Origin: a virus
Virus record (IMG/VR): IMGVR_UViG_3300042485_001041
Span: 1-64,000 of that record
Strand: one strand, 5' to 3'
Length of the DNA stretch: 64,000 nt
Shown: piece after piece, positions 1 to 64,000 of the stretch
Layout of the letters: the number at the start of each line of letters is the position of its first letter
Position numbering within the stretch: the stretch's first letter is position 1
Notes under the pieces: model-generated
The model's database searches: none
Told to the model about the DNA's origin: nothing
The model's input: the letters and a program-made list of their open reading frames with translations, nothing else
Program-made: the position numbers and the translations under genes

Positions 1-81
1 CCTAATGATAGAAAAGTAAGTACCACAATTGGTATTGCTGCAATAAACGGAAATCTTCCAATTTACGAGGAGACACTATGA
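1..81 (+). CDS. C-terminal end of a tail/baseplate gene (partial)
   Basis: The window opens inside a frame that ends ...NGNLPIYEETL and stops at TGA 79-81. That stop shares the ATGA overlap with the next gene. Only 26 residues are visible. The slot just upstream of a baseplate J gene is often a gp25/W-like wedge protein, but that is inferred from position only. Confidence 0.6.
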   Translation, partial: PNDRKVSTTIGIAAINGNLPIYEETL

Positions 82-1637
82 GCATCACACCACCATCCAA
101 TATCCCAATCTCTGTAGATTATACGAGTAAAGATTATTACTCTCTTAGAGCCGAGTTAATTGCTCGTGTTCAAGACCGTATTCCAGAGTGGACTGCCTCT
201 GACCCAGCAGATTTTGGCGTAGCATTAATAGAAGCCTTTGCCTACTTAGGAGATATGGTTTCCTATTACATTGATAGAGCCTCTAACGAGTCATTTATTA
301 CTACCGCAACGCAACGTAGAAGTGTTCTTAACATAGCGCAAAGTTACGGTTATATTCCTGCAGGATATCGTCAAGCATATACAACTTTAACGTTTTCTAA
401 TACCTCTGCTACTGACATAACACTTCCAGAAGGAACTGTAGTTTCTGGTGAAGTTGTAATTGGAGACTCAGTTCAAACTGTTTACTTTACAACTGATGCT
501 GAAGTTATCATACAACAAAAAATTGGTGAGAATATTAGCACAGAAGTAGTGGGCGCTAGTGAAGGTCGTTCTGTTTCTTTAGTAGATCCAGGTAACTCTA
601 ATGAGTACGGAGAACTTATAGGAACTTCTGTGGGAGACGCCAGCATGTCGTTCCAACTTGGCGCATCACCAGTTGTCGATGACACAATCGAACTATATGT
701 TCAAGACGGAGACACTTACTCTAAGTGGACACAGGTTCAACACATCCTTGATTCAAGTGCGTTGTCTCAAGTATTTGAAGTTACAAATGATGAAGATGAT
801 ATTGTGTATGTAACTTTTGGAGACGGTGTATCTGGTGCAATCCCAATTCGTTACTCAGAAATTAGAGCCAAGTACACAGTAGGTGGAGGTTCTCTTGGAA
901 ACGTTTCTGTGGGAACTCTAGATACTATTTCATATGTTTCTGGGTTAAGTGAAAATCAACTTACGGCGTTGCAATCATCTATTACGGTTACTAATGAGGG
1001 TAACGCTCTTGGTGGTTCTGATCCAGAATCATTAAATCAAATTCGTATATCTGCTCCACTATCTCTTAGAGCCAATAACCGTGCTGTTACTTTACAGGAC
1101 TACGCTGATCTTGCATTAGGAGTTGGTAACGTTGGAAAAGCAAGTGCTACTGCTGAGATCTGGACGTCTGTAACCGTTTACATTGCACCTAGTCGTACAG
1201 CAACCGATACAGACAATGCGCCAGGATTAGACGACTTAGGAACTCCTACTCTTGAGTACGAACTACTAAAAACTGATGTAGAGGATCAACTAGCAGATAA
1301 AATTATGCTAGGAACAACAGTAACAATTCAACCTCCAACTTACGTAAATGCAATTATTACTATTACCTATACAAAGTTAACTCAGTATACAACAACTGAA
1401 CTTGAGACTTCTATAAAGGGTGCTTTACTAACAAGTTTTGGTTACACAGGTATGAACTTTCAAGACACTATTTATCCTCAAGACATAGAATTTATTCTTC
1501 AACAAGTTAACGGGGTTAAAACAGTTCGCGTCACCGTACTCCACAGAGAAGGTGAGTCTGGACTAGGTAATCTTGTTGGGCAACCAAATGAAATATTTAG
1601 ATTCCTAGAAGAAAACATTAGTATTGGACCTATCTAA
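78..1637 (+). CDS. Baseplate J-like tail protein
   Basis: A 519-residue protein of the baseplate J / gp6 wedge family, a structural part of contractile-tail baseplates. The N-terminal region has the family signature around residues 35-60 (DPADFGVALIEAFAYLGD, then YYIDRASNESF). A beta-rich middle contains FGDGVSGAIP near residue 250. The C-terminal part has RANNRAVTLQDYADLA near residue 330 and a late VNGVKTVRVTVL. The length is normal for the family. The start overlaps the preceding stop by 4 bases, and the stop codon overlaps the next ATG by one base, so the tail genes are translationally coupled. Confidence 0.9.
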   Translation: MSITPPSNIPISVDYTSKDYYSLRAELIARVQDRIPEWTASDPADFGVALIEAFAYLGDMVSYYIDRASNESFITTATQRRSVLNIAQSYGYIPAGYRQAYTTLTFSNTSATDITLPEGTVVSGEVVIGDSVQTVYFTTDAEVIIQQKIGENISTEVVGASEGRSVSLVDPGNSNEYGELIGTSVGDASMSFQLGASPVVDDTIELYVQDGDTYSKWTQVQHILDSSALSQVFEVTNDEDDIVYVTFGDGVSGAIPIRYSEIRAKYTVGGGSLGNVSVGTLDTISYVSGLSENQLTALQSSITVTNEGNALGGSDPESLNQIRISAPLSLRANNRAVTLQDYADLALGVGNVGKASATAEIWTSVTVYIAPSRTATDTDNAPGLDDLGTPTLEYELLKTDVEDQLADKIMLGTTVTIQPPTYVNAIITITYTKLTQYTTTELETSIKGALLTSFGYTGMNFQDTIYPQDIEFILQQVNGVKTVRVTVLHREGESGLGNLVGQPNEIFRFLEENISIGPI

Positions 1638-2089
1638 TGGATTCAGTAAAACGTCTGTATGGTGTTTATAGAGGTGTTGTTAAAAATAACAACGACCCTC
1701 AAAATCAACGTCGTTTAAAACTGCAAGTACAGACTACAGGATCAGAGGTTACTGACTGGGCTTGGTCCGTAGAGCCCTCCAGTATTCATACGGCTGTGCC
1801 TGTAGTAGGGCAAGGGGTTTGGGTATCTTATATTGGTGGAGATCCTGAGTACCCTATTTGGCATGGAAGTTTTGGTAAAAATCAAGGAACAAATAAACAA
1901 ATACAGATAAACCCCTTGTCTAACTCTGAAAACTTAACAGGGTTAACTTCGCACATAGTTGTAGTTCAACAGGCTGATGGGACGTCTGAAGTTGATTTAA
2001 CTGCAACGATTGTTGCGTTGGCTAACAAGATTAAAACCTTGGAGAGTCAAATGCTAACCAAGGCAAGTACCAGCCATACCCACCCATAG
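1637..2089 (+). CDS. Baseplate hub/spike OB-fold protein (gp5/VgrG-like)
   Basis: 150 residues. The N-terminal ~85 residues match the OB-fold of T4 gp5 N-terminal and VgrG-type proteins: YGVYRGVVKNNNDPQNQRR, then VPVVGQGVWVSYIGGDPEYP and a W-H-G-S-F end. These proteins sit at the tip of the tail tube. The C-terminal ~60 residues are Ser/Thr-rich and end in a short helical stretch and SHTHP. No lysozyme domain is present, so this is the OB module alone. It overlaps the baseplate J stop by one base. Confidence 0.8.
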   Translation: MDSVKRLYGVYRGVVKNNNDPQNQRRLKLQVQTTGSEVTDWAWSVEPSSIHTAVPVVGQGVWVSYIGGDPEYPIWHGSFGKNQGTNKQIQINPLSNSENLTGLTSHIVVVQQADGTSEVDLTATIVALANKIKTLESQMLTKASTSHTHP

Positions 2090-2155
2090 TTAAGGCAGTA
2101 AATAGGCGGCAAACCATAGAAAATAGACCGATAGGTTTAGAAGGGAGTAACAAAT

Positions 2156-2602
2156 ATGGCTCAATACCCAAATAACGTAGTGTCATGGGTTCCTGTTGTT
2201 GATTTTACTACAACAGTTTTAGCAGAGCACGTAAATACTCTTCGTGAAGAAGCAATTGCTATGCAATCAACTCTAGGCACTTTAGTATCTACTGGTTCTG
2301 GTTGGATAGGTGTTTTTGACCAAGTAACTACGTCTTGGAACACCCTTAAAGATCGTCTTGCAAATATTGAGTATGGTTTAAAAGACGTATGGGATTCAAT
2401 ACCTGCTGGTGGAAGCACCAATCAAGTTCTAACTAAGTCTTCTAATTCTGATTACGCAACTGTATGGTCAACGGTTAACGCGTTGCCAACTCAATCGGGA
2501 CAAGCGGGAAAGTACTTAACTACGGATGGGTCTTCAGCCTCTTGGACACTTGTAGACCCAAACGCAAACATACTTAGCCCGTTTTTACTCGCTGGCTGTT
2601 AA
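2156..2602 (+). CDS. Small tail-fibre-like protein
   Basis: 148 residues, preceded by an AAGGGAG ribosome site. Two motifs typical of phage fibre tips are present: GGSTNQVLTKSSNSDYATVW near residue 108 and GQAGKYLTTDGSSASW near residue 128. The first half contains helical segments (EHVNTLREEAIAMQSTLGTL). It lies between baseplate proteins and a large tail protein, so a fibre or baseplate attachment role is likely. It is short for a full fibre, so it may be an adaptor. Confidence 0.6.
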   Translation: MAQYPNNVVSWVPVVDFTTTVLAEHVNTLREEAIAMQSTLGTLVSTGSGWIGVFDQVTTSWNTLKDRLANIEYGLKDVWDSIPAGGSTNQVLTKSSNSDYATVWSTVNALPTQSGQAGKYLTTDGSSASWTLVDPNANILSPFLLAGC

Positions 2603-2611
2603 GGTAGCACC

Positions 2612-4561
2612 GTGGCTAAATACGGTAACGTTACTTACGGCGGTACTAAATACGGAGAAACTCCAAAGTTAGTTTACTCTGTAGAACCGATGTCCTTGGT
2701 TGTTTTAGATTTTTCTAAAGTATATCTACAGTGGATATCCCCTACTGGAACTTTTTCAAAAATAAGATTAGTAAGAAACCAGTGGGGTTTTCCTGAGACT
2801 GCTGAAGACGGAGTTATTATTTGGGATGAGTTTGCTACTTCAGGAAATGTTTCACGACAATCTTTTGTTGACGGATTAGACAACCCAACTAGCATTGGTA
2901 TTGTTCCTGGTAAACCAGTCTATTACTCAATGTTTTTATACAATGATCAAAAAGTTTGGGTTACTGCTGGAAAAATACAAGGCATAGTAGCGTTAAATCA
3001 CAATACTCAAAACAAGATTATGGATTTAATTCCAAAAGTTTACACATCCAAAGAACAAAGTCCTCTTCATGTGACTGATGAAACTTCAGCCCTGTATAAC
3101 TTTATGTACGCTTTGTCATTTTCTTACGATGAGTTTTTAACTTTAATTGAACTAACTCAACCTAACCACACAAAAGAAGGCTCTCCTTTTTCTGTACTCT
3201 CTGAAGAGACGGGGCATGTAGGCTTAGATCCAGAACCAAACTTGCCTGTAAAAAACCAGAAACGACTAGTGCGTGAATCACGTTATCTGTACAGCCATAA
3301 AGGATTAAAAAATGGGTTAGAAACTTATGCCGAATCTTTAACTGGATATGCCCCTACAGTTACAGTCTCACCTAACTTATTGTTAAGTGTTCAAGACTCT
3401 ACCTTCTATCAGTCAATAGGTAACTGGCTAACTTCCCAAAATTTAACAGCAACATCTAACGTTGAACAAGTGGCTGAACTTGGAGAAAACGTAATAGATA
3501 TGACCTATTCGTGCAAACTTATTGCTACTGATGCCTCAACCTCTATGTTTTTAGGGTTCTTCCCCTGGTCGCCAATCACCAGAGGTATTCCAGTAAAGTC
3601 AGAGACTGAGTACATTGTATCGTGCAAAGTTAAATCGCCTCCAAGTGACGGCAACGTAAGTTTAGTAATTGGTTGGTTTGATGGAACTGGAGCACCTATA
3701 AGTGAAACTGCAGCGTCTACTACTTCTGCAAACAACACTTGGAAAACAGTAAGTAAGACGGCAACTGCTCCATCAACTGCTGTGTATGCTGGTATTAAGA
3801 TTCTATATAGTGACGCAGGTACCTACTATGTTGACCAAGTATGTATGCAAGAAGGTAATACTATTAATTACGACGAAGCCCGCGCAATTACTGTAGAACT
3901 ATCCCCTAACAAAATAAACTATATTAAAAACCCTTCATTTGAAGTAGACGCGTCTAACTGGGCAACAACAGGCGCAACATTTACACAAGATTCAAACGTA
4001 CCAACTTTTGGGTATACAGGTGATTATAGTGGTAAGTTTGTTGCTGCTGGTCTTTGGGATTTGAGTACTTCGTACAACATACCTGTTACCCCTGGTCAGT
4101 ACTACACAGGATCATTCTATGTTTCCTCTGATGACGCCTCAACTATCAACTGCTCTATAGAGTTCTACAATATAGATGATGAACTAATTAACACAATTGA
4201 AGCGGTAGATCAACCTATTTCAGATACGTTTTCTCAAATAACGGTTACTGGTATTTCAGACTCGTTATTAGAGGCTACCTACGCAATTTTTAGAGTTTCA
4301 GGTACCGCTGGAACTTTCTACATAGACCTAATTCAATTTGAAAAATCATTTGTTGCTACCGAATATTTTGACGGTTCTATGCCTTCTAACTATGGAAACG
4401 TATGGCAAGGCACAGCCAATTCATCCTATACTTTGGCTTACTACAACAAGCCATTAAAACTTCCTAGGCTTGCAGAAACCATGAAAGATTGGATTCCTCA
4501 AAACGCATTCTGGCGAATCAAGACTTTGGCTGGTTTGGAGTACACCAACCCTACGATGTAG
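2612..4561 (+). CDS. Large tail protein, tail protein I-like with carbohydrate-binding-like modules
   Basis: 649 residues from a GTG start with AAGGT upstream. Residues ~20-130 look like a fibronectin/Ig-type domain (VYLQWISPTGTFSKIRLVRN). Residues ~135-245 resemble P2 gpI-type tail proteins (IPKVYTSKEQSPLHVTDETS, then KGLKNGLETYAESLTGYAP). Two beta-sandwich segments follow at ~265-420 and ~430-600 (NPSFEVDASNWATTGATF is typical of CBM4/9-like modules). The C-terminus is W-rich. The likely role is baseplate-to-fibre connection and receptor (glycan) binding. Confidence 0.65.
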   Translation: MAKYGNVTYGGTKYGETPKLVYSVEPMSLVVLDFSKVYLQWISPTGTFSKIRLVRNQWGFPETAEDGVIIWDEFATSGNVSRQSFVDGLDNPTSIGIVPGKPVYYSMFLYNDQKVWVTAGKIQGIVALNHNTQNKIMDLIPKVYTSKEQSPLHVTDETSALYNFMYALSFSYDEFLTLIELTQPNHTKEGSPFSVLSEETGHVGLDPEPNLPVKNQKRLVRESRYLYSHKGLKNGLETYAESLTGYAPTVTVSPNLLLSVQDSTFYQSIGNWLTSQNLTATSNVEQVAELGENVIDMTYSCKLIATDASTSMFLGFFPWSPITRGIPVKSETEYIVSCKVKSPPSDGNVSLVIGWFDGTGAPISETAASTTSANNTWKTVSKTATAPSTAVYAGIKILYSDAGTYYVDQVCMQEGNTINYDEARAITVELSPNKINYIKNPSFEVDASNWATTGATFTQDSNVPTFGYTGDYSGKFVAAGLWDLSTSYNIPVTPGQYYTGSFYVSSDDASTINCSIEFYNIDDELINTIEAVDQPISDTFSQITVTGISDSLLEATYAIFRVSGTAGTFYIDLIQFEKSFVATEYFDGSMPSNYGNVWQGTANSSYTLAYYNKPLKLPRLAETMKDWIPQNAFWRIKTLAGLEYTNPTM

Positions 4562-4571
4562 TATTCGGGTC

Positions 4572-4838
4572 ATGACTGACCTACTGATAACCATCCTGAT
4601 CTCAGGAATTGCTATAACCTACACCGTTGAGTTCCTAGAACTAGTTACTCTTAGATACTTACAAGTGTCTTTACTGAATAAATACTTTACATTGCCCTTA
4701 AGTTTTGGCGCTTTACTTTCTCAGTATTCGCTAAATAAACAATTCATAATCGCAGTACCTGCTACTACATTTGTAGCAATAGCAATAAGCAAGTGGTTGA
4801 ATAAGCCAACTGTTGTAAATCGACTACCAAGACTATAG
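4572..4838 (+). CDS. Small multi-pass membrane protein
   Basis: 88 residues with three hydrophobic stretches (about residues 4-25, 38-52 and 57-74) and a basic C-terminus. It sits between the tail module and the replication module. No Shine-Dalgarno is evident. A TAGTAT box ends 7 bases before the ATG, which fits a leaderless transcript start. The function is unknown. A holin is possible, but nothing lysis-related is adjacent. Confidence 0.6.
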   Translation: MTDLLITILISGIAITYTVEFLELVTLRYLQVSLLNKYFTLPLSFGALLSQYSLNKQFIIAVPATTFVAIAISKWLNKPTVVNRLPRL

Positions 4839-4847
4839 GGGCACAAT

Positions 4848-5420
4848 ATGAAACGGATATTAGTTGTTAGTTTTGAAGATCTAGATGTATCCGAAGGCTT
4901 AGCAGAGTTAATACACGATAACCCAGGGGCTCCTGTGATCATCCCTGTCACTGATGAGTTGAACTTTGTTAAGAGCGCAGTAGATACTGCTATAAAGCAT
5001 GACTGCACAATCCAACTGTTCTTCTCAGAAGCCAATGAGTTTACAGATGCGCTCCTGCTTTCGGCCGAAGATTTAACTGTCTGCGATAACCCAATCAAGA
5101 CAATGCTCCGTGAGGTAACGCCAGAAGACATATTGGCTATCTCGTGGGACGATAGCCTTGAGGCTCATCAGGCTCTACACTCCGTAGAAGATTACGGCCT
5201 TGAAACTTGGGATATCTCCGATGGTCTAACGAAGATTGAGTTAGAGCACGAGACCAGCGATGACCTGTACGCCGAGATGCAGGAGTCGCTAACCAACTTC
5301 ATCGAGATCTTTGCCGCCTACATTACGGCTGGAGTGGTCGAGACCCTAGCCAAAACCATTGATCAGGTAATTGCCGACACCCTACTGGGCGACACCCCTT
5401 ACGAATTCGACGAAGACTAG
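4848..5420 (+). CDS. Acidic hypothetical protein
   Basis: 190 residues, strongly acidic, preceded by GGGGCAC. It starts MKRILVVSFEDLDV and has an alternating beta/alpha pattern. The C-terminal third is helical and hydrophobic (NFIEIFAAYITAGVVETLAK). I do not recognise the family. It is the first gene of the run leading into replication functions. Confidence 0.6.
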   Translation: MKRILVVSFEDLDVSEGLAELIHDNPGAPVIIPVTDELNFVKSAVDTAIKHDCTIQLFFSEANEFTDALLLSAEDLTVCDNPIKTMLREVTPEDILAISWDDSLEAHQALHSVEDYGLETWDISDGLTKIELEHETSDDLYAEMQESLTNFIEIFAAYITAGVVETLAKTIDQVIADTLLGDTPYEFDED

Positions 5421-5425
5421 CGAGC

Positions 5426-6391
5426 GTGAGAATACCTCTAGAGGCTTATTCAGCCGAGTTAACCGATTACCAGTTCCGTCTCCTCGCCACCATATGCCAT
5501 TTAGCGGGCTCCAGTGGGGGTTTTAAGGCCTCAGCAGCCGAGTTGGGTAGACAGACTGGCAACGTCCATGAGCGAACTGTCAGAAGAGGCCTTAAAGCCT
5601 TGGAAGAGGGTGGCTTCATAACTCGTACTGCCACAAAGAGAGCCAACGGCTATCGTGGCCCAGACAGGTTGGACATCAGAGTCCAAGCGGACACTAGCGC
5701 CCAGGACACAAATGTCCGCACCTCACATGACTATAAGTCAGGTGGCTTAATAGTAGATAAGCCATTAGTACCTAATAGCCAAGATAGTTATAAATTAAAA
5801 GATATTGAATCCAAAGGGATTCTAAGGAAAGAAGTGCGAGTACCTATGAGAAAATGGGAAGATGATGGAGACAATCTTACAGGTTTCGGCCTTGTTGAGG
5901 ACAGGGATGCGCCGCAACCCAAGATACGCAAGTCAGATCCAAAGACCAGAGGCAAACGCCCAGAGCACGAGTGGACACCAATGGATGTCGCTGCAGAGTT
6001 TTCTTTTAGGGTTGGGCGCAAGTACCCCCTCTTACCTGGGACAGTCAGCGTCAAGCAACTCTCAGGAGCCCTTGCCAAGTTCAGAAAGCAGTACGACACC
6101 ACTGCACTGATTGAACTTGAGTTACTCCGCCTGTTCATGGCAGATGAGCGTAACTTCCAAAACTTAGGCGATGAAGCCCCGCACCTTTACAAGTTGTACT
6201 TGGCATCCTTTGGCAAGAAGATGAACCAAGCACGAGAGAACCTTGGCCTTGGGAAAGTTAACGCCCCAACAGAAACTGTGGTTAAGATGGGCACACTTGT
6301 ATCCAGCGATGGTCGTGTTTTCCAGAACTCACTTTCTGGTAGGGTGCAACTAGAACGTTACGAAACTAAACTTAAGGAGACAAATAAGTGA
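5426..6391 (+). CDS. Winged-helix DNA-binding protein (replication initiator-like)
   Basis: 321 residues from GTG. Residues ~10-75 form a winged helix: TDYQFRLLATICHLAG, then a recognition-helix region HERTVRRGLKALEEGGFITR. This layout is typical of phage replication initiators or regulators that precede helicase-loader genes. The middle is charged and probably disordered (RKSDPKTRGKRPEHEW). The C-terminal ~130 residues form a helical domain. It lies upstream of a DnaC-like loader and DnaB-like helicase, which favours an initiator role. Confidence 0.6.
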   Translation: MRIPLEAYSAELTDYQFRLLATICHLAGSSGGFKASAAELGRQTGNVHERTVRRGLKALEEGGFITRTATKRANGYRGPDRLDIRVQADTSAQDTNVRTSHDYKSGGLIVDKPLVPNSQDSYKLKDIESKGILRKEVRVPMRKWEDDGDNLTGFGLVEDRDAPQPKIRKSDPKTRGKRPEHEWTPMDVAAEFSFRVGRKYPLLPGTVSVKQLSGALAKFRKQYDTTALIELELLRLFMADERNFQNLGDEAPHLYKLYLASFGKKMNQARENLGLGKVNAPTETVVKMGTLVSSDGRVFQNSLSGRVQLERYETKLKETNK

Positions 6392-6486
6392 TTGCACCAA
6401 TGGCAACGGGGGCTACAAAAGTATTAACAAAAGAAGATGTAGTTCAGATTGTTCGAGAAGAACTTGCTTCTCTAAAGGAAGAGTAA
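6388..6486 (+). CDS. 32-residue microprotein
   Basis: A short frame starting at GTG 6388, which overlaps the previous stop (GTGA), 9 bases after a strong AAGGAG. It encodes a Thr/Lys-rich start and an acidic helix (EDVVQIVREELASLKEE). It ends at TAA 6484-6486, whose last base begins the next ATG. The coupling and ribosome site support expression. The function is unknown. Confidence 0.55.
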   Translation: MIAPMATGATKVLTKEDVVQIVREELASLKEE

Positions 6487-6623
6487 TGTTTTTAGATAGC
6501 GGAACTATCTTTGCAATATTTATTGCGTTGGCAGGTTCTTGTACGGTTATGGTTTTAGGTATTAAAGAAAATATTGAGTTAAGAAAGTACATCAGATATC
6601 TAGAAGGAGTAGACAATGGCTAA
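6486..6623 (+). CDS. 45-residue single-pass membrane microprotein
   Basis: It starts at an ATG sharing one base with the preceding TAA. One hydrophobic segment (FAIFIALAGSCTVMVLGI, residues 9-26) is followed by a charged tail. It overlaps the next gene by 8 bases, a junction type common in this window. The function is unknown. Confidence 0.5.
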   Translation: MFLDSGTIFAIFIALAGSCTVMVLGIKENIELRKYIRYLEGVDNG

Positions 6624-6888
6624 AAAAGTTACAGTTACATTCTCAGCACGCATTTGGGCTAACACTGAACAGGGTGGCGCTTGGATTGCGGAATACTCAG
6701 TTGACGAAGAAGGCATCGTTACTGGTGAGTACAGCGCTTGGAAGAACGCATCAGCAGCAAAGCGTTGGATGAAGGCAAAGGTTCAAGCACTAACACCTCG
6801 CAAGAGTATAAAGTTACTGGCTGGTACAGAGTTAGATGCCAAGGGTAAGCCAACTTCATTTACAGGAACTTTAATTTATAAGAAGTAA
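6616..6888 (+). CDS. Small basic hypothetical protein
   Basis: 90 residues with AGAAGGAG upstream. The composition is Lys-rich with aromatic residues (FSARIWANTEQGGAWIAEYS, then KRWMKAKVQAL), compatible with a small beta-plus-helix fold. I do not recognise the family. It is placed just before the helicase loader. Confidence 0.6.
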   Translation: MAKKVTVTFSARIWANTEQGGAWIAEYSVDEEGIVTGEYSAWKNASAAKRWMKAKVQALTPRKSIKLLAGTELDAKGKPTSFTGTLIYKK

Positions 6889-6909
6889 GTTAGTTACGAG
6901 GGGTGCAAT

Positions 6910-7632
6910 ATGTACGACATTAATACGCTGTCATCTTTGAAGCGTCATTGGTTGTTAAGAACTTCCAATATCCCACGTCGCTTCTTAGGGCTTGAACCAC
7001 AGGACATCATCGATCGTTCTGGGTCTTTTCCTACAGAAGTTTCGACGTGGATAGATGACTCTGTAAACGGACACGTCATTAAGCAGATAGGAAACATCGG
7101 TGTAAACGGTGTGGGGCTTTTGTTTGACGGCGGCCCAGGCATAGGTAAGACAACTCACGCTGTAGTTGCGGCAATGGAGTTTGTGCGTAACTTGCCAGAC
7201 GATGATCTGTTGGCAGCAAAAATTCTGGGAATGAAAGATAGTGATTATGGGCTTACTTGCCGCCCTATTTACTACATGACCTACCCAGAATTTCTGTCTA
7301 AAAAGAAGTCAACCTTCGATGCGGATCACGATGATAAGCGCAATATGGTTTATGAACTCGATGGCTTTCATGGACGCTCGAAGTTTGACTGGTTAAATGT
7401 TCGCATATTAGTTATAGATGATCTCGGTAAAGAGTACGGATCTAAATATGACGACACTTCATTTGATGAGGTCTTACGGTTGCGTTATGACAAGGCTCTG
7501 CCCACAATCGTAACTACTAATGTTAGATTAGAAAACTGGGAAGCGGAGTACAAAGAAGCGATGGCAAGTTTCGCCCACGAAGCATTCGTTAGAGTCCCTA
7601 TTATTGGTTCTGACCTGAGAGCAGCCCAATGA
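6910..7632 (+). CDS. DnaC-like AAA+ ATPase (helicase loader)
   Basis: 240 residues. Walker A is GGPGIGKTT at about 74-82, Walker B is ILVIDDLG near 165, and a sensor-1 asparagine is in PTIVTTN near 198. The order and spacing match DnaC/IstB-type ATPases that load the replicative helicase on ssDNA. The next three genes (SWIM protein, unknown, DnaB-like helicase) support that role. An ACGAGGGG ribosome site precedes the ATG. Confidence 0.8.
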   Translation: MYDINTLSSLKRHWLLRTSNIPRRFLGLEPQDIIDRSGSFPTEVSTWIDDSVNGHVIKQIGNIGVNGVGLLFDGGPGIGKTTHAVVAAMEFVRNLPDDDLLAAKILGMKDSDYGLTCRPIYYMTYPEFLSKKKSTFDADHDDKRNMVYELDGFHGRSKFDWLNVRILVIDDLGKEYGSKYDDTSFDEVLRLRYDKALPTIVTTNVRLENWEAEYKEAMASFAHEAFVRVPIIGSDLRAAQ

Positions 7633-7643
7633 AAGGGATGAAA

Positions 7644-7937
7644 ATGGAATCTACTTGGCGTACAATCCAAGTTTTCATATCTTCGCAGGCTGCAGGCATC
7701 TTTGAAGTAGAAGTCAATACTGACACAAAGAACATCCGTTGCAGTTGCCCTGTTTACATTAAGTCAACTACCTGTAAGCACACTAACTTTATAAAGCAAA
7801 AGATGCGCTTTAACAACGGACACTATTCTGTACAGATCCCTACGGATATATCAGAGAACCTTGTGATAGAGGCTAGTGAGACGCCAGAGGCTTTTAGGGA
7901 CTTTGTTTTAAAGTACGCTAAGATCGAAGTACTATGA
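7644..7937 (+). CDS. SWIM-type zinc finger protein
   Basis: 97 residues from ATG 7644, chosen because AAAGGG lies 6 bases upstream. ATGs at 7629 (ATGA overlap) and 7638 are in-frame alternatives. C-S-C at 33-35, then C-K-H at 44-46 (CSCPVYIKSTTCKH), is a SWIM-type zinc motif, normally used for DNA or protein binding. It sits between loader and helicase, so an accessory replication role is plausible. Confidence 0.65.
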   Translation: MESTWRTIQVFISSQAAGIFEVEVNTDTKNIRCSCPVYIKSTTCKHTNFIKQKMRFNNGHYSVQIPTDISENLVIEASETPEAFRDFVLKYAKIEVL

Positions 7938-8350
7938 AAAACGGAGACATATCTAACGTCTCCTCTCCCCAGGTAATCTGTGTAACCGATGTTGTTATAA
8001 ATTTAAAAGAGGAAGAAGAACGAAAGTTTCTTAGCAAGAAGTCAACTTTTAAAATTGGTGACGTTGAAATGCTGGCAGCAAATAGGTTGTGGACTCTGTC
8101 AAACAACTACGGTATTTCGTTAGAGTTAGCAGGGTTTGAAGCAGAGGGCTGGACAGAGGAACTTCTGGACAAGTCTTTTGAGAAATTAGAAAGACGTGTA
8201 GTAAACCCGTTTAATTACTGGCAACTATACGAGAGCGTAGATGAGTTAGTAGGAACACTTCCTTATCGTGCTAACCTAAAGGGCGTAATTGACGTTCCTG
8301 GTAGGGTGGCCAGATACGGATCAGCAGGAGTCGAATTAAATAACTTGTAA
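7934..8350 (+). CDS. Hypothetical protein in the replication cluster
   Basis: 138 residues overlapping the SWIM gene by 4 bases (ATGA). It has a charged helix (KEEEERKFLSKKS), a central MLAANRLWTLSNNYGISLEL and a C-terminal VPGRVARYGSAGVELNN. No recognised motif is seen. It is tightly packed between the SWIM protein and the DnaB-like helicase. Confidence 0.6.
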   Translation: MKNGDISNVSSPQVICVTDVVINLKEEEERKFLSKKSTFKIGDVEMLAANRLWTLSNNYGISLELAGFEAEGWTEELLDKSFEKLERRVVNPFNYWQLYESVDELVGTLPYRANLKGVIDVPGRVARYGSAGVELNNL

Positions 8351-8360
8351 GAGGGGCATC

Positions 8361-9611
8361 ATGGCGGCAGATAACGAGCATCGTTTAGTTAGTAAAGTAA
8401 TTCGGGATCGTGACATTAATCCTGCGCTACAACGAAACGTTACTGACTCATGGTTCTTAGATGATGAAAACAAAAAAGTCTGGGCGTTTGTTCGTAAGCA
8501 CTACGGCGAGTACAGCGAAGTACCAACAGCGACTACTGTAAAAGATCACTATCCAAACTATAAAGTTTTAGATGTTCAAGACAACATTGAGTATTTGCTT
8601 GACACGATGGTTGACTTCCGTCGTCGACTACTTACTCGTCAAGGTCTTGAAACTGCTATCGGTGAACTGCAAGAGAACAATCATGATGCAGCGCTCCTTG
8701 CCATGGAAGCGACTATCACCAGAGTTAATGAGCAAGGCGTACTTGGTACTCACGAAGTTGACCTAAGTAAGAACACCGAACAGCGTTACAAGGATTACCA
8801 AGCGCTACAGAATCAACAGTTCTTAGGTATCCCAACTGGGTTTGAAAAGATTGACGAAGCAACAGCAGGTTTACAAGGTGGACAGTTGATCACCGTGATT
8901 GCCCCACCTAAGACAGGTAAGTCACAGATTGCTTTGCAGATTGCAATCAACACACATCAACTAGGTAAGACACCTATGTTCCAATCTTTTGAAATGAACA
9001 ACCACGAACAGCAACAGCGCCATGATGCAATGAGAGCACACATCTCTCACGGTCGTTTGCGCCGTGGAAAGTTATTGCCAGAAGAAGAAGCACGCTATAT
9101 CGATTCTTTAAATGAGATGGAAAAGCAACACTCATTCCACTTAGTAGATGCTGTAAACGGTATTACCGTCTCCGCACTGTCCGCAAAGATTGAACAGTGC
9201 AAGCCAGATATCGTCTTTGTAGACGGTGTGTACCTGATGTTGGACGAGATCACTGGTGAGATGAATACACCGCAAGCGATCACTAACATCACCCGTGCAC
9301 TAAAGCGATTAGCGCAGCGCATTGATAAGCCAATTGTTATTACTACACAAACTTTGTTGTGGAAGATGCGTGCTGGAAAAGTTACTGCTGACTCTATCGG
9401 TTACTCGTCCTCGTTCTTCCAAGACTCAGACGTTATCTTGGGTTTAGAGCCTGTTGAGGAAGACGAAGAGATCCGCCTTCTAAAAATTGTTCAGTCCCGT
9501 AACTGCCCACCAAGTGAAACAGCAATCACATGGCGTTGGGACACTGGCTGTTTCCACGATGAGTCGGAGATGACAAGTTGTAAGTTCTGTTCTAGTTGGA
9601 TGGTTCGATGA
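8361..9611 (+). CDS. DnaB-like replicative helicase
   Basis: 416 residues. The N-terminal ~150 residues form a helical domain. The RecA-type motor begins with GIPTGFEKIDEATAGLQGGQ. Walker A is APPKTGKSQ near 184, Walker B is DIVFVDGVYLM near 280, and IVITTQT and the late SRNCPPSETAITWRW follow the SF4 helicase order. It should unwind DNA 5'-3' at the fork. The loader lies upstream and the primase starts in its last codons. An AGAGGGG ribosome site is present. Confidence 0.85.
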   Translation: MAADNEHRLVSKVIRDRDINPALQRNVTDSWFLDDENKKVWAFVRKHYGEYSEVPTATTVKDHYPNYKVLDVQDNIEYLLDTMVDFRRRLLTRQGLETAIGELQENNHDAALLAMEATITRVNEQGVLGTHEVDLSKNTEQRYKDYQALQNQQFLGIPTGFEKIDEATAGLQGGQLITVIAPPKTGKSQIALQIAINTHQLGKTPMFQSFEMNNHEQQQRHDAMRAHISHGRLRRGKLLPEEEARYIDSLNEMEKQHSFHLVDAVNGITVSALSAKIEQCKPDIVFVDGVYLMLDEITGEMNTPQAITNITRALKRLAQRIDKPIVITTQTLLWKMRAGKVTADSIGYSSSFFQDSDVILGLEPVEEDEEIRLLKIVQSRNCPPSETAITWRWDTGCFHDESEMTSCKFCSSWMVR

Positions 9612-10543
9612 TTGATGTAGAGAAGATACTGCTTAATCTAGACATCCCATTAACTGCACAACGCGGAGATGAGGTGCAGGGTTTTTGCCCAATGCACAAG
9701 AAGCGCACAGGCAAAGAAGATGCTCACCCTTCTTGGTGGATCAACTCCATTACTGGCGCACACATTTGTTTTTCTTGCGGTTACAAAGGAAATGTGTACA
9801 CATTAGTAGGTGATCTAAAAGGTGTTGATTACTTTGATGCCCGTGAGTTAATCAATGATCAAAATGAATTGCCTCTTGACTCCTTGATGCGCCGTATTAA
9901 AGAACTTCCAGAGTACATACCAACCTCAGATCCAGTTGGGATGTCAGAGGCTCGGCTTGCGGTGTACGAAGAGGTGCCAGATAAAGAACTACGCAAACGC
10001 TTCTTAACAAGAGACGCTGTAAACAAATGCGGAGTTGTCTGGGACGAAAAGAACTTGGCATGGATTCTCCCTATTCGTGAACCCAATGACTTTAAGTTAT
10101 TGGGTTGGCAAGAAAAGGGTGCCAATGGTCGCTTCTTTCGCAATCAACCTCCTGGTGTAAAGAAGTCAAGAACAGTATTCAACGTTCAAAATATTGCAGA
10201 AGATCAGCCCTTGATTGTGGTCGAGTCTCCACTAGATGCTGTTCGGTTAGTTGGCCTTGGTTACAACTCAATCTCTACATTTGGCGCAATCATTGGTGAC
10301 GAGCAAGCAAAGATTATGCGCCGATCAATTCGTGTTGTAGCAGCGTTAGACAACGACAAAGCAGGACATCAAGGTTGCGAACAGATGCACGCCTTTGCTC
10401 GTAAGTACGGGATTGAGATGTCTTTCTTTAACTACGCAGGAATTGAAGAGAAAGATGTCGGAGATATGATTGAGTCCGATATTCACAATGGATTTAAAAC
10501 TGCCAAAGACATGATTTACGGTAAGGCGGCATACCTTGCTTGA
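9608..10543 (+). CDS. DnaG-like primase (zinc finger plus Toprim)
   Basis: 311 residues from ATG 9608, which overlaps the helicase stop as ATGA. An in-frame TTG at 9596 is an alternative. A CHC2-type zinc finger (CPMH near 27, CFSCG near 56) is followed by a linker and a Toprim domain with VVESPLDAVRL near 205 and ALDNDKAG near 245. It lacks the long C-terminal helicase-binding domain of cellular DnaG. Adjacency to the helicase supports a primosome. Confidence 0.8.
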   Translation: MIDVEKILLNLDIPLTAQRGDEVQGFCPMHKKRTGKEDAHPSWWINSITGAHICFSCGYKGNVYTLVGDLKGVDYFDARELINDQNELPLDSLMRRIKELPEYIPTSDPVGMSEARLAVYEEVPDKELRKRFLTRDAVNKCGVVWDEKNLAWILPIREPNDFKLLGWQEKGANGRFFRNQPPGVKKSRTVFNVQNIAEDQPLIVVESPLDAVRLVGLGYNSISTFGAIIGDEQAKIMRRSIRVVAALDNDKAGHQGCEQMHAFARKYGIEMSFFNYAGIEEKDVGDMIESDIHNGFKTAKDMIYGKAAYLA

Positions 10544-10709
10544 TCTAAGAGATAAAGACGCCCCTTTACATGTTTGTATCTGTGGTTCTACCTTGTGGAG
10601 TGTTCAAGTAATGTTTGAAGATGGCGAAATTTCCTTGTACATGCTAGATATGGAGTGTGCGTTGTGTGGTGCTCTAGCCACTGCTCCAACGCCAATAGAC
10701 GGTGTTTAA
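10536..10709 (+). CDS. 57-residue zinc-ribbon microprotein
   Basis: The frame begins at TTG 10536, 6 bases after AAGGCGG, overlaps the primase end by 8 bases and overlaps the SNF2 start by 8 bases. Two cysteine pairs (CIC near 14-16 and CALC near 41-44) suggest a small zinc ribbon. The double overlap and conserved-type motif support a real gene. The function is unknown. Confidence 0.55.
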   Translation: MLDLRDKDAPLHVCICGSTLWSVQVMFEDGEISLYMLDMECALCGALATAPTPIDGV

Positions 10710-12285
10710 AGGAACCTTAAAGCCTTATCAAGTTGAGGCCGTAGATCGAATGGCAGACCGCAAGAAGATGCTGGTTGCCTACGAGATGGGATTAGGCAAG
10801 ACCTGCATGACCATCGCAGCCTTAGAAAAACTGAAAGACACTGATGTAATTACAAAACCAATATTAATTATTGCTTTATCAAGTTTGAAGTATCAATGGG
10901 AGAAAGAGATCCTAAAGTTTTCAGATGCACAAACTCAAGTAATTGATGGAAGTAAGCCGCAAAGAGAACTTGCTTGGATGCGTGGATACGAGTGGTCAAG
11001 GGCTTGGGATGAGAATAACTCTTATGTTATTTGTAACTACGAGTCAATAGTTAATGACTGGGATTTTATAGAGGATTATGAATGGGGTGCTGTTGTCTGT
11101 GATGAAGCAACTGCTATAAAAGGCTTCCGTTCCAAACGATCAAAGAAAGTGAAGGAACTGGCACGTCAGATCCCTATCCGCTTTGCCCTAACAGGTACAC
11201 CAATTGAGAACGGTCGCCCAGAAGAAGTTTATAGCATCATGCAGTTTGTAGACTCGACTTTGTTGGGACGATTTGATCTTTTCGACCAGACCTTTATAGT
11301 TCGCAATCATTTTGGGGGAGTTCAAAGGTACCGAAACCTACAGTTATTCCACGAAAAGATGAAGAGTGCATCTGTACGTAAGGTTCAGACTGACCCTGAT
11401 GTAGCGCCGTATTTGCCAGACACTATTCACCGTGACCCAATGATGATAAAGATGGATAAGAAGTCATCAGAGTTGTATAACTTTATTGCTGATGAACTTA
11501 GCCAAGAGTTGTATGAAGCACAGCAATTACTTGGTACTGGGTTTTCGTTGATGGCGCACTACGGACATGACCATAAGCCAGGAAGCCCTGTGGACATGAT
11601 GCGTGGGTCAATCATGTCTAAGATAACTGCCCTACGGATGTTGTGTGACCATTCAGAATTATTAAATGACAGTCAGAAAAAATTTCTACAACAGGACGGC
11701 GAAGGCAGTGCATATATTGCTGGTTTAGCCGACCGTGACAAGTTAACGGGACCTTTTAAGCATGCTAAGTTGGATGCATTAAAGGCTTATGTACTCGATC
11801 ACCTAGATACAGATCCTGATGCCAAAGTGGTTATCTTTACTTCTTACGTAGGAATGCTTAATAGAATTCAAGAAGCAGTAGGTGGAACCCTGTACACAGG
11901 AAATATGAATGCTAAAGAGAAAGAAGCAAGTAAAGAAAAGTTTTTAACTGATCCAGAGTGCCGTGTGTTTATTTCATCAGATGCTGGTGGCTACGGTGTA
12001 GACCTACCTAACGCTAACCTGTTGGTTAATTACGATCTACCTTGGTCAGCAGGATTAGCGGTTCAACGAAATGGCCGAATTAAACGAGCCTCCAGCCGTT
12101 GGCCTACTATTACTATTCAAGACATCATTGTTGAAAACTCTATAGAAGAACGACAACACGAGATGCTGCAGCAGAAAAACGCCGTAGCAGATGCTGTTTT
12201 AGATGGGCAAGGAATCAATTCTAAAGGTGGAATTGACTTAACAGTCGGGAGCCTGATAGGGTTCCTGCAAAACGCTAGACCGTAG
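10702..12285 (+). CDS. SNF2-family DNA helicase/translocase
   Basis: 527 residues from GTG. It has the Q-like start LKPYQVEAVDRMADRKK, Walker A YEMGLGKT at ~28-34, motif II CDEAT near 132, motif III ALTGTPIEN near 162, motif V SSDAGGYGVDLPNANLLV and motif VI QRNGRIKRASS. This is a compact SNF2/RapA-like ATPase without extra domains. It probably remodels forks or recombination intermediates in this replication module. Confidence 0.85.
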   Translation: MFKGTLKPYQVEAVDRMADRKKMLVAYEMGLGKTCMTIAALEKLKDTDVITKPILIIALSSLKYQWEKEILKFSDAQTQVIDGSKPQRELAWMRGYEWSRAWDENNSYVICNYESIVNDWDFIEDYEWGAVVCDEATAIKGFRSKRSKKVKELARQIPIRFALTGTPIENGRPEEVYSIMQFVDSTLLGRFDLFDQTFIVRNHFGGVQRYRNLQLFHEKMKSASVRKVQTDPDVAPYLPDTIHRDPMMIKMDKKSSELYNFIADELSQELYEAQQLLGTGFSLMAHYGHDHKPGSPVDMMRGSIMSKITALRMLCDHSELLNDSQKKFLQQDGEGSAYIAGLADRDKLTGPFKHAKLDALKAYVLDHLDTDPDAKVVIFTSYVGMLNRIQEAVGGTLYTGNMNAKEKEASKEKFLTDPECRVFISSDAGGYGVDLPNANLLVNYDLPWSAGLAVQRNGRIKRASSRWPTITIQDIIVENSIEERQHEMLQQKNAVADAVLDGQGINSKGGIDLTVGSLIGFLQNARP

Positions 12286-12293
12286 GGGGAATA

Positions 12294-12734
12294 ATGGCCA
12301 GAGTAAAAGCCGAAGAATCAAGAGTAGTTGATGCTGATTCATTTGAAGTCCAAGCAAAAGAGTACGCCTTTGTTAAGAAGCAACTTGAGCATTGGGAAAA
12401 ACAACAGAAAGCATTAAAAGAAAAGATCTTTGCTCACATTGATGAGAGTGGCGAAGTAGATGATAAAGGAAACATCATTATTGAATTGCCCCAAGAAATT
12501 GAGGGTTTTGTCTCAGTAATGAAACAACGCCGTGTATCACGAAAGATCGATGAACAACGAGCAGAAGAGATCATTGCTGAAAAAGGTTTAGAAGAACTCC
12601 TATACAAGACTATTCGTGTAATTGATGAAGACGCATTGATGGCTGCTTTGTATGGCGATGAACTTACCGAAGAAGAGGTTGACGAGATGTATCCACAAAA
12701 TGTTGTGTGGGCACTCGTTATGAATAAGCGATAA
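12294..12734 (+). CDS. Charged coiled-coil hypothetical protein
   Basis: 146 residues after a GGGGGAA ribosome site. Residues ~20-50 predict a coiled coil (EYAFVKKQLEHWEKQQKALK), followed by an acidic region and a C-terminal helical segment (LTEEEVDEMYPQNVV). It lies between a SNF2 helicase and a MerR-like protein. The function is unknown. Confidence 0.6.
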   Translation: MARVKAEESRVVDADSFEVQAKEYAFVKKQLEHWEKQQKALKEKIFAHIDESGEVDDKGNIIIELPQEIEGFVSVMKQRRVSRKIDEQRAEEIIAEKGLEELLYKTIRVIDEDALMAALYGDELTEEEVDEMYPQNVVWALVMNKR

Positions 12735-12736
12735 CA

Positions 12737-13213
12737 ATGGCTGGATTGCGTAGCGATGATGAGATTGAGAAGGCATTTGCTGATCTTGAATACCTTCCTG
12801 GCTCAAAGAGAAAGCGCAAAGAACCAGACCCAAAGGTTTCCCGCCGTAAGGCAGGGGATAGCAATGGTTGGGATGCAAACCCAATCACTAAAACGTTAGG
12901 CGGTAAAGAGACAGAAGTATTTACAATCGGTGCATTAGCACTGGCATTGGAAAAAACTATTGTCACTATCCGTCTATGGGAACGCAAAGGGTATATCCCC
13001 CGTGCTCCCTATCGTCTTCGGTCTAAAACCCTAAAAGGGGAGAAGACTGGAGGAAACCGTGTGTACACTCGTGCACTAATAGAATCTGCGATTGAAGAAT
13101 TTAATCGTAGAGGATTGCTCGGTTCTGCTCGTGTAGAGTGGAATCAGCATGACGAACTTACCGATGCTTTAGTAAAGCGTTGGAAAGACATAACAACCAC
13201 CGAGAGCCAGTAG
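12737..13213 (+). CDS. MerR-like DNA-binding protein
   Basis: 158 residues. A MerR-type helix-turn-helix lies at ~58-120: FTIGALALALEKTIVTIRLW, then ERKGYIPRAPYR and a GNRVYTRALIESA second part. The N-terminal 50 residues are charged. No effector-binding domain follows, so it is probably a DNA-binding accessory or regulator rather than a metal sensor. Confidence 0.65.
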   Translation: MAGLRSDDEIEKAFADLEYLPGSKRKRKEPDPKVSRRKAGDSNGWDANPITKTLGGKETEVFTIGALALALEKTIVTIRLWERKGYIPRAPYRLRSKTLKGEKTGGNRVYTRALIESAIEEFNRRGLLGSARVEWNQHDELTDALVKRWKDITTTESQ

Positions 13214-13244
13214 GCCTCATTACCGAAAAGACCAAAAGACCAAA

Positions 13245-13892
13245 ATGCCAATCACACAACCAGCAGTAAATGCAGAAAACTATCTCGAAGCAGATAGCGA
13301 AGATATCCAACCTAAAGTAGGAACAACCGTGCAACAAGGTTGGGATGCAGTAGATGCGCTAGTAATGGCTCCATCATCTGATTTTCCTACTGATTTCCGT
13401 TTCTCTGAGGAACCACAGTTAATTAAGTTCCTTGAAGATGCACCATTTGCAATCTACGAACAGCATTGGATCGAGCGACCAAAGGGTAAGAAGTCCTTTG
13501 TTTGTCTTGGAGACAACTGCCCACTCTGCGACATCCTTGGCGATAAGCCTCGTGGCAAGTTCGCATTTAATATTGTAGTTCTTAGTGGCGAGACCACTGG
13601 AGTACAAATCCTTACAGCACCACCACTATTGGTTCGTCAACTTCGTAAGTTAAACGATGACGAACGTAAAGGACCTCTTGGAAAAGAGTTCTGGGAAGTT
13701 TCCCGATTAGGCACAGGCCCAACAACGTCGTATACCCTCAACTTCGTGCGTGGCCGTGATCTAGTCGAGGAATGGAAGTTGAGCATCGAAGATGTTCAAG
13801 AGACCGTAGCAGCCGCTGTTCCGTTCACAGCAGAAGTTATTCGTGAGACCCCTCGCTCCGAGATGCTAGAGGTTGCTCGCTCCGTCGCATAA
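13245..13892 (+). CDS. Putative single-stranded DNA-binding protein
   Basis: 215 residues. The central region has a Cys cluster FVCLGDNCPLCDILGDK followed by FAFNIVVLSG, the pattern of phage gp32-like ssDNA-binding proteins with a zinc subdomain inside an OB fold. A helical C-terminus follows. It sits directly upstream of the DNA polymerase and is followed by a terminator hairpin, which fits a highly expressed ssDNA-binding protein. Confidence 0.6.
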   Translation: MPITQPAVNAENYLEADSEDIQPKVGTTVQQGWDAVDALVMAPSSDFPTDFRFSEEPQLIKFLEDAPFAIYEQHWIERPKGKKSFVCLGDNCPLCDILGDKPRGKFAFNIVVLSGETTGVQILTAPPLLVRQLRKLNDDERKGPLGKEFWEVSRLGTGPTTSYTLNFVRGRDLVEEWKLSIEDVQETVAAAVPFTAEVIRETPRSEMLEVARSVA

Positions 13893-13904
13893 GACGATTC
13901 CAGA

Positions 13905-13952
13905 GTGGGGGAGCCTGCAATCCGTTTCCAGGCTCCCCTACACAAACTTTTT
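13905..13952 (+). terminator. Hairpin terminator before the DNA polymerase gene
   Basis: A perfect 10-bp stem (GGGGAGCCTG at 13908-13917 with CAGGCTCCCC at 13929-13938) extends by three more pairs including one G-U. The loop is 11 nt. A T5 run begins about 8 bases after the stem, so termination may be partial. Confidence 0.6.
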
Positions 13953-13964
13953 GAGGGGTATTAA

Positions 13965-15968
13965 ATGAACACCATTACAACAAAAGAACAGTTAAAAGAC
14001 CTTGTTGAGTTTTACTCCAAGGTAGATGCGTTTGCATTTGACGTAGAAACTGTTGGAGAAAATAGAATCCAACCAGTAGTAAACGATGTTATGTGGATCT
14101 CCATGGCAACCGAAGGCCGCGTTGACGTAATCCCAATGGGTCACCCAAATGGTGAGTTCCTTTACTGGGATAAAGAACTTCTACTTAGTGGACAGCGCAA
14201 ACGTGATGCTGGTAAAGAAGTAAAGGACACAGACTATTCAAAGAACGAAGCACGATGGACACCTGTCTTTGACGCTCCTCCTTCACAGTTACTCCCTGGT
14301 GAAGTCTTTGCTGCACTAAAACCCTTGTTCTTTAGTGACAAGTTAAAGATCGGTCACAATGTTAAGTTTGATTTAAAATCTATTGCTAAATATTTTCGAG
14401 GTGTAGTTCCAGCAAAACCATTCTTTGATACTTTAATGGCCTCATTTATTATTGATAACCGTACAAAGAACTCTTTAGGACTAGCAGATTGTGCGAAGCG
14501 TGTTCTTGGTTTAGAGGTAAAAAAGGGTGTTGGAGCACAAGTTGAAGTCCACTCCTTTACCGATGTAGCCAATTACTCAGGGCTTGATGCGGAAGCAACT
14601 TGGGATCTATACAAAGCCTTATCTCCAAGGTTAGTTGGAAGCCTGCAGCGTGTGTGGAATCTTGAGATGGATGTAGTAGCAGCCTTATGCGACATGGAAT
14701 TAAAAGGCGCCGATGTTGATGTAGAAGAAATGAAGAAACTACAGAAACAGATTGAGATTGATTTGGACTTAGTTAAGGCTAAGGCATGGAAGATAACTGG
14801 AGAACCTTTCTCAATGAACTCAGTTCAAGAGAAGCAGAAGGTGCTGTTCTCACCCAAGGAAGAAGGCGGTCGAGGAATCAAGCCTAACCTCCGCATTCGT
14901 GTTGCATTAACTGCTAAAGGTCAAGAGGTTGCCGCAAACAACCCAGATAACCTAGGCATACAGCATTACTCCGTATCTGCTGATGCTCTGGAGTTCTACC
15001 GAGACAAAGATGAATTAGTTAACGCTATCTTGGAGTACCAAGACTTGAACAAGTTGATGACTACCTACGTAGTTCCATATCTCGGAGGCGACATCACGCA
15101 CACAAATTTGGGCAAAGAAAAGATTGTAAAGAAAAAAGCCCTATTAATTGATGGAAGAGTACATACTAACTTTAAATCACATGGAGCAGAGACGGGTCGT
15201 TTCTCCAGTAGTGACCCAAACCTACAGAACATTCCTAGTAGCGGTCAGTATGGCAAGTTGATCCGTAACTTGTTCATTGCTCCTCCAGGATACAAGTTAG
15301 TTGTTGCTGACTACTCACAGATCGAACCACGCATCATTGCATCTTTTTCACGAGACCCCATTATGTTAGAGAACTATCTAACTGGTGGAGATATCTACAC
15401 AACTATCGGTAACACAATGGGTGTAGATCGTAAGGCTGGAAAGGTGTTAGTACTATCGATTGCCTACGGTGTTGGCCCCGAAAAGATTGCACAGAGCATT
15501 GGCTGTACCGCAACTGAAGCCCGTAAGTTACTAGATGACTTTGGTAAAAAGTTTAACGACATTAATAAGTACCGAGCCAAAGTTATCCGTCAAGCAACAG
15601 CAATGTCTCCTACCCCATATGTCAGCACCATGTTTGGCCGCCGTCGCTACATCCCAGAGTTAAAGAGCATGGATAAAGGCCTACGGTCTAGAGCAGAGCG
15701 ACAGGCTTTTAACACCATGATTCAAGGATCTGCTGCAGATTTGATGAAATTAGCCATGGTTAGAGCACATTCTTGTTTTGTAGATGAACCAGATGTAAAT
15801 GTGATTTTGACTGTGCACGATGAACTAGTTACTGTTGCCCGTGAAGACCTAGCACAAGAGACCGCAGAAGCCATCCGCGCATCCATGGAAGGGATCAAAC
15901 TTCCAGAGTTAGTTGTTCCACTTATTGCAGATATACAAATAGTAGATAGATGGGGAGAAGCAAAGTGA
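13965..15968 (+). CDS. polA: Family A DNA polymerase with 3'-5' exonuclease domain
   Basis: 667 residues. The N-terminal DEDD exonuclease has FDVETVG at 25-31, HNVKFDLKS near 132 and a YSGLDAEATWDLY-type Exo III. The polymerase domain has motif A VVADYSQIEPR near 447, an O-helix RKAGKVLVLSIAYGVG near 491 and motif C TVHDELV near 615. It lacks the 5'-3' exonuclease, as usual for phage replicative PolA. Tyr in the O-helix (..AYG) is the ddNTP-sensitive type. An AGGGG site precedes the ATG. Confidence 0.92.
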   Translation: MNTITTKEQLKDLVEFYSKVDAFAFDVETVGENRIQPVVNDVMWISMATEGRVDVIPMGHPNGEFLYWDKELLLSGQRKRDAGKEVKDTDYSKNEARWTPVFDAPPSQLLPGEVFAALKPLFFSDKLKIGHNVKFDLKSIAKYFRGVVPAKPFFDTLMASFIIDNRTKNSLGLADCAKRVLGLEVKKGVGAQVEVHSFTDVANYSGLDAEATWDLYKALSPRLVGSLQRVWNLEMDVVAALCDMELKGADVDVEEMKKLQKQIEIDLDLVKAKAWKITGEPFSMNSVQEKQKVLFSPKEEGGRGIKPNLRIRVALTAKGQEVAANNPDNLGIQHYSVSADALEFYRDKDELVNAILEYQDLNKLMTTYVVPYLGGDITHTNLGKEKIVKKKALLIDGRVHTNFKSHGAETGRFSSSDPNLQNIPSSGQYGKLIRNLFIAPPGYKLVVADYSQIEPRIIASFSRDPIMLENYLTGGDIYTTIGNTMGVDRKAGKVLVLSIAYGVGPEKIAQSIGCTATEARKLLDDFGKKFNDINKYRAKVIRQATAMSPTPYVSTMFGRRRYIPELKSMDKGLRSRAERQAFNTMIQGSAADLMKLAMVRAHSCFVDEPDVNVILTVHDELVTVAREDLAQETAEAIRASMEGIKLPELVVPLIADIQIVDRWGEAK

Positions 15969-16342
15969 GTAATTCAGACTGGTGGGCTAAACAGTTAGGT
16001 GCGCAACCAGCACAACAACCAAGACCTGCAAACACACCGATGCCACCATCGCAACAACCCATGGCGCAATACACGCCCCCTCAACCGCAACAACCTACAT
16101 CAAAGGCTCAGAGTGCTAATCAAAATCAAGCGTGTCCAGATTGTGGTGGTAACAACTACATGTCACCAAGTGCAAACATCGGTTTACGATGCTACGACTG
16201 TGGTTACCCACTCCAACAATCAGGAAGTAAGTTTGGCTCATTAACTGGTGCAAAGGTTGAAGGCTCTACAAAACAATCTGTGGGTAATGACACACAGAAC
16301 AATTGGAATCCACAAGGAATTATCGGGAGAATAGCAGATTGA
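15965..16342 (+). CDS. Pro/Gln-rich protein with zinc ribbon
   Basis: 125 residues from GTG 15965, which overlaps the polymerase stop (GTGA) with GGGGAG 7 bases upstream. An in-frame ATG at 15950 is less likely. It starts VSNSDWWAKQLG. Residues ~15-60 are Pro/Gln rich and disordered. A zinc ribbon follows (CPDCGGNNYM ... LRCYDCGYPL). Lies between polymerase and RecA. The role is unknown. Confidence 0.65.
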   Translation: MSNSDWWAKQLGAQPAQQPRPANTPMPPSQQPMAQYTPPQPQQPTSKAQSANQNQACPDCGGNNYMSPSANIGLRCYDCGYPLQQSGSKFGSLTGAKVEGSTKQSVGNDTQNNWNPQGIIGRIAD

Positions 16343-17388
16343 TAAATGATGAAGCCAAAAAGATTATTGCTCAACTCAACAAGAAGTTCAAAGGTAACGT
16401 GGTTGTCTTCGCTTCTGATATTAGGAATGACCTTATTCCTCGCATTACCAGTGGTTCTACTACACTCGATTACGTCCTCGGAGGAGGATTTCCTGGAAAC
16501 CAGTGGAATGAATTAATTGGTGAACCATCACACGGAAAAACTGCTGTCGCATTAAAAACTATTGCTGCTAACCAAGCGCTAAACCCTGAACATACAACTG
16601 TATGGGTTGCTGCCGAGCAATGGGTTCCTGAGTACGCAGAGATGTGTGGCGTAGATACCAGCCGTGTAATTGTTGTTGAAACAACTATTATGGAAGAGGC
16701 ATATCAGTCTGTAATTGAGTTTGCCGAATCACAGTCTGTAGATGCCATTGTGATTGACTCACTTCCAGCACTTTCTCCTATGCCTGAAATGGAGAACGAC
16801 ATGAGTCAAATGACAGTAGGTCGTGGAGCGTTATTAACAAACAAGTTTTTCCGTGTAGTTGGTTCTGCCATGAAGCGCTCACTTGTTGAGAACGAACGAC
16901 CAATACTTGGTTTGATCATTAATCAATACCGCATGAAGATTGGCGTAATGCACGGAGACCCACGCACAACTCCTGGTGGAGAAGGTAAGAACTACGCGTT
17001 CTTCACTCGTTGCGAAATCCGTCGTGACGAATGGATTGAGATTGGCCCTAGCGGAAACAAGACTCGTGTTGGTCAAAGAATTAAAGTCCGTACATTAAAG
17101 AATAAAACTGCGCCACCACAACGTGTTGCTTACTTTGATTTCTACTTTGCAGAGGGCGGAAACTGTGCTCCAGGTGAGTACGACTTTGCAAAGGAGATTG
17201 CCTCACTTGCAGTCATCATGGGTGTTATCGATCGTAAAGGTGGATGGTATTACTATGGTGACCGTAAGTGGCAAGGCACTGAAGCAGTCATTGACAGCAT
17301 TCGTGCAGAGATTGATTTAAAAGAAGAGATTCAAAAGTTAGTACTTACTTCAACCAACATACCTTCGACTGGAGATAGCGATGAGTAA
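16339..17388 (+). CDS. recA: RecA recombinase
   Basis: 349 residues from TTG 16339 (TTGA overlap with the previous stop; GGGAG 9 bases upstream). Walker A is GEPSHGKTA near 62, catalytic-Glu region VWVAAEQW near 94, Walker B AIVIDSLPAL near 138, and PGGEGKNYAFFTRCEIRR near 215 corresponds to the L2/core segment. Slightly divergent Walker A (SHGKT) is typical of phage RecA. It likely drives recombination-dependent replication with the downstream nucleases. Confidence 0.88.
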   Translation: MINDEAKKIIAQLNKKFKGNVVVFASDIRNDLIPRITSGSTTLDYVLGGGFPGNQWNELIGEPSHGKTAVALKTIAANQALNPEHTTVWVAAEQWVPEYAEMCGVDTSRVIVVETTIMEEAYQSVIEFAESQSVDAIVIDSLPALSPMPEMENDMSQMTVGRGALLTNKFFRVVGSAMKRSLVENERPILGLIINQYRMKIGVMHGDPRTTPGGEGKNYAFFTRCEIRRDEWIEIGPSGNKTRVGQRIKVRTLKNKTAPPQRVAYFDFYFAEGGNCAPGEYDFAKEIASLAVIMGVIDRKGGWYYYGDRKWQGTEAVIDSIRAEIDLKEEIQKLVLTSTNIPSTGDSDE

Positions 17389-17623
17389 AGAATTCACCGT
17401 AAACGATGAAGCATGGGCACAAGATCTTGAAAAAGGTGTTGAAGACTACACAGACATGTTGTTTGAAGCAGTATGGGATGGCACAGAAGAAGTAGTACCA
17501 GAAACATTATCTGGAGAACCGTTCTGTGGTTGTTCTTCTTGTTTTTGGCGTGAAACTTTATTCTTCCTAGTACCTAAGATAATCAAAGGTTACGAGGATG
17601 GAAAACTAGAACTTGAAGAGTGA
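17381..17623 (+). CDS. Small acidic hypothetical protein
   Basis: 80 residues overlapping recA by 8 bases. It is very acidic, with a central CGCSSCFWRETLFFLVPKI holding three Cys. A metal site is possible. The function is unknown. Confidence 0.55.
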   Translation: MSKEFTVNDEAWAQDLEKGVEDYTDMLFEAVWDGTEEVVPETLSGEPFCGCSSCFWRETLFFLVPKIIKGYEDGKLELEE

Positions 17624-17933
17624 AGGTTTAAAGCAATCTCAAAAGCATGAGAAACGCCTAGCCAAAGCAGTTGGCGGAACACGCAACGCTGCATCTGGTG
17701 CACTCTGGTCTCGTAAAGGGGACGTCCGTTCCGATGATCTGTTAATCGAACATAAATACACTGGTAAAAAAACTTACACATTAAAGGCTGATGATCTAGA
17801 AAAGAATGTTAAAAACGCAATGCTAGAAAGCAGAATGCCTGTGTTCGGGATTAGTTTAAATAACAAAAACTATGTACTATTAACTGAAGATGATTTCCTG
17901 GAGATGAGAGAGAAACTACAATCCAATGGATGA
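17613..17933 (+). CDS. PD-(D/E)XK-type nuclease, Holliday-resolvase-like
   Basis: 106 residues from TTG. The pattern GTRNAASGALWSRKGDVRSD then LLIEHKYTGKKTYTL gives the D...E-x-K core of small archaeal-type resolvase or VRR-NUC nucleases. A C-terminal half with a predicted helix and VFGISLNNKNYVLL completes the fold. It sits between recA and whiB, consistent with recombination. The ribosome site is weak, and the start could differ. Confidence 0.55.
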   Translation: MKSEGLKQSQKHEKRLAKAVGGTRNAASGALWSRKGDVRSDDLLIEHKYTGKKTYTLKADDLEKNVKNAMLESRMPVFGISLNNKNYVLLTEDDFLEMREKLQSNG

Positions 17934-18261
17934 ACCAGATTATTCCTGGCGTTACGAAGCACGTTGTAGGGGTAAGGATGAGACGACCCTAATCTTTTAT
18001 CCTCCTAGAGATAAAGATCAATACAAAACCTTAGCAACACAAGCAAAGGCTATGTGTTTTGGTGAAACTGGGAAGAACCCGTGCCCAGTGCAGGCTGAGT
18101 GTTTGTGGGATGCAGTTTCCCGCGACGAACCTCATGGTATCTGGGGTGGGCTATCGCACCGTGAAAGAAACGCCTTAATGCGAAAGTGGCAAAAGTTAAA
18201 GCGCTCAAAGAAAACAACCCTAACCCTAGAAGATTTTATTTTCAGTAAGGACTATCAATGA
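17926..18261 (+). CDS. WhiB-family Fe-S regulator
   Basis: 111 residues. Four cysteines at 14, 44, 53 and 59 and the GIWGGLS turn at 71-77 define a WhiB-like [4Fe-4S] transcription factor. The usual C-x2-C is expanded to C-x8-C (CFGETGKNPC). A basic C-terminal tail follows. WhiB proteins are restricted to actinobacteria and their phages, so this supports the host assignment. The 8-base and 4-base overlaps with neighbours show co-translation. Confidence 0.85.
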   Translation: MDEPDYSWRYEARCRGKDETTLIFYPPRDKDQYKTLATQAKAMCFGETGKNPCPVQAECLWDAVSRDEPHGIWGGLSHRERNALMRKWQKLKRSKKTTLTLEDFIFSKDYQ

Positions 18262-19109
18262 GTACAGCCCCTTCAAAAGACTTAAAGAAGTTTTTGGATG
18301 CAACAAAGAAAGACACACGATTAGTAGGGCCAATTGAACGGCACCTAATGCGTCAGCCAGAGGATGACCGTAGTACAACCGTGTTACACCCATCAGAGAT
18401 GATTAAGGCTGACTTCTGCCATAAGTATTCTTACTACCTATTAATGGGTGGAAAGAAGAAAGGTGAGAAGCCAAGTCTTAGATTACAGAACATCTTTGAT
18501 GAAGGTCACTTTATTCATGAGAAGTGGCAGCGCCGCATCTATGAGATGGGCAATATGTATGGAGACTTTAAATGTCTAGTTTGTCAGAAGGTTACCTCTG
18601 GCCTATCACCTGCCAAGTGTGACCACTGTGACAGCACACGATTGTTCTATGATGAAGTAGCGTTAGTAGATCCAACTCTACGGATTGCTGGCCACACAGA
18701 TGGTTGGGTAAAGGGATTAGGCGAAGACTTTTTAATTGAGATCAAGTCAATCGGAGAAGGAACATTCCGCTTTGAAGCCCCTAACCTATTAATGGATGCA
18801 GACAACAACTTAGTCAAGGCATGGAACAGCATTCGCCGTCCATTCCGAGGACACCTACTGCAAGGTCAGATGTATCTTGAGTTAGCCCGTCGTATGTACG
18901 GAGATGATGCGCCTAAAGAGATTATTTTCTTGTACGAACTAAAGGCCAATCAAGACTACAAAGAGTTCACAGTAAAAGCAGACTTTGAAATGGTTGATAG
19001 AGTTTTCTACAACGCACAGAAGATTAATGACGCTGTTGATGCAGGAGTTAGGCCTAAATGTAATATAAGTCCTGATGGCTGCAAACAGTGTGACTTGATT
19101 GGGGAATAA
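18258..19109 (+). CDS. Cas4-like PD-(D/E)XK exonuclease with Fe-S and zinc cysteines
   Basis: 283 residues. Nuclease residues are H84 (GHFIHEKW), D148 (GHTDGW) and E161-x-K163 (LIEIKS). C54 together with C268, C275 and C278 is the Cas4/AddB arrangement for a 4Fe-4S cluster. A zinc knuckle (C106, C109, C121, C124) is inserted before the core. No Cas1/Cas2 or CRISPR is nearby, so a recombination or DNA-processing exonuclease is the likely role. Confidence 0.75.
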   Translation: MSTAPSKDLKKFLDATKKDTRLVGPIERHLMRQPEDDRSTTVLHPSEMIKADFCHKYSYYLLMGGKKKGEKPSLRLQNIFDEGHFIHEKWQRRIYEMGNMYGDFKCLVCQKVTSGLSPAKCDHCDSTRLFYDEVALVDPTLRIAGHTDGWVKGLGEDFLIEIKSIGEGTFRFEAPNLLMDADNNLVKAWNSIRRPFRGHLLQGQMYLELARRMYGDDAPKEIIFLYELKANQDYKEFTVKADFEMVDRVFYNAQKINDAVDAGVRPKCNISPDGCKQCDLIGE

Positions 19110-19567
19110 TGGAACTAGATCCAGCACTAAAGAAAGGTTTAGACTTACCTAAACCATCCTACGATCAAGCCGTATTGCCGCCCGATATCACGGTACTTAA
19201 CAGTGAGCAGTTGGCTGAGATGTTTACCATACTAACTGGCTGGGCAGATTACATAGCCTCTCAGTTGGTACAGGCTCAGTTGGCTGAGCGTGACTCCTTG
19301 CGTAGAGCAGAGTTTGCTGAGAACAAAGCGTTAGTGTTAAACACTCCCCCACCAAAGGGGCTGACGATGACAATCATCAAAGCAAAGATCGACATCGATC
19401 CAGATATTATGGCTTTGCGTGATAAGTATGAAGCGTGTTACGCTTATCGAAAGATGATGGAAATGATGCTCACTAACCAGGAACGAGATATAACACTGGT
19501 TTCACGAGAGATCACCCGTCGGACATCAGACCAACGAGCATTCCGAAAGGATTATGGGACATTATGA
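19109..19567 (+). CDS. Helical hypothetical protein next to the Cas4-like nuclease
   Basis: 152 residues, one-base overlap with the nuclease stop. Mainly helical with a long amphipathic region (WADYIASQLVQAQLAERDSL) and a helical C-terminus rich in Arg. The pairing suggests a recombination partner, but no motif proves it. Confidence 0.6.
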   Translation: MELDPALKKGLDLPKPSYDQAVLPPDITVLNSEQLAEMFTILTGWADYIASQLVQAQLAERDSLRRAEFAENKALVLNTPPPKGLTMTIIKAKIDIDPDIMALRDKYEACYAYRKMMEMMLTNQERDITLVSREITRRTSDQRAFRKDYGTL

Positions 19568-20454
19568 AGAGGGTAATAATTGCGTTAGTAGTTTTATTTG
19601 CGGGGTTTTCACCAGCAAGTGCAGAGACACCACCAGCCATTGTTGTAATTGATACTGGTGTTAACTCATCGCTATTCAAAGACAGCATTGTTTATGAGGT
19701 TTGTTTAGTTTCATCATTCAAATGCCCAAACGGTAAAATGACGATGGAAGGTGCTGGAGCAGCAAATCTGCCAGCAACTACAAATAAAGCCTTTAACCAC
19801 GGCACACAGATGCTTTCATTAGTATTAAAGGTTAACCCAACAGCAAAAGTAATTCCTATCCGTATTGTAGGAATGGCGCCAAACGGTAATCCAGGTTTCT
19901 ATTCTATGGATGATGTACAGAACGCATTGAACTGGGTTGTAGCCAACAGAATTAAGTACAACATTGCAGTTGTTAGCCTTGCACAGGGCGCAGTATTTGC
20001 TAAGTGCAGAGTTCCAGCAGGTATGACAGAGAGTATTGCTACTTTAAAAGCAGCAAACGTTCCAGTAGTTACAGCAGTTGGTAACAACGGTAACCGAACA
20101 TCAGTATTCTCACCTGCCTGCTTGCCAGATACAGTCTCTGTTGGAGCAACAGATAACCCACATCCAGGTTCAAGCGGGCTTGCCTATGACCCAACTGCAA
20201 AGCCATACATTGCTCGTTACAGTAACGGTGCCCAAGGTCAGACTGACTTCTTCCTAAACGCTCGTTGGTACGCAACGATGCTTGATGGATCAACTAAGTT
20301 CACCGTTGGCACATCCAACGCAACAGCAGTGTTGGCTGGATGGTGGTTACTGAATAGAAAAGAAAGTTTGGACGCAACATTCAATGCGTTGATGGCGACA
20401 ACTATTGAAACAAAGAACGAATTCCAAACAGGAAGGTACATCGTTATTCCATGA
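19564..20454 (+). CDS. Secreted subtilisin-like serine protease
   Basis: 296 residues. A signal peptide (MKRVIIALVVLFAGFSPASA) ends near residue 20. The S8 triad is visible: D30 in VIDTG, H79 in NHGTQM, S251 in GTSNATAVLAG, with oxyanion N174/N175 in VGNNG. There is no propeptide-length region between signal and catalytic domain. Its location inside a replication operon, overlapping both neighbours by 4 bases, is unusual. It could be exported to the envelope or surroundings. The substrate is unknown. Confidence 0.8.
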   Translation: MKRVIIALVVLFAGFSPASAETPPAIVVIDTGVNSSLFKDSIVYEVCLVSSFKCPNGKMTMEGAGAANLPATTNKAFNHGTQMLSLVLKVNPTAKVIPIRIVGMAPNGNPGFYSMDDVQNALNWVVANRIKYNIAVVSLAQGAVFAKCRVPAGMTESIATLKAANVPVVTAVGNNGNRTSVFSPACLPDTVSVGATDNPHPGSSGLAYDPTAKPYIARYSNGAQGQTDFFLNARWYATMLDGSTKFTVGTSNATAVLAGWWLLNRKESLDATFNALMATTIETKNEFQTGRYIVIP

Positions 20455-20987
20455 TCATTGGACTGAGTGGCTACGCACAATCTGGTAAGGATACTGTTGC
20501 TGATATTTTAACGGCTAAGTATGGTTACAAACGAGTTGCCTTTGCTGATCCTATCCGTAAATTACTGTACGAATTAAACCCACACTTAAGTAAACATCAC
20601 TCTTTACAAGAGTTTGTGGATGAGTATGGTTGGGATATTGCAAAGAAAACTTCAGAGGTGCGTAGCCTTCTTCAGAACTTAGGAGTAGCAGCGCGTAAAG
20701 TTATAAACGAAGATGTGTGGGTAAAGGCCGCACTGCAGGAGGTAACTGTTGACGGAAATTACGTTGTTACTGACGTTCGGTTTGAAAACGAAGCAGCAAT
20801 GATTAAGTTAATGGGTGGAGAAGTTTGGCGAGTTAAACGCCCAGGAGTAGAGGCAGTTAACGACCACATTTCTGAACACGCATTAGATGGATATAAAGCA
20901 GATCGTATTTTAAGCAACGGGGGAACGCTTGAAGAACTAGCCTTTCTAGTTCAATCAAGAATGGGTTCCCTCGTACATGCCGACTAA
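20451..20987 (+). CDS. Deoxynucleoside monophosphate kinase
   Basis: 178 residues. P-loop GYAQSGKDT at 7-15, then VAFADPIRKLL and a lid region. VVTDVRFENEAAMIKLMGG is typical of phage T4 gp1-type dNMP kinases. It phosphorylates dNMPs for DNA synthesis, complementing the ribonucleotide reductase downstream. It overlaps the protease by 4 bases. Confidence 0.8.
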   Translation: MIIGLSGYAQSGKDTVADILTAKYGYKRVAFADPIRKLLYELNPHLSKHHSLQEFVDEYGWDIAKKTSEVRSLLQNLGVAARKVINEDVWVKAALQEVTVDGNYVVTDVRFENEAAMIKLMGGEVWRVKRPGVEAVNDHISEHALDGYKADRILSNGGTLEELAFLVQSRMGSLVHAD

Positions 20988-21558
20988 AAATATCGACGGT
21001 GGTTTAACCGAAGACGATTGCAACATTGCAGTTGGTATTGATCAATCGTTGACAGGATTTGCCCTTTCAGCGGTTCAAATAGATGACCCATCTAAACATC
21101 TAACATGGGTTTATAAATCTCCTTATTTTGGTATTGAGAGATTAGCCGATATCCGTCAATGGTTAACAGACCACCTTCATTATCTAAATGAAAAGTTCTG
21201 GATCGAAGATATAGCCATGGAAGGTACAGTTCTAGCAAGTCATGCAGCCCTAGTATTAGGGGAACTATCTGCCACAGTTCGTTTATCTATCTTTGATTTC
21301 TTCCACGATGAACGCAAATATCCGCTAAAAGTTCCACCAATGACCTTAAAGAAGTATGCAGCAGGTAAGGGTAATGCCAAGAAACAGGAGATGCTCCTAC
21401 AAATTTACAAGCGATGGGGTGTTGAGTTCAACGACGACAACGCAGCCGATGCCTACGCATTAGCCAGATTAGTTGGCGGAGTGCAAATTGATGCTATTGA
21501 GAAGGCTGTAGTTGAGCAAATGAAAGATGCTAAATACCGAGACCAACCACGTATTTAG
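20977..21558 (+). CDS. RuvC-like Holliday junction resolvase
   Basis: 193 residues. RNase H fold with acidic residues D22 (GIDQSLTGFAL), E82 (AMEGT), and D154/D158 (FNDDNAADAYALA), the RuvC order. It resolves or debranches replication and recombination intermediates before packaging. It overlaps the kinase by 11 bases and is followed by an RNA hairpin. Confidence 0.75.
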   Translation: MPTKNIDGGLTEDDCNIAVGIDQSLTGFALSAVQIDDPSKHLTWVYKSPYFGIERLADIRQWLTDHLHYLNEKFWIEDIAMEGTVLASHAALVLGELSATVRLSIFDFFHDERKYPLKVPPMTLKKYAAGKGNAKKQEMLLQIYKRWGVEFNDDNAADAYALARLVGGVQIDAIEKAVVEQMKDAKYRDQPRI

Positions 21559-21564
21559 CCTTAC

Positions 21565-21603
21565 CCTTTAGTTCAGGAGTGGCACACCAAATCGAACTAA
21601 AGG
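21565..21603 (+). promoter_or_regulatory. Perfect hairpin covering the ribosome site of the SpoVS-like gene
   Basis: CCTTTAGTTC (21565-21574) pairs perfectly with GAACTAAAGG (21594-21603), loop 19 nt. The 3' arm contains the AAAGG Shine-Dalgarno of the next gene (TTG 21612), so folding would hide the ribosome site. It could also act as a weak terminator, but no T-run follows. Confidence 0.5.
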
Positions 21604-21611
21604 ACTAACAA

Positions 21612-21899
21612 TTGAATAACGAGAGTATCCCTACCGAAGAAGACTTCCTACGGGTAAGTGCAAGTTCAAACCCTCAGAGTGTTGCCTCAGCCATTGCTCA
21701 TGCAATCTATGATAAAAAAGAAGTAAAACTTCGTGCTGTAGGAGCAGGTGCCGTAAATCAGGCAGTTAAAGCCATTGCAATTTCTAGAGGCTATGTAGCC
21801 CCACGTGGCATGGATCTATCCTGTGTACCAGGGTTTACTACTATCCAGAGCCGTGACGGTGAAATTTCGGCCATTGTCTTTGCCATTACAGCACACTAA
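21612..21899 (+). CDS. spoVS: SpoVS-like (Alba-type) protein
   Basis: 95 residues from TTG 21612 (AAAGGA 7 bases upstream). The whole protein fits stage V sporulation protein S: LRVSASSNPQSVASAIAHAI, then VKLRAVGAGAVNQAVKAIAI and a C-terminal ISAIVFAITAH. SpoVS folds like Alba and binds nucleic acid. In phages it may be a chromatin or RNA-binding factor. Its ribosome site lies in the preceding hairpin, suggesting translational control. Confidence 0.8.
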   Translation: MNNESIPTEEDFLRVSASSNPQSVASAIAHAIYDKKEVKLRAVGAGAVNQAVKAIAISRGYVAPRGMDLSCVPGFTTIQSRDGEISAIVFAITAH

Positions 21900-21936
21900 A
21901 ACAGTTCTATCCTTGTACTTAGATTAAGGAGTCAAC

Positions 21937-22398
21937 ATGGCTAATTGGACAGATATGGGTCACGCAATGCGTCGCCGCATGGGCGCACCTTCAAACCATC
22001 ATGAAGCGACAGGAGCCTCAATGAGCAACAGAACTAACCTAACCCCAGAAGAGATTATTGCTTCAGTAGAGCACGCAACCAGCCCACGTCGTTACATGGG
22101 TATGATCGCCAGTGCTGTAAACGTGACTGCAACATCTCCACTAAAAGGCAAACTTATGCCTAAGAAGAACACACAAGCAGCCGATCCAACTATTGCTAAC
22201 AAGGCCAATAAGAAGAACGTTCTTGCAGGAAATGCATCACAGGCTGAACGCTTGGGTGCTCGTTATTCTATCGGTGTTAAGTTTCCAAAGGGAACAAACA
22301 TTGAGTCATCATCAACAATGGGTAGCGCAAGAATGGTTCCATCTGTTTCTGGTCGTCAAGCACCTAACTTTGATGCTGGAATGAGCGGCCCTTACTAA
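21937..22398 (+). CDS. Hypothetical basic protein
   Basis: 153 residues after AAGGAG. Basic, Met/Asn/Ser-rich; a helical stretch NLTPEEIIASVEHATSPRRY then a disordered tail with AERLGARYSIGVKFPKG. First gene of a run of small uncharacterised proteins (21.9-26.7 kb). No known domain is recognised. Confidence 0.55.
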   Translation: MANWTDMGHAMRRRMGAPSNHHEATGASMSNRTNLTPEEIIASVEHATSPRRYMGMIASAVNVTATSPLKGKLMPKKNTQAADPTIANKANKKNVLAGNASQAERLGARYSIGVKFPKGTNIESSSTMGSARMVPSVSGRQAPNFDAGMSGPY

Positions 22399-22399
22399 A

Positions 22400-22648
22400 A
22401 TGTTATCGCAGCCCCAATTTCAATCAGGGCAGGCGCAACCGCAGGCACCTGATGCGCCACCTCCGTTGTCGTTGAGCAAAAACACAACAGGTAGTGCAGC
22501 GCAGGCTACTGCATGGAGTAACCGCAGTCTTGGTGGAGGTAAGCCTCTTGCTTACTCAAGTAAGACTCGTGGCACCACCTTTAATTGGGACGATACGCAA
22601 CAAACAAACTTGCCTTCATCCGATAAGGGTGCTGGGCGAAATGAGTAA
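22400..22648 (+). CDS. Gln/Pro/Ser-rich small protein with LSxPQF start
   Basis: 82 residues, low complexity (Gln, Pro, Ser), starting MLSQPQFQSG, which resembles the tag found in many small proteins here. Probably disordered. It overlaps the next gene by 8 bases. The function is unknown. Confidence 0.5.
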   Translation: MLSQPQFQSGQAQPQAPDAPPPLSLSKNTTGSAAQATAWSNRSLGGGKPLAYSSKTRGTTFNWDDTQQTNLPSSDKGAGRNE

Positions 22649-23168
22649 AAAAAGTCCTCGTATAAATTCTGAAACTTTAACTCGACCTACTGGATTTCAC
22701 CCTGCGTTGAGTGCTGTTGAGTTTGCCGCACGCACAAATGCTAAGCCATTGGTAGACGAACATGGCGTAGAGCGTGGTTTAACTATGAACGTGCACACTG
22801 GCGTTACGACCGATGAGAAACCAGCAGTTGGTTACGCAGTTGGTGGAGAGCGTGATGTTCAGGGCAAACGAATTAACACCAAAAAAGTTAGTTCAGGAAG
22901 TAAAGACCCTAAATTAACCGCAAATGATGTTTCTAAGTTCTCAGAAAAGATACGAATGGGAACTAAGGACAAGAATGTAAACATGGGTTCATGGGTAGAC
23001 TCAAGCAAGACAAAGAGTGGTGTTCAACTTGATGCTTCTCGCGTCTATACAGATAAAGAAGAAGCCACAAAGAAGATGGAAGAACGTAAAGAGGACGCTA
23101 TGTACGATGTACAGACCTTTGAAACCATTCGTAACACCAAGAAGAAGCCACGAGAGAAGAATAAATAA
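22641..23168 (+). CDS. Charged hypothetical protein
   Basis: 175 residues from ATG 22641, overlapping the previous stop by 8 bases; the frame is open further upstream but this start fits the junction style. GFHPALSAVEFAARTNAKPL near the start, then Lys/Asp-rich and mostly polar sequence, ending KKKPREKNK. No domain is recognised. Confidence 0.55.
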   Translation: MSKKSPRINSETLTRPTGFHPALSAVEFAARTNAKPLVDEHGVERGLTMNVHTGVTTDEKPAVGYAVGGERDVQGKRINTKKVSSGSKDPKLTANDVSKFSEKIRMGTKDKNVNMGSWVDSSKTKSGVQLDASRVYTDKEEATKKMEERKEDAMYDVQTFETIRNTKKKPREKNK

Positions 23169-23701
23169 TGGCTGGCGGTCCTAACAACCTTTCAGCCTCA
23201 CAGAACTGGCAATCACTCGGTGGTGGCGGATTTAATGGCTATAACAATCAAGGCGGTGCAGGCACTCCTGTAGCCCGTGACACGATGGATAGCCTACGCA
23301 TTGGCGTAGGTCGAGTTCCTTCTGCCGAGTATCCAGATGGTTATCTTGGAACAATTCGTTCACGTCGTGATGACCGTCTGTTAGATTCAATTAAGAATCG
23401 CGTCAATCAAAAATCTTATCAACGTGGTGTACATAAAGGTGAGCGCATTGAGCCATCAATGTACTACTGGCCTGAAGAGGTTAACCCTATGATGGGTATT
23501 CAACGTCAAATGGCAGCAGTTATTGATACTTCATCAGGTGCAACAGTTTACCGTTCATTGCGTAACGCTCCTCAAATCCACCTAACCCCTGCTCCTCACC
23601 TTGTCAATGATGGCAAGGCAAATACAAGAGCAGATGAGCCAGGTCAGATTAATGCCCGTCGTCAAGCAATGCTTGCATACTTGAGACCAGCGTGGAACTA
23701 A
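23168..23701 (+). CDS. Hypothetical protein with NLSASQ start
   Basis: 177 residues beginning MAGGPNNLSASQNW, a variant of the recurrent tag, then a Gly/Asn-rich segment. A second half with RSRRDDRLLDSIKNRVNQ and IHLTPAPHLV is more ordered. It overlaps the preceding stop by one base. The function is unknown. Confidence 0.55.
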   Translation: MAGGPNNLSASQNWQSLGGGGFNGYNNQGGAGTPVARDTMDSLRIGVGRVPSAEYPDGYLGTIRSRRDDRLLDSIKNRVNQKSYQRGVHKGERIEPSMYYWPEEVNPMMGIQRQMAAVIDTSSGATVYRSLRNAPQIHLTPAPHLVNDGKANTRADEPGQINARRQAMLAYLRPAWN

Positions 23702-24064
23702 ATGACACAGAAGTTTGATGGAGTTTACGATCACACAAAGCCATGGCGTGCACCCGTTCAGCCAGACCTTGTAGCAAAGAAGTACTCCTATTACGGCCCA
23801 TGGGCATCCAACATGGAACGCCTAACACAACAGGCGCTAATGATTATGAATGTTCCAGGCGCTGATATTCAAGCGATGGTTCGTCCACCTCTGCCTCAGA
23901 TCCAGTTGTTTCCTGCTCGTTATGGCTACGGAGACCGCTCACAGCCAGGTATTGATGACATTGTGACTATCGACAGAAATTACACAGAGCCTCGTGTATC
24001 TTGGTTCTCAGGTGGCGTTGCTGGTTATCAAGCAGCCGAGCGTAATGGATTGGGCGGTATCTAA
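23702..24064 (+). CDS. Aromatic/Pro-rich hypothetical protein
   Basis: 120 residues starting directly after the previous stop. Tyr/Trp/Pro rich (KKYSYYGPWASNMERL; IQLFPARYGYGD). It could be a virion component, but no motif shows this. Confidence 0.5.
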   Translation: MTQKFDGVYDHTKPWRAPVQPDLVAKKYSYYGPWASNMERLTQQALMIMNVPGADIQAMVRPPLPQIQLFPARYGYGDRSQPGIDDIVTIDRNYTEPRVSWFSGGVAGYQAAERNGLGGI

Positions 24065-24261
24065 TGGATGGTGACGGTATGCTATCAATGGAATTACAGG
24101 CTCGTCAGATTGCTGAAAACGCAACACGTTACAACGGTTCTGCCCCATGTCCAACCTGTGGAGTTGTTATGAACCCTGTAGAATTTATGAACAATAAAGG
24201 TCACTGTTTGTCCTGCGTAACACAACGCAAGGCATCCATAGCGAAAGGTAAGATGGCATAA
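24064..24261 (+). CDS. Small zinc-ribbon protein
   Basis: 65 residues. Two CxxC pairs (CPTCGVVM near 28 and CLSC near 49) form a zinc ribbon. One-base overlaps with both neighbours. The function is unknown. Confidence 0.55.
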   Translation: MDGDGMLSMELQARQIAENATRYNGSAPCPTCGVVMNPVEFMNNKGHCLSCVTQRKASIAKGKMA

Positions 24262-24659
24262 TGGCTACTAATGGTATGGATTCATTGAGCAATAACAAAC
24301 CGCCACGTAAGGCAAAATCAAATCCTATTATTTATAAAAAGGAAAAGCCTTCAATGAAACCTGCGATGAGCGAAGACCGTAAGTCTTATCAAGTCAGTAA
24401 AAATGTAACTGTACTTGGCGGCGGCATCGGTGGCGAAACTAAATACCGTAACAAAATTGACTCTAGAGATTTAAAGGGTGCTGCACAAGCAGTTCGTCAA
24501 AATGTAAATGCTGTTACTCCTATTTCAAAATCAGAAGCAAAAGCAAATGCTCGTGGTTTAAAGGCTGCAAATGCGTCAAAGAGATCACCTTCCGCTTTAA
24601 GTCAAAAGATTGCAAAGAAGATGTACCCAGCAGGCGTACCTAAGATGGGAAAGAAGTAA
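24261..24659 (+). CDS. Lys-rich hypothetical protein
   Basis: 132 residues, very basic. VSKNVTVLGGGIGGETKYRN in the middle, then repeated Ala/Lys helices (AKANARGLKAANASKR) and a C-terminal GKK. It could bind DNA or the capsid interior. No family is recognised. Confidence 0.5.
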   Translation: MATNGMDSLSNNKPPRKAKSNPIIYKKEKPSMKPAMSEDRKSYQVSKNVTVLGGGIGGETKYRNKIDSRDLKGAAQAVRQNVNAVTPISKSEAKANARGLKAANASKRSPSALSQKIAKKMYPAGVPKMGKK

Positions 24660-24661
24660 TC

Positions 24662-24868
24662 ATGGCCGTTAATATGACACGCTCAATGAACCAATCACTG
24701 GCTAGTGGTGCTACCGATGGTAAGTACCGCAAAATTCGCCCAGATACAGAAGTTATTCCTGGACAAGGCAATGAAGAGACACTAGCAAATCGTCAATCTC
24801 TACATCCTTTCTACGGTTATGGTTTCATTACATCTGAGTATCCAAACAAAGTTAATCCAGGGAAGTAA
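24662..24868 (+). CDS. Small hypothetical protein
   Basis: 68 residues beginning MAVNMTRSMNQSLASG, with Tyr/Pro-rich C-terminus ending NPGK. It starts 2 bases after the previous stop (TAATCATGG junction, repeated in this block). Unknown. Confidence 0.45.
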   Translation: MAVNMTRSMNQSLASGATDGKYRKIRPDTEVIPGQGNEETLANRQSLHPFYGYGFITSEYPNKVNPGK

Positions 24869-24870
24869 TT

Positions 24871-25143
24871 ATGCGAAGCAAACCAAGAAGCCCACTTCTA
24901 GGTGGAAAACGTATGCTTGCAAATGAAATGCCAAAACCAGGTAGCAAGTATTTTCCAACATCAAAGGTAACCCCAGAAGAACATTTATCTCATCCTGAAA
25001 CACGTATTGGATTAGATCCAAATACTGGTAAATCAGTTGTATACAGCGGTGAACTTGGTGGACGCCATGTTGTTGATCCTGTTCCAGTAAGTGGTTCTTT
25101 TTTGGCTCGCAACTTCCATGATCGCAGAAAAAAAGGTAAGTAA
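24871..25143 (+). CDS. Small basic hypothetical protein
   Basis: 90 residues, basic. The middle reads HPETRIGLDPNTGKSVVYSG then GRHVVDPVPVSGSFLARNF, which looks like a small folded unit. The C-terminus KKGK provides the GGTAAG-TAA sequence before the next ATG. Unknown. Confidence 0.5.
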   Translation: MRSKPRSPLLGGKRMLANEMPKPGSKYFPTSKVTPEEHLSHPETRIGLDPNTGKSVVYSGELGGRHVVDPVPVSGSFLARNFHDRRKKGK

Positions 25144-25292
25144 TGTTTGGTAACTTGTCCAGCCCTCAATTTGGCAGTTCAATGCCTAAACCTAAAATGG
25201 GTGCAAGCGCAGGTCCTCTTGGGTCTTCTAATATGCCTAACCAATCAGGTTCTATGGGCAGCAAAATGATGCCTATGAGAGGCGGAATGTAA
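25143..25292 (+). CDS. 49-residue Met/Ser/Gly-rich protein with NLSSPQF start
   Basis: It starts at an ATG sharing one base with the previous TAA. The sequence MFGNLSSPQFGSSMPKPKMG is low complexity and carries the recurrent tag at residues 4-10. The exact fit between flanking genes (2-base gap to the next) supports translation. Unknown function. Confidence 0.5.
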   Translation: MFGNLSSPQFGSSMPKPKMGASAGPLGSSNMPNQSGSMGSKMMPMRGGM

Positions 25293-25294
25293 TC

Positions 25295-25684
25295 ATGGCT
25301 ATTATCCGTAAAGGCGACAAAGAAGCAGAACATAAACTTAATCTCCGTGCTATAGCACAATCAGGAAATAGAAACAAGGCTTCTGATAAGAAGACAACTA
25401 AAGCAGGACTTTCTTTTATAAACAAAAATAAAACAGCAATTACCGTTGATCCAAGTAAGATAATGGTTTCAAAAGATAAATCAGGAAAATCTTCTGCAAA
25501 TTATAGAGGAGACTTTAAAGGCCCAATTAGTGGGTCAGCAATTGCCTCTTCAAAAGCAAGTAAAAAAAGAACTTTAGAAAGACAAGGTTCTGGGGTAATT
25601 CAAAGCGGAAGATTGGTTAAGGGCGGCGGTGTTGCTCGAATTGCTGGGTTGGCTAAAGACGTTAAAAAGAAATCAGGTAAGTAA
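25295..25684 (+). CDS. Lys/Ser-rich basic protein
   Basis: 129 residues, high Lys content, mostly disordered in appearance (KGPISGSAIASSKASKKRTL), ending KKKSGK. Same junction type as its neighbours. Possibly nucleic-acid binding; unproven. Confidence 0.5.
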   Translation: MAIIRKGDKEAEHKLNLRAIAQSGNRNKASDKKTTKAGLSFINKNKTAITVDPSKIMVSKDKSGKSSANYRGDFKGPISGSAIASSKASKKRTLERQGSGVIQSGRLVKGGGVARIAGLAKDVKKKSGK

Positions 25685-25686
25685 TC

Positions 25687-25872
25687 ATGGCTAATCCAGT
25701 TCCAGATCGTTCACAAGATAGCAAAGACGCAAAAATGGCTAGAGATATGGTCAGTGGCATGACTGGAAACATGAAAGCCAAATGTGGCCACGAAGATATG
25801 CTCGGTTATTTTTCAGGAACAGTATGCGGTAAGTGTGCTCGTAAAAACCAAAAGAAAGCAATGGGTAAGTAA
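25687..25872 (+). CDS. 61-residue zinc-binding protein
   Basis: A zinc motif CGHEDMLGYFSGTVCGKCAR covers residues ~33-53; C-terminus KAMGK. It belongs to the small-protein block. Unknown. Confidence 0.5.
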   Translation: MANPVPDRSQDSKDAKMARDMVSGMTGNMKAKCGHEDMLGYFSGTVCGKCARKNQKKAMGK

Positions 25873-25874
25873 CT

Positions 25875-26165
25875 ATGGCAGCAACAGCCGTACCTGATCG
25901 TGGGGATGACCCAAACCGTCGTATAAATGTAGGTAAATATTCTATTGAGTATGGACATAACCCTTTTACAGGACAACCAGAAGCGTGGGCGGGATCTTCA
26001 GCACGTCACAACTGGGGAAGAGCCTATGCCTCAACTATGCATGAAGACGGGAGTATCTCTCACGGTTCTCGTGGAACTGACCCTGTTCCTGCAAAGTATG
26101 TACAAACACATATTGAACGGACATTAAGAAATATGCCTTCAAAAAAACCGAATTTAGGTAACTAA
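25875..26165 (+). CDS. Small hypothetical protein
   Basis: 96 residues with GKYSIEYGHNPFTGQPEAWA and SARHNWGRAYASTMH, suggesting a small beta domain with aromatic core. Unknown family. It precedes the SYGTPIAWHG-domain gene. Confidence 0.5.
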   Translation: MAATAVPDRGDDPNRRINVGKYSIEYGHNPFTGQPEAWAGSSARHNWGRAYASTMHEDGSISHGSRGTDPVPAKYVQTHIERTLRNMPSKKPNLGN

Positions 26166-26167
26166 TC

Positions 26168-26485
26168 ATGGCACAAAGAGTTGCTAAAACTAATAGGGCA
26201 AAAGCCCCAGACTTTATTGCCAGCAAGATTCCTTTTGAGGCATCAGCGCTATCTGGCTTAGAAGGCTCACGCCACGATACTGGAATGATGCCAGAGAGTG
26301 AAGCATCACGTTACAAGAGCGCAAATCCTTCTTATACAGTTATGTCCTATGGAACCCCTATTGCCTGGCATGGTGATAGCGGTTGGGATATGTCAGCAGC
26401 AAAACATTCAAGAACTACTTCACGCCATCAAGGTATCGTTCGCCGCGCTATCTTCCAAGACGGCCATGATGGAGCACGTCAATAA
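26168..26485 (+). CDS. SYGTPIAWHG-domain protein (paralogue of the gene at 45411-45704)
   Basis: 105 residues. The C-terminal half has YTVMSYGTPIAWHG, then HSRTTSRHQGIVRRAIF. The reverse-strand protein at 45411-45704 carries the same signature (VYSYGTPIAWHG ... YSTTTSKHQGYVRRAI). The shared Trp-His-Gly and Thr-Thr-Ser-x-His-Gln residues suggest a small conserved domain. Its function is not known to me. Confidence 0.65.
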   Translation: MAQRVAKTNRAKAPDFIASKIPFEASALSGLEGSRHDTGMMPESEASRYKSANPSYTVMSYGTPIAWHGDSGWDMSAAKHSRTTSRHQGIVRRAIFQDGHDGARQ

Positions 26486-26658
26486 TGTCTAACCTTTCCT
26501 CTAATCAATTTAATAAGAAATCTTTTAAAAACATGGTTATGGGTGCTCGTCAAATTACAGGGAAAAATAAAAATAAGAAGTTAAAGCGCGACCCTAATCA
26601 ACGGATACCTAATCCATCAAAGGGTATTGGAATTGAGTACGCGAATAACAACGGATAA
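26485..26658 (+). CDS. 57-residue basic protein with NLSSNQF start
   Basis: The ATG shares a base with the preceding TAA. It begins MSNLSSNQFNKKSFKNMVMG, one of the clearest copies of the recurrent tag, followed by a Lys-rich tail. Unknown function. Confidence 0.55.
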   Translation: MSNLSSNQFNKKSFKNMVMGARQITGKNKNKKLKRDPNQRIPNPSKGIGIEYANNNG

Positions 26659-26661
26659 TCT
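26633..26661 (+). promoter_or_regulatory. Possible promoter ahead of the 26694 gene
   Basis: TTGAGT (26633-26638), a 17-base spacer and TAATCT (26656-26661) lie before the next gene, whose ATG is preceded by AAGGAG. It is a sigma-70-like arrangement with an imperfect -35. It overlaps the end of the preceding coding sequence. Confidence 0.3.
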
Positions 26662-26693
26662 GTTAAGATAATCGGACTACTACAAGGAGCACA

Positions 26694-27239
26694 ATGAGTA
26701 ACGTACCTCTACTAGGACAAAAGAAACAAGAAGAGCCGATGATTCGGCTGCTATTCTGTCTTGTCTGCCAAACTATTGATGAGTTACCGCCCTATGAAGG
26801 GCCAGAAGAACAAGATCACCTTCTCACTATTGCGTGTGAAGCACACGTGTTTCCATCAGGTGAACCCCACAAAGGTAAGTTATTCGTACTACCTATTCGT
26901 GCTTGGGCACATACTGAATCAAAGAAAGAAATTATTCGCCAGATTAAAGGCGGAGGATCTGCTGGTTTAGCATCCATTGATGAGACCTTCTACGAGTCAC
27001 GTTCTACCTTTATGGAAGATGCTATGACTTGCTACAAGCGTCATAACAAACCAAAAGATGGATGCCCTGATTGGCACGATAATGATTTAATGTTGATTCC
27101 TAAGACTGAAAAAGATCGTATCAAAGAAGGCATGGGAAGTTATAAGGATGCTCCTGGGCCAAAGACTTACTTATGTGATTTCTGCCCTGTTGCAATCGGT
27201 GTAGCAGAGCGTAAACAAAAACTGTTAGGACTAAAATAA
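26694..27239 (+). CDS. Cys-rich hypothetical protein
   Basis: 181 residues after a strong AAGGAG. Cys pairs near both ends (FCLVCQT near 22, YLCDFCPVAIG near 160) could bind one zinc. The middle has VLPIRAWAHTESKKEIIRQI. It seems to begin a new transcription unit. Unknown. Confidence 0.6.
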   Translation: MSNVPLLGQKKQEEPMIRLLFCLVCQTIDELPPYEGPEEQDHLLTIACEAHVFPSGEPHKGKLFVLPIRAWAHTESKKEIIRQIKGGGSAGLASIDETFYESRSTFMEDAMTCYKRHNKPKDGCPDWHDNDLMLIPKTEKDRIKEGMGSYKDAPGPKTYLCDFCPVAIGVAERKQKLLGLK

Positions 27240-27517
27240 TGGGCGAATCAAAAAAGATCCAGGCTGGATTCTCAGTAATGATAAACGAAGATGGAACACT
27301 AACAACTACAGTCTTTCCTGCAGATGAGAACGTAGCAAGACAAGCAACTACCTTTGACATCTACGGATGTAGCAAAGAGTTAGTAGATGACATTGAAAGC
27401 CAACTACTGGCTGACCGTGTTGCCAAGGCTGTTATCGCCAAGTTAATGCCACCTACGCCAGAAGAAATGGCAAAGGCTCGTATTGCTGAGGCTTTAGCCG
27501 AACGTAAGTCTGAATAA
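27239..27517 (+). CDS. Small hypothetical protein
   Basis: 92 residues, overlapping the upstream stop by one base. A beta-rich first half (GFSVMINEDGTLTTTVFPAD) and a helical acidic second half (EEMAKARIAEALAERK). Unknown. Confidence 0.55.
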   Translation: MGESKKIQAGFSVMINEDGTLTTTVFPADENVARQATTFDIYGCSKELVDDIESQLLADRVAKAVIAKLMPPTPEEMAKARIAEALAERKSE

Positions 27518-27534
27518 CCACATAAACTAGGGGT

Positions 27535-28473
27535 ATGAATCGCCCTGACGGATTAGACCAGATAGTCGGCCCAGTAGTCGTACAGGGTTCTGCTACCTCT
27601 TACTTCTCATCCCCAGAATCTGGGCTTGATCCAAAGTTATTTACTGGCACTACCTTAAATGGTTGGGTGCGTAATGGTTTGCTACAACTGCTATTTGGTT
27701 TCCTAGGCGAAGAATACCGTCACTCAGATATTTGGGCAAAGGTATGGATCGCTGGTTCTGGCGTATCCTACCAATGGTCTGCTGCTCGTGAGCCAGGAGA
27801 CTTAGATGTTCTAATTGGCGTTGACTACATTCAATTCCGCAAAGCACATCCAGAGTATTCAGGTCTAACTGATCTTGAAATTAGCAAGATGCTTAATGAA
27901 GATTTCCGCGAGCACTTACAACCAGAGACAAAGAACTGGAACGGTTACGAAGTAACTTTCTATGTTAATCCTGGCGCTACAGATATTAGATCAATCAAAC
28001 CATACGCTGCCTATGACTTGACTCATAGCGAGTGGACTGTCTTCCCTGAAAGATTTGGCGCTCCACATAACGCTGTATGGGAAGAGATGGCAATCAGAGA
28101 TCGCACTAATGCGATGGATATTGTTGCTCGTTACTCAAAAGCGATGACAGATGTACGTGGAGCACAGAACGATCCAGCACGCCGTAACGCAGAGTCACGG
28201 CTACAACAGGCGCTGATGCAGGGTCATATGTTGTTTGATGACCTTCACGCAGCACGTCGCTTAGCATTTAGTTCTACAGGGCAGGGTTACTCTGACTTCT
28301 ATAACTACCGCTGGCAAGCAGGTAAGAAGTATGGAACTGTACCTGCTCTTCGTCAGATGCACGAGTACTGGCAAGCATCTAAGAAAAAAGAAGCAGATGA
28401 AACTTACGGTATTGAACTACCAGATACCAACACCTTGATTCGTAGAGCAGCAACGTATAGGGCAAAAGGATGA
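27535..28473 (+). CDS. Nucleotidyltransferase-like protein
   Basis: 312 residues. AGSGVSYQWSAAREPGDLDV near residues 74-93 carries the G-S...D-x-D core of pol-beta-type nucleotidyltransferases. A third acidic position may be in GYEVTFYVN. The rest is helical. No antitoxin-like neighbour is obvious. It could modify RNA, nucleotides or proteins. A TAAACT box ends 6 bases before the ATG (leaderless signature). Confidence 0.65.
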   Translation: MNRPDGLDQIVGPVVVQGSATSYFSSPESGLDPKLFTGTTLNGWVRNGLLQLLFGFLGEEYRHSDIWAKVWIAGSGVSYQWSAAREPGDLDVLIGVDYIQFRKAHPEYSGLTDLEISKMLNEDFREHLQPETKNWNGYEVTFYVNPGATDIRSIKPYAAYDLTHSEWTVFPERFGAPHNAVWEEMAIRDRTNAMDIVARYSKAMTDVRGAQNDPARRNAESRLQQALMQGHMLFDDLHAARRLAFSSTGQGYSDFYNYRWQAGKKYGTVPALRQMHEYWQASKKKEADETYGIELPDTNTLIRRAATYRAKG

Positions 28474-28994
28474 GTCAAGATTACGTAGGTCAACACTCTG
28501 CGCCAGATCCTGAATTTGGTGCTCCGATGCACGATGTCACTGCTAATGGTATGTACCCAAAAGATTTTTATGAAAAATCTCATCACTATGTTAGCGGTGC
28601 TGAAACAGGTTCACACGAATCAATGAGCGCAGTTCGTGCTGTTAAAGGTAAACGGCACGCTTATGTAACTGTGTATCGTGCTGTGCCTCACGGAGTAAAA
28701 GGCGCAAAGATTAATGAAGGAGACTGGGTTACTCCCTCAAGAGAGTACGCCAAAGAACATGGTCGCTCTAACTTAAATAGCAAATATAGAATTATTAGTG
28801 TTAAAGCAAAAGCAGGACATCTTTGGAACGATGCTAACTCTATAAACGAATGGGGCTATCATCCATCGGCTCATATAGAGCCTCGTACCCCCGAAGAGAA
28901 TGCAAAAAGACAAGCAGACTTTGCAGCCCTTAACGAACGTTTGCAATCTAGAAAGGCTCATTTACAAGCCTTTGAAGAAGGAGCAGGAAGATGA
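28470..28994 (+). CDS. ADP-ribosyltransferase-like protein
   Basis: 174 residues overlapping the nucleotidyltransferase by 4 bases. The middle follows the phage ART pattern: VTVYRAVPHGV (Arg), GDWVTPSREYAKEHG (Ser/Thr strand), then LWNDANSINEWGYHP (Glu near 129). Such domains transfer ADP-ribose from NAD to proteins and are often carried in virions. The C-terminal 40 residues are a charged helix. Confidence 0.65.
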   Translation: MSQDYVGQHSAPDPEFGAPMHDVTANGMYPKDFYEKSHHYVSGAETGSHESMSAVRAVKGKRHAYVTVYRAVPHGVKGAKINEGDWVTPSREYAKEHGRSNLNSKYRIISVKAKAGHLWNDANSINEWGYHPSAHIEPRTPEENAKRQADFAALNERLQSRKAHLQAFEEGAGR

Positions 28995-29443
28995 GCGCAC
29001 GTAATTTATCTTTGGCACAGCACCTTGCTGCTGGTCAACTACCTATGTTTATGACAGGTAAAGAGATACAGACTCATTTACATCCCTTTCATGGTGATCG
29101 TGAAGGGGTGGCCACAGACAAGCCAGATCCAGAAGAATGGGGTGGCAAAGAACTTCGACCAGAAACTAATAAAGAAGTGTGGGAAAGAAAGTACGACGAG
29201 TCAGTAACTAATGCTGACATGGGTGGCGCAGAGCACGGTGATAAGTACAGTAACTTGGCACAGGATATAGCCCATGAAGGTTTTAAATCCCCCCGTATTC
29301 CTGTAAACCTAGACAGACAAGAGGTATTGGGTGGTCATCATAGAGTTGCAGTTGGGGCTGAAGAGCACCCTAACCATCTTTTTCCAGTAGTACATTATGA
29401 CAACATACACGAAGCAAGGCATCAATTAAAAGAGCACTATTAA
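28991..29443 (+). CDS. Tagged ParB/sulfiredoxin-like (GHHR) protein
   Basis: 150 residues starting MSARNLSLAQHLAAGQLPMF, the tag plus the MFMT segment seen again at 53413 and 54771. The C-terminal part has SPRIPVNLDRQEVLGGHHRV, the G-H-H-R turn of ParB N-terminal/sulfiredoxin-fold domains. It could be a nuclease or phosphotransfer domain; catalytic activity is not shown. Confidence 0.6.
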   Translation: MSARNLSLAQHLAAGQLPMFMTGKEIQTHLHPFHGDREGVATDKPDPEEWGGKELRPETNKEVWERKYDESVTNADMGGAEHGDKYSNLAQDIAHEGFKSPRIPVNLDRQEVLGGHHRVAVGAEEHPNHLFPVVHYDNIHEARHQLKEHY

Positions 29444-29450
29444 GGACTAA

Positions 29451-29939
29451 ATGAACGTACTACTATCACTAGACGGAATACTAAGTTCGGAATCAGGCGA
29501 GCCAAACCGAGCAGGAGTACTTCTCTACTACGCCCTAAACACTAACAACCGCGTAGCCATCATCACCTCTCGCAAGAAAGAGGATGCCGAGCACTGGCTC
29601 TTCTCTCACGGAATTATTGGCTATGACGATTTGATGTCGTTGGAAGTCCACCTTGAAGGTGAGGACTTAAAGAAACGACAGTTTACTTTGAGCCGTAGTC
29701 GTGCTCCGATCGAGATGTACGTTGACTCTGACCCTTCAATGTGTGCGTGGGTCTTTGAGCATCATGCCGTACCCACTATCTTGCTCTCACACCCCAGTTA
29801 CATCCCAGTTGAGTTCCGACCAGATGCCCCACAGGGCGTTCGCAAGTGGTCTGACATAGAGGCTGCCATCACTCGTGTGAATGTCGCTAAGTCCAAGGGT
29901 GCAGGTCAACCTAAAGACTTAGAGTTCTGGCAAGACTAA
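29451..29939 (+). CDS. HAD-like protein
   Basis: 162 residues. LLSLDGIL near 4, a Ser/Thr motif AIITSRKK near 36 and IEMYVDSDPSMCAWVF near 86 follow the HAD order, but the first motif is L-D-G rather than D-x-D, so phosphatase activity may be altered. AAGGA lies upstream. It overlaps the next gene by one base. Confidence 0.5.
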   Translation: MNVLLSLDGILSSESGEPNRAGVLLYYALNTNNRVAIITSRKKEDAEHWLFSHGIIGYDDLMSLEVHLEGEDLKKRQFTLSRSRAPIEMYVDSDPSMCAWVFEHHAVPTILLSHPSYIPVEFRPDAPQGVRKWSDIEAAITRVNVAKSKGAGQPKDLEFWQD

Positions 29940-31444
29940 TGAATATCATCTTTTCTGGCGCTGAGGTAGGTTCTAATCGAACTCTCCTGGAGGGCCAAAA
30001 AGTTACTTACATGGGCATCAACTACTTTAACTTGCGTAAGCGGGGATTGCCCAAAACTAAGTTGTGGCTTATAAGCGAACACTTTACTCCAGAAACTCAG
30101 GTCTATATCGAGTCTGGGGCTAAGCAAGCCGAGAAGAATAACCTATCCCGCCAAGAGTTAGTTGACTTGGCCGCTGACTATCAAGAGTTTCTTGTCAACA
30201 ATGCCGACCGAGCATTTGCCTTTACTGAGTTCGATTCAACAGTATTGGGTTTGGAATGGGTGAAAGAACAGCGCCCCTTTTTCAGTAACGATCCAAAACT
30301 ATGGGTAGTATGGCATCAAGAGTACGGGATGCAGGAGTTAGCATCTATGTCCGAATTATACCGAAATGTCGTTATACCTAATGAAGCAATAGAAGCCCTA
30401 ACTAACTTGGCGGCCCTAACAAGGAGTTACTCCAGACAGTTTGGAACTAACTTTCATGCCCTGGCTTGTGCTAAACCCGACAACCTAAGACAGATACCAT
30501 TTGCCACAGCAAGCACAATGTCATGGCTTTCACCCATGCGTAGAGGTGAGACGATCGTCTGGGATGGAAGCAAGTTAGTCCGTTATCCAAAACGAATGAA
30601 GGATCAAGCACGACCTCGCTACAAGGCAATACTACAGAGCGCAGGACTAGACTATTCAGCGTTTACCGCAGATACTAACCAAGAAGGCACTAAGGTAGCC
30701 GTCTGGTCATACAAGAAACTAGAGGAATCAATGGACAAGAAATCACCTAACTTCCACATCATCGAGGGTGGTAAAGAGCCCCTAGTATCTGATAACAGCG
30801 ATGACACCTTATACAGTGGTTTGATGGAATTAGGGGGTATACCTTCTGATAACAGTGGTGTTGAGATGCGGAAAAAAGAACCAACAGAAGTGATTCAACG
30901 CTCCCCAGAAGAGATGCAGAATCTCCCTGTTTTTGGTTTTAAGATGAAAACAATTGTCGATACCGATGATGAAGGTCGAGAGGTTTTAAAAGATGTTCCA
31001 GTTATTCAAACGCAAAATTCGTCGCTACGTCAATGTGACACTTGCTTTGTCGCCGCTAACTGTCCTGCTTTCAAGCCTAGTAATAATTGCGCTTTTAATC
31101 TCCCAGTAGAAGTAAAGACTAAAGATCAACTCAAAGCATTAATGACTGCAATGATTGAAATGCAGGGGCAAAGAGTTGCTTTTATGCGTTTTGCTGAAGA
31201 AATGAATGGTGGATACGCAGATCCCAATGTATCTCAAGAAATAGATCGCCTATTTAAATTGGTTGGCAATCTTAAAGATATGGAAACCAATAAAGAGTTT
31301 ATCCAGATCACAGCACAGCGCCAATCTTCTGGCGGAGTTCTCTCTGCGATCTTTGGAGATCGTGCTCAGGCACTCCGAGAGTTGCCAGAAACTCTAAAAG
31401 AAGAGAGTGTGACAAGGATCATCTCGGAATCTATCGAAGACTAA
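29939..31444 (+). CDS. Large two-part protein: TIM-barrel (TGT/DpdA-like?) plus Cys cluster
   Basis: 501 residues. The first ~240 residues show a TIM-barrel-like order (VYIESGAKQAEKN near 60; KLWVVWHQEYG; FHALACAKPDNLRQIPFATA near 183) that resembles tRNA-guanine-transglycosylase/DpdA proteins. The C-terminal part has CDTCFVAANCPAF...C near 365, then a helical tail with MQGQRVAFMRFAEE. The similarity is by eye only. If right, it could edit DNA or RNA bases. It precedes the ribonucleotide reductase. Confidence 0.45.
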   Translation: MNIIFSGAEVGSNRTLLEGQKVTYMGINYFNLRKRGLPKTKLWLISEHFTPETQVYIESGAKQAEKNNLSRQELVDLAADYQEFLVNNADRAFAFTEFDSTVLGLEWVKEQRPFFSNDPKLWVVWHQEYGMQELASMSELYRNVVIPNEAIEALTNLAALTRSYSRQFGTNFHALACAKPDNLRQIPFATASTMSWLSPMRRGETIVWDGSKLVRYPKRMKDQARPRYKAILQSAGLDYSAFTADTNQEGTKVAVWSYKKLEESMDKKSPNFHIIEGGKEPLVSDNSDDTLYSGLMELGGIPSDNSGVEMRKKEPTEVIQRSPEEMQNLPVFGFKMKTIVDTDDEGREVLKDVPVIQTQNSSLRQCDTCFVAANCPAFKPSNNCAFNLPVEVKTKDQLKALMTAMIEMQGQRVAFMRFAEEMNGGYADPNVSQEIDRLFKLVGNLKDMETNKEFIQITAQRQSSGGVLSAIFGDRAQALRELPETLKEESVTRIISESIED

Positions 31445-31616
31445 CTTATCTGATAACAGTAAGTGGAGGATAGTGGATCAAGGTGGATAGGCTTTTACCC
31501 TTTTGTCCAACGCAAAAGTAGTAAAGCAAGTTAGCAAGTATGTGATAGGTTTCCAACCATCACAATGAACTCCCTTGTGAGGGGTATTTAATCATTTATA
31601 GAAATAGGGTAGGTGT
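31445..31616 (+). promoter_or_regulatory. 172-nt leader of the ribonucleotide reductase gene
   Basis: This gene-free leader holds a hairpin GTGAT(a)GGTT/AACCATCAC at 31542-31563 with a 3-nt loop, then a weak T/CCCT-tgtg-AGGGG hairpin near 31571-31584. AGGGTAGG precedes the ATG. The element may regulate reductase expression. I could not find the conserved B12-box of a cobalamin riboswitch. Confidence 0.4.
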
Positions 31617-33656
31617 ATGTCGTTATTTTCATTTAAGTTAGCCGAAGAGTTTGTGGCTCCGTATCGATCAAAGCAAGCGCCATTTGGATACCGAGATGCT
31701 GCTGGTAACTCCGTAGGTGAGATCACTTTCTTGCGTACCTATTCACGCCTTAAGGCAGATGGTACGAAAGAAACTTGGGTCGATGTCTGCGAACGAGTCA
31801 TCAACGGTATGTACTCGCTTCAAAAGGATCACGCCAAAGTAAGTCGCCTACCTTGGTCAGATGCCAAGGCAGCCTCATCTGCTAAAGAAGCCTTTGATCG
31901 ACTCTTCCAACTTAAGTGGACACCACCTGGCCGAGGACTATGGGTAATGGGAACTTCGCTTGTCAATGAACAGCGCAACTCCGCAGCCCTTCAAAACTGC
32001 GCCTTCGTATCTACGGGATCAATGACCAAGAACGATCCAGCAAAGCCATTCGCATTCCTAATGGAAGCATCAATGCTCGGAGTGGGCGTTGGCTTTGACG
32101 ATAAGGGTGCAGATAAAGAATTTAACATCTATGAACCACAAGGAGAATACACCTATGACATCCCAGACACCAGAGAAGGATGGGTCGAGTCAACCGCAGC
32201 CCTCATCAATTCCTTCCTACGACCAGATTCGAAAACTCCAGTATTTGGTTACGAAGCGATCCGCCCAGCAGGTGAACCGATCAAGACGTTCGGTGGAACC
32301 GCAGCGGGAGCAGACCCCTTAATTCGTTTACATAACTACATCACTAAGATGTTTACTGGTCGTGCTGGCCAGAAACTAACTCGTGTAGATATTGCTGACA
32401 TCGGAAACATGATTGGTGTTTGCGTTGTATCAGGCAACGTTCGTAGATCAGCAGAGTTACTTATTGGTCGTGTAGATGACCAAGACTTCCTTAACCTAAA
32501 GAACGCAGAGAAGTTCCCAGAGCGTAACTCTTACGATCCTGCTAACCCAGGTTGGGCTTGGATGTCTAACAATTCTGTGGCTGTTAATGTCGGAGATAAC
32601 CTAGATAACATCATCGATGGCATCGCTCGTAATGGTGAGCCAGGAGTTATCTGGATGGACATCTCTAAGCAATATGGTCGCCTTGCTGACCCAATCAACA
32701 ACAAGGACTGGCGCATTGCTGGTTACAACCCCTGTGCTGAACAATCACTTGAATCTTACGAGTGTTGTACTTTGGTTGAAACTTACTTAAACCGTCACGA
32801 GAACCTTGAAGACTTCAAGCGCACTTTAAAGTTTGCTTATCTTTACGCTAAGACTGTTACTTTACTTCCAACTCACTGGGAAGAAACTAACGCCATCATG
32901 CAGCGTAACCGCCGTATTGGTACATCTGTATCTGGTGTTGCTAACTTCGCAGATAACAAAGGACTTCCAATTCTGCGTCAATGGATGGATGAAGGTTACA
33001 AAGTTATCCAAGGCTACGATAAGACTTACTCCGAATGGCTTGGTGTTCGTGAGTCAATCAAGATGACTACTGTTAAGCCATCAGGCACAGTAAGTATCTT
33101 GGCTGGTGAAAGTCCAGGAGTTCACTGGACTGTTGGTGGTAAGTATTTCTATCGCGCTATTCGTTTTGCTAATAGCGATCCGATGCTTCCGCTATTCCAG
33201 ATGGCTAACTACCGAGTAGAACCCGCATCGGAATCGCCCGAAACAACTTCTGTTGTATTTTTCCCAGTAAAGTCTGAGGCTAAAAGAAGTGAGAAGGATG
33301 TAAGTATCTACGAGAAGATGGCACTCGCTGCTACTGCTCAACGATACTGGTCTGACAACTCTGTATCTGTAACTATCTCTTTTGATCCAGAGACAGAAGC
33401 CTCGGCTATTGGTACGGCTTTACATATGTACGATGGTCAACTAAAGACTGTTTCGTTCTTGCCTTCTGGTAATGCTATCTACCCACAGATGCCTTACACA
33501 CAGATTACTGAAGAAGAGTATGAAGCAGAGGGAGTAATGAAACTATTCCCTATCGATCTTGCTGGTGTCTATGCTGGTATGGCTTCTGATGCTATTGGTG
33601 AGGCTTACTGTACGACTGATGCTTGCGAAGTGAAGTTAATTAAAGATAACCAGTAA
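31617..33656 (+). CDS. nrdJ: Class II (B12-dependent) ribonucleotide reductase
   Basis: 679 residues, monomeric RTPR-like type. Redox cysteines are in LQNCAFVS (near 127) and ECCTLVE; the thiyl-radical cysteine is in NPCAEQS near 373 with its Glu. The C-terminal pair YCTTDAC lies near 665-670. It converts ribonucleoside triphosphates to dNTPs with adenosylcobalamin, so it depends on host B12. It works with the dNMP kinase. No small subunit is needed or seen. Confidence 0.92.
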   Translation: MSLFSFKLAEEFVAPYRSKQAPFGYRDAAGNSVGEITFLRTYSRLKADGTKETWVDVCERVINGMYSLQKDHAKVSRLPWSDAKAASSAKEAFDRLFQLKWTPPGRGLWVMGTSLVNEQRNSAALQNCAFVSTGSMTKNDPAKPFAFLMEASMLGVGVGFDDKGADKEFNIYEPQGEYTYDIPDTREGWVESTAALINSFLRPDSKTPVFGYEAIRPAGEPIKTFGGTAAGADPLIRLHNYITKMFTGRAGQKLTRVDIADIGNMIGVCVVSGNVRRSAELLIGRVDDQDFLNLKNAEKFPERNSYDPANPGWAWMSNNSVAVNVGDNLDNIIDGIARNGEPGVIWMDISKQYGRLADPINNKDWRIAGYNPCAEQSLESYECCTLVETYLNRHENLEDFKRTLKFAYLYAKTVTLLPTHWEETNAIMQRNRRIGTSVSGVANFADNKGLPILRQWMDEGYKVIQGYDKTYSEWLGVRESIKMTTVKPSGTVSILAGESPGVHWTVGGKYFYRAIRFANSDPMLPLFQMANYRVEPASESPETTSVVFFPVKSEAKRSEKDVSIYEKMALAATAQRYWSDNSVSVTISFDPETEASAIGTALHMYDGQLKTVSFLPSGNAIYPQMPYTQITEEEYEAEGVMKLFPIDLAGVYAGMASDAIGEAYCTTDACEVKLIKDNQ

Positions 33657-33679
33657 CGCTTCTGGTATTGCTTTGGCTT

Positions 33680-33710
33680 AAGCCCTGCCTTCTGGTAGGG
33701 CTTTTGCTTT
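33680..33710 (+). terminator. Terminator after the ribonucleotide reductase
   Basis: AAGCCCT (33680-33686) pairs with AGGGCTT (33697-33703), loop 10 nt, followed by TTGCTTTTGC. It lies between convergent genes, so it may terminate both strands. Confidence 0.65.
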
Positions 33711-33712
33711 TG

Positions 33713-33841
33713 CTATGGCTTTGGTTCTAACTTGTCTACATAACTACCGATTGGCTCTGCGTGTTCATCACAGCAGAGTGAGCCATCTACCCAGATGTAC
33801 CATTCAACTGGTTGTAAGCAATCCTCAACATAGCAATTCAT
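33713..33841 (-). CDS. 42-residue Cys-containing microprotein
   Basis: Reverse-strand frame from ATG at 33841 to TAG at 33713, overlapping the upstream stop by 4 bases (ATGA). MNCYVEDCLQPVEWYIWVDG then SLCCDEHAEP gives C-x4-C and CC..H, a probable zinc site as in DUF7455-like proteins. The last gene of the reverse-strand run before the terminator. Confidence 0.55.
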   Translation of the reverse strand: MNCYVEDCLQPVEWYIWVDGSLCCDEHAEPIGSYVDKLEPKP

Positions 33842-34230
33842 GCTTCTGGTATCGCTTCACAAACAAACCCACTATGAGAAGCAAGGATTCGCTCACATAA
33901 GACGCTATTTGCCATCATCTTGCCCTGCTTCTTGGTAAGTCCTTTGGCTGGGTGGGTATCTAAGATGTTGTTACAGGTAGGACAGACAAGCACAAAGTTA
34001 TTTTTTAGCGGGGGTCTGTCGCCGTAGGTCTGTATCTTCCAACCCAACTGAACTAACTTGCCCCAGAACAGTTCTTCTACCTCAATGTCGGCAAAGGGCT
34101 CACTCCAGTCAAGAGGTAACTCTTCCTGATGCCAACCCTCTTGGTAGGACTTACTTCGAGAGTGCTCTTGCTTTTCGTAGTGCTTCTGCTTCAACTCCTG
34201 CTGATGTTGCTTGTACGGATCTCTGATCAT
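33838..34230 (-). CDS. Hypothetical protein with a zinc site
   Basis: 130 residues, preceded by GGGGGCAT. Gln/Lys/His-rich N-terminus, then LVCPTCNNILDTHPAKGLTK. The CPTCN plus downstream Cys residues (VLCERI, FVCEA) could bind zinc, HNH-like in flavour, but catalytic histidines are not clear. Confidence 0.5.
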   Translation of the reverse strand: MIRDPYKQHQQELKQKHYEKQEHSRSKSYQEGWHQEELPLDWSEPFADIEVEELFWGKLVQLGWKIQTYGDRPPLKNNFVLVCPTCNNILDTHPAKGLTKKQGKMMANSVLCERILASHSGFVCEAIPEA

Positions 34231-34285
34231 TTAATGCCCCCTAACTAACTAACTTCACCTGGCAGCCAGGTAGAGTTACTTTGGA

Positions 34286-34319
34286 GATAGCCCCCCGTCA
34301 TTTCTGACGAGGGGCTATC
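34286..34319. terminator. Strong hairpin downstream of the lysozyme-like gene
   Basis: GATAGCCCC plus CGTCA pairs with TGACG plus GGGGCTATC around a TTTC loop, giving about 14 bp. No long T-run follows on either strand, so it may be a Rho-type or processing structure for the reverse-strand lysozyme/integrase transcript. Confidence 0.5.
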
Positions 34320-34324
34320 CCGAT

Positions 34325-34909
34325 CTACTGCGTTTTTGCTTCTGCTATGGCTTTTGCTTTTGCTTTCGCTATTGCTTTGGCTTTGACTTCAGGGAACTTT
34401 GCCAGCCATGCTTTCGTTCTGGCTGTCATACCTTTCCACGAAGCCCAGTTTTCGCCCCCGTTGCTCATGTGATAAGCAATTTGGGCGTTAATCACAGGGT
34501 TTAGCAATTCGGCATTAGATTCTAAGCCAAACTTTTCTCTGCGATCTGCGCCTAACCCACCGATCATATTGATCTGGAATACTCCGTATGAACTGTCACC
34601 AGTCTTACGATTTCCGTTATAGGCGAGTGGTCGACCATTTGATTCTTTCTTCGCTACTGCCCATGCTTCTCGTAGGTCTTTCCCTTCGAACCCAACCGCA
34701 TTTAGTAGTTCTACTAACTGGTGGTCAGTCAAAGAGTCCGAGTTATGATACTTGGACAGGATTACTTCTTCGTATTGCTTTACTGCTACTAACGCTTCGG
34801 CTCTGGTCGGAGTAAAGGCTGGCGGTAAACCGACAACCCCATTAAGTACCACGAACATCGCTGTAAACAGCGAACCGAATACGATCTTGCCTTTTCGAGT
34901 TAGTTTCAT
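34325..34909 (-). CDS. Lysozyme-like (SLT-type) cell-wall hydrolase
   Basis: 194 residues from ATG 34909 (GGAG 5 bases upstream; ATG 34912 and GTG 34915 also possible). An N-terminal membrane anchor or signal (IVFGSLFTAMFVVLNGVVGL) is followed by a lysozyme-fold domain with catalytic Glu in AVAKKESNG (~89), then SSYGVFQINMIGG and NAQIAYHMS. The C-terminus is an Ala/Lys repeat. It starts at the end of the integrase, an unusual neighbour. Confidence 0.7.
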   Translation of the reverse strand: MKLTRKGKIVFGSLFTAMFVVLNGVVGLPPAFTPTRAEALVAVKQYEEVILSKYHNSDSLTDHQLVELLNAVGFEGKDLREAWAVAKKESNGRPLAYNGNRKTGDSSYGVFQINMIGGLGADRREKFGLESNAELLNPVINAQIAYHMSNGGENWASWKGMTARTKAWLAKFPEVKAKAIAKAKAKAIAEAKTQ

Positions 34910-34911
34910 CA

Positions 34912-36189
34912 TCACTCCAAATAGTCATTGACAGTTTCACCTGCTTTTGACTGGTTGTGACGAAGGCGATGTAAGTATCGCTCTGTCGTCTGTATTGATT
35001 GGTGACCTAGTCGCTCTTTGACCTCATGGACATCTACCCCGTTTTTTAATAACTGGGTAGCGTTTGCGTGCCTGAGATCGTGAGTTCTAGGCTTCCAATC
35101 TATGCCTGACTTGGCTATTGCTTTGTTCCAGATCGTTCTCCATACATCTCGTGGAAGGTGACTCGATTGATCGATAAACCCCTGTTGCTTCTGGTATGGC
35201 TTCTGGTATGGCTTTGCCTTTTGCCTATGCTTTCGCACCGACTCTCGGCAATCACCACACCTACAACCGCCATGCGTGTAGGCATACAGAGTTCCATGCT
35301 GGAACTGTTTTCCGTCTTTTGCGAATGGTCGCTCAGACATTTTATTCTCTCCACGAGAAGCCTCTATTTTACTTTCTATGGTCACTAGTGACTTAGGGAA
35401 GAGCAGATCATCTTTTGCTAGGGCTTTAGCCTTGACATGAGCCTTAATCTCATGTAACAGGGCTTGGCTTAACATAAGGCTTCGCTTATGACCTGACTTG
35501 GTCGCATCGACTACCAAGAATCGACTGCTATGGCTTTTGCCTAGATCGCTCACTCTTCGCTGTACGAACACCTCTCCCGAAGTGAAGTTGATGTCTTTGA
35601 CTCGCAACTCGGTGGCTTCACCGAATCGGCAACCCGAAGCGATCAAGAATTGCGCGAATAATTGGGCATTCTTATTCGGTAAATGCTTAATTATGGACTT
35701 GAACTGCTCTGGCTCTAATACCTGCTGTAAGTCGGCATGGCGTTGCTTAATCCTTATCCCATGAGTCGGGTTACTGGCTAACTCACCCGTCTGGACTAGT
35801 CGCTTAAAGGCAGACCCCAGAGAGGCTTTGACTTGCCTCAGCGTTGCTGGTTGAACCCCACTTAACTTCAACTCTTCCAGCAGGTGAACTAACTTTCGGC
35901 GGTCAATGGAAGTTACTTTGAGATGCCCGATCTTTGGCAGGGCATACTGCCTAAGCACCGACTCGTAACCCTTACGGGTGATAGGCATGAGATCAGCAAC
36001 GGGCAACCACTCTTCGATATAGGTGGATAGGGTCATAGAAGCCCTAGAAGCCCCCTCTGAATCCGATCGCTCGGCTTGTAAGGCGTGGTATTCGGCTTCG
36101 GTTTTCGTATCCCAAGTGCCAGCAGAGAGCCGTTTACCGCCCTTGCGATAATAGCCAGTCCAACGATCTTTACGCTTTACGGCATACAT
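34912..36189 (-). CDS. int: Tyrosine recombinase (integrase) with an inserted Cys-rich segment
   Basis: 425 residues. N-terminal AP2-like arm-binding part (DRWTGYYRKGGKRLSAGTW), core-binding domain, then the catalytic residues: R in SGCRFGEATEL near 186, H-x-x-R in THDLRHANA near 368, H in LGHQS and Tyr in ERYLH near 405. Between the first and second motifs lies an insertion with HGTLYAYTHGGCRCGDCR (near 288-305), a likely zinc knuckle, followed by Lys/Gln-rich repeats. It probably integrates the phage genome. Confidence 0.88.
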   Translation of the reverse strand: MYAVKRKDRWTGYYRKGGKRLSAGTWDTKTEAEYHALQAERSDSEGASRASMTLSTYIEEWLPVADLMPITRKGYESVLRQYALPKIGHLKVTSIDRRKLVHLLEELKLSGVQPATLRQVKASLGSAFKRLVQTGELASNPTHGIRIKQRHADLQQVLEPEQFKSIIKHLPNKNAQLFAQFLIASGCRFGEATELRVKDINFTSGEVFVQRRVSDLGKSHSSRFLVVDATKSGHKRSLMLSQALLHEIKAHVKAKALAKDDLLFPKSLVTIESKIEASRGENKMSERPFAKDGKQFQHGTLYAYTHGGCRCGDCRESVRKHRQKAKPYQKPYQKQQGFIDQSSHLPRDVWRTIWNKAIAKSGIDWKPRTHDLRHANATQLLKNGVDVHEVKERLGHQSIQTTERYLHRLRHNQSKAGETVNDYLE

Positions 36190-36214
36190 AACTAACTTCC
36201 CCCTTCCGCTGCGT

Positions 36215-36261
36215 GTTACTCGTGAGTAACCTACTGCTGAGTAATGTTACTGGTCAGTAAC
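36215..36261. promoter_or_regulatory. Two GTTACT-N4-AGTAAC dyads upstream of the integrase
   Basis: GTTACT-cgtg-AGTAAC (36215-36230) and GTTACT-ggtc-AGTAAC (36246-36261) are perfect dyads with 4-base spacers, 15 bases apart, in the integrase 5' region. A third copy is at 57047-57062. They are candidate sites for a repressor or for the integrase/excisionase. Confidence 0.6.
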
Positions 36262-36269
36262 TTAAAGGT

Positions 36270-36306
36270 CAAAAAATAGCCCCTAGACCAGAACCGATCT
36301 AGGGGC
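36270..36306 (-). terminator. Reverse-strand terminator between the excisionase-like gene and integrase
   Basis: On the reverse strand GCCCCTAGA (36306-36298) pairs with TCTAGGGGC (36287-36279), 9 bp perfect with a 10-nt loop, followed by TATTTTTTG (A-tract 36271-36276 on +). It would stop transcripts from the upstream reverse genes, isolating integrase expression. Confidence 0.75.
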
Positions 36307-36361
36307 GTAAAGGCTAAGGCTTAGGGAATCTGCTCTGAAGTAACTTGCGGTCGGTCGCGGG

Positions 36362-36389
36362 AAAGTTACTTCACGCTCGAAGTAACTTT
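36362..36389. promoter_or_regulatory. 11-bp inverted repeat AAAGTTACTTC / GAAGTAACTTT
   Basis: A perfect 11-bp inverted repeat with a 6-base spacer, using the same GTTACT/AGTAAC half-sites as the nearby dyads. A further GAAGTAACTT half-site lies at 36337-36346. It is probably part of the integrase control or attachment region. Confidence 0.5.
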
Positions 36390-36416
36390 GGGCGGATACC
36401 TTCAGCAGAGTTAGAG

Positions 36417-36614
36417 TTACTTATCCAGTTCAATCTCGATCTGGTTTGCTCTCTTACTCTGCCATTCGGTGATCGTTTCTTGCTTCCAGATAGGCGTTCG
36501 CCCCATGTAGCGATCTGGCTCTGGAAGGGTGCTTCGCTTTCGATAGGTGTAAATCGTTTCCACCTTTAGACCCGTTAAGGTAGCGATGTCGGTACTTGTT
36601 AGCCATTCGCTCAC
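36417..36614 (-). CDS. Excisionase-like helix-turn-helix protein
   Basis: 65 residues. WLTSTDIATLTGLKVETIYT then YRKRSTLPEPDRYMGRTPIW fits the MerR-like HTH_17/AlpA excisionase fold. It is upstream of the integrase and separated from it by dyads and a terminator. It likely directs excision or regulates int. Overlaps the next upstream gene by 4 bases. Confidence 0.7.
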   Translation of the reverse strand: MSEWLTSTDIATLTGLKVETIYTYRKRSTLPEPDRYMGRTPIWKQETITEWQSKRANQIEIELDK

Positions 36615-37087
36615 TTAGTTTCACCATTCTTTGATTTAGTTTCATCTGGATTTTTTCCCCACTTCAATTCTCTAGTTTGGGCATCTGCCCATAGATAGGG
36701 CGATGAAATACCTACTTTGAAATCGTAATACTCTGGTGCTTTACGCTTTAAGTTGCTCTGGTGCGATAGGTGTAACACTTCATCACCAACCCAGAATGGA
36801 AGTCCTGTATCTGGAAGTAACGCATGAACTGCCACGAATCTAGCGAGCATCGTGTCCTGATAGCCCCTAGCACGCCACTCCATACAGATAGCCATTCCGT
36901 ATTCGCATAGAGCGCGTTCATAACCGCGCCACATTTTAACAGCAGGGTGATTAACCCAACCTTCGCTATTACCGAGAAGAGTATTAAGAATCTGCCACGC
37001 TTCAACGCGCTGTTTACCTAATCGCCTGTAATCAAGTGCCATAGCAGTTTTACCGAACTCGGCATAAGGCATGAATGTATTAACCAT
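36611..37087 (-). CDS. Pyrimidine-dimer DNA glycosylase-like (endonuclease V family) protein
   Basis: 158 residues. MVNTFMPYAEFGKTAMALDY, RRLGKQRVEAWQIL, HPAVKMWRGYERALCEYG and EWRARGY follow the Pyr_excise/T4 endonuclease V-related family of small repair proteins found in actinobacteria. C-terminal YLWADAQTRELKWGKNPDE is also typical. It could repair UV damage in the phage genome. Assigned by recall of motifs. Confidence 0.6.
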   Translation of the reverse strand: MVNTFMPYAEFGKTAMALDYRRLGKQRVEAWQILNTLLGNSEGWVNHPAVKMWRGYERALCEYGMAICMEWRARGYQDTMLARFVAVHALLPDTGLPFWVGDEVLHLSHQSNLKRKAPEYYDFKVGISSPYLWADAQTRELKWGKNPDETKSKNGETK

Positions 37088-37249
37088 TTATTTTCTCCAT
37101 GTAATTTCGCCATGAGTATCGCATTCGAACTCGATAATAGTTTCTTCTCCGCGTAAGTAAGTACCGCAATTTTCGCAATAACCTTCATCTACAAGATGTG
37201 GCATAGTCCAACCGCATACATCTGAGCAATCGCATTCTTCGGTTTCCAT
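37088..37249 (-). CDS. 53-residue zinc-ribbon microprotein
   Basis: Reverse frame from ATG at 37249 to TAA at 37088-37090, filling the space between two larger genes with no overlap. METEECDCSDVCGW then GYCENCGTYLRG and FECDTHGE give three Cys groups, so one or two zinc sites. Unknown function. Confidence 0.6.
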   Translation of the reverse strand: METEECDCSDVCGWTMPHLVDEGYCENCGTYLRGEETIIEFECDTHGEITWRK

Positions 37250-37251
37250 AA

Positions 37252-37521
37252 TTAAAACTCCTTCGCTACTGATTGATACTTGTGGCGTTGCTCTCTGCGC
37301 TTTAAGTTCTGGCGTTCACCTTCGGTAAGTCCACCGAAGATCCCGTAAGCGACATTATTAGTTAGCGCGAAAGTAAGGCACGCATTCTTATCTGCTGGCT
37401 TACAACTGGCGCATAGTGACTTTGCTTCGTGAATCTTTAAGTGTTCAGTCGGGTCTGGAAAGAATATATCTGGGTCATTAGCCGACTGACAGGGCGCATC
37501 TATGATCTCGTATCTAGCCAT
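37252..37521 (-). CDS. WhiB-family Fe-S regulator (second copy)
   Basis: 89 residues. Cysteines at 11, 37, 40 and 48 and the GIFGGLT turn at 60-66 define WhiB. This copy has the standard C-x2-C (unlike 17926-18261) and a basic tail. Lies in the reverse-strand block, so it may control lysogeny or the divergent promoters. Confidence 0.85.
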   Translation of the reverse strand: MARYEIIDAPCQSANDPDIFFPDPTEHLKIHEAKSLCASCKPADKNACLTFALTNNVAYGIFGGLTEGERQNLKRREQRHKYQSVAKEF

Positions 37522-37819
37522 TATCTTTGCCCTTCTTATAGTCGATGAATGTATCTAGCATCTCGCTTAACTCTTCTGGCGTTACTTCTGCTAGTCGAGT
37601 AAGAATCTCGATAACTGTAAGCATTCCCCAGATTAAGTATTCAGGGTCGAGTTCATGCTTTGCCATGATCTCGTTTAAGTGTTCATTAGCGATGTGAGTC
37701 TGAATCTCTTCTGGAAGATGATCTTCTCGCTCTGACTCCAACTTAAATCCGCGACATAACTTCAAGAACTCGTTAGCAAGTTCGATTGAATTAACTCTTA
37801 ATTGCTCTTCACTACTCAT
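37514..37819 (-). CDS. Helical acidic hypothetical protein
   Basis: 101 residues, acidic and helical (IQTHIANEHLNEIMAKHELD; LTRLAEVTPEELSEML). Overlaps WhiB by 8 bases and the upstream HTH microgene by 8. Unknown. Confidence 0.6.
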   Translation of the reverse strand: MSSEEQLRVNSIELANEFLKLCRGFKLESEREDHLPEEIQTHIANEHLNEIMAKHELDPEYLIWGMLTVIEILTRLAEVTPEELSEMLDTFIDYKKGKDNG

Positions 37820-37958
37820 TTATTTTCCCCTTCTGTAAGTAAGTGCTTTCAATCTGACGCACTTGTAACCGAGTTAGTTCGAATTGATCTGCGACTGTTG
37901 CTAGTGACTTACCAGCAAGTCGAAGATCGACTATCTGTTTTTTTATTTCATCGTTCAT
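37812..37958 (-). CDS. 48-residue helix-turn-helix microprotein
   Basis: Reverse frame from ATG 37958 to TAG 37812. MNDEIKKQIVDLRLAGKSLA then TVADQFELTRLQVRQIEST looks like a short sigma-region-4/resolvase-type HTH. It overlaps the downstream gene by 8 bases, supporting translation. A small regulator is plausible. Confidence 0.55.
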   Translation of the reverse strand: MNDEIKKQIVDLRLAGKSLATVADQFELTRLQVRQIESTYLQKGKINE

Positions 37959-38275
37959 AATAGGTATTCCATTCTCTAGGTAAATAAATAGTTAGTAGAG
38001 ATCGCTCAGAAGTAGAACGGGTGCGTGTAATAGGCTCGGACTCGAAAGTCGGTACAGCCCATTAATCTGATCAGATTTTCGTACACTCTTTTCAGTCTTA
38101 TCGAAGTCTGCTAGGTGTGAACGATCTCTACTAATAATGGAATCGAGCAGGGGCAGGTATAACTCTTTTCAACAGCGCGGAAAGTACGCTGAGGACTGTC
38201 ATGGCTATCCTTCAAGGGTAAGGAGTGGGTCATAGAAGCCCAGTTAACCCCTTGTTTACCCCCACTCGATAAGTT
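37959..38275. other. 317-nt gene-free segment rich in inverted repeats
   Basis: Between two reverse-strand genes, with no convincing frame. It holds the 143-nt inverted-repeat element at 37992-38134. A second structured half follows: CAGCG/CGCTG hairpin near 38184-38204 and a GAGTGGG/CCCACTC pairing flanking 38224-38269. Probably contains an RNA gene or a leader. Confidence 0.5.
37992..38134. ncRNA. Candidate structured RNA closed by a 13-bp helix
   Basis: TTAGTAGAGATCG (37992-38004) is the exact reverse complement of CGATCTCTACTAA (38122-38134). Inside are GGCT..GACT-cgaa-AGTC..AGCC (38032-38058) and a 14-nt palindrome AATCTGATCAGATT (38064-38077). The strand cannot be decided; neighbours are reverse-strand. 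No tRNA arms or known ribozyme core were seen. Confidence 0.4.
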
Positions 38276-38524
38276 TTATTCTTCTTCTGGCTCGCAATCG
38301 CAATCTTCTTCTGCGTGTTCATCGCAATTCCATTGGCAGTTTTCACCGACCCAATCGTTGACATGACCAACGCATACATCTAACGCATCGTCTGCGATCT
38401 CGTGTCCGTCTGCCATACCTTTGAAGTCCGATGAATCCCACCATGTAATTACGATCTCTTCTTTGAGATCAGTTGCGTAAGTGCGATTAAGTATTTCGAT
38501 CGCTTCTTTAACTGTAACTATCAT
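38276..38524 (-). CDS. Acidic Cys/His-rich hypothetical protein
   Basis: 82 residues. The N-terminal part is helical (TVKEAIEILNRTYATDLK); the C-terminus is very acidic with CQWNCDEHAEEDCDCEPEEE, a possible metal site. Unknown. Confidence 0.55.
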   Translation of the reverse strand: MIVTVKEAIEILNRTYATDLKEEIVITWWDSSDFKGMADGHEIADDALDVCVGHVNDWVGENCQWNCDEHAEEDCDCEPEEE

Positions 38525-38677
38525 TTATTTATCCAATCCGTAGCACTCGACCATTGATTTGAAGCAGTAATGATCGCCAACCCAGTTGATGTGGTTAACG
38601 ATCGCACCAATAATTAGTAGAACGATGATCGAACTGATGATCGCTACTACCCAACCTAACTTAGTTAAATTATTCAT
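38525..38677 (-). CDS. 50-residue membrane microprotein
   Basis: ATG at 38677 shares one base with the upstream stop (TAATG) and follows AGAGGG. One transmembrane segment (GWVVAIISSIIVLLIIGAIV) then a Cys-containing tail. A longer frame upstream is unlikely because of the coupled start. Unknown. Confidence 0.55.
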   Translation of the reverse strand: MNNLTKLGWVVAIISSIIVLLIIGAIVNHINWVGDHYCFKSMVECYGLDK

Positions 38678-39258
38678 TACGCAACCCTCTCTAGGTACAT
38701 TCGGTATCTCCATGAGTTTCGTTCGATAAGAGTTTTCTCTTGGTGGCAACTAGCGCAACGAATCACGCACTTATTAATCTCGCGTTGGATTATGTGTGAC
38801 GGGTAATTCTTTAAGACTCCGTTGCTGATGTCGAAAAGTTTTTTACCGCGCACATGGTCGAAGGTTGCTTGAAGCGGATTAATCATTCCGCAATCAACGC
38901 ATGGCTTCTGGTAATAACGAAATACAAGTCTGCGAGCAGGACTCTCTTTCGTTATGTGATTGTGCTTTTGTATCGCACTAACGCATGGTTTACATCTACC
39001 TTCTCGACTTGGTTTGCGCCCTTTGCGATTTGCTAATTGAAATGATGAAATTACTTTCACCTTCTCGCATGATGAACACTTGCGTTTGCCTTTGGCTTCT
39101 AGTGCTAATCGTTTAGCAGTTCGATCTGCCGAAGTTTTACGCTGAATAGACTGGCAACGCTTACACCTTGCGCGTTTTCCATACTTGCCGTCAACGAACT
39201 TATTAAACTCTTTGAGTGGCAAGTCCTTGAAGCAACCTAAGCAGTTTTTAGTACGCAT
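38677..39258 (-). CDS. HNH endonuclease with N-terminal zinc knuckles
   Basis: 193 residues. Several CxxC pairs (CLGCFKDLP, CKRCQS, CSSCEK, CKPC) precede a C-terminal HNH: CVDCGMINPLQATFDHVRG, then CVIRCASCHQEKT. Resembles the stand-alone HNH proteins common in actinophages and the gene near 51919. Could be a homing or packaging nuclease. Confidence 0.75.
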   Translation of the reverse strand: MRTKNCLGCFKDLPLKEFNKFVDGKYGKRARCKRCQSIQRKTSADRTAKRLALEAKGKRKCSSCEKVKVISSFQLANRKGRKPSREGRCKPCVSAIQKHNHITKESPARRLVFRYYQKPCVDCGMINPLQATFDHVRGKKLFDISNGVLKNYPSHIIQREINKCVIRCASCHQEKTLIERNSWRYRMYLERVA

Positions 39259-39966
39259 TTAATCCCAATCAGTAGTTAGTCCTGCGAGAGAGAGAGTTTT
39301 ATACTTTAGATCGTCATGGTTAGACGGCGTTACATAACCAACCACGAATCTACTTCCAGTAGTCGCAACGATCACGCCTCTACGCAATCGACCATGAGCC
39401 TGAACCCATACCCTGTCACCAACGAAGGCGTTATATGGTGGCTTCGCGTTCTGCCAACTACCTTCGTATTGTTCACCAGCAAGCGAGATCAGTTCATTTT
39501 TAATAGCGCGAATCTTTGAAAGTATCTCTAATTTATCTTTCGCCACTTTCATAGTTTTAGCCATTGATCTACCGCGACCGATACCGCACACCACCGCATG
39601 ATGAGTTAGCCAATTTAACTCTGCGTTATCATGCTTCGTGCCGATCTCCCACGCATACGCCGTATAAACATTTACTAGTTTAGTTTCACCATAACCACCA
39701 ACCAGAGAAGCATCAACGCTGTAATGAGAAGTTAACGGGTTGCCATTAACATCTAAAACTTCTCGCATTGAGTATCTAACTTCGGTGATAATTAGTTGAA
39801 AGTGATCTTTGAAAGTTTCTTCATGGAAGATAGTTTCAATAACTTTTATCTCGTGAGTTGTATCCATGAACTTGTAACTATCAGGCTGTCTGCGACCAGT
39901 CCATTCGTTAGTGTGGAAGTGATACTTCTCGTAGCACACTTTGAATCGATCTAAGAAAATACTCAT
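39259..39966 (-). CDS. Hypothetical protein with SH3-like end
   Basis: 235 residues. A central domain with LTHHAVVCGIGRGRSMAKTM and a C-terminal GDRVWVQAHGRLRRGVIVAT, suggesting an SH3/KOW-type barrel that could bind nucleic acid or a peptide. Unknown family. Overlaps the upstream gene by 4 bases. Confidence 0.55.
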   Translation of the reverse strand: MSIFLDRFKVCYEKYHFHTNEWTGRRQPDSYKFMDTTHEIKVIETIFHEETFKDHFQLIITEVRYSMREVLDVNGNPLTSHYSVDASLVGGYGETKLVNVYTAYAWEIGTKHDNAELNWLTHHAVVCGIGRGRSMAKTMKVAKDKLEILSKIRAIKNELISLAGEQYEGSWQNAKPPYNAFVGDRVWVQAHGRLRRGVIVATTGSRFVVGYVTPSNHDDLKYKTLSLAGLTTDWD

Positions 39967-40580
39967 GCCACCGAATCCCTTGCTTCGAGAATCTTCTCGA
40001 TTAGTGTTTGAAGTACGCGAGCATCGAACTCGACAGTCGCTATTGGCGTGTAGTCACCATTCGCATCTCTGCGATTACCAACTGAACCGCGAACGCTGTT
40101 AATGCGATCACCGATAATTGTTTTTAGCGCGAGCATTGAAGAATCAAGAATGCGCTGTTGGTAGTTTTCCAACTCTGCTCTCTTGCGTTGCGCCTCTTCG
40201 CGTTCGATACGAGCCTTCTCTTCACGAGCCTGTTCTTCTGCTTCACGAACTGCCCAACGCGCTTCTAGTGACGGATATTCAGCCACGATGTCCTGTGGGC
40301 GTGCGAGCCAGTAAGTCCATTCATCAGGTTTGGTTGCCCACTTCTGAGATCGCACCATGTAACCAACGCTTCGTGCGCCCTTGTCGGCAGGTTGGAAGTT
40401 TGGGTTATGTGGTGAATCAAATCGAAATACCTTGTAATCGTATTTATCTAGTGACACTAATTCCGCATTCGCAAGTGAACCGCGACTTACAGTATCGGGA
40501 TTTTTCTTATCCGATGATGAATAATCCCATGAAGGAATTACGCCGTAGTGAACTCCAACTTTTAATTCGCCTGATTTCAT
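39963..40580 (-). CDS. Hypothetical protein with coiled coil
   Basis: 205 residues. An N-terminal beta-rich part (GVHYGVIPSWDYSSSDKKNP), then a coiled coil near 110-150 (REAEEQAREEKARIEREEAQ) and a C-terminal domain. Unknown; pairs with the previous gene. Confidence 0.55.
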   Translation of the reverse strand: MKSGELKVGVHYGVIPSWDYSSSDKKNPDTVSRGSLANAELVSLDKYDYKVFRFDSPHNPNFQPADKGARSVGYMVRSQKWATKPDEWTYWLARPQDIVAEYPSLEARWAVREAEEQAREEKARIEREEAQRKRAELENYQQRILDSSMLALKTIIGDRINSVRGSVGNRRDANGDYTPIATVEFDARVLQTLIEKILEARDSVA

Positions 40581-40967
40581 TTATTTATTCTCCTTAGTTA
40601 CTAGTTCGATAATTCGTTCGGCAGTTTGATCGAGTGCTACATCAACGATAGTTACATCGCTGTTAACGCTTTTCAAGTGATCTGTAATAACTTTAGTTAT
40701 ACATTTTTCGTAATCGTAATCTTCATCTGTATTTTGATCTAACACTAAGTTGCCGTTATTAGAATCGTAATAAACAGTTACAAGTAATTGTTTTTTCTTC
40801 ATGTTTAGTTTCCCTTGTTTAGTTAAAGAGTTCGCGCACTTTACGCAAACCGAGTAGAGGTAGCCGTCAGGATAAGTAACTTCTCTTTCATTCTTAGAGT
40901 TACTAATAAGTTCTCGGCATTCATAGCATGAGATAAGAGCCTTTACTTTTATTCCCTTGTAATTCAT
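40581..40967 (-). CDS. Two-part small protein with an internal start
   Basis: 128 residues from ATG 40967 (AAGGGAAAC upstream). The N-terminal half is a zinc ribbon (CYECRELI ... CVKCANS). At codon 56 an in-frame ATG (40802) is preceded by the same AAGGGAAAC-type ribosome site, so a 73-residue product MKKKQLLVTVYYDSN... may also be made. This may be a fusion of two ancestral genes. Confidence 0.55.
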   Translation of the reverse strand: MNYKGIKVKALISCYECRELISNSKNEREVTYPDGYLYSVCVKCANSLTKQGKLNMKKKQLLVTVYYDSNNGNLVLDQNTDEDYDYEKCITKVITDHLKSVNSDVTIVDVALDQTAERIIELVTKENK

Positions 40968-41054
40968 ATTCGTTTCCCTTGTTAGTTGGTTAGGGGTGGA
41001 GTGGGGCAAGTTAGTACCAAGCCCCACCCCACCGAGTCACCTAGAGAGTGACAT

Positions 41055-42980
41055 TTAGTTTCGAACGAGTCTGCGAGTGATCGCGTACTTCACGATCTTT
41101 CGAGCCATTCCAATTAGATCGAGTGGATTATTAATAACCGCACCGATCTCGCAACGATGTGAAGTTTCACTATCGAGAACGATCTGTTCGTTTGAATTGG
41201 GAATGTATGCGAACGCCGTTAACACGCCAGCACGAGCCATTCGATCGATCGCATCGTGAGTTTGCTTTAAGTCACCGCCCCATTCTCCGTCAGTAATGGC
41301 GAAGAAAATACGAACTGGTTTATCAGTTTCGGCAAGTAACTTAGTCGCGTACTTAACGGCTTGATCTGGCTCAGTACCGCCACCAGCACCAGCATCTCGA
41401 ATCACGCCAGTTGCTTTATCTTTTGCGCGATACAGCAGGTTAGTATCACTATTGAAAGTGATAACAGTTGTATTCGCATTGATCTTGTCGAGTGCGCGTT
41501 TAATTGCGTACATCGCCTTGTATGCCTTCTCTGCCTTATGACCAGACATCGAACCAGAGTTATCGAGAATGACTACGCATTCGATCTCGCAAGCATCTTC
41601 GATACCTTCATTCCATGAATCGAAAACAGTTTCGATGTCCTCTCCACGCAAGTAACGCCCTGCGTGTAAGCGACCACTCGACTCGTAAGTTTCCCAAGCA
41701 GGGTCATACGATGATTTCAACCGCAACAGTTCACGAGCGAATGTTGCTGATGCTTCAACAGTTTTAGAATCAGGGCGAAGCGAATTAAATCGCTCTAACT
41801 CTGGCTCTTTAGCGTTATTGGTAGCAAGAGAAGGTAAGCCACCAATCTGGCGCATGATGTCGCGGATTTCATCTGCGATCTCGGCACTAGTAAGAATGTC
41901 ATTCAGAGTTGATTGAAGTAACTCTGCTAGTTCGTTACCGACTCCGTCAGAACTTTCATCGTTGATTTCATCGTCACCATAATCTTCGAACTCGACTTGA
42001 TCGATGTCTAATTCGATAGTTGGTTTTGATTTCATCTTCTCTGCGAGTTCGGCATCGTCTGCCTGATCTAATTTAGAAGCACGATCTGAATCGCGCTTCT
42101 GTTGTTTAGGTGGTTGAGGGCGTGAAGCCATAGAGGACTCGATACCTTCGTGTGGGCGATTGCCATGACCGAATGGGTCATTGAGAATGACATTGAAATC
42201 GCCTTCTTTGCCCTCTCCAGCAGGTTTAACTTTGATCTGGGTGCTTCCACCTTCACCAGAGCCGTCACCGCTTCCAGAGCCGTCACCTTTGGGCAACAGC
42301 GTATGGAATCGCGCTATTAATTCTTTCCCTTTTTCAGTATCAGTAGGGAATACAAGTAAGCGATAAGCATCGACTATCTCGCATATTTCAGCGATATTTT
42401 CTTGCTCTGGATACGCATTACGAGAGTTCGCTCTAATTTGAACAGGTAAGTATCTGCGACCACGAAGTAGCGGATACGAATTAACGAAGGCATCTGGCTT
42501 CTCTACGAAGTGAATCAGAATCGTAGAAGTAAACCAATCAACAGTTGAGGGATAGCGAGTAGTAAATAAAGTTTCTATTCGCTGATCTTCAAGTGCGTTA
42601 TATGCCGAGAAGTAATTGTTATCTCTAACGAACTCGAAGATGTCTGAACCTTCTCGTGCTGTATAGAGAATGTGACTGATCTCGTGAAGATCAAGCCCTT
42701 TAAGTCCAGCGATTGATTTAGCATCATTTAGATCGCCAATTAATCGTGAATTAAAAGTTACTTCACTAGCACCAGAGTAAGCAGGTGAGTTCATCGATGA
42801 ATGCTCGACCTTTACAGTCACCTTGCGGAAAGTGAATGCTGAGTTCACTCGACCGAATAAGTGACAGAAGCGTTCGATCTTCTGGCGATGTAGTTCTGCT
42901 TCATCGCGCTGGCGCATTAGCGCACCAGCATCTAGCCCTTGTAGAAGTTCATCTACTTGGTCATGTATTGAACCGCGCAT
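41055..42980 (-). CDS. VWA-domain protein with zincin-like HExxH (CobT-like)
   Basis: 641 residues. An N-terminal segment contains HEISH near 102, a zincin-type motif. A Gly/Ser-rich acidic linker (residues ~235-360) follows, then a VWA domain with MIDAS DNSGSMSG near 472, T in GGGTEPDQ and ITDGEWGG. Paired with the MoxR-type ATPase upstream, as in CobS/CobT and RavA/ViaA systems. The pair probably remodels a protein complex or inserts metal; the target is unknown. Confidence 0.75.
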   Translation of the reverse strand: MRGSIHDQVDELLQGLDAGALMRQRDEAELHRQKIERFCHLFGRVNSAFTFRKVTVKVEHSSMNSPAYSGASEVTFNSRLIGDLNDAKSIAGLKGLDLHEISHILYTAREGSDIFEFVRDNNYFSAYNALEDQRIETLFTTRYPSTVDWFTSTILIHFVEKPDAFVNSYPLLRGRRYLPVQIRANSRNAYPEQENIAEICEIVDAYRLLVFPTDTEKGKELIARFHTLLPKGDGSGSGDGSGEGGSTQIKVKPAGEGKEGDFNVILNDPFGHGNRPHEGIESSMASRPQPPKQQKRDSDRASKLDQADDAELAEKMKSKPTIELDIDQVEFEDYGDDEINDESSDGVGNELAELLQSTLNDILTSAEIADEIRDIMRQIGGLPSLATNNAKEPELERFNSLRPDSKTVEASATFARELLRLKSSYDPAWETYESSGRLHAGRYLRGEDIETVFDSWNEGIEDACEIECVVILDNSGSMSGHKAEKAYKAMYAIKRALDKINANTTVITFNSDTNLLYRAKDKATGVIRDAGAGGGTEPDQAVKYATKLLAETDKPVRIFFAITDGEWGGDLKQTHDAIDRMARAGVLTAFAYIPNSNEQIVLDSETSHRCEIGAVINNPLDLIGMARKIVKYAITRRLVRN

Positions 42981-42990
42981 GGAGTCCTCT

Positions 42991-43860
42991 CTAAGCGTTC
43001 GCGTACTCGGTTGTAATGGACTCTACGGCTATGCCCAAGTCCTCTTTGATGTTGTAACCAGCACCTTCTAAGAGCATCTTTACAGCAGGTCGCTCTTCTT
43101 CGGTGAAGTTATTAGTAAAGATTTCGCACGCTAGATCGTATGACAATTCTTTCGAAATCTTCTCGAAAGTTTTTAGAATGCGAGATGTAATTGGAGTTTC
43201 GAAGATCGTTGCGTTATTGGAGTGTGAACCACTAGAAGATGTAGAGCGCATTCCGTAAGCAAGATCAAGCAGAGCAGGTGAAGCGATGTATTGACTTTCA
43301 ACAGCGCGATCGAAATCGTAATGAAGTTTGATCTCGAAGCGATCTGCTAATTGCTCTGGTAGTGGTTGAGAGCCACGATAGTTTGGATTGAAGTCAGCGA
43401 TGATTAATAGATCAGGGTGCGCCTTAATAACTTCGCCCTTGTGTCCTAGAAGCGTAATAACACGCGAGAAGTCCAGAAGTGGAAGTACGAAGTGTTTAGC
43501 GTTCTTGGCTAACTTATCGATCTCACCAAGATTGAGAATGCCACCATGACGAACTAAGTTTACGATCTGCGAATCGACCCACTCTAGTTTTCCATTTTCA
43601 TCTGGCACATAAGAGCCTTGAAGTTCCGAAGCACTTAATGAATCGTTCGAAGGCACATTGTAATAAGGCAAGCCACGAAGCGAAGCGATGTATTGAGCGA
43701 ATGAAGATTTACCAGTACCAGAATGTCCGAAGTTAAGGATATTCATTTTGTTTTTGATTGCGTAATCTGCGATTGCGATTTCAGATACGCCAGCGAATGA
43801 TCGTGGCACATAATGCGCCATTGAATCGAGCGAAGGTATAAATTGGTTGATCGTTGACAT
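42991..43860 (-). CDS. MoxR/CobS-type AAA+ ATPase
   Basis: 289 residues. Walker A GHSGTGKSS at 45-53, ELQGSYVPDENGKLEW (MoxR loop), Walker B GILNLGEIDKL near 115, sensor 1 IIADFNPNYRG and LPEQLADRFEI. Acts with the downstream VWA protein (11-base gap). Such pairs are recurrent in large phages. Confidence 0.82.
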   Translation of the reverse strand: MSTINQFIPSLDSMAHYVPRSFAGVSEIAIADYAIKNKMNILNFGHSGTGKSSFAQYIASLRGLPYYNVPSNDSLSASELQGSYVPDENGKLEWVDSQIVNLVRHGGILNLGEIDKLAKNAKHFVLPLLDFSRVITLLGHKGEVIKAHPDLLIIADFNPNYRGSQPLPEQLADRFEIKLHYDFDRAVESQYIASPALLDLAYGMRSTSSSGSHSNNATIFETPITSRILKTFEKISKELSYDLACEIFTNNFTEEERPAVKMLLEGAGYNIKEDLGIAVESITTEYANA

Positions 43861-43861
43861 G

Positions 43862-44071
43862 TTATTCCGTTTCTCTAGGTGATTGGTTTGGTTTTATTTT
43901 CTTACTTATTAAGTTGTAGTTACGAATGGATAGTGAGTAGCAAGTAACTCGGCATGGAATGGGTTGGGCTTCGCGGTCACTACGGCTAAAGATCAGCGGT
44001 AGCGAAAGGATTGTCGCGCCATGTGATGTCTGGATACAGGTGGTCACTATCCATTCGTAATTCTTATTCAT
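43862..44071 (-). CDS. Possible 69-residue protein overlapping an inverted repeat
   Basis: A frame from ATG 44071 (8-base overlap with the previous gene) to TAA just before the ATPase ATG. It reads YEWIVTTCIQTSHGATILSL and ends NQSPRETE. The fit between neighbours argues for translation, but nearly all of it lies in a 145-nt inverted-repeat segment (43918-44062), so coding status is uncertain. Confidence 0.35.
   Translation of the reverse strand: MNKNYEWIVTTCIQTSHGATILSLPLIFSRSDREAQPIPCRVTCYSLSIRNYNLISKKIKPNQSPRETE
43918..44062. repeat. 145-nt segment closed by a 17-bp perfect inverted repeat
   Basis: TTACGAATGGATAGTGA (43920-43936) is the exact reverse complement of 44044-44060, and G-T plus A-T pairs extend it. 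Internally, on the reverse strand CTAC-c-GCT...AGC-c-GTAG forms a hairpin, and CATGG/CCATG could pair outside it. Similar in size to the element at 37992-38134, but with different arm sequences. Could be RNA structure, or a mobile or regulatory element. Confidence 0.5.
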
Positions 44072-44336
44072 AGTCAGTTGTAACAGCATCTACATTCTTA
44101 GCGATTATTTTAGAAGCCAGATATACATCTTCTAACTCACTCGCTAATTCTTGGAATTGATTAAAGATCGCGCACTCTTCATCGATCGCTGGACATAACT
44201 TGTCCATGATTGATTGAAGAAGTTCGGTCACCTTCTCTGGTGCTGGTTCATCTCGATCTAACGCGTTCTCTAACGCCATTCCAAGAATGGTGCTGGCGAG
44301 TCCGAGTTCATCGAGTGTGAAAGTAATCTTTGCCAT
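44064..44336 (-). CDS. Helical acidic hypothetical protein
   Basis: 90 residues, acidic and helical (ASTILGMALENALDRDEPAP; FQELASELEDVYLASKII). Unknown. Confidence 0.55.
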   Translation of the reverse strand: MAKITFTLDELGLASTILGMALENALDRDEPAPEKVTELLQSIMDKLCPAIDEECAIFNQFQELASELEDVYLASKIIAKNVDAVTTDYE

Positions 44337-44350
44337 TTATTTATTTCCCC

Positions 44351-45037
44351 TTACTGATAATGAGAAGCGCACCACTTGCCCATGCCAGCCACTACGGACT
44401 TTTGAAGGGTTAAGGTGCGGTGACAATGAACGCAAGTGCCAGTAGCGATACCGAATGCGGAAGCATCAGTAAGTGATAGTCGATCAGTTGCTTTAAGAGT
44501 TGCCAACACTTTTGAATTAAGAGTCCAAGATTTATTTATTGGGTCATACTCTAAAGCGAAGAGTCGATCACTATTTCGAAGTTTGCGTACTGAGTAATAA
44601 GTTTCATTAACTCGATACGCACCGACAGTCGCTTCGATGATTACTTCTAACTTTGGAAGCATAACTAAATAAGTGATAAGCACTTTCGCTTGATCGCGTG
44701 TTAGTTGGTGATACGAGTCAACCGAATAGTGAGTAGTGATCTCAGTAAGTTTCTCTTGCGCCTTCTGGCGAGTTTGAAGTAAGAGATCGATGTATCCAGA
44801 CTGCTTCTCACTAATTCGATCTTCAACCTTCTTAGGACAAGCAAGTAATTGCTCGATGATGCGAGAGGCGTGCTTCTTGTTTACCTGCTCGGCGTTAGCG
44901 ATCTCGAACTCATGTATGCGTTCATCTAACAGGCGTTGAATAAATCGTGCCTGTGCTGGTGAGCAGTATTTAACAGCGAACTCGCCGTACTGATTGCTGG
45001 CAGGTGCGCCAGCAGGTTTGCCTTTAGTAATTGACAC
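44351..45037 (-). CDS. Hypothetical protein with C-terminal zinc finger (DUF6011-like)
   Basis: 228 residues. Helical N-terminal two thirds (SPAQARFIQRLLDERIHEFE; SEKQSGYIDLLLQTRQKA), then a C-terminal GTCVHCHRTLTLQKSVVAGM ending GKWCASHY, which fits the small Cys/His finger often found in actinophage proteins. The repeated SPAQARFI / SEKQSGYI phrases look like a duplicated helical unit. Nucleic-acid binding is possible. Confidence 0.6.
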   Translation of the reverse strand: MSITKGKPAGAPASNQYGEFAVKYCSPAQARFIQRLLDERIHEFEIANAEQVNKKHASRIIEQLLACPKKVEDRISEKQSGYIDLLLQTRQKAQEKLTEITTHYSVDSYHQLTRDQAKVLITYLVMLPKLEVIIEATVGAYRVNETYYSVRKLRNSDRLFALEYDPINKSWTLNSKVLATLKATDRLSLTDASAFGIATGTCVHCHRTLTLQKSVVAGMGKWCASHYQ

Positions 45038-45039
45038 TT

Positions 45040-45324
45040 CTATTCCCCCTCTTCTGAGTTACACCAAGCATCTAGCCGTAGTGACTCGATAATTTGACTA
45101 GCGATCATGTCCGTTCTACCTTCACGAGTTTTTACCTTCTCTGGTAGATCAATTAAGCGATCGTAATCGCCTTCATTAATAGCGTTGATTGAAGCGATAG
45201 CAACTGGAAGCATGATTAGTGGTACTGGTGGATAGCAATTTGATGTTAAGTGAATTGTTAATTGCTGTTCGATTGAATTAACGAACTCGCCAGAAGCAAG
45301 TTCGATTGCGTGAATAGAACCCAT
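45040..45324 (-). CDS. Hypothetical protein
   Basis: 94 residues, starting MGSIHAIELASGEFVNSIEQ with a Pro-rich middle (NCYPPVPLIMLPVAIASI). Unknown; tightly packed with neighbours. Confidence 0.5.
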   Translation of the reverse strand: MGSIHAIELASGEFVNSIEQQLTIHLTSNCYPPVPLIMLPVAIASINAINEGDYDRLIDLPEKVKTREGRTDMIASQIIESLRLDAWCNSEEGE

Positions 45325-45411
45325 TTAGTTATTCCCCTCTAGTGATTGAAAAGTTAATGCGATTGCTGTACCGATTATTGAAGCGATGATTGCGAGTAAA
45401 AAGATAGTCAT
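45325..45411 (-). CDS. 28-residue hydrophobic microprotein
   Basis: ATG at 45411 shares a base with the upstream stop (TAATG), and TAA at 45325-45327 abuts the next ATG. It is almost entirely one membrane segment (FLLAIIASIIGTAIALTF). A small membrane regulator is possible. Confidence 0.45.
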   Translation of the reverse strand: MTIFLLAIIASIIGTAIALTFQSLEGNN

Positions 45412-45704
45412 TAGATCGCTCTCCTTACATAACCTTGATGCTTCGAAGTTGTAGTTGAGTATTTGACATTCGGAATAGTCCAACCGAACTTTCCATGCCA
45501 TGCGATTGGAGTGCCATACGAATACACGATGTAATCGGGGAACTCAGTTGCCAGTTGAAGTGCCAAGTGACTATCTAAGCGACCAGTAGAAGGCGAGAAC
45601 TCTTCACAATTAGGTGAGATCACATAACCAGAGAAGTTGTTACCTTGAAATGCCACGCGATTATGAATTAGTACGCCAGCCTTTTGGTTTGATGATTTAG
45701 TCAT
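45411..45704 (-). CDS. SYGTPIAWHG-domain protein (paralogue of 26168-26485)
   Basis: 97 residues. The last 40 residues read VYSYGTPIAWHG then YSTTTSKHQGYVRRAI, matching the forward-strand protein at 26168. The N-terminal half differs (VLIHNRVAFQGNNFSGYVIS). A conserved domain of unknown function present twice in one genome. Confidence 0.65.
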   Translation of the reverse strand: MTKSSNQKAGVLIHNRVAFQGNNFSGYVISPNCEEFSPSTGRLDSHLALQLATEFPDYIVYSYGTPIAWHGKFGWTIPNVKYSTTTSKHQGYVRRAI

Positions 45705-45868
45705 TAGTTATTCCCCTTTAGTTTTCCAGTAAAAGATAATTCGATGATGAATGCTCGGTTATATGCCAAGAAGTTTTCAAGATCGCCAATAGTTTCGAAA
45801 TCCTCTTTACGATTAAAAATCTCTTTGCGATTCCATTGATTAACGATGCGATAAGTTGCTGTAATCAT
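45704..45868 (-). CDS. 54-residue microprotein
   Basis: ATG 45868 to TAA 45704, sharing one base with each neighbour (TAATG twice). MITATYRIVNQWNRKEIFNR ... FIIELSFTGKLKGN suggests a short beta/alpha fold. Unknown. Confidence 0.5.
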   Translation of the reverse strand: MITATYRIVNQWNRKEIFNRKEDFETIGDLENFLAYNRAFIIELSFTGKLKGNN

Positions 45869-46035
45869 TATTTAGTACCTGCGATCTTCAAGTTCTTGAT
45901 TGCGTTGAAGTCGAAAGTTGAGTAATAACGAGTTCCGTCATTTAGTAGTAAGTCGATGCTCGAAGGTGTGATGCGACCACGAGCGATGATTTTGCCGTCT
46001 TTATCTATGAACACTTGATCGGTATTTTTCTTCAT
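45868..46035 (-). CDS. 55-residue microprotein
   Basis: ATG 46035 after AAAGGGAAACG, a ribosome site shared with the gene at 40967. MKKNTDQVFIDKDGKIIARG, then SIDLLLNDGTRYYSTFDF; looks like a small beta domain. Unknown. Confidence 0.5.
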   Translation of the reverse strand: MKKNTDQVFIDKDGKIIARGRITPSSIDLLLNDGTRYYSTFDFNAIKNLKIAGTK

Positions 46036-46088
46036 TTCGTTTCCCTTTGTTTTTACTGGTGAAATTGATTATCGATTTGATAACCACC

Positions 46089-46117
46089 ACATCGCACCGA
46101 TTTACTCGATGCGATGT
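46089..46117. terminator. Hairpin between two reverse-strand genes
   Basis: ACATCGCA (46089-46096) pairs with TGCGATGT (46110-46117), loop 13 nt. No T-run follows on either strand, so it may be a processing or pausing hairpin. Confidence 0.35.
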
Positions 46118-46125
46118 AGAAGCGA

Positions 46126-46470
46126 TCAGATAGTTAGAAGTCGAAGTGCTGAGTGAATTGATTTACCGAGTTGTAACGCACGCTGTTGCGCCTCTTCTGT
46201 CAGTTCAACTCGATTGCCGTCACGAACTGAATTGGGAAAGTAACCCTTGCCAGCGCACAGAAGAGAAGTCCAGAGAAGATCGAGTTCGCTCTGGGTAAGT
46301 GTGATCGTTGCGGTTGGTTCATCGGTAGCAATAGCCGACCAGCACCATGAGCAGAAGCCGTCACGAGTTGCGATTACATCAGTTCTAGTTGCTTGAAGAT
46401 GATTAATACAATGAAGGCTCTGGCACTTTTGAATTGAAGGTGCTGTTGAAGTAATTTCGCCTAGTTTCAT
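46126..46470 (-). CDS. Zinc-finger-containing hypothetical protein
   Basis: 114 residues from ATG 46470 (GGAAAG upstream; an in-frame ATG at 46506 also exists). CQSLHC near 17 and CSWCW near 41 may bind zinc. The rest is helical. It is the first gene of the reverse-strand transcript; its promoter should lie in the gene-free segment upstream. Confidence 0.5.
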   Translation of the reverse strand: MKLGEITSTAPSIQKCQSLHCINHLQATRTDVIATRDGFCSWCWSAIATDEPTATITLTQSELDLLWTSLLCAGKGYFPNSVRDGNRVELTEEAQQRALQLGKSIHSALRLLTI

Positions 46471-46498
46471 TTTCTTTCCATTCCAGTAATGATTAATT

Positions 46499-46570
46499 GA
46501 ATACATCGAGTTATGTATTCACCCCACTAGTAACCAGAGATAGATCGCTGTCTATTTACCAGTTACTAGT
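46499..46570. promoter_or_regulatory. Two adjacent hairpins at the head of the reverse operon
   Basis: GAATACAT/ATGTATTC (46499-46520, 6-nt loop) is followed by ACTAGTAAC (46526-46534) pairing with GTTACTAGT (46562-46570), with a nested ATAGA/TCTAT. The second reuses AGTAAC/GTTACT half-sites. Candidate operator or leader structure. Confidence 0.45.
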
Positions 46571-46774
46571 AGAGAAAACACATAAGCAGATAATTACTAA
46601 TTGAGTTGCCCAGTTCGTTCACTATGCTTCATGCGGATTGGTTACCGATTGCGCTGTTATTAACAGATAGTCCATGTGAACTGGATTCAATCTCCATAAT
46701 TATTTTCCCTAAGCCATATCTGCTATTCACAATTAATTTCTTAATCGTTGGAGTTGTTTACATTTAATGAAGTT

Positions 46775-46895
46775 AATCGCTCGTTATTAGTAGTAATCGC
46801 TAGTTAATAAATAGTGGATTCTATTTATTCATTCATCGCGTAGTAATAAGTTTTCGCAATTAGATTTTCATCTCTTGAATTATTCGCTCGTTATT
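46775..46895. repeat. Iteron-like repeats AWTCGCTMGTTAWT
   Basis: Three 14-base copies: AATCGCTCGTTATT (46775-46788), AATCGCTAGTTAAT (46795-46808) and ATTCGCTCGTTATT (46882-46895), in the same orientation within AT-rich DNA. Spacing between the first two is 20 bases start to start. Resembles initiator-binding iterons, but no experimental or family evidence. Confidence 0.4.
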
Positions 46896-47032
46896 CGTAA
46901 TCGCATTCACTAATAGCATCTAGTAGATAGATCGCTTTCGCCTTAGTTAGTTATTAATCGAGTTCATTGGTACAGAACACAATTAAAAGAATGCGATTCG
47001 TAATCGCAGATTTTCTTAGCCTCTATTTAATT

Positions 47033-47118
47033 AAGTTATTTAGTAACGATCGCCAGTTGAGTACCGCGCCTTAGCGTTGTTAGTTCGGGTCAGTTCACCG
47101 ACCATTACTAAATAACTT
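47033..47118. repeat. 86-nt segment closed by a 14-bp inverted repeat
   Basis: AAGTTATTTAGTAA (47033-47046) is the exact reverse complement of TTACTAAATAACTT (47105-47118). Inside, TCGG/CCGA and CGC/GCG can form small hairpins. No tRNA features. Could be an RNA or origin-associated structure. Confidence 0.45.
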
Positions 47119-47626
47119 TGAGCATTTTTCACTTCTGATTAATAAACCGATCAGTTGCCCCTAGAGGATTCTGAAAAGATCGATCGTTGGTCGCGTGCGC
47201 TATGGGAGAAATGTACCACTCAGCCCGATCAGTTGATAACAGGCTCGATCTATTTACTCCGCGTTGCCGATCTAATTGTTAAGCCGAATGAGCGTGCGTG
47301 GGATTGAGCGTAAATACACCTGAGAGGGCGTAGAAGGGGTCTAAGAGCCGAGTACCCCCAGTTTGAAGGTAATCACCCCAGAGCAGGTGAGATCGTGGCT
47401 CATAGGGCGCGTGTGGAGAGGGGTGTTTATGCGTTAATGTCCGAATTGCCCGATATATGTAAGTCCACGCCGACAATGTGAAAGTTAGATAGTTAGATGC
47501 GCCGATGCGCCAGAGCCAGATGAAATTGCGCCGATGTATTTTTTTTCTCAGTATTAACAATTTAATCACTAAGAGAGAGTAGAGAAGATAAGAAGAAAAC
47601 AATTAAGAGGGAGATGTAATTAATTA

Positions 47627-47764
47627 ATGATTAGTAGAAAAGATTATCCATTAGTTGATCGAGTTGATTCAAACAGCAGATTTAATTTATTGATGTGGTT
47701 AGCGAAGTACCAGATGAATAACCCCGATGTAGTAGAGATAGAGATTGATTCACATAACTATTAA
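47627..47764 (+). CDS. Possible 45-residue protein
   Basis: ATG 47627, 13 bases after AGAGGGAG, to TAA 47762-47764. It reads MISRKDYPLVDRVDSNSRFN then LLMWLAKYQMNNPDVVEIEI, which is protein-like. First forward-strand frame after the divergent region. Spacing to the ribosome site is long, so uncertain. Confidence 0.4.
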   Translation: MISRKDYPLVDRVDSNSRFNLLMWLAKYQMNNPDVVEIEIDSHNY

Positions 47765-48065
47765 TAAATAATAATAAATAATAAATGATCGATGTGATGA
47801 TGTGATCGATGTGAACTCGAATAGCAGGTGGTTAGTACCTGATAACAACTGGGTGGCACACCTGACAGTCTGGTGTTACGCGCACAGCCACGCCACTTGC
47901 CAGAGCAGTAGCCGAAGATCGTGTCACCAAGATTGTCACCAAGTTAGTTAATCAATAACTATTTACGCTCATGTTAACTAGTTCGCACCTGACTAGTAAT
48001 CAGGAGTAATTGTTAACACCGACCCCCACCCCCTACCCCACCCACCCTTAATCGCACGCACGCAA
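47765..48065. other. 301-nt segment with repeats and a C-rich tract
   Basis: No convincing gene. Contains an AAT-type microsatellite (to ~47786), two GATCGATGTGA copies (47787, 47804), hairpin CAGGT/ACCTG (47825-47841), two TGTCACCAAG copies (47922, 47934) and the C-rich tract at 48023-48047. Likely a promoter/regulatory segment for the forward cluster. Confidence 0.4.
48023..48047 (-). other. G-quadruplex-prone tract
   Basis: The reverse strand reads GGGTGGGTGGGGTAGGGGG... with five G-runs of 3-5 separated by 1-2 bases. This fits the G3+N1-7 quadruplex rule. It lies 19 bases before the first start of the forward cluster. Confidence 0.6.
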
Positions 48066-48749
48066 GTGCCGAGCCAGGTGTCAGACACGGTTGACGACTT
48101 TTACGCTGAGGCAGTGCGGATTTTAAGCCATAATCGCCATATGCCCGCTCACAGCGTCTGCCGCACCTGCGGAAAGAAGATTAAGCAAGAAGGCTCCACT
48201 TGGAGTTCTCATTTGGGCGATAAGTGCTGGGGCAAGGGCACCCACAACCCCGTTCACACCGTTATCTCAGAAGGCTTAAAATCGGCCCCAGTATCAGTTC
48301 CTAGTCGTTTGCTTAATGAAACCTTGTTTCGTGGGTTGCCAGGTACTAAGTTGGAGACTCCACTTGGAATGCACTGGTCATCTGTATCGGGGCTTGACCA
48401 CGTTTCTGGTTATTCGGGAGGAATAGGTAGTGGCGCTAGTCTATTTTCTGGCGGAGAAGGTAAAAAGGGCGAGAAGTCAACTATCATTCACGCTAAGGTA
48501 AACAACCGAGCAATCATCAACCCTCGCTCATCAGAGGGTAAGAAGATGGCTGGTCGTCATCAAATTTGGGGCGGAGGAGCCCCTGAGTACGAAGAGACGG
48601 TTCGCCCTGGTGCAAACGTTGAAGTAACTAAGTTAACTCGTGTACGTAACGTTACCGATGCCTCTCATGACGAATCTGGTAAGTACACTCCAGCGGTAAC
48701 AAAGCAACGAGAGATCCGTTACAAGAAACCAAGACAGGTACAAGCATAA
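48066..48749 (+). CDS. ADP-ribosyltransferase-like protein with N-terminal zinc motif
   Basis: 227 residues from GTG 48066 (start uncertain; GTG 48078 and ATG 48141 are alternatives). An N-terminal zinc motif (CRTCGKKI ... CWGKGTH) is followed by an ART-like domain: LFRGLPG (Arg), GMHWSSVSG (Ser), and E-rich YEETVRPGANVEV. The two neighbours (48749, 49602) carry the same layout, so these are tandem paralogues. NAD-dependent ADP-ribosylation is the predicted activity. Confidence 0.55.
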   Translation: MPSQVSDTVDDFYAEAVRILSHNRHMPAHSVCRTCGKKIKQEGSTWSSHLGDKCWGKGTHNPVHTVISEGLKSAPVSVPSRLLNETLFRGLPGTKLETPLGMHWSSVSGLDHVSGYSGGIGSGASLFSGGEGKKGEKSTIIHAKVNNRAIINPRSSEGKKMAGRHQIWGGGAPEYEETVRPGANVEVTKLTRVRNVTDASHDESGKYTPAVTKQREIRYKKPRQVQA

Positions 48750-49171
48750 TGGCCGCTCAAGACAACCTTTCAGAAGCCTTGTTCACCGTGCCTCTGCATC
48801 GTGGGGTAAAGAGCACCTCTACCCTTAGTAACCCTGTAGGAATCCACTGGACAGACGTACCTAAAGTTGCAGAGAAGTTTGCAAGGGCAAAGGTCATGTA
48901 TCCCAATGAACGAGGTTCTGGAAGAGTCATCCATGGCAAAGTTAACGAAAAAGCCATTGTTGATAAAAAGTCTAAAGAAGGTCGCACATTACGTAAACTT
49001 CATGGAATTGAGCCCTACGAGAACGAACATGAGAATACCGTAAGACCAGGAGCCACTGTACTTGTTACAGGGTCTACTCGCATAACCCACACAGTTGATC
49101 CCAAGGGCAAAGAGAAGATAGAACGCCGTAGAGAACGACGTTATAACCCACCACGACAGGTGCGTGCATAA
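48749..49171 (+). CDS. Tagged ADP-ribosyltransferase-like protein
   Basis: 140 residues. Starts MAAQDNLSEALFTVPLHRGV: tag, then ART Arg strand. GIHWTDVPKVAEKFA and HENTVRPGATVLV match the copy at 48066 position by position, while that copy has a zinc motif in place of the tag. Ends in Arg-rich RRERRYNPPRQVRA. One-base overlap with both neighbours. Confidence 0.6.
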   Translation: MAAQDNLSEALFTVPLHRGVKSTSTLSNPVGIHWTDVPKVAEKFARAKVMYPNERGSGRVIHGKVNEKAIVDKKSKEGRTLRKLHGIEPYENEHENTVRPGATVLVTGSTRITHTVDPKGKEKIERRRERRYNPPRQVRA

Positions 49172-49602
49172 TGGCTGCCTCAGACAACCTATCTCCTAAA
49201 CAGTTCAACAGGCCTCTAGTACGCCCTGCTGAGATGGCAGACCCAGATATGCGGCCAGGAGCAAAGAACTACCCTCGTAAGAAATTTAACGTACATGCAG
49301 AGATGGGTAAGTCATGGAAGGCCGTGACACCACCTAATTCCTTTGACATGAAGACAGGTGCTCCGCTACCTGTACAGCCAGGCGCTATCTCTATCGTCAC
49401 ACCTGAAAACGGAGATGCATGGACTAATTGGCCTGAACATACTGACCCAGACAAAATTCGCATGGCTAAGAAGTTAGTTAAGAACAACTTGACTCGTGAA
49501 GCCCAGAAGAGCAGAGACCCAAAGGTTCGTATGCAATCACGTCAAGCCTCTTACAAGGCTAACCAGATTCAATCTGCTATTCAGAATCGTACAAATAAAT
49601 AA
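49171..49602 (+). CDS. Tagged basic protein of unknown function
   Basis: 143 residues beginning MAASDNLSPKQFNRPLVRPA, a textbook copy of the tag. The rest is Pro/Lys-rich with PPNSFDMKTGAPLPVQPGA and a helical, basic C-terminus. It has no ART signature. Possibly nucleic-acid binding. Confidence 0.6.
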   Translation: MAASDNLSPKQFNRPLVRPAEMADPDMRPGAKNYPRKKFNVHAEMGKSWKAVTPPNSFDMKTGAPLPVQPGAISIVTPENGDAWTNWPEHTDPDKIRMAKKLVKNNLTREAQKSRDPKVRMQSRQASYKANQIQSAIQNRTNK

Positions 49603-50081
49603 TGGCTGCCTCAGACCACCTAGGACCTCAGTGGAGTCAACCTGAACTAACTTTTCAAGTACACCGTGGACTTACTCGTAAGCCTCAAAAGGGTAGATGG
49701 CTAGGTATGCACTGGTCAGCAGATCCAGCGGTAGCAAGAAGGTTTGCTGGGCCGTTTGGCCACGTTGTACATGGTGAGGTACCAATGAGTTCTGTTGAGA
49801 CAGATACTGGCACTCTAAGAAGTGAGCGCGTTATTGACGATTCTAAAGTTAAAGAGCCATACAAACAAGAGAAAGAAGTGTCAGTTACGGTTGGCAAGCC
49901 TGTAAAGGTCACTGGCGTAACTGGTCCTGAAGCAGATAAAGAGACAGGTAACTGGAACGGAGTGCGTCGCACTACTCCCAACTCAAATACCGCAACTACG
50001 GCTGAGTGGCAAGAAGCCATGAAGAATAAGCGTCCAGCAAGAAAGCGCACCTATAAAAAGCCAAGAGAGATGACAGCCTAA
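49602..50081 (+). CDS. Tagged ADP-ribosyltransferase-like protein
   Basis: 159 residues. Tag variant MAASDHLGPQWSQPE, then FQVHRGLTRKPQKG (Arg), GMHWSADPAVARRFAG (Ser strand and helix) and VVHGEVPMSS. The third motif Glu is less clear (EKEVSVTVGKPVKV). C-terminus basic. Third member of the tandem ART-like group. Confidence 0.55.
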   Translation: MAASDHLGPQWSQPELTFQVHRGLTRKPQKGRWLGMHWSADPAVARRFAGPFGHVVHGEVPMSSVETDTGTLRSERVIDDSKVKEPYKQEKEVSVTVGKPVKVTGVTGPEADKETGNWNGVRRTTPNSNTATTAEWQEAMKNKRPARKRTYKKPREMTA

Positions 50082-50455
50082 TGGCCGCTGAAGATAACTT
50101 AAGCAATGCCCAGTGGCATCAGTTGGAGATGTACAAAACAGCCAAGGACTTGTATGGGCACAGACTCTCTGATGTAGAGGTGGAACATGACCGTCTTAAA
50201 AACGATGAAGGCATAGACCCTGAAGAACACGATGTAGATGTTAAAGGTTGGGTTATGGATCGTAAATTATCCGAAAGCAAAAGAAGCGGCCTGTACAGCA
50301 ATATCAAAAGTCGTGGAGTTACAGATCCTGTAAGTTTAGGTCAAGGTCGTTGGGGCGTGTATAAACGAGGTGTCGTAAGTGATGGACACCACCGCATTGC
50401 TGCCGCAAACGATATTGACCCTAATATGTTAGTTCCAGTAGAGCATCAGAAATAG
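50081..50455 (+). CDS. Tagged ParB/sulfiredoxin-like (GHHR) protein
   Basis: 124 residues. Starts MAAEDNLSNAQWHQLEMYKT. The second half has SNIKSRGVTDPVSLGQGRWG then VVSDGHHRIAAANDIDPNML, the ParB/Srx G-H-H-R turn. One-base overlap upstream. Confidence 0.6.
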   Translation: MAAEDNLSNAQWHQLEMYKTAKDLYGHRLSDVEVEHDRLKNDEGIDPEEHDVDVKGWVMDRKLSESKRSGLYSNIKSRGVTDPVSLGQGRWGVYKRGVVSDGHHRIAAANDIDPNMLVPVEHQK

Positions 50456-50502
50456 GCCTTACCTCCCCTAACTAATATTTTTTTATTCAGTAAAAGTAAG
50501 GC
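50456..50502 (+). terminator. Possible terminator
   Basis: GCCTTAC (50456-50462) pairs with GTAAGGC (50496-50502) around a loop that contains a T7 run; the structure is large-looped and thus weak. Confidence 0.3.
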
Positions 50503-50522
50503 AGTAGCCTTATCCTTACCAT

Positions 50523-50765
50523 ATGGAAAAAGACCCTAAAGAGTTGTGGGCAGACTCCATGGCTAGACAAGATATGACCCAGATGTGGCATAACCACTCT
50601 CAGTCTAAAGGGGATAAAGAGCATAAAGGCATTCCCGCCTCCACCTGTCCAGCCTGTTTTGAGAACGACCCAGTAACAGTTGAACACTCTTACGAGTCTG
50701 ACCGTGAAGCGGCAAGAGGCCACTTGACTTCCCAACAATTTGATAAGATGTTTGGACACCTATGA
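50523..50765 (+). CDS. Small His/Cys hypothetical protein
   Basis: 80 residues. A zinc-like CPACFENDPVTVEH in the middle; C-terminus HLTSQQFDKMFGHL contains a tag-like LTSQQF. A TATCCT box ends 6 bases before the ATG and no Shine-Dalgarno is seen (leaderless signature). Confidence 0.5.
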   Translation: MEKDPKELWADSMARQDMTQMWHNHSQSKGDKEHKGIPASTCPACFENDPVTVEHSYESDREAARGHLTSQQFDKMFGHL

Positions 50766-50998
50766 GCCAAGAGAACTTAAGCCAAGAGCAATTCAAGGTA
50801 TATGACTTTGAGGCCGCTAAGAATATGAAGAAGAGCACTGGTCGTGCCGTTGCTTGGCAGAAGGACAATGACGAGTATCACCCAGATACCAAGAAGCATG
50901 ATGATGAGGCTCTGGCTATCCACGATGAGCCAGCCAAGCCAGATAACATGGCAGTTAAAGCCGCCAAGTTCATTGGCCTGATGGACCCAATCGGCTAA
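50762..50998 (+). CDS. Tagged small charged protein
   Basis: 78 residues beginning MSQENLSQEQFKVYDFEAAK (tag). The rest is charged and helical (KKHDDEALAIHDEPAKPDNM). Unknown; 4-base overlap upstream. Confidence 0.5.
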   Translation: MSQENLSQEQFKVYDFEAAKNMKKSTGRAVAWQKDNDEYHPDTKKHDDEALAIHDEPAKPDNMAVKAAKFIGLMDPIG

Positions 50999-51421
50999 AT
51001 GGTTGCTTCAGATAACCTATCTCCCAAACAGTTCAACCGTTTGAGCATGGGCGCCCCTATTGTAAAAAATTTAGGTATTGTCGCTCACGATCCTAAAGAA
51101 GACGATACTGAAGAAGGTTTTAATCGTACAGAGGCTATGTACGCTAATAAAGAGCACCATAATCCAGGTGACATGTGGGACATGCCTTCCTCAGAAGAGT
51201 TACATACAACTCAAAGCGTTTTAAACAAATCTACGATTAGACACTTTGTAGATAACCCTAATAACCCTGAAGAGTGGAAAGATGGCGAAGGCTACAACGC
51301 TCCAGAGGTTTACACTCACCAGGGTAAGTTGTGGGTTCACGAAGGCCACCATCGCCTTATCGCCTCTCGTTTAAGGGGAGACTCAAGTACAAAAGTTCAT
51401 CACTGGGATACTGGTCAGTAA
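50999..51421 (+). CDS. Tagged ParB/sulfiredoxin-like (GHHR) protein
   Basis: 140 residues. Starts MVASDNLSPKQFNRLSMGAP; the tag portion SDNLSPKQFNR is identical to that of 49171. The C-terminal part has LWVHEGHHRLIASRLRGD. Mid-section acidic. Starts directly after the previous stop. Confidence 0.58.
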   Translation: MVASDNLSPKQFNRLSMGAPIVKNLGIVAHDPKEDDTEEGFNRTEAMYANKEHHNPGDMWDMPSSEELHTTQSVLNKSTIRHFVDNPNNPEEWKDGEGYNAPEVYTHQGKLWVHEGHHRLIASRLRGDSSTKVHHWDTGQ

Positions 51422-51888
51422 TGGCTGAGTTTCACTCAGAATGGGGCCACGGCTATCAACCAGCCCCACCTACCAATTTAAACCTTAAGCAGTTTGCTCC
51501 ACACATTCGCTACGAAGTTCCACAGGCAGATAAGCCATTTGGCAATGCGGCAACTAACTTTGGCCTACATACTGCTGGCGTAGAACTGACAACCCAGGCA
51601 CCAGACTCAGATAAGCCATCTGAGACCCTTGGACACCTCCATTGGCATGCAACACGAGGTGAGATACTAGATGTCCACGTTGTTCCAGGCGCACGACGTA
51701 AGGGCGTTGCTACAGCGTTACTTGCTGCTGCAAAAGATGTTGCAGCAAAAACAGGTGTGCCAGCGCCAGTTCACTCAAAAGATAGAAGTGACATGGGTGA
51801 TAAGTGGGCAAAATCAGTCGGCGGCGAAATGCCAGAGCGTTTAAAGATCGGTGGAATACAAGATTTTGAGGGTATTCTTAAAAAATAA
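51421..51888 (+). CDS. GNAT-family acetyltransferase
   Basis: 155 residues from ATG 51421 (shares one base with the preceding stop). LDVHVVPGARRKGVATALLA is the acetyl-CoA-binding R/Q-x-x-G-x-A/G signature. A tag-like NLNLKQFAPHIRYEV lies at residues ~19-33. Predicted to acetylate a small molecule or protein. Confidence 0.75.
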   Translation: MAEFHSEWGHGYQPAPPTNLNLKQFAPHIRYEVPQADKPFGNAATNFGLHTAGVELTTQAPDSDKPSETLGHLHWHATRGEILDVHVVPGARRKGVATALLAAAKDVAAKTGVPAPVHSKDRSDMGDKWAKSVGGEMPERLKIGGIQDFEGILKK

Positions 51889-51909
51889 ACGGTAAAACCA
51901 TGTGGTAAT

Positions 51910-52338
51910 GTGCGCGATGTGCCAAGACCTAATACACCAGAAGGTAAAGAGAAGAAGCGCGAAGACCAAAAACGCTATTATCAGCGTAATAAAAGCAGTT
52001 ACATAGCCAAAAACAAGGTAAAAAGGGCTGAAATCAAGGATTTTCTTCGAAAATACAAGGAATTTAAGGGTTGCGGCGACTGTAGCGGCAAATTTCCCTT
52101 CTATATTTTAGATTTTGACCATCGCGACCCCGCTATGAAGCGATTTAGCCCCGCGAAGATGGCACATAACAATAGTTGGACAGCCATGGTTGAAGAAATT
52201 GCCAAGTGTGATGTACTCTGTGCTAATTGTCATCGAGAACGCACATATAAGGATGGCCATCGCTTCTTAGGTCAGAAAAATACTAAGAAAGTCTTTACTG
52301 AGAAAAAGAAACGGAGCACAAGTGAGAACAATTGCTGA
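51910..52338 (+). CDS. HNH endonuclease
   Basis: 142 residues if started at GTG 51910; a leaderless GTG at 51919 is in the same frame, with TAATGT ending 7 bases before it. A basic N-terminus (KKREDQKRYYQRNKSSYIAK) precedes the HNH core: CGDCSGKFPFYILDFDHRDP and CDVLCANCHRERT. Stand-alone HNH nuclease; may be mobile. Confidence 0.72.
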   Translation: MRDVPRPNTPEGKEKKREDQKRYYQRNKSSYIAKNKVKRAEIKDFLRKYKEFKGCGDCSGKFPFYILDFDHRDPAMKRFSPAKMAHNNSWTAMVEEIAKCDVLCANCHRERTYKDGHRFLGQKNTKKVFTEKKKRSTSENNC

Positions 52339-52504
52339 GATAATCGCAAGAATCAAGAGTGAAGATAGAGAGTTGATGGATCGTTTTGCTGGCCAAAGCG
52401 CCGTTGCTTATCTAGAAGGCTTAACTTGTAAGGATGGCTGTCACCCATGTGACAAATGCCAAAGCATATTCGAAGCAATCGAAATAATAGGGAGAATCAA
52501 ATGA
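52322..52504 (+). CDS. Small Cys-rich protein
   Basis: 60 residues from GTG 52322, overlapping the HNH gene by 17 bases. CKDGCHPCDKCQSIFEAI gives four Cys and a possible zinc site. Overlaps the next ATG by 4 bases. Confidence 0.5.
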   Translation: MRTIAEIIARIKSEDRELMDRFAGQSAVAYLEGLTCKDGCHPCDKCQSIFEAIEIIGRIK

Positions 52505-52641
52505 GAGACTTTTCAAAACTACCAATCATCGTTGTAGATGATGACTTCTTTGAGTATGTAGCAGAGATGGGTCATAGCGACGAAATTACTTATGAGGATT
52601 ATGTACTGCTCTGTCAAGAGTGGTTAGCAGATAACACGTGA
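52501..52641 (+). CDS. 46-residue acidic microprotein
   Basis: ATG 52501 (ATGA overlap) after AGGGAG. MRDFSKLPIIVVDDDFFEYV, acidic. Unknown. Confidence 0.5.
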   Translation: MRDFSKLPIIVVDDDFFEYVAEMGHSDEITYEDYVLLCQEWLADNT

Positions 52642-52645
52642 GCCG

Positions 52646-52858
52646 ATGATGTGGTCATGGGTATTAGCGGCAATCGGCGTTACAGGTATCTTTCTTGTAG
52701 GTCGAAAAACTATATGGGGTTGGTTAGTCTTATTCCTTAACGAAGTTCTTTGGACTATCTATGCCGTAACCACAGAGCAGTACGGCTTTATCTTTGCCGC
52801 TATCGCATACGGAATTGTTTATGTTAGATCATTTCTACATTGGAGAAGCACCGAGTGA
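52646..52858 (+). CDS. Small membrane protein
   Basis: 70 residues, three hydrophobic segments with many Trp/Tyr (WSWVLAAIGVTGIFLVGR; LVLFLNEVLWTIYAV; GFIFAAIAYGIVYV). Holin-like in size, but it lies far from the endolysin. Unknown. Confidence 0.55.
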   Translation: MMWSWVLAAIGVTGIFLVGRKTIWGWLVLFLNEVLWTIYAVTTEQYGFIFAAIAYGIVYVRSFLHWRSTE

Positions 52859-53409
52859 GTCATATAGTAGAACTGGCTAAAGAAGAAGTTCGTGCCTGCG
52901 CTGATATCGCCCTAAACCGATGGATGATGAAGTGGGGATCAATAGATCGCCCTAACTACGCAGGCGATAACAAGAAGAACATGGAGCCTGAAATTGCGGC
53001 CAATGTTCGAAGCATCGTTGCTGAGTACGCCGTAGCCAAGTTATACAAGAAGGCATTCACCTTTCCCTTCTATACAAATGAAGAGCACCACTTCCGTAAA
53101 GACATCGCAGATGTTGGCCAGAACATTGAGGTCAAGAGCATCCGCACAAGAGATGAGATACCTGTCTTTCCTAAAGACCTACGAGATGACTGGATACTAG
53201 TTGGGGCCTTCGTGACCGACCGTGATTACTACTCAACCGTCAAGGTATATGGCTGGATGCACATGTCAGATGTACCTGAGAAAGCCAAATGGTCTGTAGA
53301 GCGCGATTACAATGGAAAAATTTTGCGCGAGTGTTGGCGGGTTCCAGAAGAAGCCTTTGAACAGGGTTTGTTAATCCCTACAAATTCAGGAGTTAGCCTT
53401 ACAATTTAA
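52855..53409 (+). CDS. PD-(D/E)XK-like nuclease
   Basis: 184 residues from GTG 52855 (GTGA overlap; GGAG 10 bases upstream). The core reads VRSIVAEYAVAKLYKKAF, then DIADVGQNIEVKSIRTRDEI (D...E-x-K) and DDWILVGAFVTDRDYY. This is the restriction-endonuclease-like pattern. Could be a DNA-degrading or repair enzyme. Confidence 0.6.
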   Translation: MSHIVELAKEEVRACADIALNRWMMKWGSIDRPNYAGDNKKNMEPEIAANVRSIVAEYAVAKLYKKAFTFPFYTNEEHHFRKDIADVGQNIEVKSIRTRDEIPVFPKDLRDDWILVGAFVTDRDYYSTVKVYGWMHMSDVPEKAKWSVERDYNGKILRECWRVPEEAFEQGLLIPTNSGVSLTI

Positions 53410-53412
53410 GGC

Positions 53413-53916
53413 ATGATGAAGCGCCCACCTAAAGATTTAGGTCAAGCATTGAAGGCTGGCTATCAGCCTATGTTTATGACTGGTGGCGAAGTTAAGAAGC
53501 ACTTTGCTCCTTATAAGCAAGATCGTCAATACAAACCAGGCGGAGTCAAAGAAACTGATCAAGAGTTGTGGGATCGCAAGTTAACTGAATCAAAACAAAC
53601 TGGTGAACAAAGATATGGCAAAGATGCTTTTGAAAGAGATAGCCGAGGTGCATGGCGCAGTTTGTCTGGCCCTGATTTAGTTCGTCGAGGAATTGGTGCA
53701 AAGACTTCTCTAGAGTCAGTTGCTCAGAGTAAAGGCATGCCTGGTGGCGCACTTCACTTACAAGATAACAATTTAGGTTCTCCATCTGGAAAACCACAGG
53801 TACTAGGTGGCCATCACCGTGTCGCCTTATCTGCCGCACAATTTCCAGAACATTTATTTCCAATTAAATATGCGCCACACATCGATGCCGCTAGAAGCGA
53901 ACCAGGTTACCGATGA
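53413..53916 (+). CDS. ParB/sulfiredoxin-like (GHHR) protein with MFMT segment
   Basis: 167 residues. Starts KRPPKDLGQALKAGYQPMFM, which aligns with the start of 28991, then PYKQD and a long variable part. GKPQVLGGHHRVALSAAQFP gives the GHHR turn. A TACAAT box ends 7 bases before the ATG. Confidence 0.6.
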   Translation: MMKRPPKDLGQALKAGYQPMFMTGGEVKKHFAPYKQDRQYKPGGVKETDQELWDRKLTESKQTGEQRYGKDAFERDSRGAWRSLSGPDLVRRGIGAKTSLESVAQSKGMPGGALHLQDNNLGSPSGKPQVLGGHHRVALSAAQFPEHLFPIKYAPHIDAARSEPGYR

Positions 53917-54194
53917 AAGAATACTCACTAGGCGGATTTGCGGGAAAGATCTCCGAAAAGGTTAGCCCATACACAAAAACACGAGTAAGTGTCTATCACT
54001 CAGAGCAAGCAGGCTTTGATCACTCAGATGGTCAGCGTTATACAACAATCTGCGAAGATCACGGCAACCTTGTCTCCACTCGCTCACAAGGTGCGGCAAA
54101 GTCTGCAGCGGTTAACCCAATTGACTGGTGTGAAGATTGTCAAGAAAAAGGTAAGACACTAACTGATCACTTCAACGATGGAGCGGCTAAGTAA
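53913..54194 (+). CDS. Small zinc-binding protein
   Basis: 93 residues. RYTTICEDHGNLVSTRSQGA then PIDWCEDCQEK supplies C-x2-H and C-x2-C, a small zinc fold widespread in actinophages. 4-base overlap with the previous gene. Function unknown. Confidence 0.58.
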   Translation: MKEYSLGGFAGKISEKVSPYTKTRVSVYHSEQAGFDHSDGQRYTTICEDHGNLVSTRSQGAAKSAAVNPIDWCEDCQEKGKTLTDHFNDGAAK

Positions 54195-54565
54195 TGAGCG
54201 CATCAGACCACTTAAACCCTAGTCAGTTTAATACTTACTACCATGCTACTGATGAGCACTCGGCAGAGTCTATTAAAAAAACAGGTCTTCGCAACGGCAC
54301 CTACATGACTCCTCATCTAGATGTCGCTAATGATTATGGGACTCACATATTCAAAGTACATGTGCCAAAGAGCCATACCTTTGCAAGCAGTCCAGATCAT
54401 TATTACGAGAGTGACTTCATTCCTAGAGAACACCAAGGCTATGTAACTGAAGAGCACCCTAATTCAGCAGACCGTGTGCACATGGAATCTAGCAAGTTAA
54501 AAATAGAAGGCCCAAAGAGTATGGAAGAGTGGCTCGGTAACAAAAGTGGAAACTGGCGTGCATGA
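54194..54565 (+). CDS. Tagged ADP-ribosyltransferase-like protein
   Basis: 123 residues. Tag MSASDHLNPSQFN, then NTYYHATDEHSAESIKKTGL, TYMTPHLDVANDYGTHIFKV: the Y-H-A-T, and T...A..Y strand-helix of PARP/ART-like folds. A final Glu may be in DFIPREHQGYVTEEH. Different ART subtype from 48066-50081. Confidence 0.55.
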   Translation: MSASDHLNPSQFNTYYHATDEHSAESIKKTGLRNGTYMTPHLDVANDYGTHIFKVHVPKSHTFASSPDHYYESDFIPREHQGYVTEEHPNSADRVHMESSKLKIEGPKSMEEWLGNKSGNWRA

Positions 54566-54774
54566 GCCGTAAAGATAACTTTGAAGCAGCACATGTTGCT
54601 GCTCGTGAGATTGCTCCAGGTGACTACCTTGATGCATCAATGAAGTTACGTGTACATGCAGCCAAAATGATTGGCAATGACTTTGTTGTAGCCCATAAGT
54701 TACGTGGCTCTAAGGCACCTGGCGTATCTATGTATAAGCCAGATGAGAAAGTTAGAGTGTGGCGTAAGAAATGA
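54562..54774 (+). CDS. Small basic protein
   Basis: 70 residues, 4-base overlap. AHVAAREIAPGDYLDASMKL then VVAHKLRGSKAPGVSMYK; a small beta domain is likely. Unknown. Confidence 0.5.
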   Translation: MSRKDNFEAAHVAAREIAPGDYLDASMKLRVHAAKMIGNDFVVAHKLRGSKAPGVSMYKPDEKVRVWRKK

Positions 54775-55097
54775 GCGCTGAAGATAATCTTTCGTATGAA
54801 CAACTTGCTATGTTCATGACTCCTAAAGAAATTAAATCTAAATATGATGTTTCTGAGGGCGAGTACTCCGATGACGAACATGAGCCTAATCAGTTATACG
54901 CACGTAAGCGTCGTGAGGCTAAGAAAAGCGGTTTGTTTAAGAAAATAAGAAAAGAAGGCGTTCAAATTCCAGTTCAACTTTCTTCAGCAGATAAAACTAT
55001 TGCAGATGGACATCACAGAGTTGCATCAGAACGAGACAACCGCTTAATGCCAGTAGAGCATTTAGAGCCTGAAGAGATCTGGTGGCGGAATAGATGA
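54771..55097 (+). CDS. Tagged ParB/sulfiredoxin-like (GHHR) protein
   Basis: 108 residues. MSAEDNLSYEQLAMFMTPKE combines the tag and MFMT segment. IPVQLSSADKTIADGHHRVA gives GHHR, with MPVEHLEPEEI after. 4-base overlaps on both sides. Confidence 0.6.
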   Translation: MSAEDNLSYEQLAMFMTPKEIKSKYDVSEGEYSDDEHEPNQLYARKRREAKKSGLFKKIRKEGVQIPVQLSSADKTIADGHHRVASERDNRLMPVEHLEPEEIWWRNR

Positions 55098-55219
55098 ACA
55101 ACATATCCGCTACGCAATTTGGCGCTCAAATAATGCCAAAAGAAACGTATGTCAATGTAGCGATGCAGATGACGCCTCCATCAGAGGCCTCTAACACAGC
55201 AAGTAGTACAAAAGCATGA
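55094..55219 (+). CDS. 41-residue tagged microprotein
   Basis: ATG 55094 (ATGA overlap) to TGA 55217-55219. MNNISATQFGAQIMPKETYV has a tag-like start and then Met/Ser/Thr. It may be a tag with no effector domain. Unknown. Confidence 0.5.
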   Translation: MNNISATQFGAQIMPKETYVNVAMQMTPPSEASNTASSTKA

Positions 55220-55320
55220 CTAAACAAATCTTTGATTTAACCTGTAAACTATGTAACCATAATATGTATTTAGGTGTCTGCATTGTGGATACCTGTAAAT
55301 GTATTTGCCAACCAAAATAA
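55216..55320 (+). CDS. 34-residue Cys-rich microprotein
   Basis: ATG 55216 overlaps the preceding stop. CKLCNHNMYLGVCIVDTCKC then CQP: a probable zinc site. Unknown. Confidence 0.45.
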   Translation: MTKQIFDLTCKLCNHNMYLGVCIVDTCKCICQPK

Positions 55321-55340
55321 CTAAAGAAAGAAGAAACTAA

Positions 55341-55655
55341 ATGGCTGAGTATCACGAAGACCCACAGTACCTGGCACGTGAGAACGACTACATGTCAGTA
55401 CACCCTGTAGGTAACGCAAAAGTGGGTAAAGGAATGAGTGATAGGCACCCATCAGCCATCCACCAACATTTAGCAAATGATTACGGTGGAGCCCGAACTG
55501 CTAATCACGTTCGTGGAGATATACGTCATGGACTTACAATGCTAAAGGAAAGCGGAGTCACTACACATGGCGGTATGCTAACTGCAGAAGATATGGGACA
55601 CAGTGCTCGTGCTCACCTATACTTGGAAGCACAATCTAAACTTAAAGGTAACTAA
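55341..55655 (+). CDS. Small hypothetical protein
   Basis: 104 residues, His-rich (HPSAIHQHLANDYGGARTAN). An AAAGAAAG site upstream. Helical C-terminus. Unknown; lies just before the endolysin. Confidence 0.5.
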   Translation: MAEYHEDPQYLARENDYMSVHPVGNAKVGKGMSDRHPSAIHQHLANDYGGARTANHVRGDIRHGLTMLKESGVTTHGGMLTAEDMGHSARAHLYLEAQSKLKGN

Positions 55656-55675
55656 TACTAAGAAAGGTAAAACAC

Positions 55676-56419
55676 ATGGCCGATAAAGGAACAGCAGCAG
55701 CAATCATTGAAATTGCTAAGAAGGAAGTGGGCACTATTGAGGGCCCTAAAGATAACCAGACAAAATATGGCGCATTTACAAAAGCCAACTTTCTTCCATG
55801 GTGCGGAAGTTTCGTTAACTGGTGTGCTAACCAAGCAGGCGTAAAGGTACCTAACACTGTCTCTACCGTGTCAGGCGCTGCCGCATTTAAGAAGATGAAG
55901 ACTTGGTTTGAGGCTGACTGCGGTCAATCTCCACAACCTGGCGATATCCTGTATTTTGATTTCCCAGGAGACGGCGTCGATAGAATTTCTCACGTAGGTA
56001 TCTGCTCAGGTATTGACTCAGATGGCGTTGTGACCGCTATCGAGGGCAATACATCTTCTAGCAAAAAGGGAAGCCAAAGAAATGGCGGAGAAGTCTGCAT
56101 CCAGACTCGTGCCTACAAAGCAAACAAAAAGAAGATTTCAGTCTCAATCGTAGGTTGGGGCCGTCCTAACTACGTTGGCAACGAAGTCGAAGCCGAGATT
56201 CCAGCATCTGATACCCCAGCCTTCCCAGGCAAGATTAAGCCAGGGGATACAGGCGAAGGCGTAAAGATTGTTCAGAAGGCTCTAGGCCTAAAGGCTGATG
56301 GAGAATACGGCGCAGCGACAAAAGCCGCAGTTGCCGCATTTCAGGACAATCACGACATGTTGGACTCAAATGGCGTTGTTGGCCCTAAAACTTGGGCACA
56401 ATTGATCAAATTCCTCTAA
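55676..56419 (+). CDS. Endolysin: CHAP/NlpC-type peptidase plus peptidoglycan-binding domain
   Basis: 247 residues. Catalytic C43 in LPWCGSFVNWC, H106 in ISHVGIC, and a third residue near E123 (AIEGNT). A linker leads to a PG_binding_1 domain at ~183-245 (GDTGEGVKIVQKALGLKADG, ending VGPKTWAQLI). It cleaves host cell wall at lysis. No signal peptide, so it needs a holin. Confidence 0.85.
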   Translation: MADKGTAAAIIEIAKKEVGTIEGPKDNQTKYGAFTKANFLPWCGSFVNWCANQAGVKVPNTVSTVSGAAAFKKMKTWFEADCGQSPQPGDILYFDFPGDGVDRISHVGICSGIDSDGVVTAIEGNTSSSKKGSQRNGGEVCIQTRAYKANKKKISVSIVGWGRPNYVGNEVEAEIPASDTPAFPGKIKPGDTGEGVKIVQKALGLKADGEYGAATKAAVAAFQDNHDMLDSNGVVGPKTWAQLIKFL

Positions 56420-56466
56420 TTTAGAGATAGAACTCTCTAGGGGCAGTTAATGCTATCCTTGGAGAC

Positions 56467-57015
56467 ATGACAACTATTGTAGGAGTGCAATATAAGGACC
56501 GCTGTGTTCTGGCGGCCGATAACCAGGTAACTGGTGACGGCGGTCGTAGATACAACCATCCAGAGATGAAGAAGATCTCTCAACGTGGTGCGTTCTTAAT
56601 CGCAGGTAGTGGTGAAGTAATGCCTTGCGATGTTGTCCAGCATATGTGGGTTCCGCCAAAACTTACGGCAAAAGATGGCGAAGACATTTACCACTTCATG
56701 ATTACCAAAGCAATGCCTTCTCTCAGAAAATGCTTAACTGATAACGGTTATGACTTCAATGAGGGTAAGGGAGATGGAAAAGCGGAAGAAAACCGCTTTA
56801 GTTTCATCCTTGCTGTTGGTGGAGAACTATTTGATGTAGCCGATGATCTATCAGTCATTCGGTCAGGAGATGGGATCTACGGAGTAGGTTCTGGGTCTTC
56901 TTATGCAGTTGGTGCGTTACACGCTGGAGCAAAGCCCTCTGAGGCTATTGAGATTGCCTCAAGGCTAGATGTCAATACTTCTGGGCCAATTCAGGTAGTG
57001 GAGCAACTTAAGTAA
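56467..57015 (+). CDS. HslV/proteasome-beta-like Ntn hydrolase
   Basis: 182 residues. Starts MTTIVGVQYKDRCVLAADNQ; the Thr after Met is the expected N-terminal nucleophile. KKISQRGAFLIAGSG and GIYGVGSGSSYAVGALHAG and DVNTSGPIQVV match HslV/20S beta-subunit strands. Without an ATPase partner nearby its role is open: prohead protease, or a peptidase. A TATCCT box ends 7 bases before the ATG. Confidence 0.75.
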   Translation: MTTIVGVQYKDRCVLAADNQVTGDGGRRYNHPEMKKISQRGAFLIAGSGEVMPCDVVQHMWVPPKLTAKDGEDIYHFMITKAMPSLRKCLTDNGYDFNEGKGDGKAEENRFSFILAVGGELFDVADDLSVIRSGDGIYGVGSGSSYAVGALHAGAKPSEAIEIASRLDVNTSGPIQVVEQLK

Positions 57016-57046
57016 CTCTTTGTGTCACATATCACAGGTGATCTAA

Positions 57047-57062
57047 GTTACTCTAAAGTAAC
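57047..57062. promoter_or_regulatory. GTTACT-N4-AGTAAC dyad (third copy)
   Basis: GTTACT-ctaa-AGTAAC, same spacer length as the two copies beside the integrase. Located between the HslV-like gene and the next transcription start, 45-50 bases upstream of a TATACT box. Confidence 0.55.
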
Positions 57063-57120
57063 AACTTCATAAGAGGCTCCTGGGTATGAGCACGCAAAAA
57101 CTACCCCTATACTTCTCCTT

Positions 57121-57384
57121 ATGTCTAAAACACAAGATAAGCGTTTACAGAAGAAACAAGACCATGCGGAATTCCTTTGGAAGGACGCCCAATTAAAAGC
57201 GGCACTGGCTAAGACAGAGTTAGATCTAGCCGTAGAAACATTTAAGGATTTAAATAAAGAAATGACAACAGAACAGATATCAGCAACCCAAGAACAAGTA
57301 GAGATACAATACAAACGCATTGAGCAGTACCTAATGTCAGAAAAAGAACTCTATTTAGAACGTATGGGAATCCAACTAGATTGA
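57121..57384 (+). CDS. Coiled-coil protein
   Basis: 87 residues, nearly all helix (LKAALAKTELDLAVETFKDL). No Shine-Dalgarno; TATACT (57109-57114) ends 6 bases before the ATG (leaderless signature). Unknown. Confidence 0.5.
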   Translation: MSKTQDKRLQKKQDHAEFLWKDAQLKAALAKTELDLAVETFKDLNKEMTTEQISATQEQVEIQYKRIEQYLMSEKELYLERMGIQLD

Positions 57385-57418
57385 TAATAGGTACAACTGA
57401 GGGGGAATCGAGAACGGT

Positions 57419-57772
57419 ATGAGGAACTTAATGAAGAGTTTAAACAATGTATTAATGCGCATTGTCGCAGTTTTTGCAGCAAGTGGTCTTAGTGTTATTG
57501 GTGCTGGTGCAATCGCTGGCATCTCAACTGTTAAGGCAATTACAGTTGCAGGACTAACAGCAGTAGCAGCAGTTATCGAAAAGTTGGCTCGTGCTTTTAT
57601 GGACGATGGAAAACTAACTCTAGACGAAATCAACGCCGCGTTTTCAACCGTTGATAAGGGTGCAAAGACTGTGGCAGATGTAGAAGTAGAAGATCGTCAA
57701 GCAAAGACTAAAACTAAAGCAGCAGGTCTTATTTCAGTTCCTGCTAAAGAAGACGACCCTAACTACAACTAA
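57419..57772 (+). CDS. Putative membrane protein
   Basis: 117 residues after GAGGGGGAA. Two hydrophobic stretches (IVAVFAASGLSVIGAGAIAG; VKAITVAGLTAVAAVIEKLA) then a charged tail. Holin-like by position after the endolysin, but not proven. Confidence 0.55.
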   Translation: MRNLMKSLNNVLMRIVAVFAASGLSVIGAGAIAGISTVKAITVAGLTAVAAVIEKLARAFMDDGKLTLDEINAAFSTVDKGAKTVADVEVEDRQAKTKTKAAGLISVPAKEDDPNYN

Positions 57773-57951
57773 CCTCTGCTATCTGTAGAGTAAAAGCCGC
57801 CGCCTCTAAAGGCTAGGCCAAATTGAGAGTAAACACGTTGAAGAGCGTAGCCACACTTGTCGCAGACATAATTAGGTTCTGCATCATGGATGCTACGCTC
57901 TTTTTCGTAATCTAAATCGCACTCAATACATGCGTACTCGTATTTAGGCAT
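57769..57951 (-). CDS. FmdB-like zinc-ribbon protein
   Basis: 60 residues from ATG 57951. MPKYEYACIECDLDYEKERS, CDKCGYALQRV, then GFYSTDSRG is the FmdB-type ribbon. Convergent with the preceding forward gene, overlapping by 4 bases. Function of the family is unclear. Confidence 0.7.
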   Translation of the reverse strand: MPKYEYACIECDLDYEKERSIHDAEPNYVCDKCGYALQRVYSQFGLAFRGGGFYSTDSRG

Positions 57952-57959
57952 GTGTCTTG

Positions 57960-58121
57960 TCAATCATTTGTTTTCTCCAATTTATGCTTGTGCTCACAAT
58001 ATCGTGCCAGACTTGCAACTACAAATATCTTACGGCAGTATGAGCAAGTAAACCTTTTTAGGTCATCCACTCCACCATTATGTCCGTACACCGAGAGATA
58101 AAAGGGGCAAAATAGAGACAT
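57960..58121 (-). CDS. Small C2H2-like zinc finger protein
   Basis: 53 residues from ATG 58121 (start uncertain; GTG 58070 is possible). CSYCRKIFVVASLARYCEHK gives C-x2-C...H-x-H spacing close to a C2H2 finger. Divergent from the gene starting at 58120. Unknown. Confidence 0.4.
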   Translation of the reverse strand: MSLFCPFYLSVYGHNGGVDDLKRFTCSYCRKIFVVASLARYCEHKHKLEKTND

Positions 58122-58284
58122 GTTATCTGAGCCACAATTTAAGGAAAAGGCTAGTATCGAACTAAACGGTGCGATGCCTATGGACTCTAAGTTTGATGGC
58201 CCTTCATCTCCTAAAGCAAACAAACAAGATGGAGTGATGGTAGCGAATAAAGACCTGATGCTTGCTAAGCCAGGGTTCTTTTAA
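58120..58284 (+). CDS. 54-residue protein with LSEPQF start
   Basis: ATG 58120 with AAAGGGG 12 bases upstream; ends TAA 58282-58284, which shares a base with the next ATG. MLSEPQFKEKASIELNGAMP resembles the tag without the leading Asn. Unknown. Confidence 0.5.
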   Translation: MLSEPQFKEKASIELNGAMPMDSKFDGPSSPKANKQDGVMVANKDLMLAKPGFF

Positions 58285-58484
58285 TGACTAACATCGTCGA
58301 TGCTAGAGAGCCAATAACTCTTTCAGATCGATGCGATACCTGCGGTGCTGGTGCGATGGTTCGTGCAACGATGTTAACTGGTGAGTTGTATTTTTGTGGG
58401 CACCATGCTCGCAAACTTGGAACTAGTTTAGTTTTACAGGCTGTTGACGTGTATGACCCAGAAGGAGCGTTTAACTTTGGATAG
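58284..58484 (+). CDS. DUF7455-like zinc protein
   Basis: 66 residues. LSDRCDTCGAGAMVRATMLT and GELYFCGHHARKL match the small actinobacterial family with CxxC and C-x-H-H. Likely a zinc-binding regulatory or structural protein. Overlaps the next gene by 8 bases. Confidence 0.65.
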   Translation: MTNIVDAREPITLSDRCDTCGAGAMVRATMLTGELYFCGHHARKLGTSLVLQAVDVYDPEGAFNFG

Positions 58485-58854
58485 ATACGAAACTGGTAAA
58501 GGACTGATGGGTGGGCCTGGTGGGACTTACGGTCGATACTCTGTAGGCCCTGCTGTATCAGCGGAAGGAAAAAGAATGCGCAATTTATCAACTCAGTTTG
58601 ATACTGCTGAAGATATTGAAGAGAGACAACGGAAACGCTTTGGCCGTAGACGTGAGTCAGGTTATACTGGCGCAGGATTCTGGTTCTTTAATTATCCAAA
58701 TATGATTGGTTCAGTTGGTTCAGGAACAGACCCGCGTGATACTGGAAGAGGCCAAGACCAAACAGTGAGCGGCAACGGTGATGTTGCTTCAGCAACTGAT
58801 GGAACTGGAATGGGCGGCACTGCTGCAGGTTTTGTTGGAGGATTAGGTTCATGA
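58477..58854 (+). CDS. Gly-rich protein with internal NLSTQF
   Basis: 125 residues from TTG 58477 (AAGGAG 9 bases upstream). An Arg-rich centre (EERQRKRFGRRRESGYTGAG) and a long Gly/Ser C-terminus. MRNLSTQFDTAEDIEE near 35-50 contains the tag core. Possibly a virion protein. Confidence 0.5.
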   Translation: MDRYETGKGLMGGPGGTYGRYSVGPAVSAEGKRMRNLSTQFDTAEDIEERQRKRFGRRRESGYTGAGFWFFNYPNMIGSVGSGTDPRDTGRGQDQTVSGNGDVASATDGTGMGGTAAGFVGGLGS

Positions 58855-59066
58855 GTAATCAACTTAATCGTAAAACATTAATGGTTAATCAACGTAGCGG
58901 TATTAAACAACATTTTAATTACACACCTGATTTTTCGGCTAAATCAGTTGCAGAACCATCAATTATATCTTGGGCTCATAGAGGACGTGGAGTACAGGGA
59001 GAATCTGTTAACTCAACAAACAATGCGGCCAAGTTAATCGTTAATAAGAATTGGAAACCGCTATAA
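58851..59066 (+). CDS. Small hypothetical protein
   Basis: 71 residues, ATGA overlap upstream. MSNQLNRKTLMVNQRSGIKQ then FNYTPDFSAKSVAEPSI. Unknown. Confidence 0.5.
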   Translation: MSNQLNRKTLMVNQRSGIKQHFNYTPDFSAKSVAEPSIISWAHRGRGVQGESVNSTNNAAKLIVNKNWKPL

Positions 59067-59086
59067 TCCCGTAGAGGGCATTTAGT
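59062..59086 (+). promoter_or_regulatory. TATAAT box and GAGGGCATTTAGT repeat
   Basis: A perfect TATAAT (59062-59067) lies before GAGGGCATTTAGT (59074-59086). The same 13-mer is at 62270-62282, before the holin-like gene. A -35 is unclear. Possible promoter for the large exported protein. Confidence 0.35.
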
Positions 59087-59102
59087 ATTCCGAGGGGAAT
59101 CC

Positions 59103-62093
59103 TTGAAAGCACTGCGTATACTCGCAGCACTATTCGTCGCAACTTCTTTTGCATTCTTTCCCGCACTAATCGCAACACCTACTTATGCGGCTACTCCTGC
59201 CACAACGCTGGCGGAATACAACGCACAGATTGCTGCCGCTACACAGGCAGTGGCTGCTGCTCAGGCTGCCGTTAACACAGCGCAATCAAATTACGATAGC
59301 AACTTAATTGAGCAAGCAACTGCATCTGGCTCTGGCTTAACTGCCAAGGTTTACAACAATACGATGAGCATGACGCCTAATGCGTCTGCTCTTTGTGCCA
59401 CGACTACTGTAAGCCAGATCAACTTTCAATGGGGTAGTGGTGGCATCTTAGGCTGTGACCCTGAAAGAGTTACTGTTAACTTTTATGGAACAATTACAGT
59501 GCCTACTACAGGCACATACCAATTTAGAAACATTGCTGATGATGGTTTCTACATGACTATTAATGGTCAAGTAGTTGTAGATGAATGGGTAGACAAGGGC
59601 TGTAATGGCAGCCTAGGTGCTGGTATTCAATTGACTGCTGGAACTGCTTACACTATTGATGCGTGGTTTTACGAAAACAGTGGTGGAGCCTGCTCTATGC
59701 TCTATGTATACGAACCTTCAGGTAACTATCAAGTAGTTCCTGCATCTTGGTTTGGTCAAACTGCAGTAGTGACAATGGTTAAAGACCCAGCGCTACTAGT
59801 TATCCTACAGAACGCACAAACAGCATTAGCAGATGCACAGGCTGCACTGGCTGCAATCCCACCTTATACAGCACACGTAGATGCGCCAAGTAATTTGACG
59901 TTAACTGATAATCCTGGCGCATCAACAATAACTTTAAACTGGAGCGCTCCTACTACAGGAGACCCAGTAGAGCGTTACGCAATTTCTTGGACTACTGCAG
60001 GGTTTAATGGTTGGGGTATTGCTACTGGAAATGTTGGCGATGCTAATGCGTTAAACACTTTTATAACTATAAATTATTCGGTAATAGCACAAGCAGGTTT
60101 AGATAAAACTTACACCTTTAGCATTAGATCAGATAACGACACATTACGTTTGTACTCTGGTATTTCTAATTCTGTGGATTTTTATCTTCCAGCGCCGCCG
60201 CCAGTGATCGTGCCTGAGCCAAGCGCGAGTCCTTCGACAAGTCCAAGTAGTGATCCCACTCCTGAGCCGACTCCCAGTACTCAGCCTTCGCCTTCTCCGT
60301 CAACCACACCCCAGCCCAGCCCAGAACCATCAGTAGAACCCAACCCAGAAACAGAGCCTTCTCCATCGCCTACCCCTTCCGCGCCAATCGAGCCTTCTCC
60401 AACTCCAGTACCTTCACCTTCGCCTTCAACGGAGCCGAACCCAACACCCACCCCAGAACCGTCCCCAAGCCAAACATCACCAGCAGTAGAACCGACTCCA
60501 TCACCTTCTCCTTCTCCAACAGGGCCAACTGCTGAAGAGTTGGCAATAGCAGCCGCTACTGCAGAAGTAGCAAGACTAGCAGAAGTGGCAAGACTAGCAG
60601 AAGTAGCAAGACTAGCAGAGGTAGAAAGACTTGCAGAGATTGCTAGGTTAGCAGAGGCAGCAAGATTGGTAGAAGTAGCAAGGCTTGCAGAAGTGGCAAG
60701 ACTAGCAGAGGTGGCAAGGCTTGCAGAAGCAGAAAGACTTGAGGCTGCCCGTATAGCAGCAGCGGTTGAGGCTGCTCGCGTAGCAGCAGAAGTTGAGGCT
60801 GCCCGTATAGCAGCAGAGGTTGAGGCTGCTCGCGTAGCAGCAGAAGCAGCAGCCCAAGCAGAGGCTGACAGAATTGCTGCAGAAGAAGCAGCAGAAGAAG
60901 CAGCAAGAATTCAAGCAGAAATAGAAGCCAAGGCAGAAGAAGAACGTATAGAAGCGGAAATTGAAGCAGCAAGAATTCAAGCAGAAATAGAAGCCAAGGC
61001 AGAAGAAGAACGAATTGCAGAAGAAATTAAAGCAGCAGAAGAAAAAGCAGAGGCAGAGGCAAAGGCAGAAGAAGAACGTATAGCGGCGGAAGAAGCGGCA
61101 GCCAAAGCGGAGGAAGAGCGCATTGCTGCTGAAGAGGCAGCAGCCAAAGCAGAAGAAGAGCGTTTAGCCGCTGAAGCATTAAAGGCCGAGCAAGAAGCAG
61201 AGGCCGCTGCTAAGGCAGAGGAAGAACGATTAGCAGAAGAAGAACGGTTAAAAGCAGAAGCAGAAGCCAAGGCAGCAGAAGAAGCGGCAGCAAAAGCCGA
61301 GGCTGAAGCAGAAGCCGCAGAAGAAGCAAAGTTAAAGGCAGAGGCAGATGCTAAGGCTGCAAAAGAAGCCGCTGAAAAAGCAGCAGAAGAAGCCAAAGCA
61401 AAAGCAGAAGCCGATCGTTTAGCCACAGAAGCAGCCGCTAAAGCAAGAGCAGAAGCAGAGGCTAAGGCAAAGGCTGAACAACAAGCCGCTTCTATTACAG
61501 ATGGAAAGATTACTGTTGCTGAGACTAAAGAAGTAGTTAATAACTTACTTTCCGATGGAAACATCACAAAGGCCGAAGTTACTGCTCTTGTTGAAACTCT
61601 AACTAAAGACGGGGAAGAGTTAACTTCAGAGGAGCGGACATTAGTTGCAGAGGTTGTTATTGCTCAGTTTGTTGGTGAAGCCGTTCCTTTAGCAACGTTA
61701 GTAGCGTCTGGTATCACTTATGCCGATCTTCCACCAGAACAACCTGTTGACGTTAGAACCGATGCAAACGGTAATGCCGTTATCATTACTGCAGAAGTTG
61801 CGGCACAAGTTGAACTGCTTCAAGATCCTGGCGCATTACTGGCTGAAGCATTCTCAGATCCAGGTGCTGCTCTTGCGGCACTTGGAAGTATCGGTGCAGA
61901 CATGAGCGCTGAAGAGCGTGAAGAATCAACACAAGCAGTTGTTGCAACAGTAGTTGCTGCAGGTGCAGCAATTAGTGCAGCAGCAAGTGCAGCAACATCC
62001 GCAGCAACTGGCTCTGCAGGTTCAACTGGAGGCGGAAATTCTGGTGGAGGAACTCCATCAGGACAATCAGGCGTTAGGAGACGCAAACAGTGA
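59103..62093 (+). CDS. Large exported PA14/fibronectin/coiled-coil protein
   Basis: 996 residues from TTG (GAGGGGAAT upstream). Signal peptide (~1-29), a short helix, a PA14-like domain (~75-220: FYGTITVPTTGTYQFRNIAD, GFYMTINGQVVVDEW), a fibronectin-type domain (~265-360), a Pro/Ser/Thr/Glu linker (~365-475) and a long Ala/Glu/Lys/Arg coiled coil (~480-800) with ARLAEV repeats. The C-terminus (TVAETKEVVNNLLS; ...) is helical and Gly-rich at the end. A secreted or virion fibre-like adhesin is likely; its role in a phage is unusual. Confidence 0.7.
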   Translation: MKALRILAALFVATSFAFFPALIATPTYAATPATTLAEYNAQIAAATQAVAAAQAAVNTAQSNYDSNLIEQATASGSGLTAKVYNNTMSMTPNASALCATTTVSQINFQWGSGGILGCDPERVTVNFYGTITVPTTGTYQFRNIADDGFYMTINGQVVVDEWVDKGCNGSLGAGIQLTAGTAYTIDAWFYENSGGACSMLYVYEPSGNYQVVPASWFGQTAVVTMVKDPALLVILQNAQTALADAQAALAAIPPYTAHVDAPSNLTLTDNPGASTITLNWSAPTTGDPVERYAISWTTAGFNGWGIATGNVGDANALNTFITINYSVIAQAGLDKTYTFSIRSDNDTLRLYSGISNSVDFYLPAPPPVIVPEPSASPSTSPSSDPTPEPTPSTQPSPSPSTTPQPSPEPSVEPNPETEPSPSPTPSAPIEPSPTPVPSPSPSTEPNPTPTPEPSPSQTSPAVEPTPSPSPSPTGPTAEELAIAAATAEVARLAEVARLAEVARLAEVERLAEIARLAEAARLVEVARLAEVARLAEVARLAEAERLEAARIAAAVEAARVAAEVEAARIAAEVEAARVAAEAAAQAEADRIAAEEAAEEAARIQAEIEAKAEEERIEAEIEAARIQAEIEAKAEEERIAEEIKAAEEKAEAEAKAEEERIAAEEAAAKAEEERIAAEEAAAKAEEERLAAEALKAEQEAEAAAKAEEERLAEEERLKAEAEAKAAEEAAAKAEAEAEAAEEAKLKAEADAKAAKEAAEKAAEEAKAKAEADRLATEAAAKARAEAEAKAKAEQQAASITDGKITVAETKEVVNNLLSDGNITKAEVTALVETLTKDGEELTSEERTLVAEVVIAQFVGEAVPLATLVASGITYADLPPEQPVDVRTDANGNAVIITAEVAAQVELLQDPGALLAEAFSDPGAALAALGSIGADMSAEEREESTQAVVATVVAAGAAISAAASAATSAATGSAGSTGGGNSGGGTPSGQSGVRRRKQ
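60550..60760 (+). repeat. 18-base tandem repeats encoding ARLAEV
   Basis: About ten near-identical units (GTAGCAAGACTAGCAGAA type) within the coiled-coil part, in frame. Codon drift between units shows they are not brand new. The pattern is typical of expandable coiled-coil fibres. Confidence 0.7.
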
Positions 62094-62254
62094 AACTAAT
62101 AAAAGACATGGTTGAACAACTGTGGACACTACTTGGAATGTTTATTGCTTGGGTAGTTCTTGACGGAAGTGCGAAAACCATCGTTGGTTACGCAATTATT
62201 GCAACTCTATTTGCATGGGCTATCACGTATCCCCTGCGTAATCGAGACGAATAA
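62090..62254 (+). CDS. 54-residue membrane protein
   Basis: GTG 62090 overlaps the preceding stop (GTGA). Two hydrophobic segments (LWTLLGMFIAWVVLDG; VGYAIIATLFAWAITY). Holin-like. Lies before two more membrane proteins. Confidence 0.55.
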   Translation: MKLIKDMVEQLWTLLGMFIAWVVLDGSAKTIVGYAIIATLFAWAITYPLRNRDE

Positions 62255-62292
62255 GGGATTATTTCCCTTGAGGGCATTTAGTTAGGAGAAGT

Positions 62293-62484
62293 ATGGATAT
62301 CAAGACACTAAAGGCTGCAGGAGCAACTTGGCTTCGTGCATCGATTGCCGCTGTTGCGGCCCTGTACATGGCAGGAATTACGGACCCAAAGACATTGGCT
62401 AACGCTTTTGTTGCAGGTTTGCTCGGACCAGCAGCAAAGTTTGTTAATCCAAAAGATCCATCATACGGCTTAGGCAAGAAGTAA
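62293..62484 (+). CDS. Holin-like protein
   Basis: 63 residues after TTAGGAG. MDIKTLKAAGATWLRASIAA, VAALYMAGITDPKTLANAFV, then FVNPKDPSYG matches the small holin-type family of actinophages (a hydrophobic helix pair and a basic, Pro-containing tail). It would permit the endolysin to reach the wall. Confidence 0.62.
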   Translation: MDIKTLKAAGATWLRASIAAVAALYMAGITDPKTLANAFVAGLLGPAAKFVNPKDPSYGLGKK

Positions 62485-62502
62485 CTTAGGAGAGATGCAC
62501 CA

Positions 62503-62892
62503 GTGACAACGTTCTTTACAACCATGGGCATTGTCGCTGGTGCATTCATAAGCATAGGAGTGCTGTTGAGTCCCTTGTATAAGAAGACTAGACGTTTTAT
62601 GCAATGGATGGAACGGTTCATGCGCGACTGGGAAGGTGAACCTGCTGAACCAGGTAGAGACCGTGTTCCAGGCGTTATGGAGCGCTTGAACAGTATGGAT
62701 GGGGAACTAAGTCAAAACGGTGGCTACACCACTGTAAAGGACCGTGTAGACCGTCTGTACGAGAACCAGGCTAAGGTTATGGAAAATCAGGATAAAGTCC
62801 TAGAAGCCTTCGTAGAATTGGGCGAAAGATTAATCGCCATTGAAAATTGTTTAACTAAAACTGAGGTTGATACTACAAAGTACGGAATTTAA
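62503..62892 (+). CDS. DUF2746-like membrane/coiled-coil protein
   Basis: 129 residues from GTG. One membrane segment (MGIVAGAFISIGVLLSPLY), then MERFMRDWEGEPAEPGRDRV and PGVMERLNSMDG, and a coiled coil. Matches the DUF2746 family found next to actinophage holins. Confidence 0.65.
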   Translation: MTTFFTTMGIVAGAFISIGVLLSPLYKKTRRFMQWMERFMRDWEGEPAEPGRDRVPGVMERLNSMDGELSQNGGYTTVKDRVDRLYENQAKVMENQDKVLEAFVELGERLIAIENCLTKTEVDTTKYGI

Positions 62893-62906
62893 GGGAAGAT
62901 AGATAC

Positions 62907-63266
62907 ATGAGTAATCAGTTTATGTCCAAGGACTGGAACCCAGCCATCGGCATAGTGCAGGCAATTGACGCAATTGCTAATATTAAAACACACTCTGATA
63001 ATCATCATTATCAAACTGCAATGAAGCATCAACAGGTTAATCATGATAACCTACAAAACCATACAAGAGAAACTCCAACGCCATCCAATACTGGAGCACC
63101 AGTACCTGGTTATAAAAAGCGTGGAAGTAACATCACACCCGAATCGACAGGAGCACCCGTGCCAGGAGCAAACAAAGCAACAGGTAAGATCACCCCAAAA
63201 CACACTAAGGCTTACCCTAAAAAATTAAAACAAACTCCCCCTGGAACTAAGCCAAAGAAGAAGTAA
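62907..63266 (+). CDS. Hypothetical protein
   Basis: 119 residues after GGGAAG. MSNQFMSKDWNPAIGIVQAI, then His/Asn-rich and Pro/Lys tail with a repeated TGAPVPG. Probably disordered C-terminus. Unknown. Confidence 0.5.
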   Translation: MSNQFMSKDWNPAIGIVQAIDAIANIKTHSDNHHYQTAMKHQQVNHDNLQNHTRETPTPSNTGAPVPGYKKRGSNITPESTGAPVPGANKATGKITPKHTKAYPKKLKQTPPGTKPKKK

Positions 63267-63616
63267 TGGCTGGCGCACTTAACCCAGATAACGATTCCTA
63301 CTCCCACTTTAATGCTGGAGTAGATTCTCGTCATGCCCCAATGAGTGCAATCGATAAGAAGATGCTTAACTTTGCTATAAAACTAGCACAGCAACCAGCA
63401 ACTAAAACTCATGGTCAAATACTTAACAACTTTGGCATGTACCCTCCAGAGTTCTGGTTAAGGGCTCAGCGCATGACTGGTCACCCAGGTATTTCAAAAC
63501 GACAAAAAGCAAAATTAGATGAGGTCTTTCCTGACCCTTCACGACCAGGCCCTATGAGTGGCGGCGCCCCGATTGATACTAGTAAAAATAAGTTTAGCCA
63601 TGGATTGGAGTGGTAA
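63266..63616 (+). CDS. Hypothetical protein with a DUF3263-like helical core
   Basis: 116 residues, one-base overlap. AIDKKMLNFAIKLAQQPATK then ILNNFGMYPPEFWLRAQRMT recalls the small HTH-like DUF3263 pattern, but the match is by eye. Could bind DNA. Confidence 0.45.
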   Translation: MAGALNPDNDSYSHFNAGVDSRHAPMSAIDKKMLNFAIKLAQQPATKTHGQILNNFGMYPPEFWLRAQRMTGHPGISKRQKAKLDEVFPDPSRPGPMSGGAPIDTSKNKFSHGLEW

Positions 63617-63861
63617 TGAAATGCGCTAATTGCGATAACAATGCGTTGTTTATGTACCGCATGACCAGAAATAAAGCGCTTTATTATTGCGGTAAAGACC
63701 TTCCTAAGTTCTTAGATGAACGACGTAGAGCAGGGTTACTTGCTATTACTGAAGAGTTTACTAAAGAAAAGGAAATTGCCCTTGAGATTCTGTCAACTCC
63801 AGATCCAGAAGAAGAGCCAACCCCAATAGCAAAGAAGACAACTAAAAAGTCTGTTAAGTAA
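63616..63861 (+). CDS. Small zinc protein
   Basis: 81 residues from ATG 63616 (TAATG junction; GTG 63610 in frame also possible). MKCANCDNNALFMYRMTRNK then YYCGKDLPK: C-x2-C and C. Acidic/basic C-terminal tail ending KKTTKKSVK. Resembles DUF7455-like proteins. Confidence 0.55.
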   Translation: MKCANCDNNALFMYRMTRNKALYYCGKDLPKFLDERRRAGLLAITEEFTKEKEIALEILSTPDPEEEPTPIAKKTTKKSVK

Positions 63862-64000
63862 ATGAAGTTGATTCGCAAGTTTGCGGTGCAGGGTCATGCC
63901 GTACCCGCGTACTCACACAGTCCTAGAGGCCCATTTCCACCTGAAGTACTAGCAGAGCCACAGATGGATCAAAGCGAATATCACGCAGATTCTTTACATG
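63862..64000 (+). CDS. Start of an uncharacterised gene (partial)
   Basis: ATG 63862, right after the previous stop; the frame runs to the window edge (46 codons). MKLIRKFAVQGHAVPAYSHS then EVLAEPQMDQSEYH. No assignment possible. Confidence 0.5.
   Translation, partial: MKLIRKFAVQGHAVPAYSHSPRGPFPPEVLAEPQMDQSEYHADSLH

What the first reader, a model, noticed from the sequence alone, without database searches (positions are those of the whole stretch)
48749..55219. A short N-terminal tag shared by many unrelated small proteins
In one 6.5-kb cluster, proteins begin DNLSEALF, DNLSPKQF, DHLGPQW, DNLSNAQW, ENLSQEQF, DNLSPKQF, DHLNPSQF, DNLSYEQL and NISATQF, and the GNAT protein has NLNLKQF. Similar starts occur at 22400, 23168, 25143, 26485, 28991, 58120 and inside 58477. 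What follows the tag differs: ADP-ribosyltransferase-like, GHHR (ParB/Srx-like), GNAT or unknown. Same start with different C-terminal domains is how sorting or packaging signals look, for example the T4 capsid-targeting sequence of internal proteins and Alt. I infer a system that loads a set of effectors into the virion, or targets them to a phage structure.
Basis: partly seen in the sequence, partly recalled or inferred. Interest (0 to 1): 0.88.

Follow-up and report, generated by a model that had tools for sequence, protein, structure and literature searches.

The report
Swappable address tag on phage effectors
A group of related phages puts the same short peptide at the start of many otherwise unrelated small proteins, and a sister group puts a different peptide on the same kinds of protein, which looks like an exchangeable address label that may load host-manipulating enzymes into the virus particle.

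Summary
A short peptide, roughly [DE][NH]L[SGN]x(0-2)[QA][FW], opens 12 small proteins of this 81-kb phage record clearly, two more in shortened form, and ends another. In eight tag-rich relatives it starts 39 of 812 called genes (shuffled N-termini: mean 0.41). It precedes about 40 sequence clusters (ADP-ribosyltransferase, GNAT, ParB/sulfiredoxin-like, unknown), and its codons differ while the peptide stays. In a sister clade (coat protein 80-84% identical) the same kinds of protein carry another N-terminal peptide, NxADF: 21 of 31 proteins matching it have a homolog among 207 first-tag proteins after tag removal, the best 70% identical over 171 residues. So the peptide is an exchangeable label, not a domain, DNA repeat or relic. 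It is not enriched in two Streptomyces phage relatives and occurs only as scattered single hits in bacterial genomes. The enzymes are of types that other phages package and inject, and the genes run in one direction with lysis and head genes, so virion loading (as by T4 or P1 capsid-targeting sequences) is the best explanation. No receptor, virion proteomics or sufficiency test supports it; a label for another structure in the infected cell remains open.

The parts
48141..48749 (+). first gene of the cluster, ART-like, with a cysteine-rich N-terminus instead of a tag; start set at the ATG after the promoter-like element
   Evidence: aligns with the ART family (row window:48213-48746); start inferred from sequence
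48749..49171 (+). tagged (DNLSEALF) ART-like protein
   Evidence: model pLDDT 86.8, tag block 57; structural second look ranks 1-18 all ADP-ribosylating toxins, Z up to 7.0
49171..49602 (+). tagged (DNLSPKQF) protein of unknown family
49602..50081 (+). tagged (DHLGPQW, short-spacing form) ART-like protein
50081..50455 (+). tagged (DNLSNAQW) ParB/sulfiredoxin-like GHHR protein
   Evidence: weak PHROG ParB match E 0.0027
50523..50765 (+). small protein with the motif at its C-terminus (GHLTSQQFDKMFGHL)
50762..50998 (+). tagged (ENLSQEQF) small protein
50999..51421 (+). tagged (DNLSPKQF) GHHR protein
   Evidence: PHROG ParB-like, E 0.036
51421..51888 (+). GNAT acetyltransferase with the tag at residues 19-25 (NLNLKQF) behind MAEFHSEWGHG
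   Evidence: Pfam PF00583, 28.1 bits against cut-off 20.7
54194..54565 (+). tagged (DHLNPSQF) protein beginning YYHAT, second ART-like type (by eye)
   Evidence: 9 relatives; no Pfam family
54562..54774 (+). small protein MSRKDNFEAAH..; relatives read MSRSAEFE / MSRASEFE, close to the second tag type
54771..55097 (+). tagged (DNLSYEQL) ParB/sulfiredoxin-like GHHR protein
   Evidence: model pLDDT 84.9, tag block 53; second look: sulfiredoxin/ParB, Z up to 6.5
55094..55219 (+). tagged (NISATQF) 41-residue protein, tail ..YVNVAMQMTPPSEASNTASSTKA conserved in relatives
58120..58284 (+). short tag form (MLSEPQF) on a 54-residue protein ending KPGFF; relatives MNQNLSMGQF, and a similar-looking protein with the second tag (MGANNADF) in L267
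58453..58854 (+). Gly/Tyr-rich conserved protein with an internal motif (NLSTQF), possibly an internal start at 58576
22400..22648 (+). short tag form (MLSQPQF); relatives MSDSLSSSQF, MSSLSSSQF
23168..23701 (+). degenerate N-terminal copy (NNLSASQNW) on a conserved protein; the Streptomyces phage homologs lack it
25143..25292 (+). tagged (GNLSSPQF) small protein
26485..26658 (+). tagged (SNLSSNQF) small basic protein
28991..29443 (+). degenerate copy (RNLSLAQHL) on a GHHR protein
48081..48120 (+). degenerate promoter-like element before the cluster
   Evidence: score 18.5, second best in the record
50499..50509 (+). promoter-like element AGGCAGTAGCC, 24 bp before 50523

Best explanation
The peptide is an exchangeable docking label (a short linear motif) that sends a changing set of small proteins to one common place. 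The most likely place is the growing virion: during assembly the label binds a head or other virion protein, the labelled enzymes (ADP-ribosyltransferases, GNATs, ParB/sulfiredoxin-fold proteins and others) are enclosed, and they enter the next host with the DNA to act before phage genes are expressed. A sister clade uses a second label (NxADF) for the same job. Shown here: the label, its enrichment at protein ends, its conservation against codon change, the diversity of what follows, and the label swap. Inferred: docking, the virion as destination, co-injection.
For: Label: 39 of 812 genes in eight tag-rich records against shuffled mean 0.41, max 3 in 1000; of the 11 further motif copies, six start at residue 17-19, four lie near the C-terminus and one is truly internal. 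Diversity: 215 distinct tagged sequences fall in 41 clusters after the tag is cut off. Swap: 21 of 31 second-motif proteins have a homolog among 207 first-tag proteins, best 70% over 171 aa, E 5e-95; in G008, 7 of 66 genes carry the second motif, shuffled mean 0.08. Tags are low-confidence ends (blocks 57 and 53) on well-modelled domains, as expected of a free peptide. Context: 52 of 54 called genes from 48 kb to the end of the record run on one strand, including a CHAP/peptidoglycan-binding lysin, terminase, portal, scaffold and coat genes. Enzyme types: ART and ParB domains recur in phage proteins thought to be injected (PMC5512222, passages). Precedent: the T4 capsid-targeting sequence (PMC3012670, passages) and the first 30 residues of P1 DarB (PMC9024508, abstract and passages).
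Against: No virion proteomics, receptor or sufficiency test. No prohead protease was recognised between terminase and coat gene, so nothing suggests T4-style cleavage. The coat-protein neighbourhoods of 80 relatives show no N-terminal enrichment (3 N-terminal, 15 internal), so the core head proteins themselves do not carry it. The idea that the tag copies the scaffold's conserved C-terminal motif was not borne out (rank 1210 of 23782 windows). Without conditioning on the motif, pN/pS of the tag core (0.248) is only slightly below that of the following 50 codons (0.314), though far below the tag's own spacer (0.719). G002, with a coat protein 93% identical, has no strict tag in 77 kb, though most of the cluster lies beyond its end.
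Confidence: 0.52

Rival explanations
1. The label docks the proteins onto a structure of the infected cell rather than the virion (host membrane or nucleoid, a phage replication compartment, or a phage hub protein), where freshly made enzymes act on the host.
For: The tag sits on enzymes that would act in the host; the genes have their own promoter-like element not found before the head genes in the scan, so late timing is not shown.
Against: Tags also sit on tiny, enzyme-free proteins of 41-58 residues conserved with the effectors, and in one clade such a protein seems to change tag too (L267). Hits in bacterial genomes look like scatter, so a host receptor would have to serve phage proteins only.
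Confidence: 0.3
2. The label marks proteins for processing or turnover, for example by the phage proteasome-like Ntn hydrolase at 56467-57015, just downstream of the cluster.
For: Proteasome family match (PF00227, 23.8 bits, cut-off 22.4); gene in 6 of 6 tag-rich and 0 of 4 tag-poor records compared.
Against: Neighbouring genes show nearly the same pattern. Not found in G005, G008, G033 and G036, which carry tags (these records may be fragments).
Confidence: 0.08
3. The shared start is a relic of gene duplication or a recombination handle without function as a peptide.
For: Several ARTs, GNATs and GHHR proteins are paralogs; the tag-domain joint is where labels are swapped.
Against: Codons differ between tags of this record; synonymous divergence is high in the tag (0.66-0.69) while amino acids are kept; 41 clusters, C-terminal copies and a replacement label are not explained by descent.
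Confidence: 0.06
4. Chance resemblance of short N-termini.
For: The motif is short and loose; scans also return unrelated chance hits (14 of 58 viral stretches have at most one tag).
Against: Shuffles, reversed motifs and bacterial control.
Confidence: 0.01

Closest known systems
T4 capsid-targeting sequence (CTS) of internal proteins and Alt
   Same: One short N-terminal signal on diverse, fast-changing proteins, among them an ADP-ribosyltransferase; PMC3012670 passages describe diverse internal proteins sharing only a conserved CTS.
   Different: No sequence comparison with the T4 CTS was made; no maturation protease or cleavage found; here dozens of cargo families, C-terminal copies, and a second, interchangeable label in a sister clade. 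Packaging unproven.
P1 Dar system, N-terminal packaging signal of DarB
   Same: An N-terminal stretch (30 residues) suffices to bring a reporter into the head (PMC9024508, abstract and passages); ParB-like and antirestriction cargo.
   Different: P1 has a few large cargo proteins; here many small single-domain proteins with a tag of about 8-12 residues.
Polyvalent proteins of phages and conjugative elements
   Same: ART and ParB-type domains thought to be injected early (PMC5512222, passages); window 28470-28994 matches the C-terminal part of PHROG 2579, 'ParB C-terminal domain', E 3e-36.
   Different: There the domains are fused in one chain; here they are separate small proteins with a common label.
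Encapsulin cargo-loading peptides (recalled, from no call)
   Same: Short terminal peptide that directs cargo into an HK97-fold shell.
   Different: Not compared; no shell binding shown.

Membership tests
Phage capsid-targeting (CTS-type) signal | short terminal sequence shared by otherwise unrelated proteins | tested here: met
Phage capsid-targeting (CTS-type) signal | carriers found inside the virion | not testable with these tools
   needs proteomics of particles
Phage capsid-targeting (CTS-type) signal | tag sufficient to load a foreign protein | not testable with these tools
   needs a fusion experiment
Phage capsid-targeting (CTS-type) signal | cleavage by a prohead protease (T4 form) | tested here: inconclusive
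   no protease recognised between terminase and coat gene here or among the annotated products there in Alone3; not every gene was profiled
Phage capsid-targeting (CTS-type) signal | sequence similarity to the T4 CTS or DarB signal | not tested
   no such sequence was fetched
ADP-ribosyltransferase fold (48749 family) | ART fold | tested here: met
   second look ranks 1-18 are ADP-ribosylating toxins, Z 7.0 to 4.9, aligned from about residue 10-14 on; caution: Foldseek alone found nothing at E 0.001 or better and Z is under 8
ADP-ribosyltransferase fold (48749 family) | conserved Arg and Glu-x-Glu | tested here: met
   R18, E93 and E95 invariant in 29 sequences
ParB-N/sulfiredoxin fold (54771 family) | fold and GHHR motif | tested here: met
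   ranks 1-20 ParB, Noc, KorB or sulfiredoxin, Z 6.5 to 4.5 or better; G80 H81 H82 R83 nearly invariant; Foldseek best E 0.13
Polyvalent protein | two or more domains in one polypeptide | tested here: not met
   tagged window proteins are 41-159 aa with one recognisable domain at most

The most novel reading that the evidence does not exclude
These phages run a modular cargo code: at least two interchangeable terminal peptide labels (NLSxxQF-type and NxADF-type), each read by its own receptor in the assembling virion, let any captured gene become injected cargo by acquiring about ten codons. The loaded set is then reshuffled between close relatives, and clades switch labels wholesale.
Probability: 0.38. 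Interest if true: 0.9.

Novelty: new variant of a known kind. Interest (0 to 1): 0.74.

Why it matters
If the label loads virions, dozens of unknown phage genes could be called injected effectors from their first ten residues, in phages whose hosts are largely uncultured. It would turn the question of what phages deliver with their DNA into a sequence search, explain how cargo sets change so fast, and offer a compact loading tag. Even if the destination is another structure, a swappable terminal label shared by many effector families in one virus group is unusual and testable.

Tried and rejected
Scaffold mimicry: the scaffold's conserved C-terminal motif ([ND]MSxA[DE]Y) resembles the tag by eye, but a tag matrix ranks it 1210 of 23782 windows in G000 and between 0.23% and 22% in seven other records; not supported.

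Receptor by gene presence: comparing 6 tag-rich with 4 tag-poor records gave many genes, mostly from the same region; uninformative. The proteasome-like gene stood out but is not found in four tag-bearing records.

DNA-level explanation: rejected by codon differences. Note that conditions on the motif in both partners and so exaggerates conservation; one search does not, but counts length variants as mismatches (214 of 433 partners outside the strict form, many of them tag variants such as MLNQKQF or NLGRQW).

Late timing by promoter: the element found marks the cluster, not the head genes, so it neither proves nor excludes late expression. Eight-base words in 242 intergenic regions gave nothing else usable.

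Other phages: no tblastn match to 54194 or 28991 proteins, nor to a tagged ART of L161, in 50,697 phage records. Streptomyces phages: in Alone3 (whole) a loose motif gives 6 N-terminal forward against 10 reversed hits, in a 42-kb part of BRock 8 against 6; the other three relatives of that group were not read. DSL-LC01 and ct2KA10: one chance-looking hit each. The 223-residue L189 protein (NLAESQF near its start) has homologs in 145 phage records; their start differs but I could not tell a tag from an ordinary first helix, so I do not count it.

Literature: PMC searches (open-access papers only) listed no paper on such a shared tag. PMC7453282 (BRock) was seen as a search listing only.

Selection effects: G000 is the focal record; G001 and G012 came through the coat protein; G015, G016, G018, G019 and G020 came through the tag scan, so tag counts there are not independent. 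Many loci are near-identical strains; one search counts (66 N-terminal, 1 internal, reversed 4 and 2) are redundant. The 41 clusters include a few chance matches (for example 17381) and several ART variants. The gene caller is my own script, not a standard one.
Full report
What the record is. The window is bases 1-64000 of an 81,218-base virus record. The rest was read as L025. Terminase, portal, scaffold and coat proteins are 53, 55, 35 and 62% identical to those annotated in Streptomyces phage Alone3, and a WhiB-like gene is shared. The host is not known; an actinobacterium is inferred. BRock, of the same group, is listed as a myovirus with a 112-kb genome (PMC7453282, search listing), so this record is probably incomplete.

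The observation. The fair description is [DE][NH]L[SGN], zero to two residues, then Q or A and an aromatic residue, usually within the first 12 residues behind M-[AS]-[AS]-x. In G000, 8 of 133 called genes meet a strict form, while shuffled N-termini give 0.064 on average. A matrix of 64 distinct tags puts its 12 best windows of the record in the proteins of this report (partly circular, since these tags helped to build it).

Relatives. In 24 loci found with the 48749 protein the motif stood at protein starts 66 times and internally once; reversed, 4 and 2 (redundant strains). In eight tag-rich records 39 motifs start within 13 residues and 11 later; of these 11, six start at residue 17-19, four lie near the C-terminus (three close to the last residues, one ending six residues before it) and one is truly internal. 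In nine other records the figures are 5 and 16. An IMG/VR scan for ATG-MSNLSxxQF gave 58 stretches, 44 of which hold two or more N-terminal tags (178 in all); the same scan of 84,980 bacterial and archaeal genomes gave 59 stretches from scattered taxa, none with two. A scan for DNLSxKQF without any start codon gave 23 stretches, 9 with an ATG four codons upstream at the start of a short frame; the reversed motif gave 6, none so placed. In 80 stretches around coat genes there is no such enrichment (3 N-terminal, 15 internal).

What follows the tag. After cutting the tag, 215 distinct sequences form 41 clusters. With profiles made here, 207 first-tag proteins include 51 of the 48749 ART type, 5 of the 54194 type, 40 GHHR and 22 GNAT proteins, and 89 others, of which at least 24 begin YHGT/FHGS like a further ART type. 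The 48749 family keeps an Arg-Gly and a Glu-x-Glu in all 29 aligned sequences, and its model resembles ADP-ribosylating toxins, though Foldseek alone found no significant match and a Z of 7 is moderate. The 54771 family resembles ParB-N and sulfiredoxin (Foldseek best E 0.13). In both models the tag block has low confidence (57 and 53) while the rest is about 85, as expected of a peptide that needs a partner. Freshwater phages with ADP-ribosyltransferases have been reported and read as weapons against grazers (PMC6802176, passages); a label on many other enzyme types fits use inside the bacterial host better, which is inference.

A peptide under selection. Tags in this record use different codons for the same residues. 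Between homologous pairs the tag core has pS 0.66 and pN 0.039 when both partners must match (230 pairs), and pS 0.685, pN 0.170 when only one must (433 pairs). In the second test the ratio (0.248) is only slightly below that of the next 50 codons (0.314) but well below the tag's own two spacer codons (0.719).

The second label. In G008 (coat protein 83% identical) the same kinds of gene begin MPANHADFHG, MGANTADFHA, MTRSNADFRG, MGANNADFRN, MGASNAEFQQ and so on: 7 of 66 genes against 0.08 in shuffles. G005 has a looser version (two of its three strict hits are real, the third is the portal). A scan for ATG-GANxADF found 16 stretches; several hold two to seven such genes on ART-, GNAT- and ParB-like proteins, some beside first-tag variants such as ENIGQQF. 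Of 13 of these records searched, four contain a coat protein 80-84% identical to the window's. After removing tags, 21 of 31 second-motif proteins match a first-tag protein; MGANNADFHEG.. in L264 and MDIGKQFASV.. in L256 are 70% identical over 171 residues behind unrelated starts. Several of the ten without a match are clearly not tagged (for example the portal). This swap is the strongest evidence that the peptide is a label: the same protein is carried under either one.

C-terminal copies. The motif ends 50523-50765 here and proteins in G001 (two) and G019. In G006 and G007, which lack strict N-terminal tags, a few small proteins end in forms such as HGALNSTQFK. A terminal, exposed motif that works at either end fits docking rather than secretion or a translation signal.

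Mechanism. Best reading: a docking label for virion loading, by analogy with T4 and P1. Steps shown: label, selection, diversity, swap. Steps inferred: receptor, enclosure, injection. Supporting context: from 48 kb to the end 52 of 54 called genes lie on the plus strand with a CHAP/peptidoglycan-binding lysin and the head genes; one of the two exceptions, at 48123, is probably a false call. Against: no direct evidence, no protease, no tag on core head proteins, and the scaffold-mimic idea failed its test.

Verdict. The tag is real and functional with high confidence (about 0.9); virion loading is somewhat more likely than not (0.52).

Noticed in passing
window 50499 and about 48081-48120; relatives: A promoter-like element, AGGCAGTAGCC preceded by either CCAGGT..ACGGTTGA..TTTT or TACCTCCCCTAA..TTTTT, lies before the first genes of effector clusters: 17 exact sites within 200 bp of a gene in 12 records, often two per record.
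   Followed up: partly
window 56467-57015: Phage-encoded proteasome-like Ntn hydrolase (PF00227; HslV and BPH structures by sequence) with a Thr next to the start Met; relatives in the freshwater phage DSL-LC01 and in ct2KA10.
   Followed up: partly
window 34912-36189 (minus): Phage integrase family protein (PF00589) in a phage whose Streptomyces relative BRock is described as virulent: possibly temperate.
   Followed up: no
window 41055-43860 (minus): MoxR-like AAA ATPase and VWA-domain protein pair.
   Followed up: no
window 59103-62093: 996-residue secreted-looking protein with PA14 and fn3 domains and long Pro- and Ala/Glu-rich repeats.
   Followed up: no
window 19564-20454: Subtilase (PF00082) with a signal-like N-terminus inside the replication gene block.
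   Followed up: no
window 46507-48140: About 1.6 kb between divergent gene blocks with hardly any convincing gene, just before the effector cluster; not tested as origin or RNA gene.
   Followed up: no
48749 family, C-terminus: The ART family also shares a conserved C-terminal tail, RxRTYxPPRxMxA, of unknown role.
   Followed up: no

What the first reader, a model, noticed from the sequence alone, without database searches (positions are those of the whole stretch)
48066..50081. Tandem ADP-ribosyltransferase-like paralogues with swapped N-termini
Three near-adjacent proteins (48066, 48749, 49602) share R-G ... H-W-S/T and, in two, E-x-x-x-TVRPGA. The first has a zinc-motif N-terminus where the others carry the tag. 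Two more ART-like proteins of other subtypes are at 28470 and 54194. Five ARTs suggest a polymorphic set of host-modifying enzymes.
Basis: partly seen in the sequence, partly recalled or inferred. Interest (0 to 1): 0.62.

Follow-up and report, generated by a model that had tools for sequence, protein, structure and literature searches.

The report
Tagged phage enzymes, likely injected
A freshwater actinobacterial phage and its relatives put the same 12-amino-acid tag on the front of many small, unrelated enzymes, among them several kinds of ADP-ribosyltransferase, which suggests a shared delivery label (most likely for loading them into the virus particle) that nobody seems to have described.

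Summary
The ORFs and motifs are real. 48066, 48749 and 49602 are one family. Its AlphaFold model (pLDDT 88) has no ART match in the PDB by Foldseek, but once the tag is removed its profile matches T4 ModA/ModB (80-84% probability; controls at most 2.7%), aligning the R, S/T and ExE motifs. They are best read as divergent R-S-E ADP-ribosyltransferases. 54194 is an ART by fold (all top-50 PDB matches). 28470 is unproven; it is the C-terminal domain of a phage ParB-GNAT family (phrog_2579).

The larger finding is the N-terminal tag, M-[S/A]-A-x-D-N-L-S-x-x-Q-F. In this phage and about 40 related metagenomic phage contigs it sits on a dozen or more unrelated domains: Mod-like ARTs, Arr/PARP-like ARTs, ParB-like GHHR proteins, GNAT acetyltransferases and short peptides. 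Conservation stops sharply after the F. The arrays always share the strand of the nearby endolysin and HslV-like genes.

GNAT and the 28470-type domain occur fused in one protein beside virion genes in cultured actinophages. Best reading: a dispersed, tagged version of the injected 'polyvalent' proteins, the tag being a virion-loading signal. Tag modularity is shown; packaging is inferred (about 50%).

The parts
48066..48749 (+). Mod-like (R-S-E) ART, 227 aa, with a zinc-like N-terminal extension (CxxC ... HxxxxC) and an internal, decayed tag (LLNETLF, about residues 82-88); start codon uncertain
   Evidence: no relative of the extension found
48749..49171 (+). Tagged (MAAQDNLSEALF) Mod-like ART, 140 aa; conserved R18, H33-W34-S/T35, E95; C-terminal RxRxYxxPRxMxA
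   Evidence: (pLDDT 87.6, tag residues about 54); against:
49171..49602 (+). Tagged (MAASDNLSPKQF) 143-aa protein of unknown domain, between the ART paralogues
   Evidence: no family
49602..50081 (+). Mod-like ART, 159 aa, with a variant tag (MAASDHLGPQW); 58% identical to a tagged relative with MAAQDNLSKQQW
50081..50455 (+). Tagged (MAAEDNLSNAQW) ParB-like protein with DGHHR motif
   Evidence: phrog_1033, E 0.0027; GHHR invariant
50762..50998 (+). Tagged (MSQENLSQEQF) 78-aa protein, no known domain
50999..51421 (+). Tagged (MVASDNLSPKQF) ParB-like protein with EGHHR motif
51421..51888 (+). GNAT acetyltransferase with tag-like NLNLKQF about 18 residues in; start taken at the TAATG overlap
   Evidence: PF00583, 2.8e-6
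53413..53916 (+). ParB-like GHHR protein without a recognisable tag
54194..54565 (+). Tagged (MSASDHLNPSQF) ART of PARP/Tpt1 type (YHAT, conserved H17)
   Evidence: all 50 best PDB matches are ART-fold proteins; model confidence low
54562..54774 (+). Small protein with a degenerate tag (KDNFEAAHV); relatives in other phages carry the full tag
54771..55097 (+). Tagged (MSAEDNLSYEQL) ParB-like protein with DGHHR motif
55094..55219 (+). Tagged (MNNISATQF) 41-aa peptide, conserved in relatives (MPKEMYVNVAMQMTPPSEASNTASSTKA tail)
58120..58284 (+). 54-aa peptide with a degenerate tag (MLSEPQF) and conserved LAKPGFF end; relatives carry NLSMAQF
28470..28994 (+). Untagged protein homologous to the C-terminal domain of the ParB/GNAT family phrog_2579; ART-like motifs only
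   Evidence: (E 3.2e-36)
28991..29443 (+). ParB-like GGHHR protein with a variant tag (MSARNLSLAQHL)
25143..25292 (+). Tagged (MFGNLSSPQF) 49-aa basic protein
26485..26658 (+). Tagged (MSNLSSNQF) 57-aa basic protein

Best explanation
Shown: a 12-residue N-terminal tag, M-[S/A]-A-x-D-N-L-S-x-x-Q-F, is shared by many small proteins whose bodies are unrelated to each other: Mod-like R-S-E ARTs (48066, 48749, 49602), PARP/Tpt1-like (54194) and Arr-like ARTs, ParB-like GHHR proteins, GNAT acetyltransferases and short peptides. They form arrays at the start of the rightward gene series that runs into endolysin and, in this record, terminase, portal, scaffold and capsid. Inferred: the tag is a sorting signal that loads these proteins into the virion (as the T4 capsid-targeting sequence does for the T4 internal proteins), and they are injected with the DNA to modify host proteins or nucleic acids and to blunt defence. 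The set would be a dispersed, tagged form of the phage 'polyvalent proteins', in which such domains are fused in one polypeptide.
For: Modularity: with the tag, the two ART families match at 97%, the score coming chiefly from the tag; without it, 0.03% (split-family positive control 99.9%). Over 77 tails less than 50% identical (about five of them spurious), information is 2-5 bits per site across most of M...QF and mostly 0.2-0.7 after it; A(-3), S(-4) and D(-1) were not part of the selecting pattern. The tag is conserved as protein, with synonymous codons freely mixed, and is a low-confidence extension in the model. The tag's DNA pattern gives 44 stretches of viral contigs, nearly all with tagged genes. 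ART: Mod profile match 80-84%; 54194 fold; Arr-ms in 7 of 19 members, best 4.4e-6. Position: same strand as endolysin in 49/49 loci and HslV-like gene in 39/39, never the strand of the MoxR-like gene, 0/11 (some contigs counted twice). Precedent: GNAT plus 28470-type domain fused in one protein beside structural genes in Rhodococcus phage E3 and near the tail sheath gene in Gordonia phage Skog; Mycobacterium phages Phabba and ScoobyDoobyDoo carry ART-like proteins there with another shared N-terminus, TAREQxxxLxPW, also on Skog. ART and DdrB-like ParB domains are known or predicted virion cargo (PMC5512222).
Against: No virion proteome, structure or packaging assay of any tagged protein was available, so packaging is inferred from context and from the kind of cargo. 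The tag was not found among the proteins read in the closest cultured relative examined (Streptomyces phage LuckySocke, capsid 62% identical), so the particle can probably be built without it. Foldseek finds no ART for the 48749 model. Tagged proteins are not uniformly basic (pI 5-11). From general knowledge, ModA/ModB themselves, the nearest homologues, are made in the cell and not packaged (Alt is).
Confidence: 0.5

Rival explanations
1. The tag is a docking peptide for a host or phage protein inside the infected cell (for example RNA polymerase, membrane or a protease adaptor). The enzymes are made during infection, like T4 ModA/ModB, and the tag brings them to one shared target or complex.
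For: Nearest homologues of the Mod-like family are intracellular enzymes. A short linear motif with a helical end suits docking. A conserved HslV-like peptidase gene lies close downstream of the arrays (phrog_1040, 7e-29), so a degradation or processing signal is also possible.
Against: Peptides of 41-57 aa with no enzymatic domain carry the tag too, and the arrays sit at the head of the gene series that leads to lysis and capsid genes, which fits virion cargo better.
Confidence: 0.3
2. Trojan-horse toxins: the ARTs are made in infected bacteria to kill the protists that graze on them, as proposed for VIP2-like ARTs in freshwater actinophages.
For: Published idea for freshwater phage ARTs, some from phages of Actinobacteria (PMC6802176). 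The Mod-like family is of the same R-S-E type.
Against: The same tag is on ParB-like, GNAT and peptide proteins, which are not such toxins. No secretion signal was apparent in the tagged proteins read by eye. The profile relation tested is to phage host-modifying Mod enzymes.
Confidence: 0.08
3. The 48066/48749/49602 family is not an ART; the R, HWS/T and ExE resemblance is a coincidence of a small beta-rich fold.
For: High-confidence model (pLDDT 87.6) without any ART among the 50 best PDB matches. No Pfam or PDB sequence match.
Against: Mod profile match 80-84% against at most 0.5% for 40 column-shuffled copies and at most 2.7% for other families, with the three catalytic motifs in register. 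R18, W34 and E95 are among the few (nearly) invariant residues.
Confidence: 0.15
4. The common N-terminus reflects recent gene duplication or a DNA recombination site or start-region effect, not a protein signal.
For: Genes are tandem and overlap by TAATG.
Against: Tails are unrelated, synonymous codons are freely mixed at the tag positions, and conservation stops sharply after the F.
Confidence: 0.03

Closest known systems
Phage T4 ModA/ModB ADP-ribosyltransferases
   Same: R-S-E motif set and order; profile homology 80-84%
   Different: These are shorter, carry the N-terminal tag and a conserved C-terminal RxRxYxxPRxMxA, have H-W before the S/T, and occur in multi-gene arrays; targets unknown
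Phage polyvalent proteins (Iyer et al. 2017, PMC5512222)
   Same: Same kinds of domains (ART, ParB-like and others) in phage, proposed to be packaged and injected
   Different: There 2-15 domains lie in one long polypeptide; here each domain is a separate small protein and a common tag takes the place of the fusion
phrog_2579 proteins of cultured actinophages (Rhodococcus phage E3 gp206, Gordonia phage Skog gp173)
   Same: 28470 is their C-terminal domain (E 3e-36); GNAT domains of the same kind; genes lie by virion structural or tail sheath genes
   Different: Domains fused in one protein; no NLSxxQF tag (Skog, Phabba and ScoobyDoobyDoo have TAREQxxxLxPW instead)
T4 capsid-targeting sequence (internal proteins, Alt)
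   Same: A short N-terminal peptide on diverse proteins, proposed role in head loading
   Different: No sequence relation claimed; packaging and cleavage of the tag here untested
Rifampin ADP-ribosyltransferase Arr (PF12120)
   Same: Tagged YHGT proteins of related phages match Arr-ms (best 4.4e-6) and NCBIfam rifampin_ARR (best 0.00064)
   Different: Tagged, phage-borne, substrate unknown; not claimed as resistance enzymes
Freshwater actinophage VIP2-like ARTs ('Trojan horse', PMC6802176)
   Same: ART genes in freshwater phages, some of Actinobacteria
   Different: A term search of that paper found no mention of ParB, acetyltransferase or N-terminal; it treats the ARTs as anti-eukaryote toxins

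Membership tests
R-S-E ADP-ribosyltransferases (Mod type): 48066, 48749, 49602 | Conserved R, S/T-containing second strand and ExE in order | tested here: met
   conservation (R18, HW-S/T35, E95) and register with ModA/ModB
R-S-E ADP-ribosyltransferases (Mod type): 48066, 48749, 49602 | Significant profile similarity to known members | tested here: met
   hhalign 80-84%, controls at most 2.7%, shuffles at most 0.5%
R-S-E ADP-ribosyltransferases (Mod type): 48066, 48749, 49602 | ART fold by structure comparison | tested here: inconclusive
   Good model, order of strands and helices compatible by eye, but no ART in the PDB list
R-S-E ADP-ribosyltransferases (Mod type): 48066, 48749, 49602 | NAD-dependent transferase activity | not testable with these tools
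   Needs an enzyme assay
PARP/Tpt1-type ART: 54194 | ART fold | tested here: met
   All top-50 Foldseek PDB matches are PARPs, Tpt1/KptA or toxin-type ARTs; each alone has E above 0.1 and the model is weak
ART: 28470 | Profile relation to an ART family | tested here: inconclusive
   0.1% to Mod; member of phrog_2579, annotated as ParB C-terminal domain
Polyvalent proteins | Several effector domains in one polypeptide | tested here: not met
   The tagged proteins are short chains, median 114 aa, maximum 199
Polyvalent proteins / packaged effectors | Presence in the virion and injection | not testable with these tools
   No proteome held; only genomic position and cargo kind
Capsid-targeting sequence (T4 type) | Short N-terminal peptide common to unrelated proteins | tested here: met
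Capsid-targeting sequence (T4 type) | Drives entry into the prohead and is cut by the prohead protease | not testable with these tools
   Needs packaging assay or virion N-terminal peptides

The most novel reading that the evidence does not exclude
NLSxxQF is an undescribed general loading signal by which a large group of freshwater actinobacterial myophages packs an exchangeable arsenal of single-domain enzymes (three kinds of ART, ParB-like, GNAT, others) into the virion for injection, a modular alternative to polyvalent proteins.
Probability: 0.45. Interest if true: 0.85.

Novelty: new variant of a known kind. Interest (0 to 1): 0.62.

Why it matters
If the tag is a loading signal, the cargo of a whole phage group could be read off genomes by a 12-residue motif, giving a ready list of host-directed enzymes from phages of abundant freshwater bacteria. 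It would also give a short, portable peptide for putting proteins into phage particles and would show that packaged effector sets can be built by tagging instead of by domain fusion. The Arr, Mod and PARP-type ARTs on one tag also bear on the 'Trojan horse' reading of freshwater phage ARTs, which the rest of the tagged set makes less likely.

Tried and rejected
Foldseek of the 48749 model in PDB: no ART; in BFVD mainly uncultured phage proteins of the same family and weak others. Pfam and PDB sequence searches of the Mod-like family: nothing useful. tblastn of three tagged proteins (two Mod-like, one Arr-like) and of the untagged 53413 in cultured phages: no match; one weak match for a 54194 relative led to ScoobyDoobyDoo. 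Relatives in bacterial genomes: none by protein; the DNA pattern gave 11 stretches in unrelated taxa from a far larger collection, taken as chance without checking each reading frame, so no host was learned that way. Relatives of the zinc-like extension: none. A Pfam scan for the ParB-like group gave nothing useful; PHROG support is weak, so the ParB-like label rests mostly on the GHHR motif. Sigma-70 promoters upstream of 48066: no more than in shuffles. PADLOC: only one weak, partial match. The literature searches made here did not turn up a description of the tag.

Full report
WHAT IS THERE. The window is part of an 81.2 kb virus record. A WhiB-like gene (37252-37521, minus; recognised by eye) points to an actinobacterial host. 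The major capsid protein is 62% and the large terminase about 53% identical to Streptomyces myophages of the LuckySocke/BRock group, with the same order terminase, portal, scaffold, capsid; tail sheath and tube genes were not recognised, so the record is probably incomplete. Genes from about 34 to 46 kb run leftward; from 48066 a rightward series begins that runs through the genes in question to endolysin (55676), an HslV-like peptidase (56467), and on to terminase, portal and capsid at 66-72 kb.

THE THREE PARALOGUES. 48749 finds 48066 and 49602 at E 1.7e-14 and 2e-6. Twenty members from this and related phages align with L7, R18, G31 and W34 invariant and N6, S8, G19, H33, F44, E95, R128 and Y132 nearly so, and nearly all full-length ones end in a variant of RxRxYxxPRxMxA. 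AlphaFold2 on that alignment gives pLDDT 87.6 and pTM 0.80, with the first ten residues at 54. Foldseek against the PDB gives no ART in the fifty matches shown and no significant match at all. Profile comparison of the tag-less family with eight T4-like ModA/ModB proteins gives 80-84%. The alignment puts R of LHRG on R of LYRG, the S/T of HW-S/T followed by D..VA..FA on the S/T of the Mod motif followed by D..IA..FA, and E.EV.V..G on the E.E...P.G of Mod. Controls: Arr-like family 2.7, ParB-like 0.2, GNAT 0.1, 28470 family 0.1, reversed family 0.1, and at most 0.5 in 40 column shuffles. I take the family as divergent Mod-type R-S-E ARTs, at about 85%.

THE OTHER TWO. 54194 has a weak model (pLDDT 64), but all fifty best PDB matches are ART-fold proteins, PARPs and Tpt1/KptA foremost. 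28470 matches the C-terminal part of phrog_2579 at E 3e-36 and has relatives in 171 cultured phage records, mostly of Mycobacterium. Its R and E motifs are suggestive only.

THE TAG. Gene starts in the record carry L-[SNG]-x-x-[QL]-[FWL] nine times against 0.38 expected (one of the nine is a doubtful ORF). Relatives of 48749 in viral contigs carry whole arrays of tagged genes, and a DNA pattern for M-x-A-x-D-N-L-S-x-x-Q-F alone retrieves 44 stretches of viral contigs, nearly all with tagged genes. In 16 records the shorter pattern occurs 36 times against 2 for the reversed pattern. The tagged bodies fall into many groups with no detectable similarity: Mod-like ARTs; Arr-like ARTs (Arr-ms in 7 of 19 members, best 4.4e-6; NCBIfam agrees weakly); 54194-type ARTs; ParB-like GHHR proteins; GNAT acetyltransferases; peptides of 41-43 and 54-57 aa; and others without a name. 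Profile comparison of the two ART families gives 97% with the tag and 0.03% without it. Over 77 tails below 50% identity (about five spurious), conservation is high through the F and then drops to mostly 0.2-0.7 bits; A(-3), S(-4) and D(-1) were not part of the selecting pattern, so that part of the signal is not made by the selection. Codons are freely mixed, which speaks for protein-level selection and against a recombination site. The tag was not seen among the LuckySocke proteins read, and the pattern in bacterial genomes gave only scattered matches in unrelated taxa.

48066. Its relative in L035 aligns from its tag, SNNLSQELFRG, to SRLLNETLFRG inside 48066. The zinc-like extension is thus in front of a tag remnant. 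Whether it is translated is unsure.

WHERE THE ARRAYS SIT. In every locus with an endolysin gene (49 of 49; some contigs were fetched twice) the tagged genes are on the same strand as endolysin, likewise for the HslV-like peptidase (39 of 39), and on the strand opposite to the MoxR-like gene in all 11 loci that hold it. The sets differ from contig to contig while the slot stays much the same.

PRECEDENT IN CULTURED PHAGES. Rhodococcus phage E3 gp206 and Gordonia phage Skog gp173 fuse a GNAT-like domain with a 28470-type domain; the first lies among genes annotated as structural proteins, the second a few genes ahead of the tail sheath gene. Phabba gp212 (28470 type) and ScoobyDoobyDoo gp114 (54194 type) lie in the corresponding place and share with Skog gp173 another N-terminus, TAREQxxxLxPW. 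phrog_2579 is named for ParB. So GNAT and 28470-type domains, here separate, are elsewhere joined in one protein next to virion genes. Polyvalent proteins with ART and ParB domains have been proposed to be packaged and injected (PMC5512222).

HOW IT MOST LIKELY WORKS. Shown: one tag on many unrelated domains, in a recurring slot ahead of lysis and head genes, with ART, ParB-like and GNAT cargo. Inferred: the tag docks these proteins in the prohead, and they go in with the DNA and modify host proteins or nucleic acids. I put virion loading at about 50%, docking to an intracellular partner at about 30%, the rest among other readings. The Trojan-horse idea for freshwater phage ARTs (PMC6802176) fits poorly with tagged ParB-like and GNAT proteins.

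NOVELTY. ART domains, ParB-like and GNAT domains in phages are known; Mod and Arr families are known. I found no description of the tag or of such arrays in the papers searched, but the library holds open-licence papers only. I therefore call it a new variant of a known kind.

Noticed in passing
window 56467-57015 (+): HslV/proteasome-like peptidase gene (phrog_1040, E 7e-29; Pfam Proteasome 3.9e-5) conserved close to the tagged arrays in 39 related loci; possibly a processing protease for tagged or head proteins.
   Followed up: partly
L028 8917-9531, L029 8938-9432, L085 2314-3438: Three proteins of cultured Mycobacterium and Gordonia phages with different domains share an N-terminus TAREQxxxLxPW, perhaps a second tag of the same kind; not seen on other proteins in the parts of Phabba that were read.
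   Followed up: partly
window 59103-62093 (+): 996-aa protein with an apparent signal peptide, PA14 and fn3 domains, proline/serine-rich and alanine/glutamate-rich repeat stretches; resembles a surface or adhesion protein.
   Followed up: no
window 41055-43860 (-): MoxR-like ATPase next to a large protein with a von Willebrand-like metal-site motif (DNSGSMSG), on the strand opposite to the tagged array in the related contigs that hold them.
   Followed up: no
L073 10482-16972 (record 74482-80972): Long fibre-like proteins with collagen-like GTQGTQG/GAQGTEG repeats (1062 and 1011 aa).
   Followed up: no
window 55094-55219 and relatives: Tagged 41-43 aa peptide whose tail (MPKEMYVNVAMQMTPPSEASNTASSTKA) is almost unchanged between phages although it has no known domain.
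   Followed up: no
window 21612-31444 versus L099: By eye, this stretch is collinear with about 90-99 kb of Streptomyces phage LuckySocke, except that 28470-29443 (the 28470 protein and a tagged ParB-like gene) looks inserted.
   Followed up: partly
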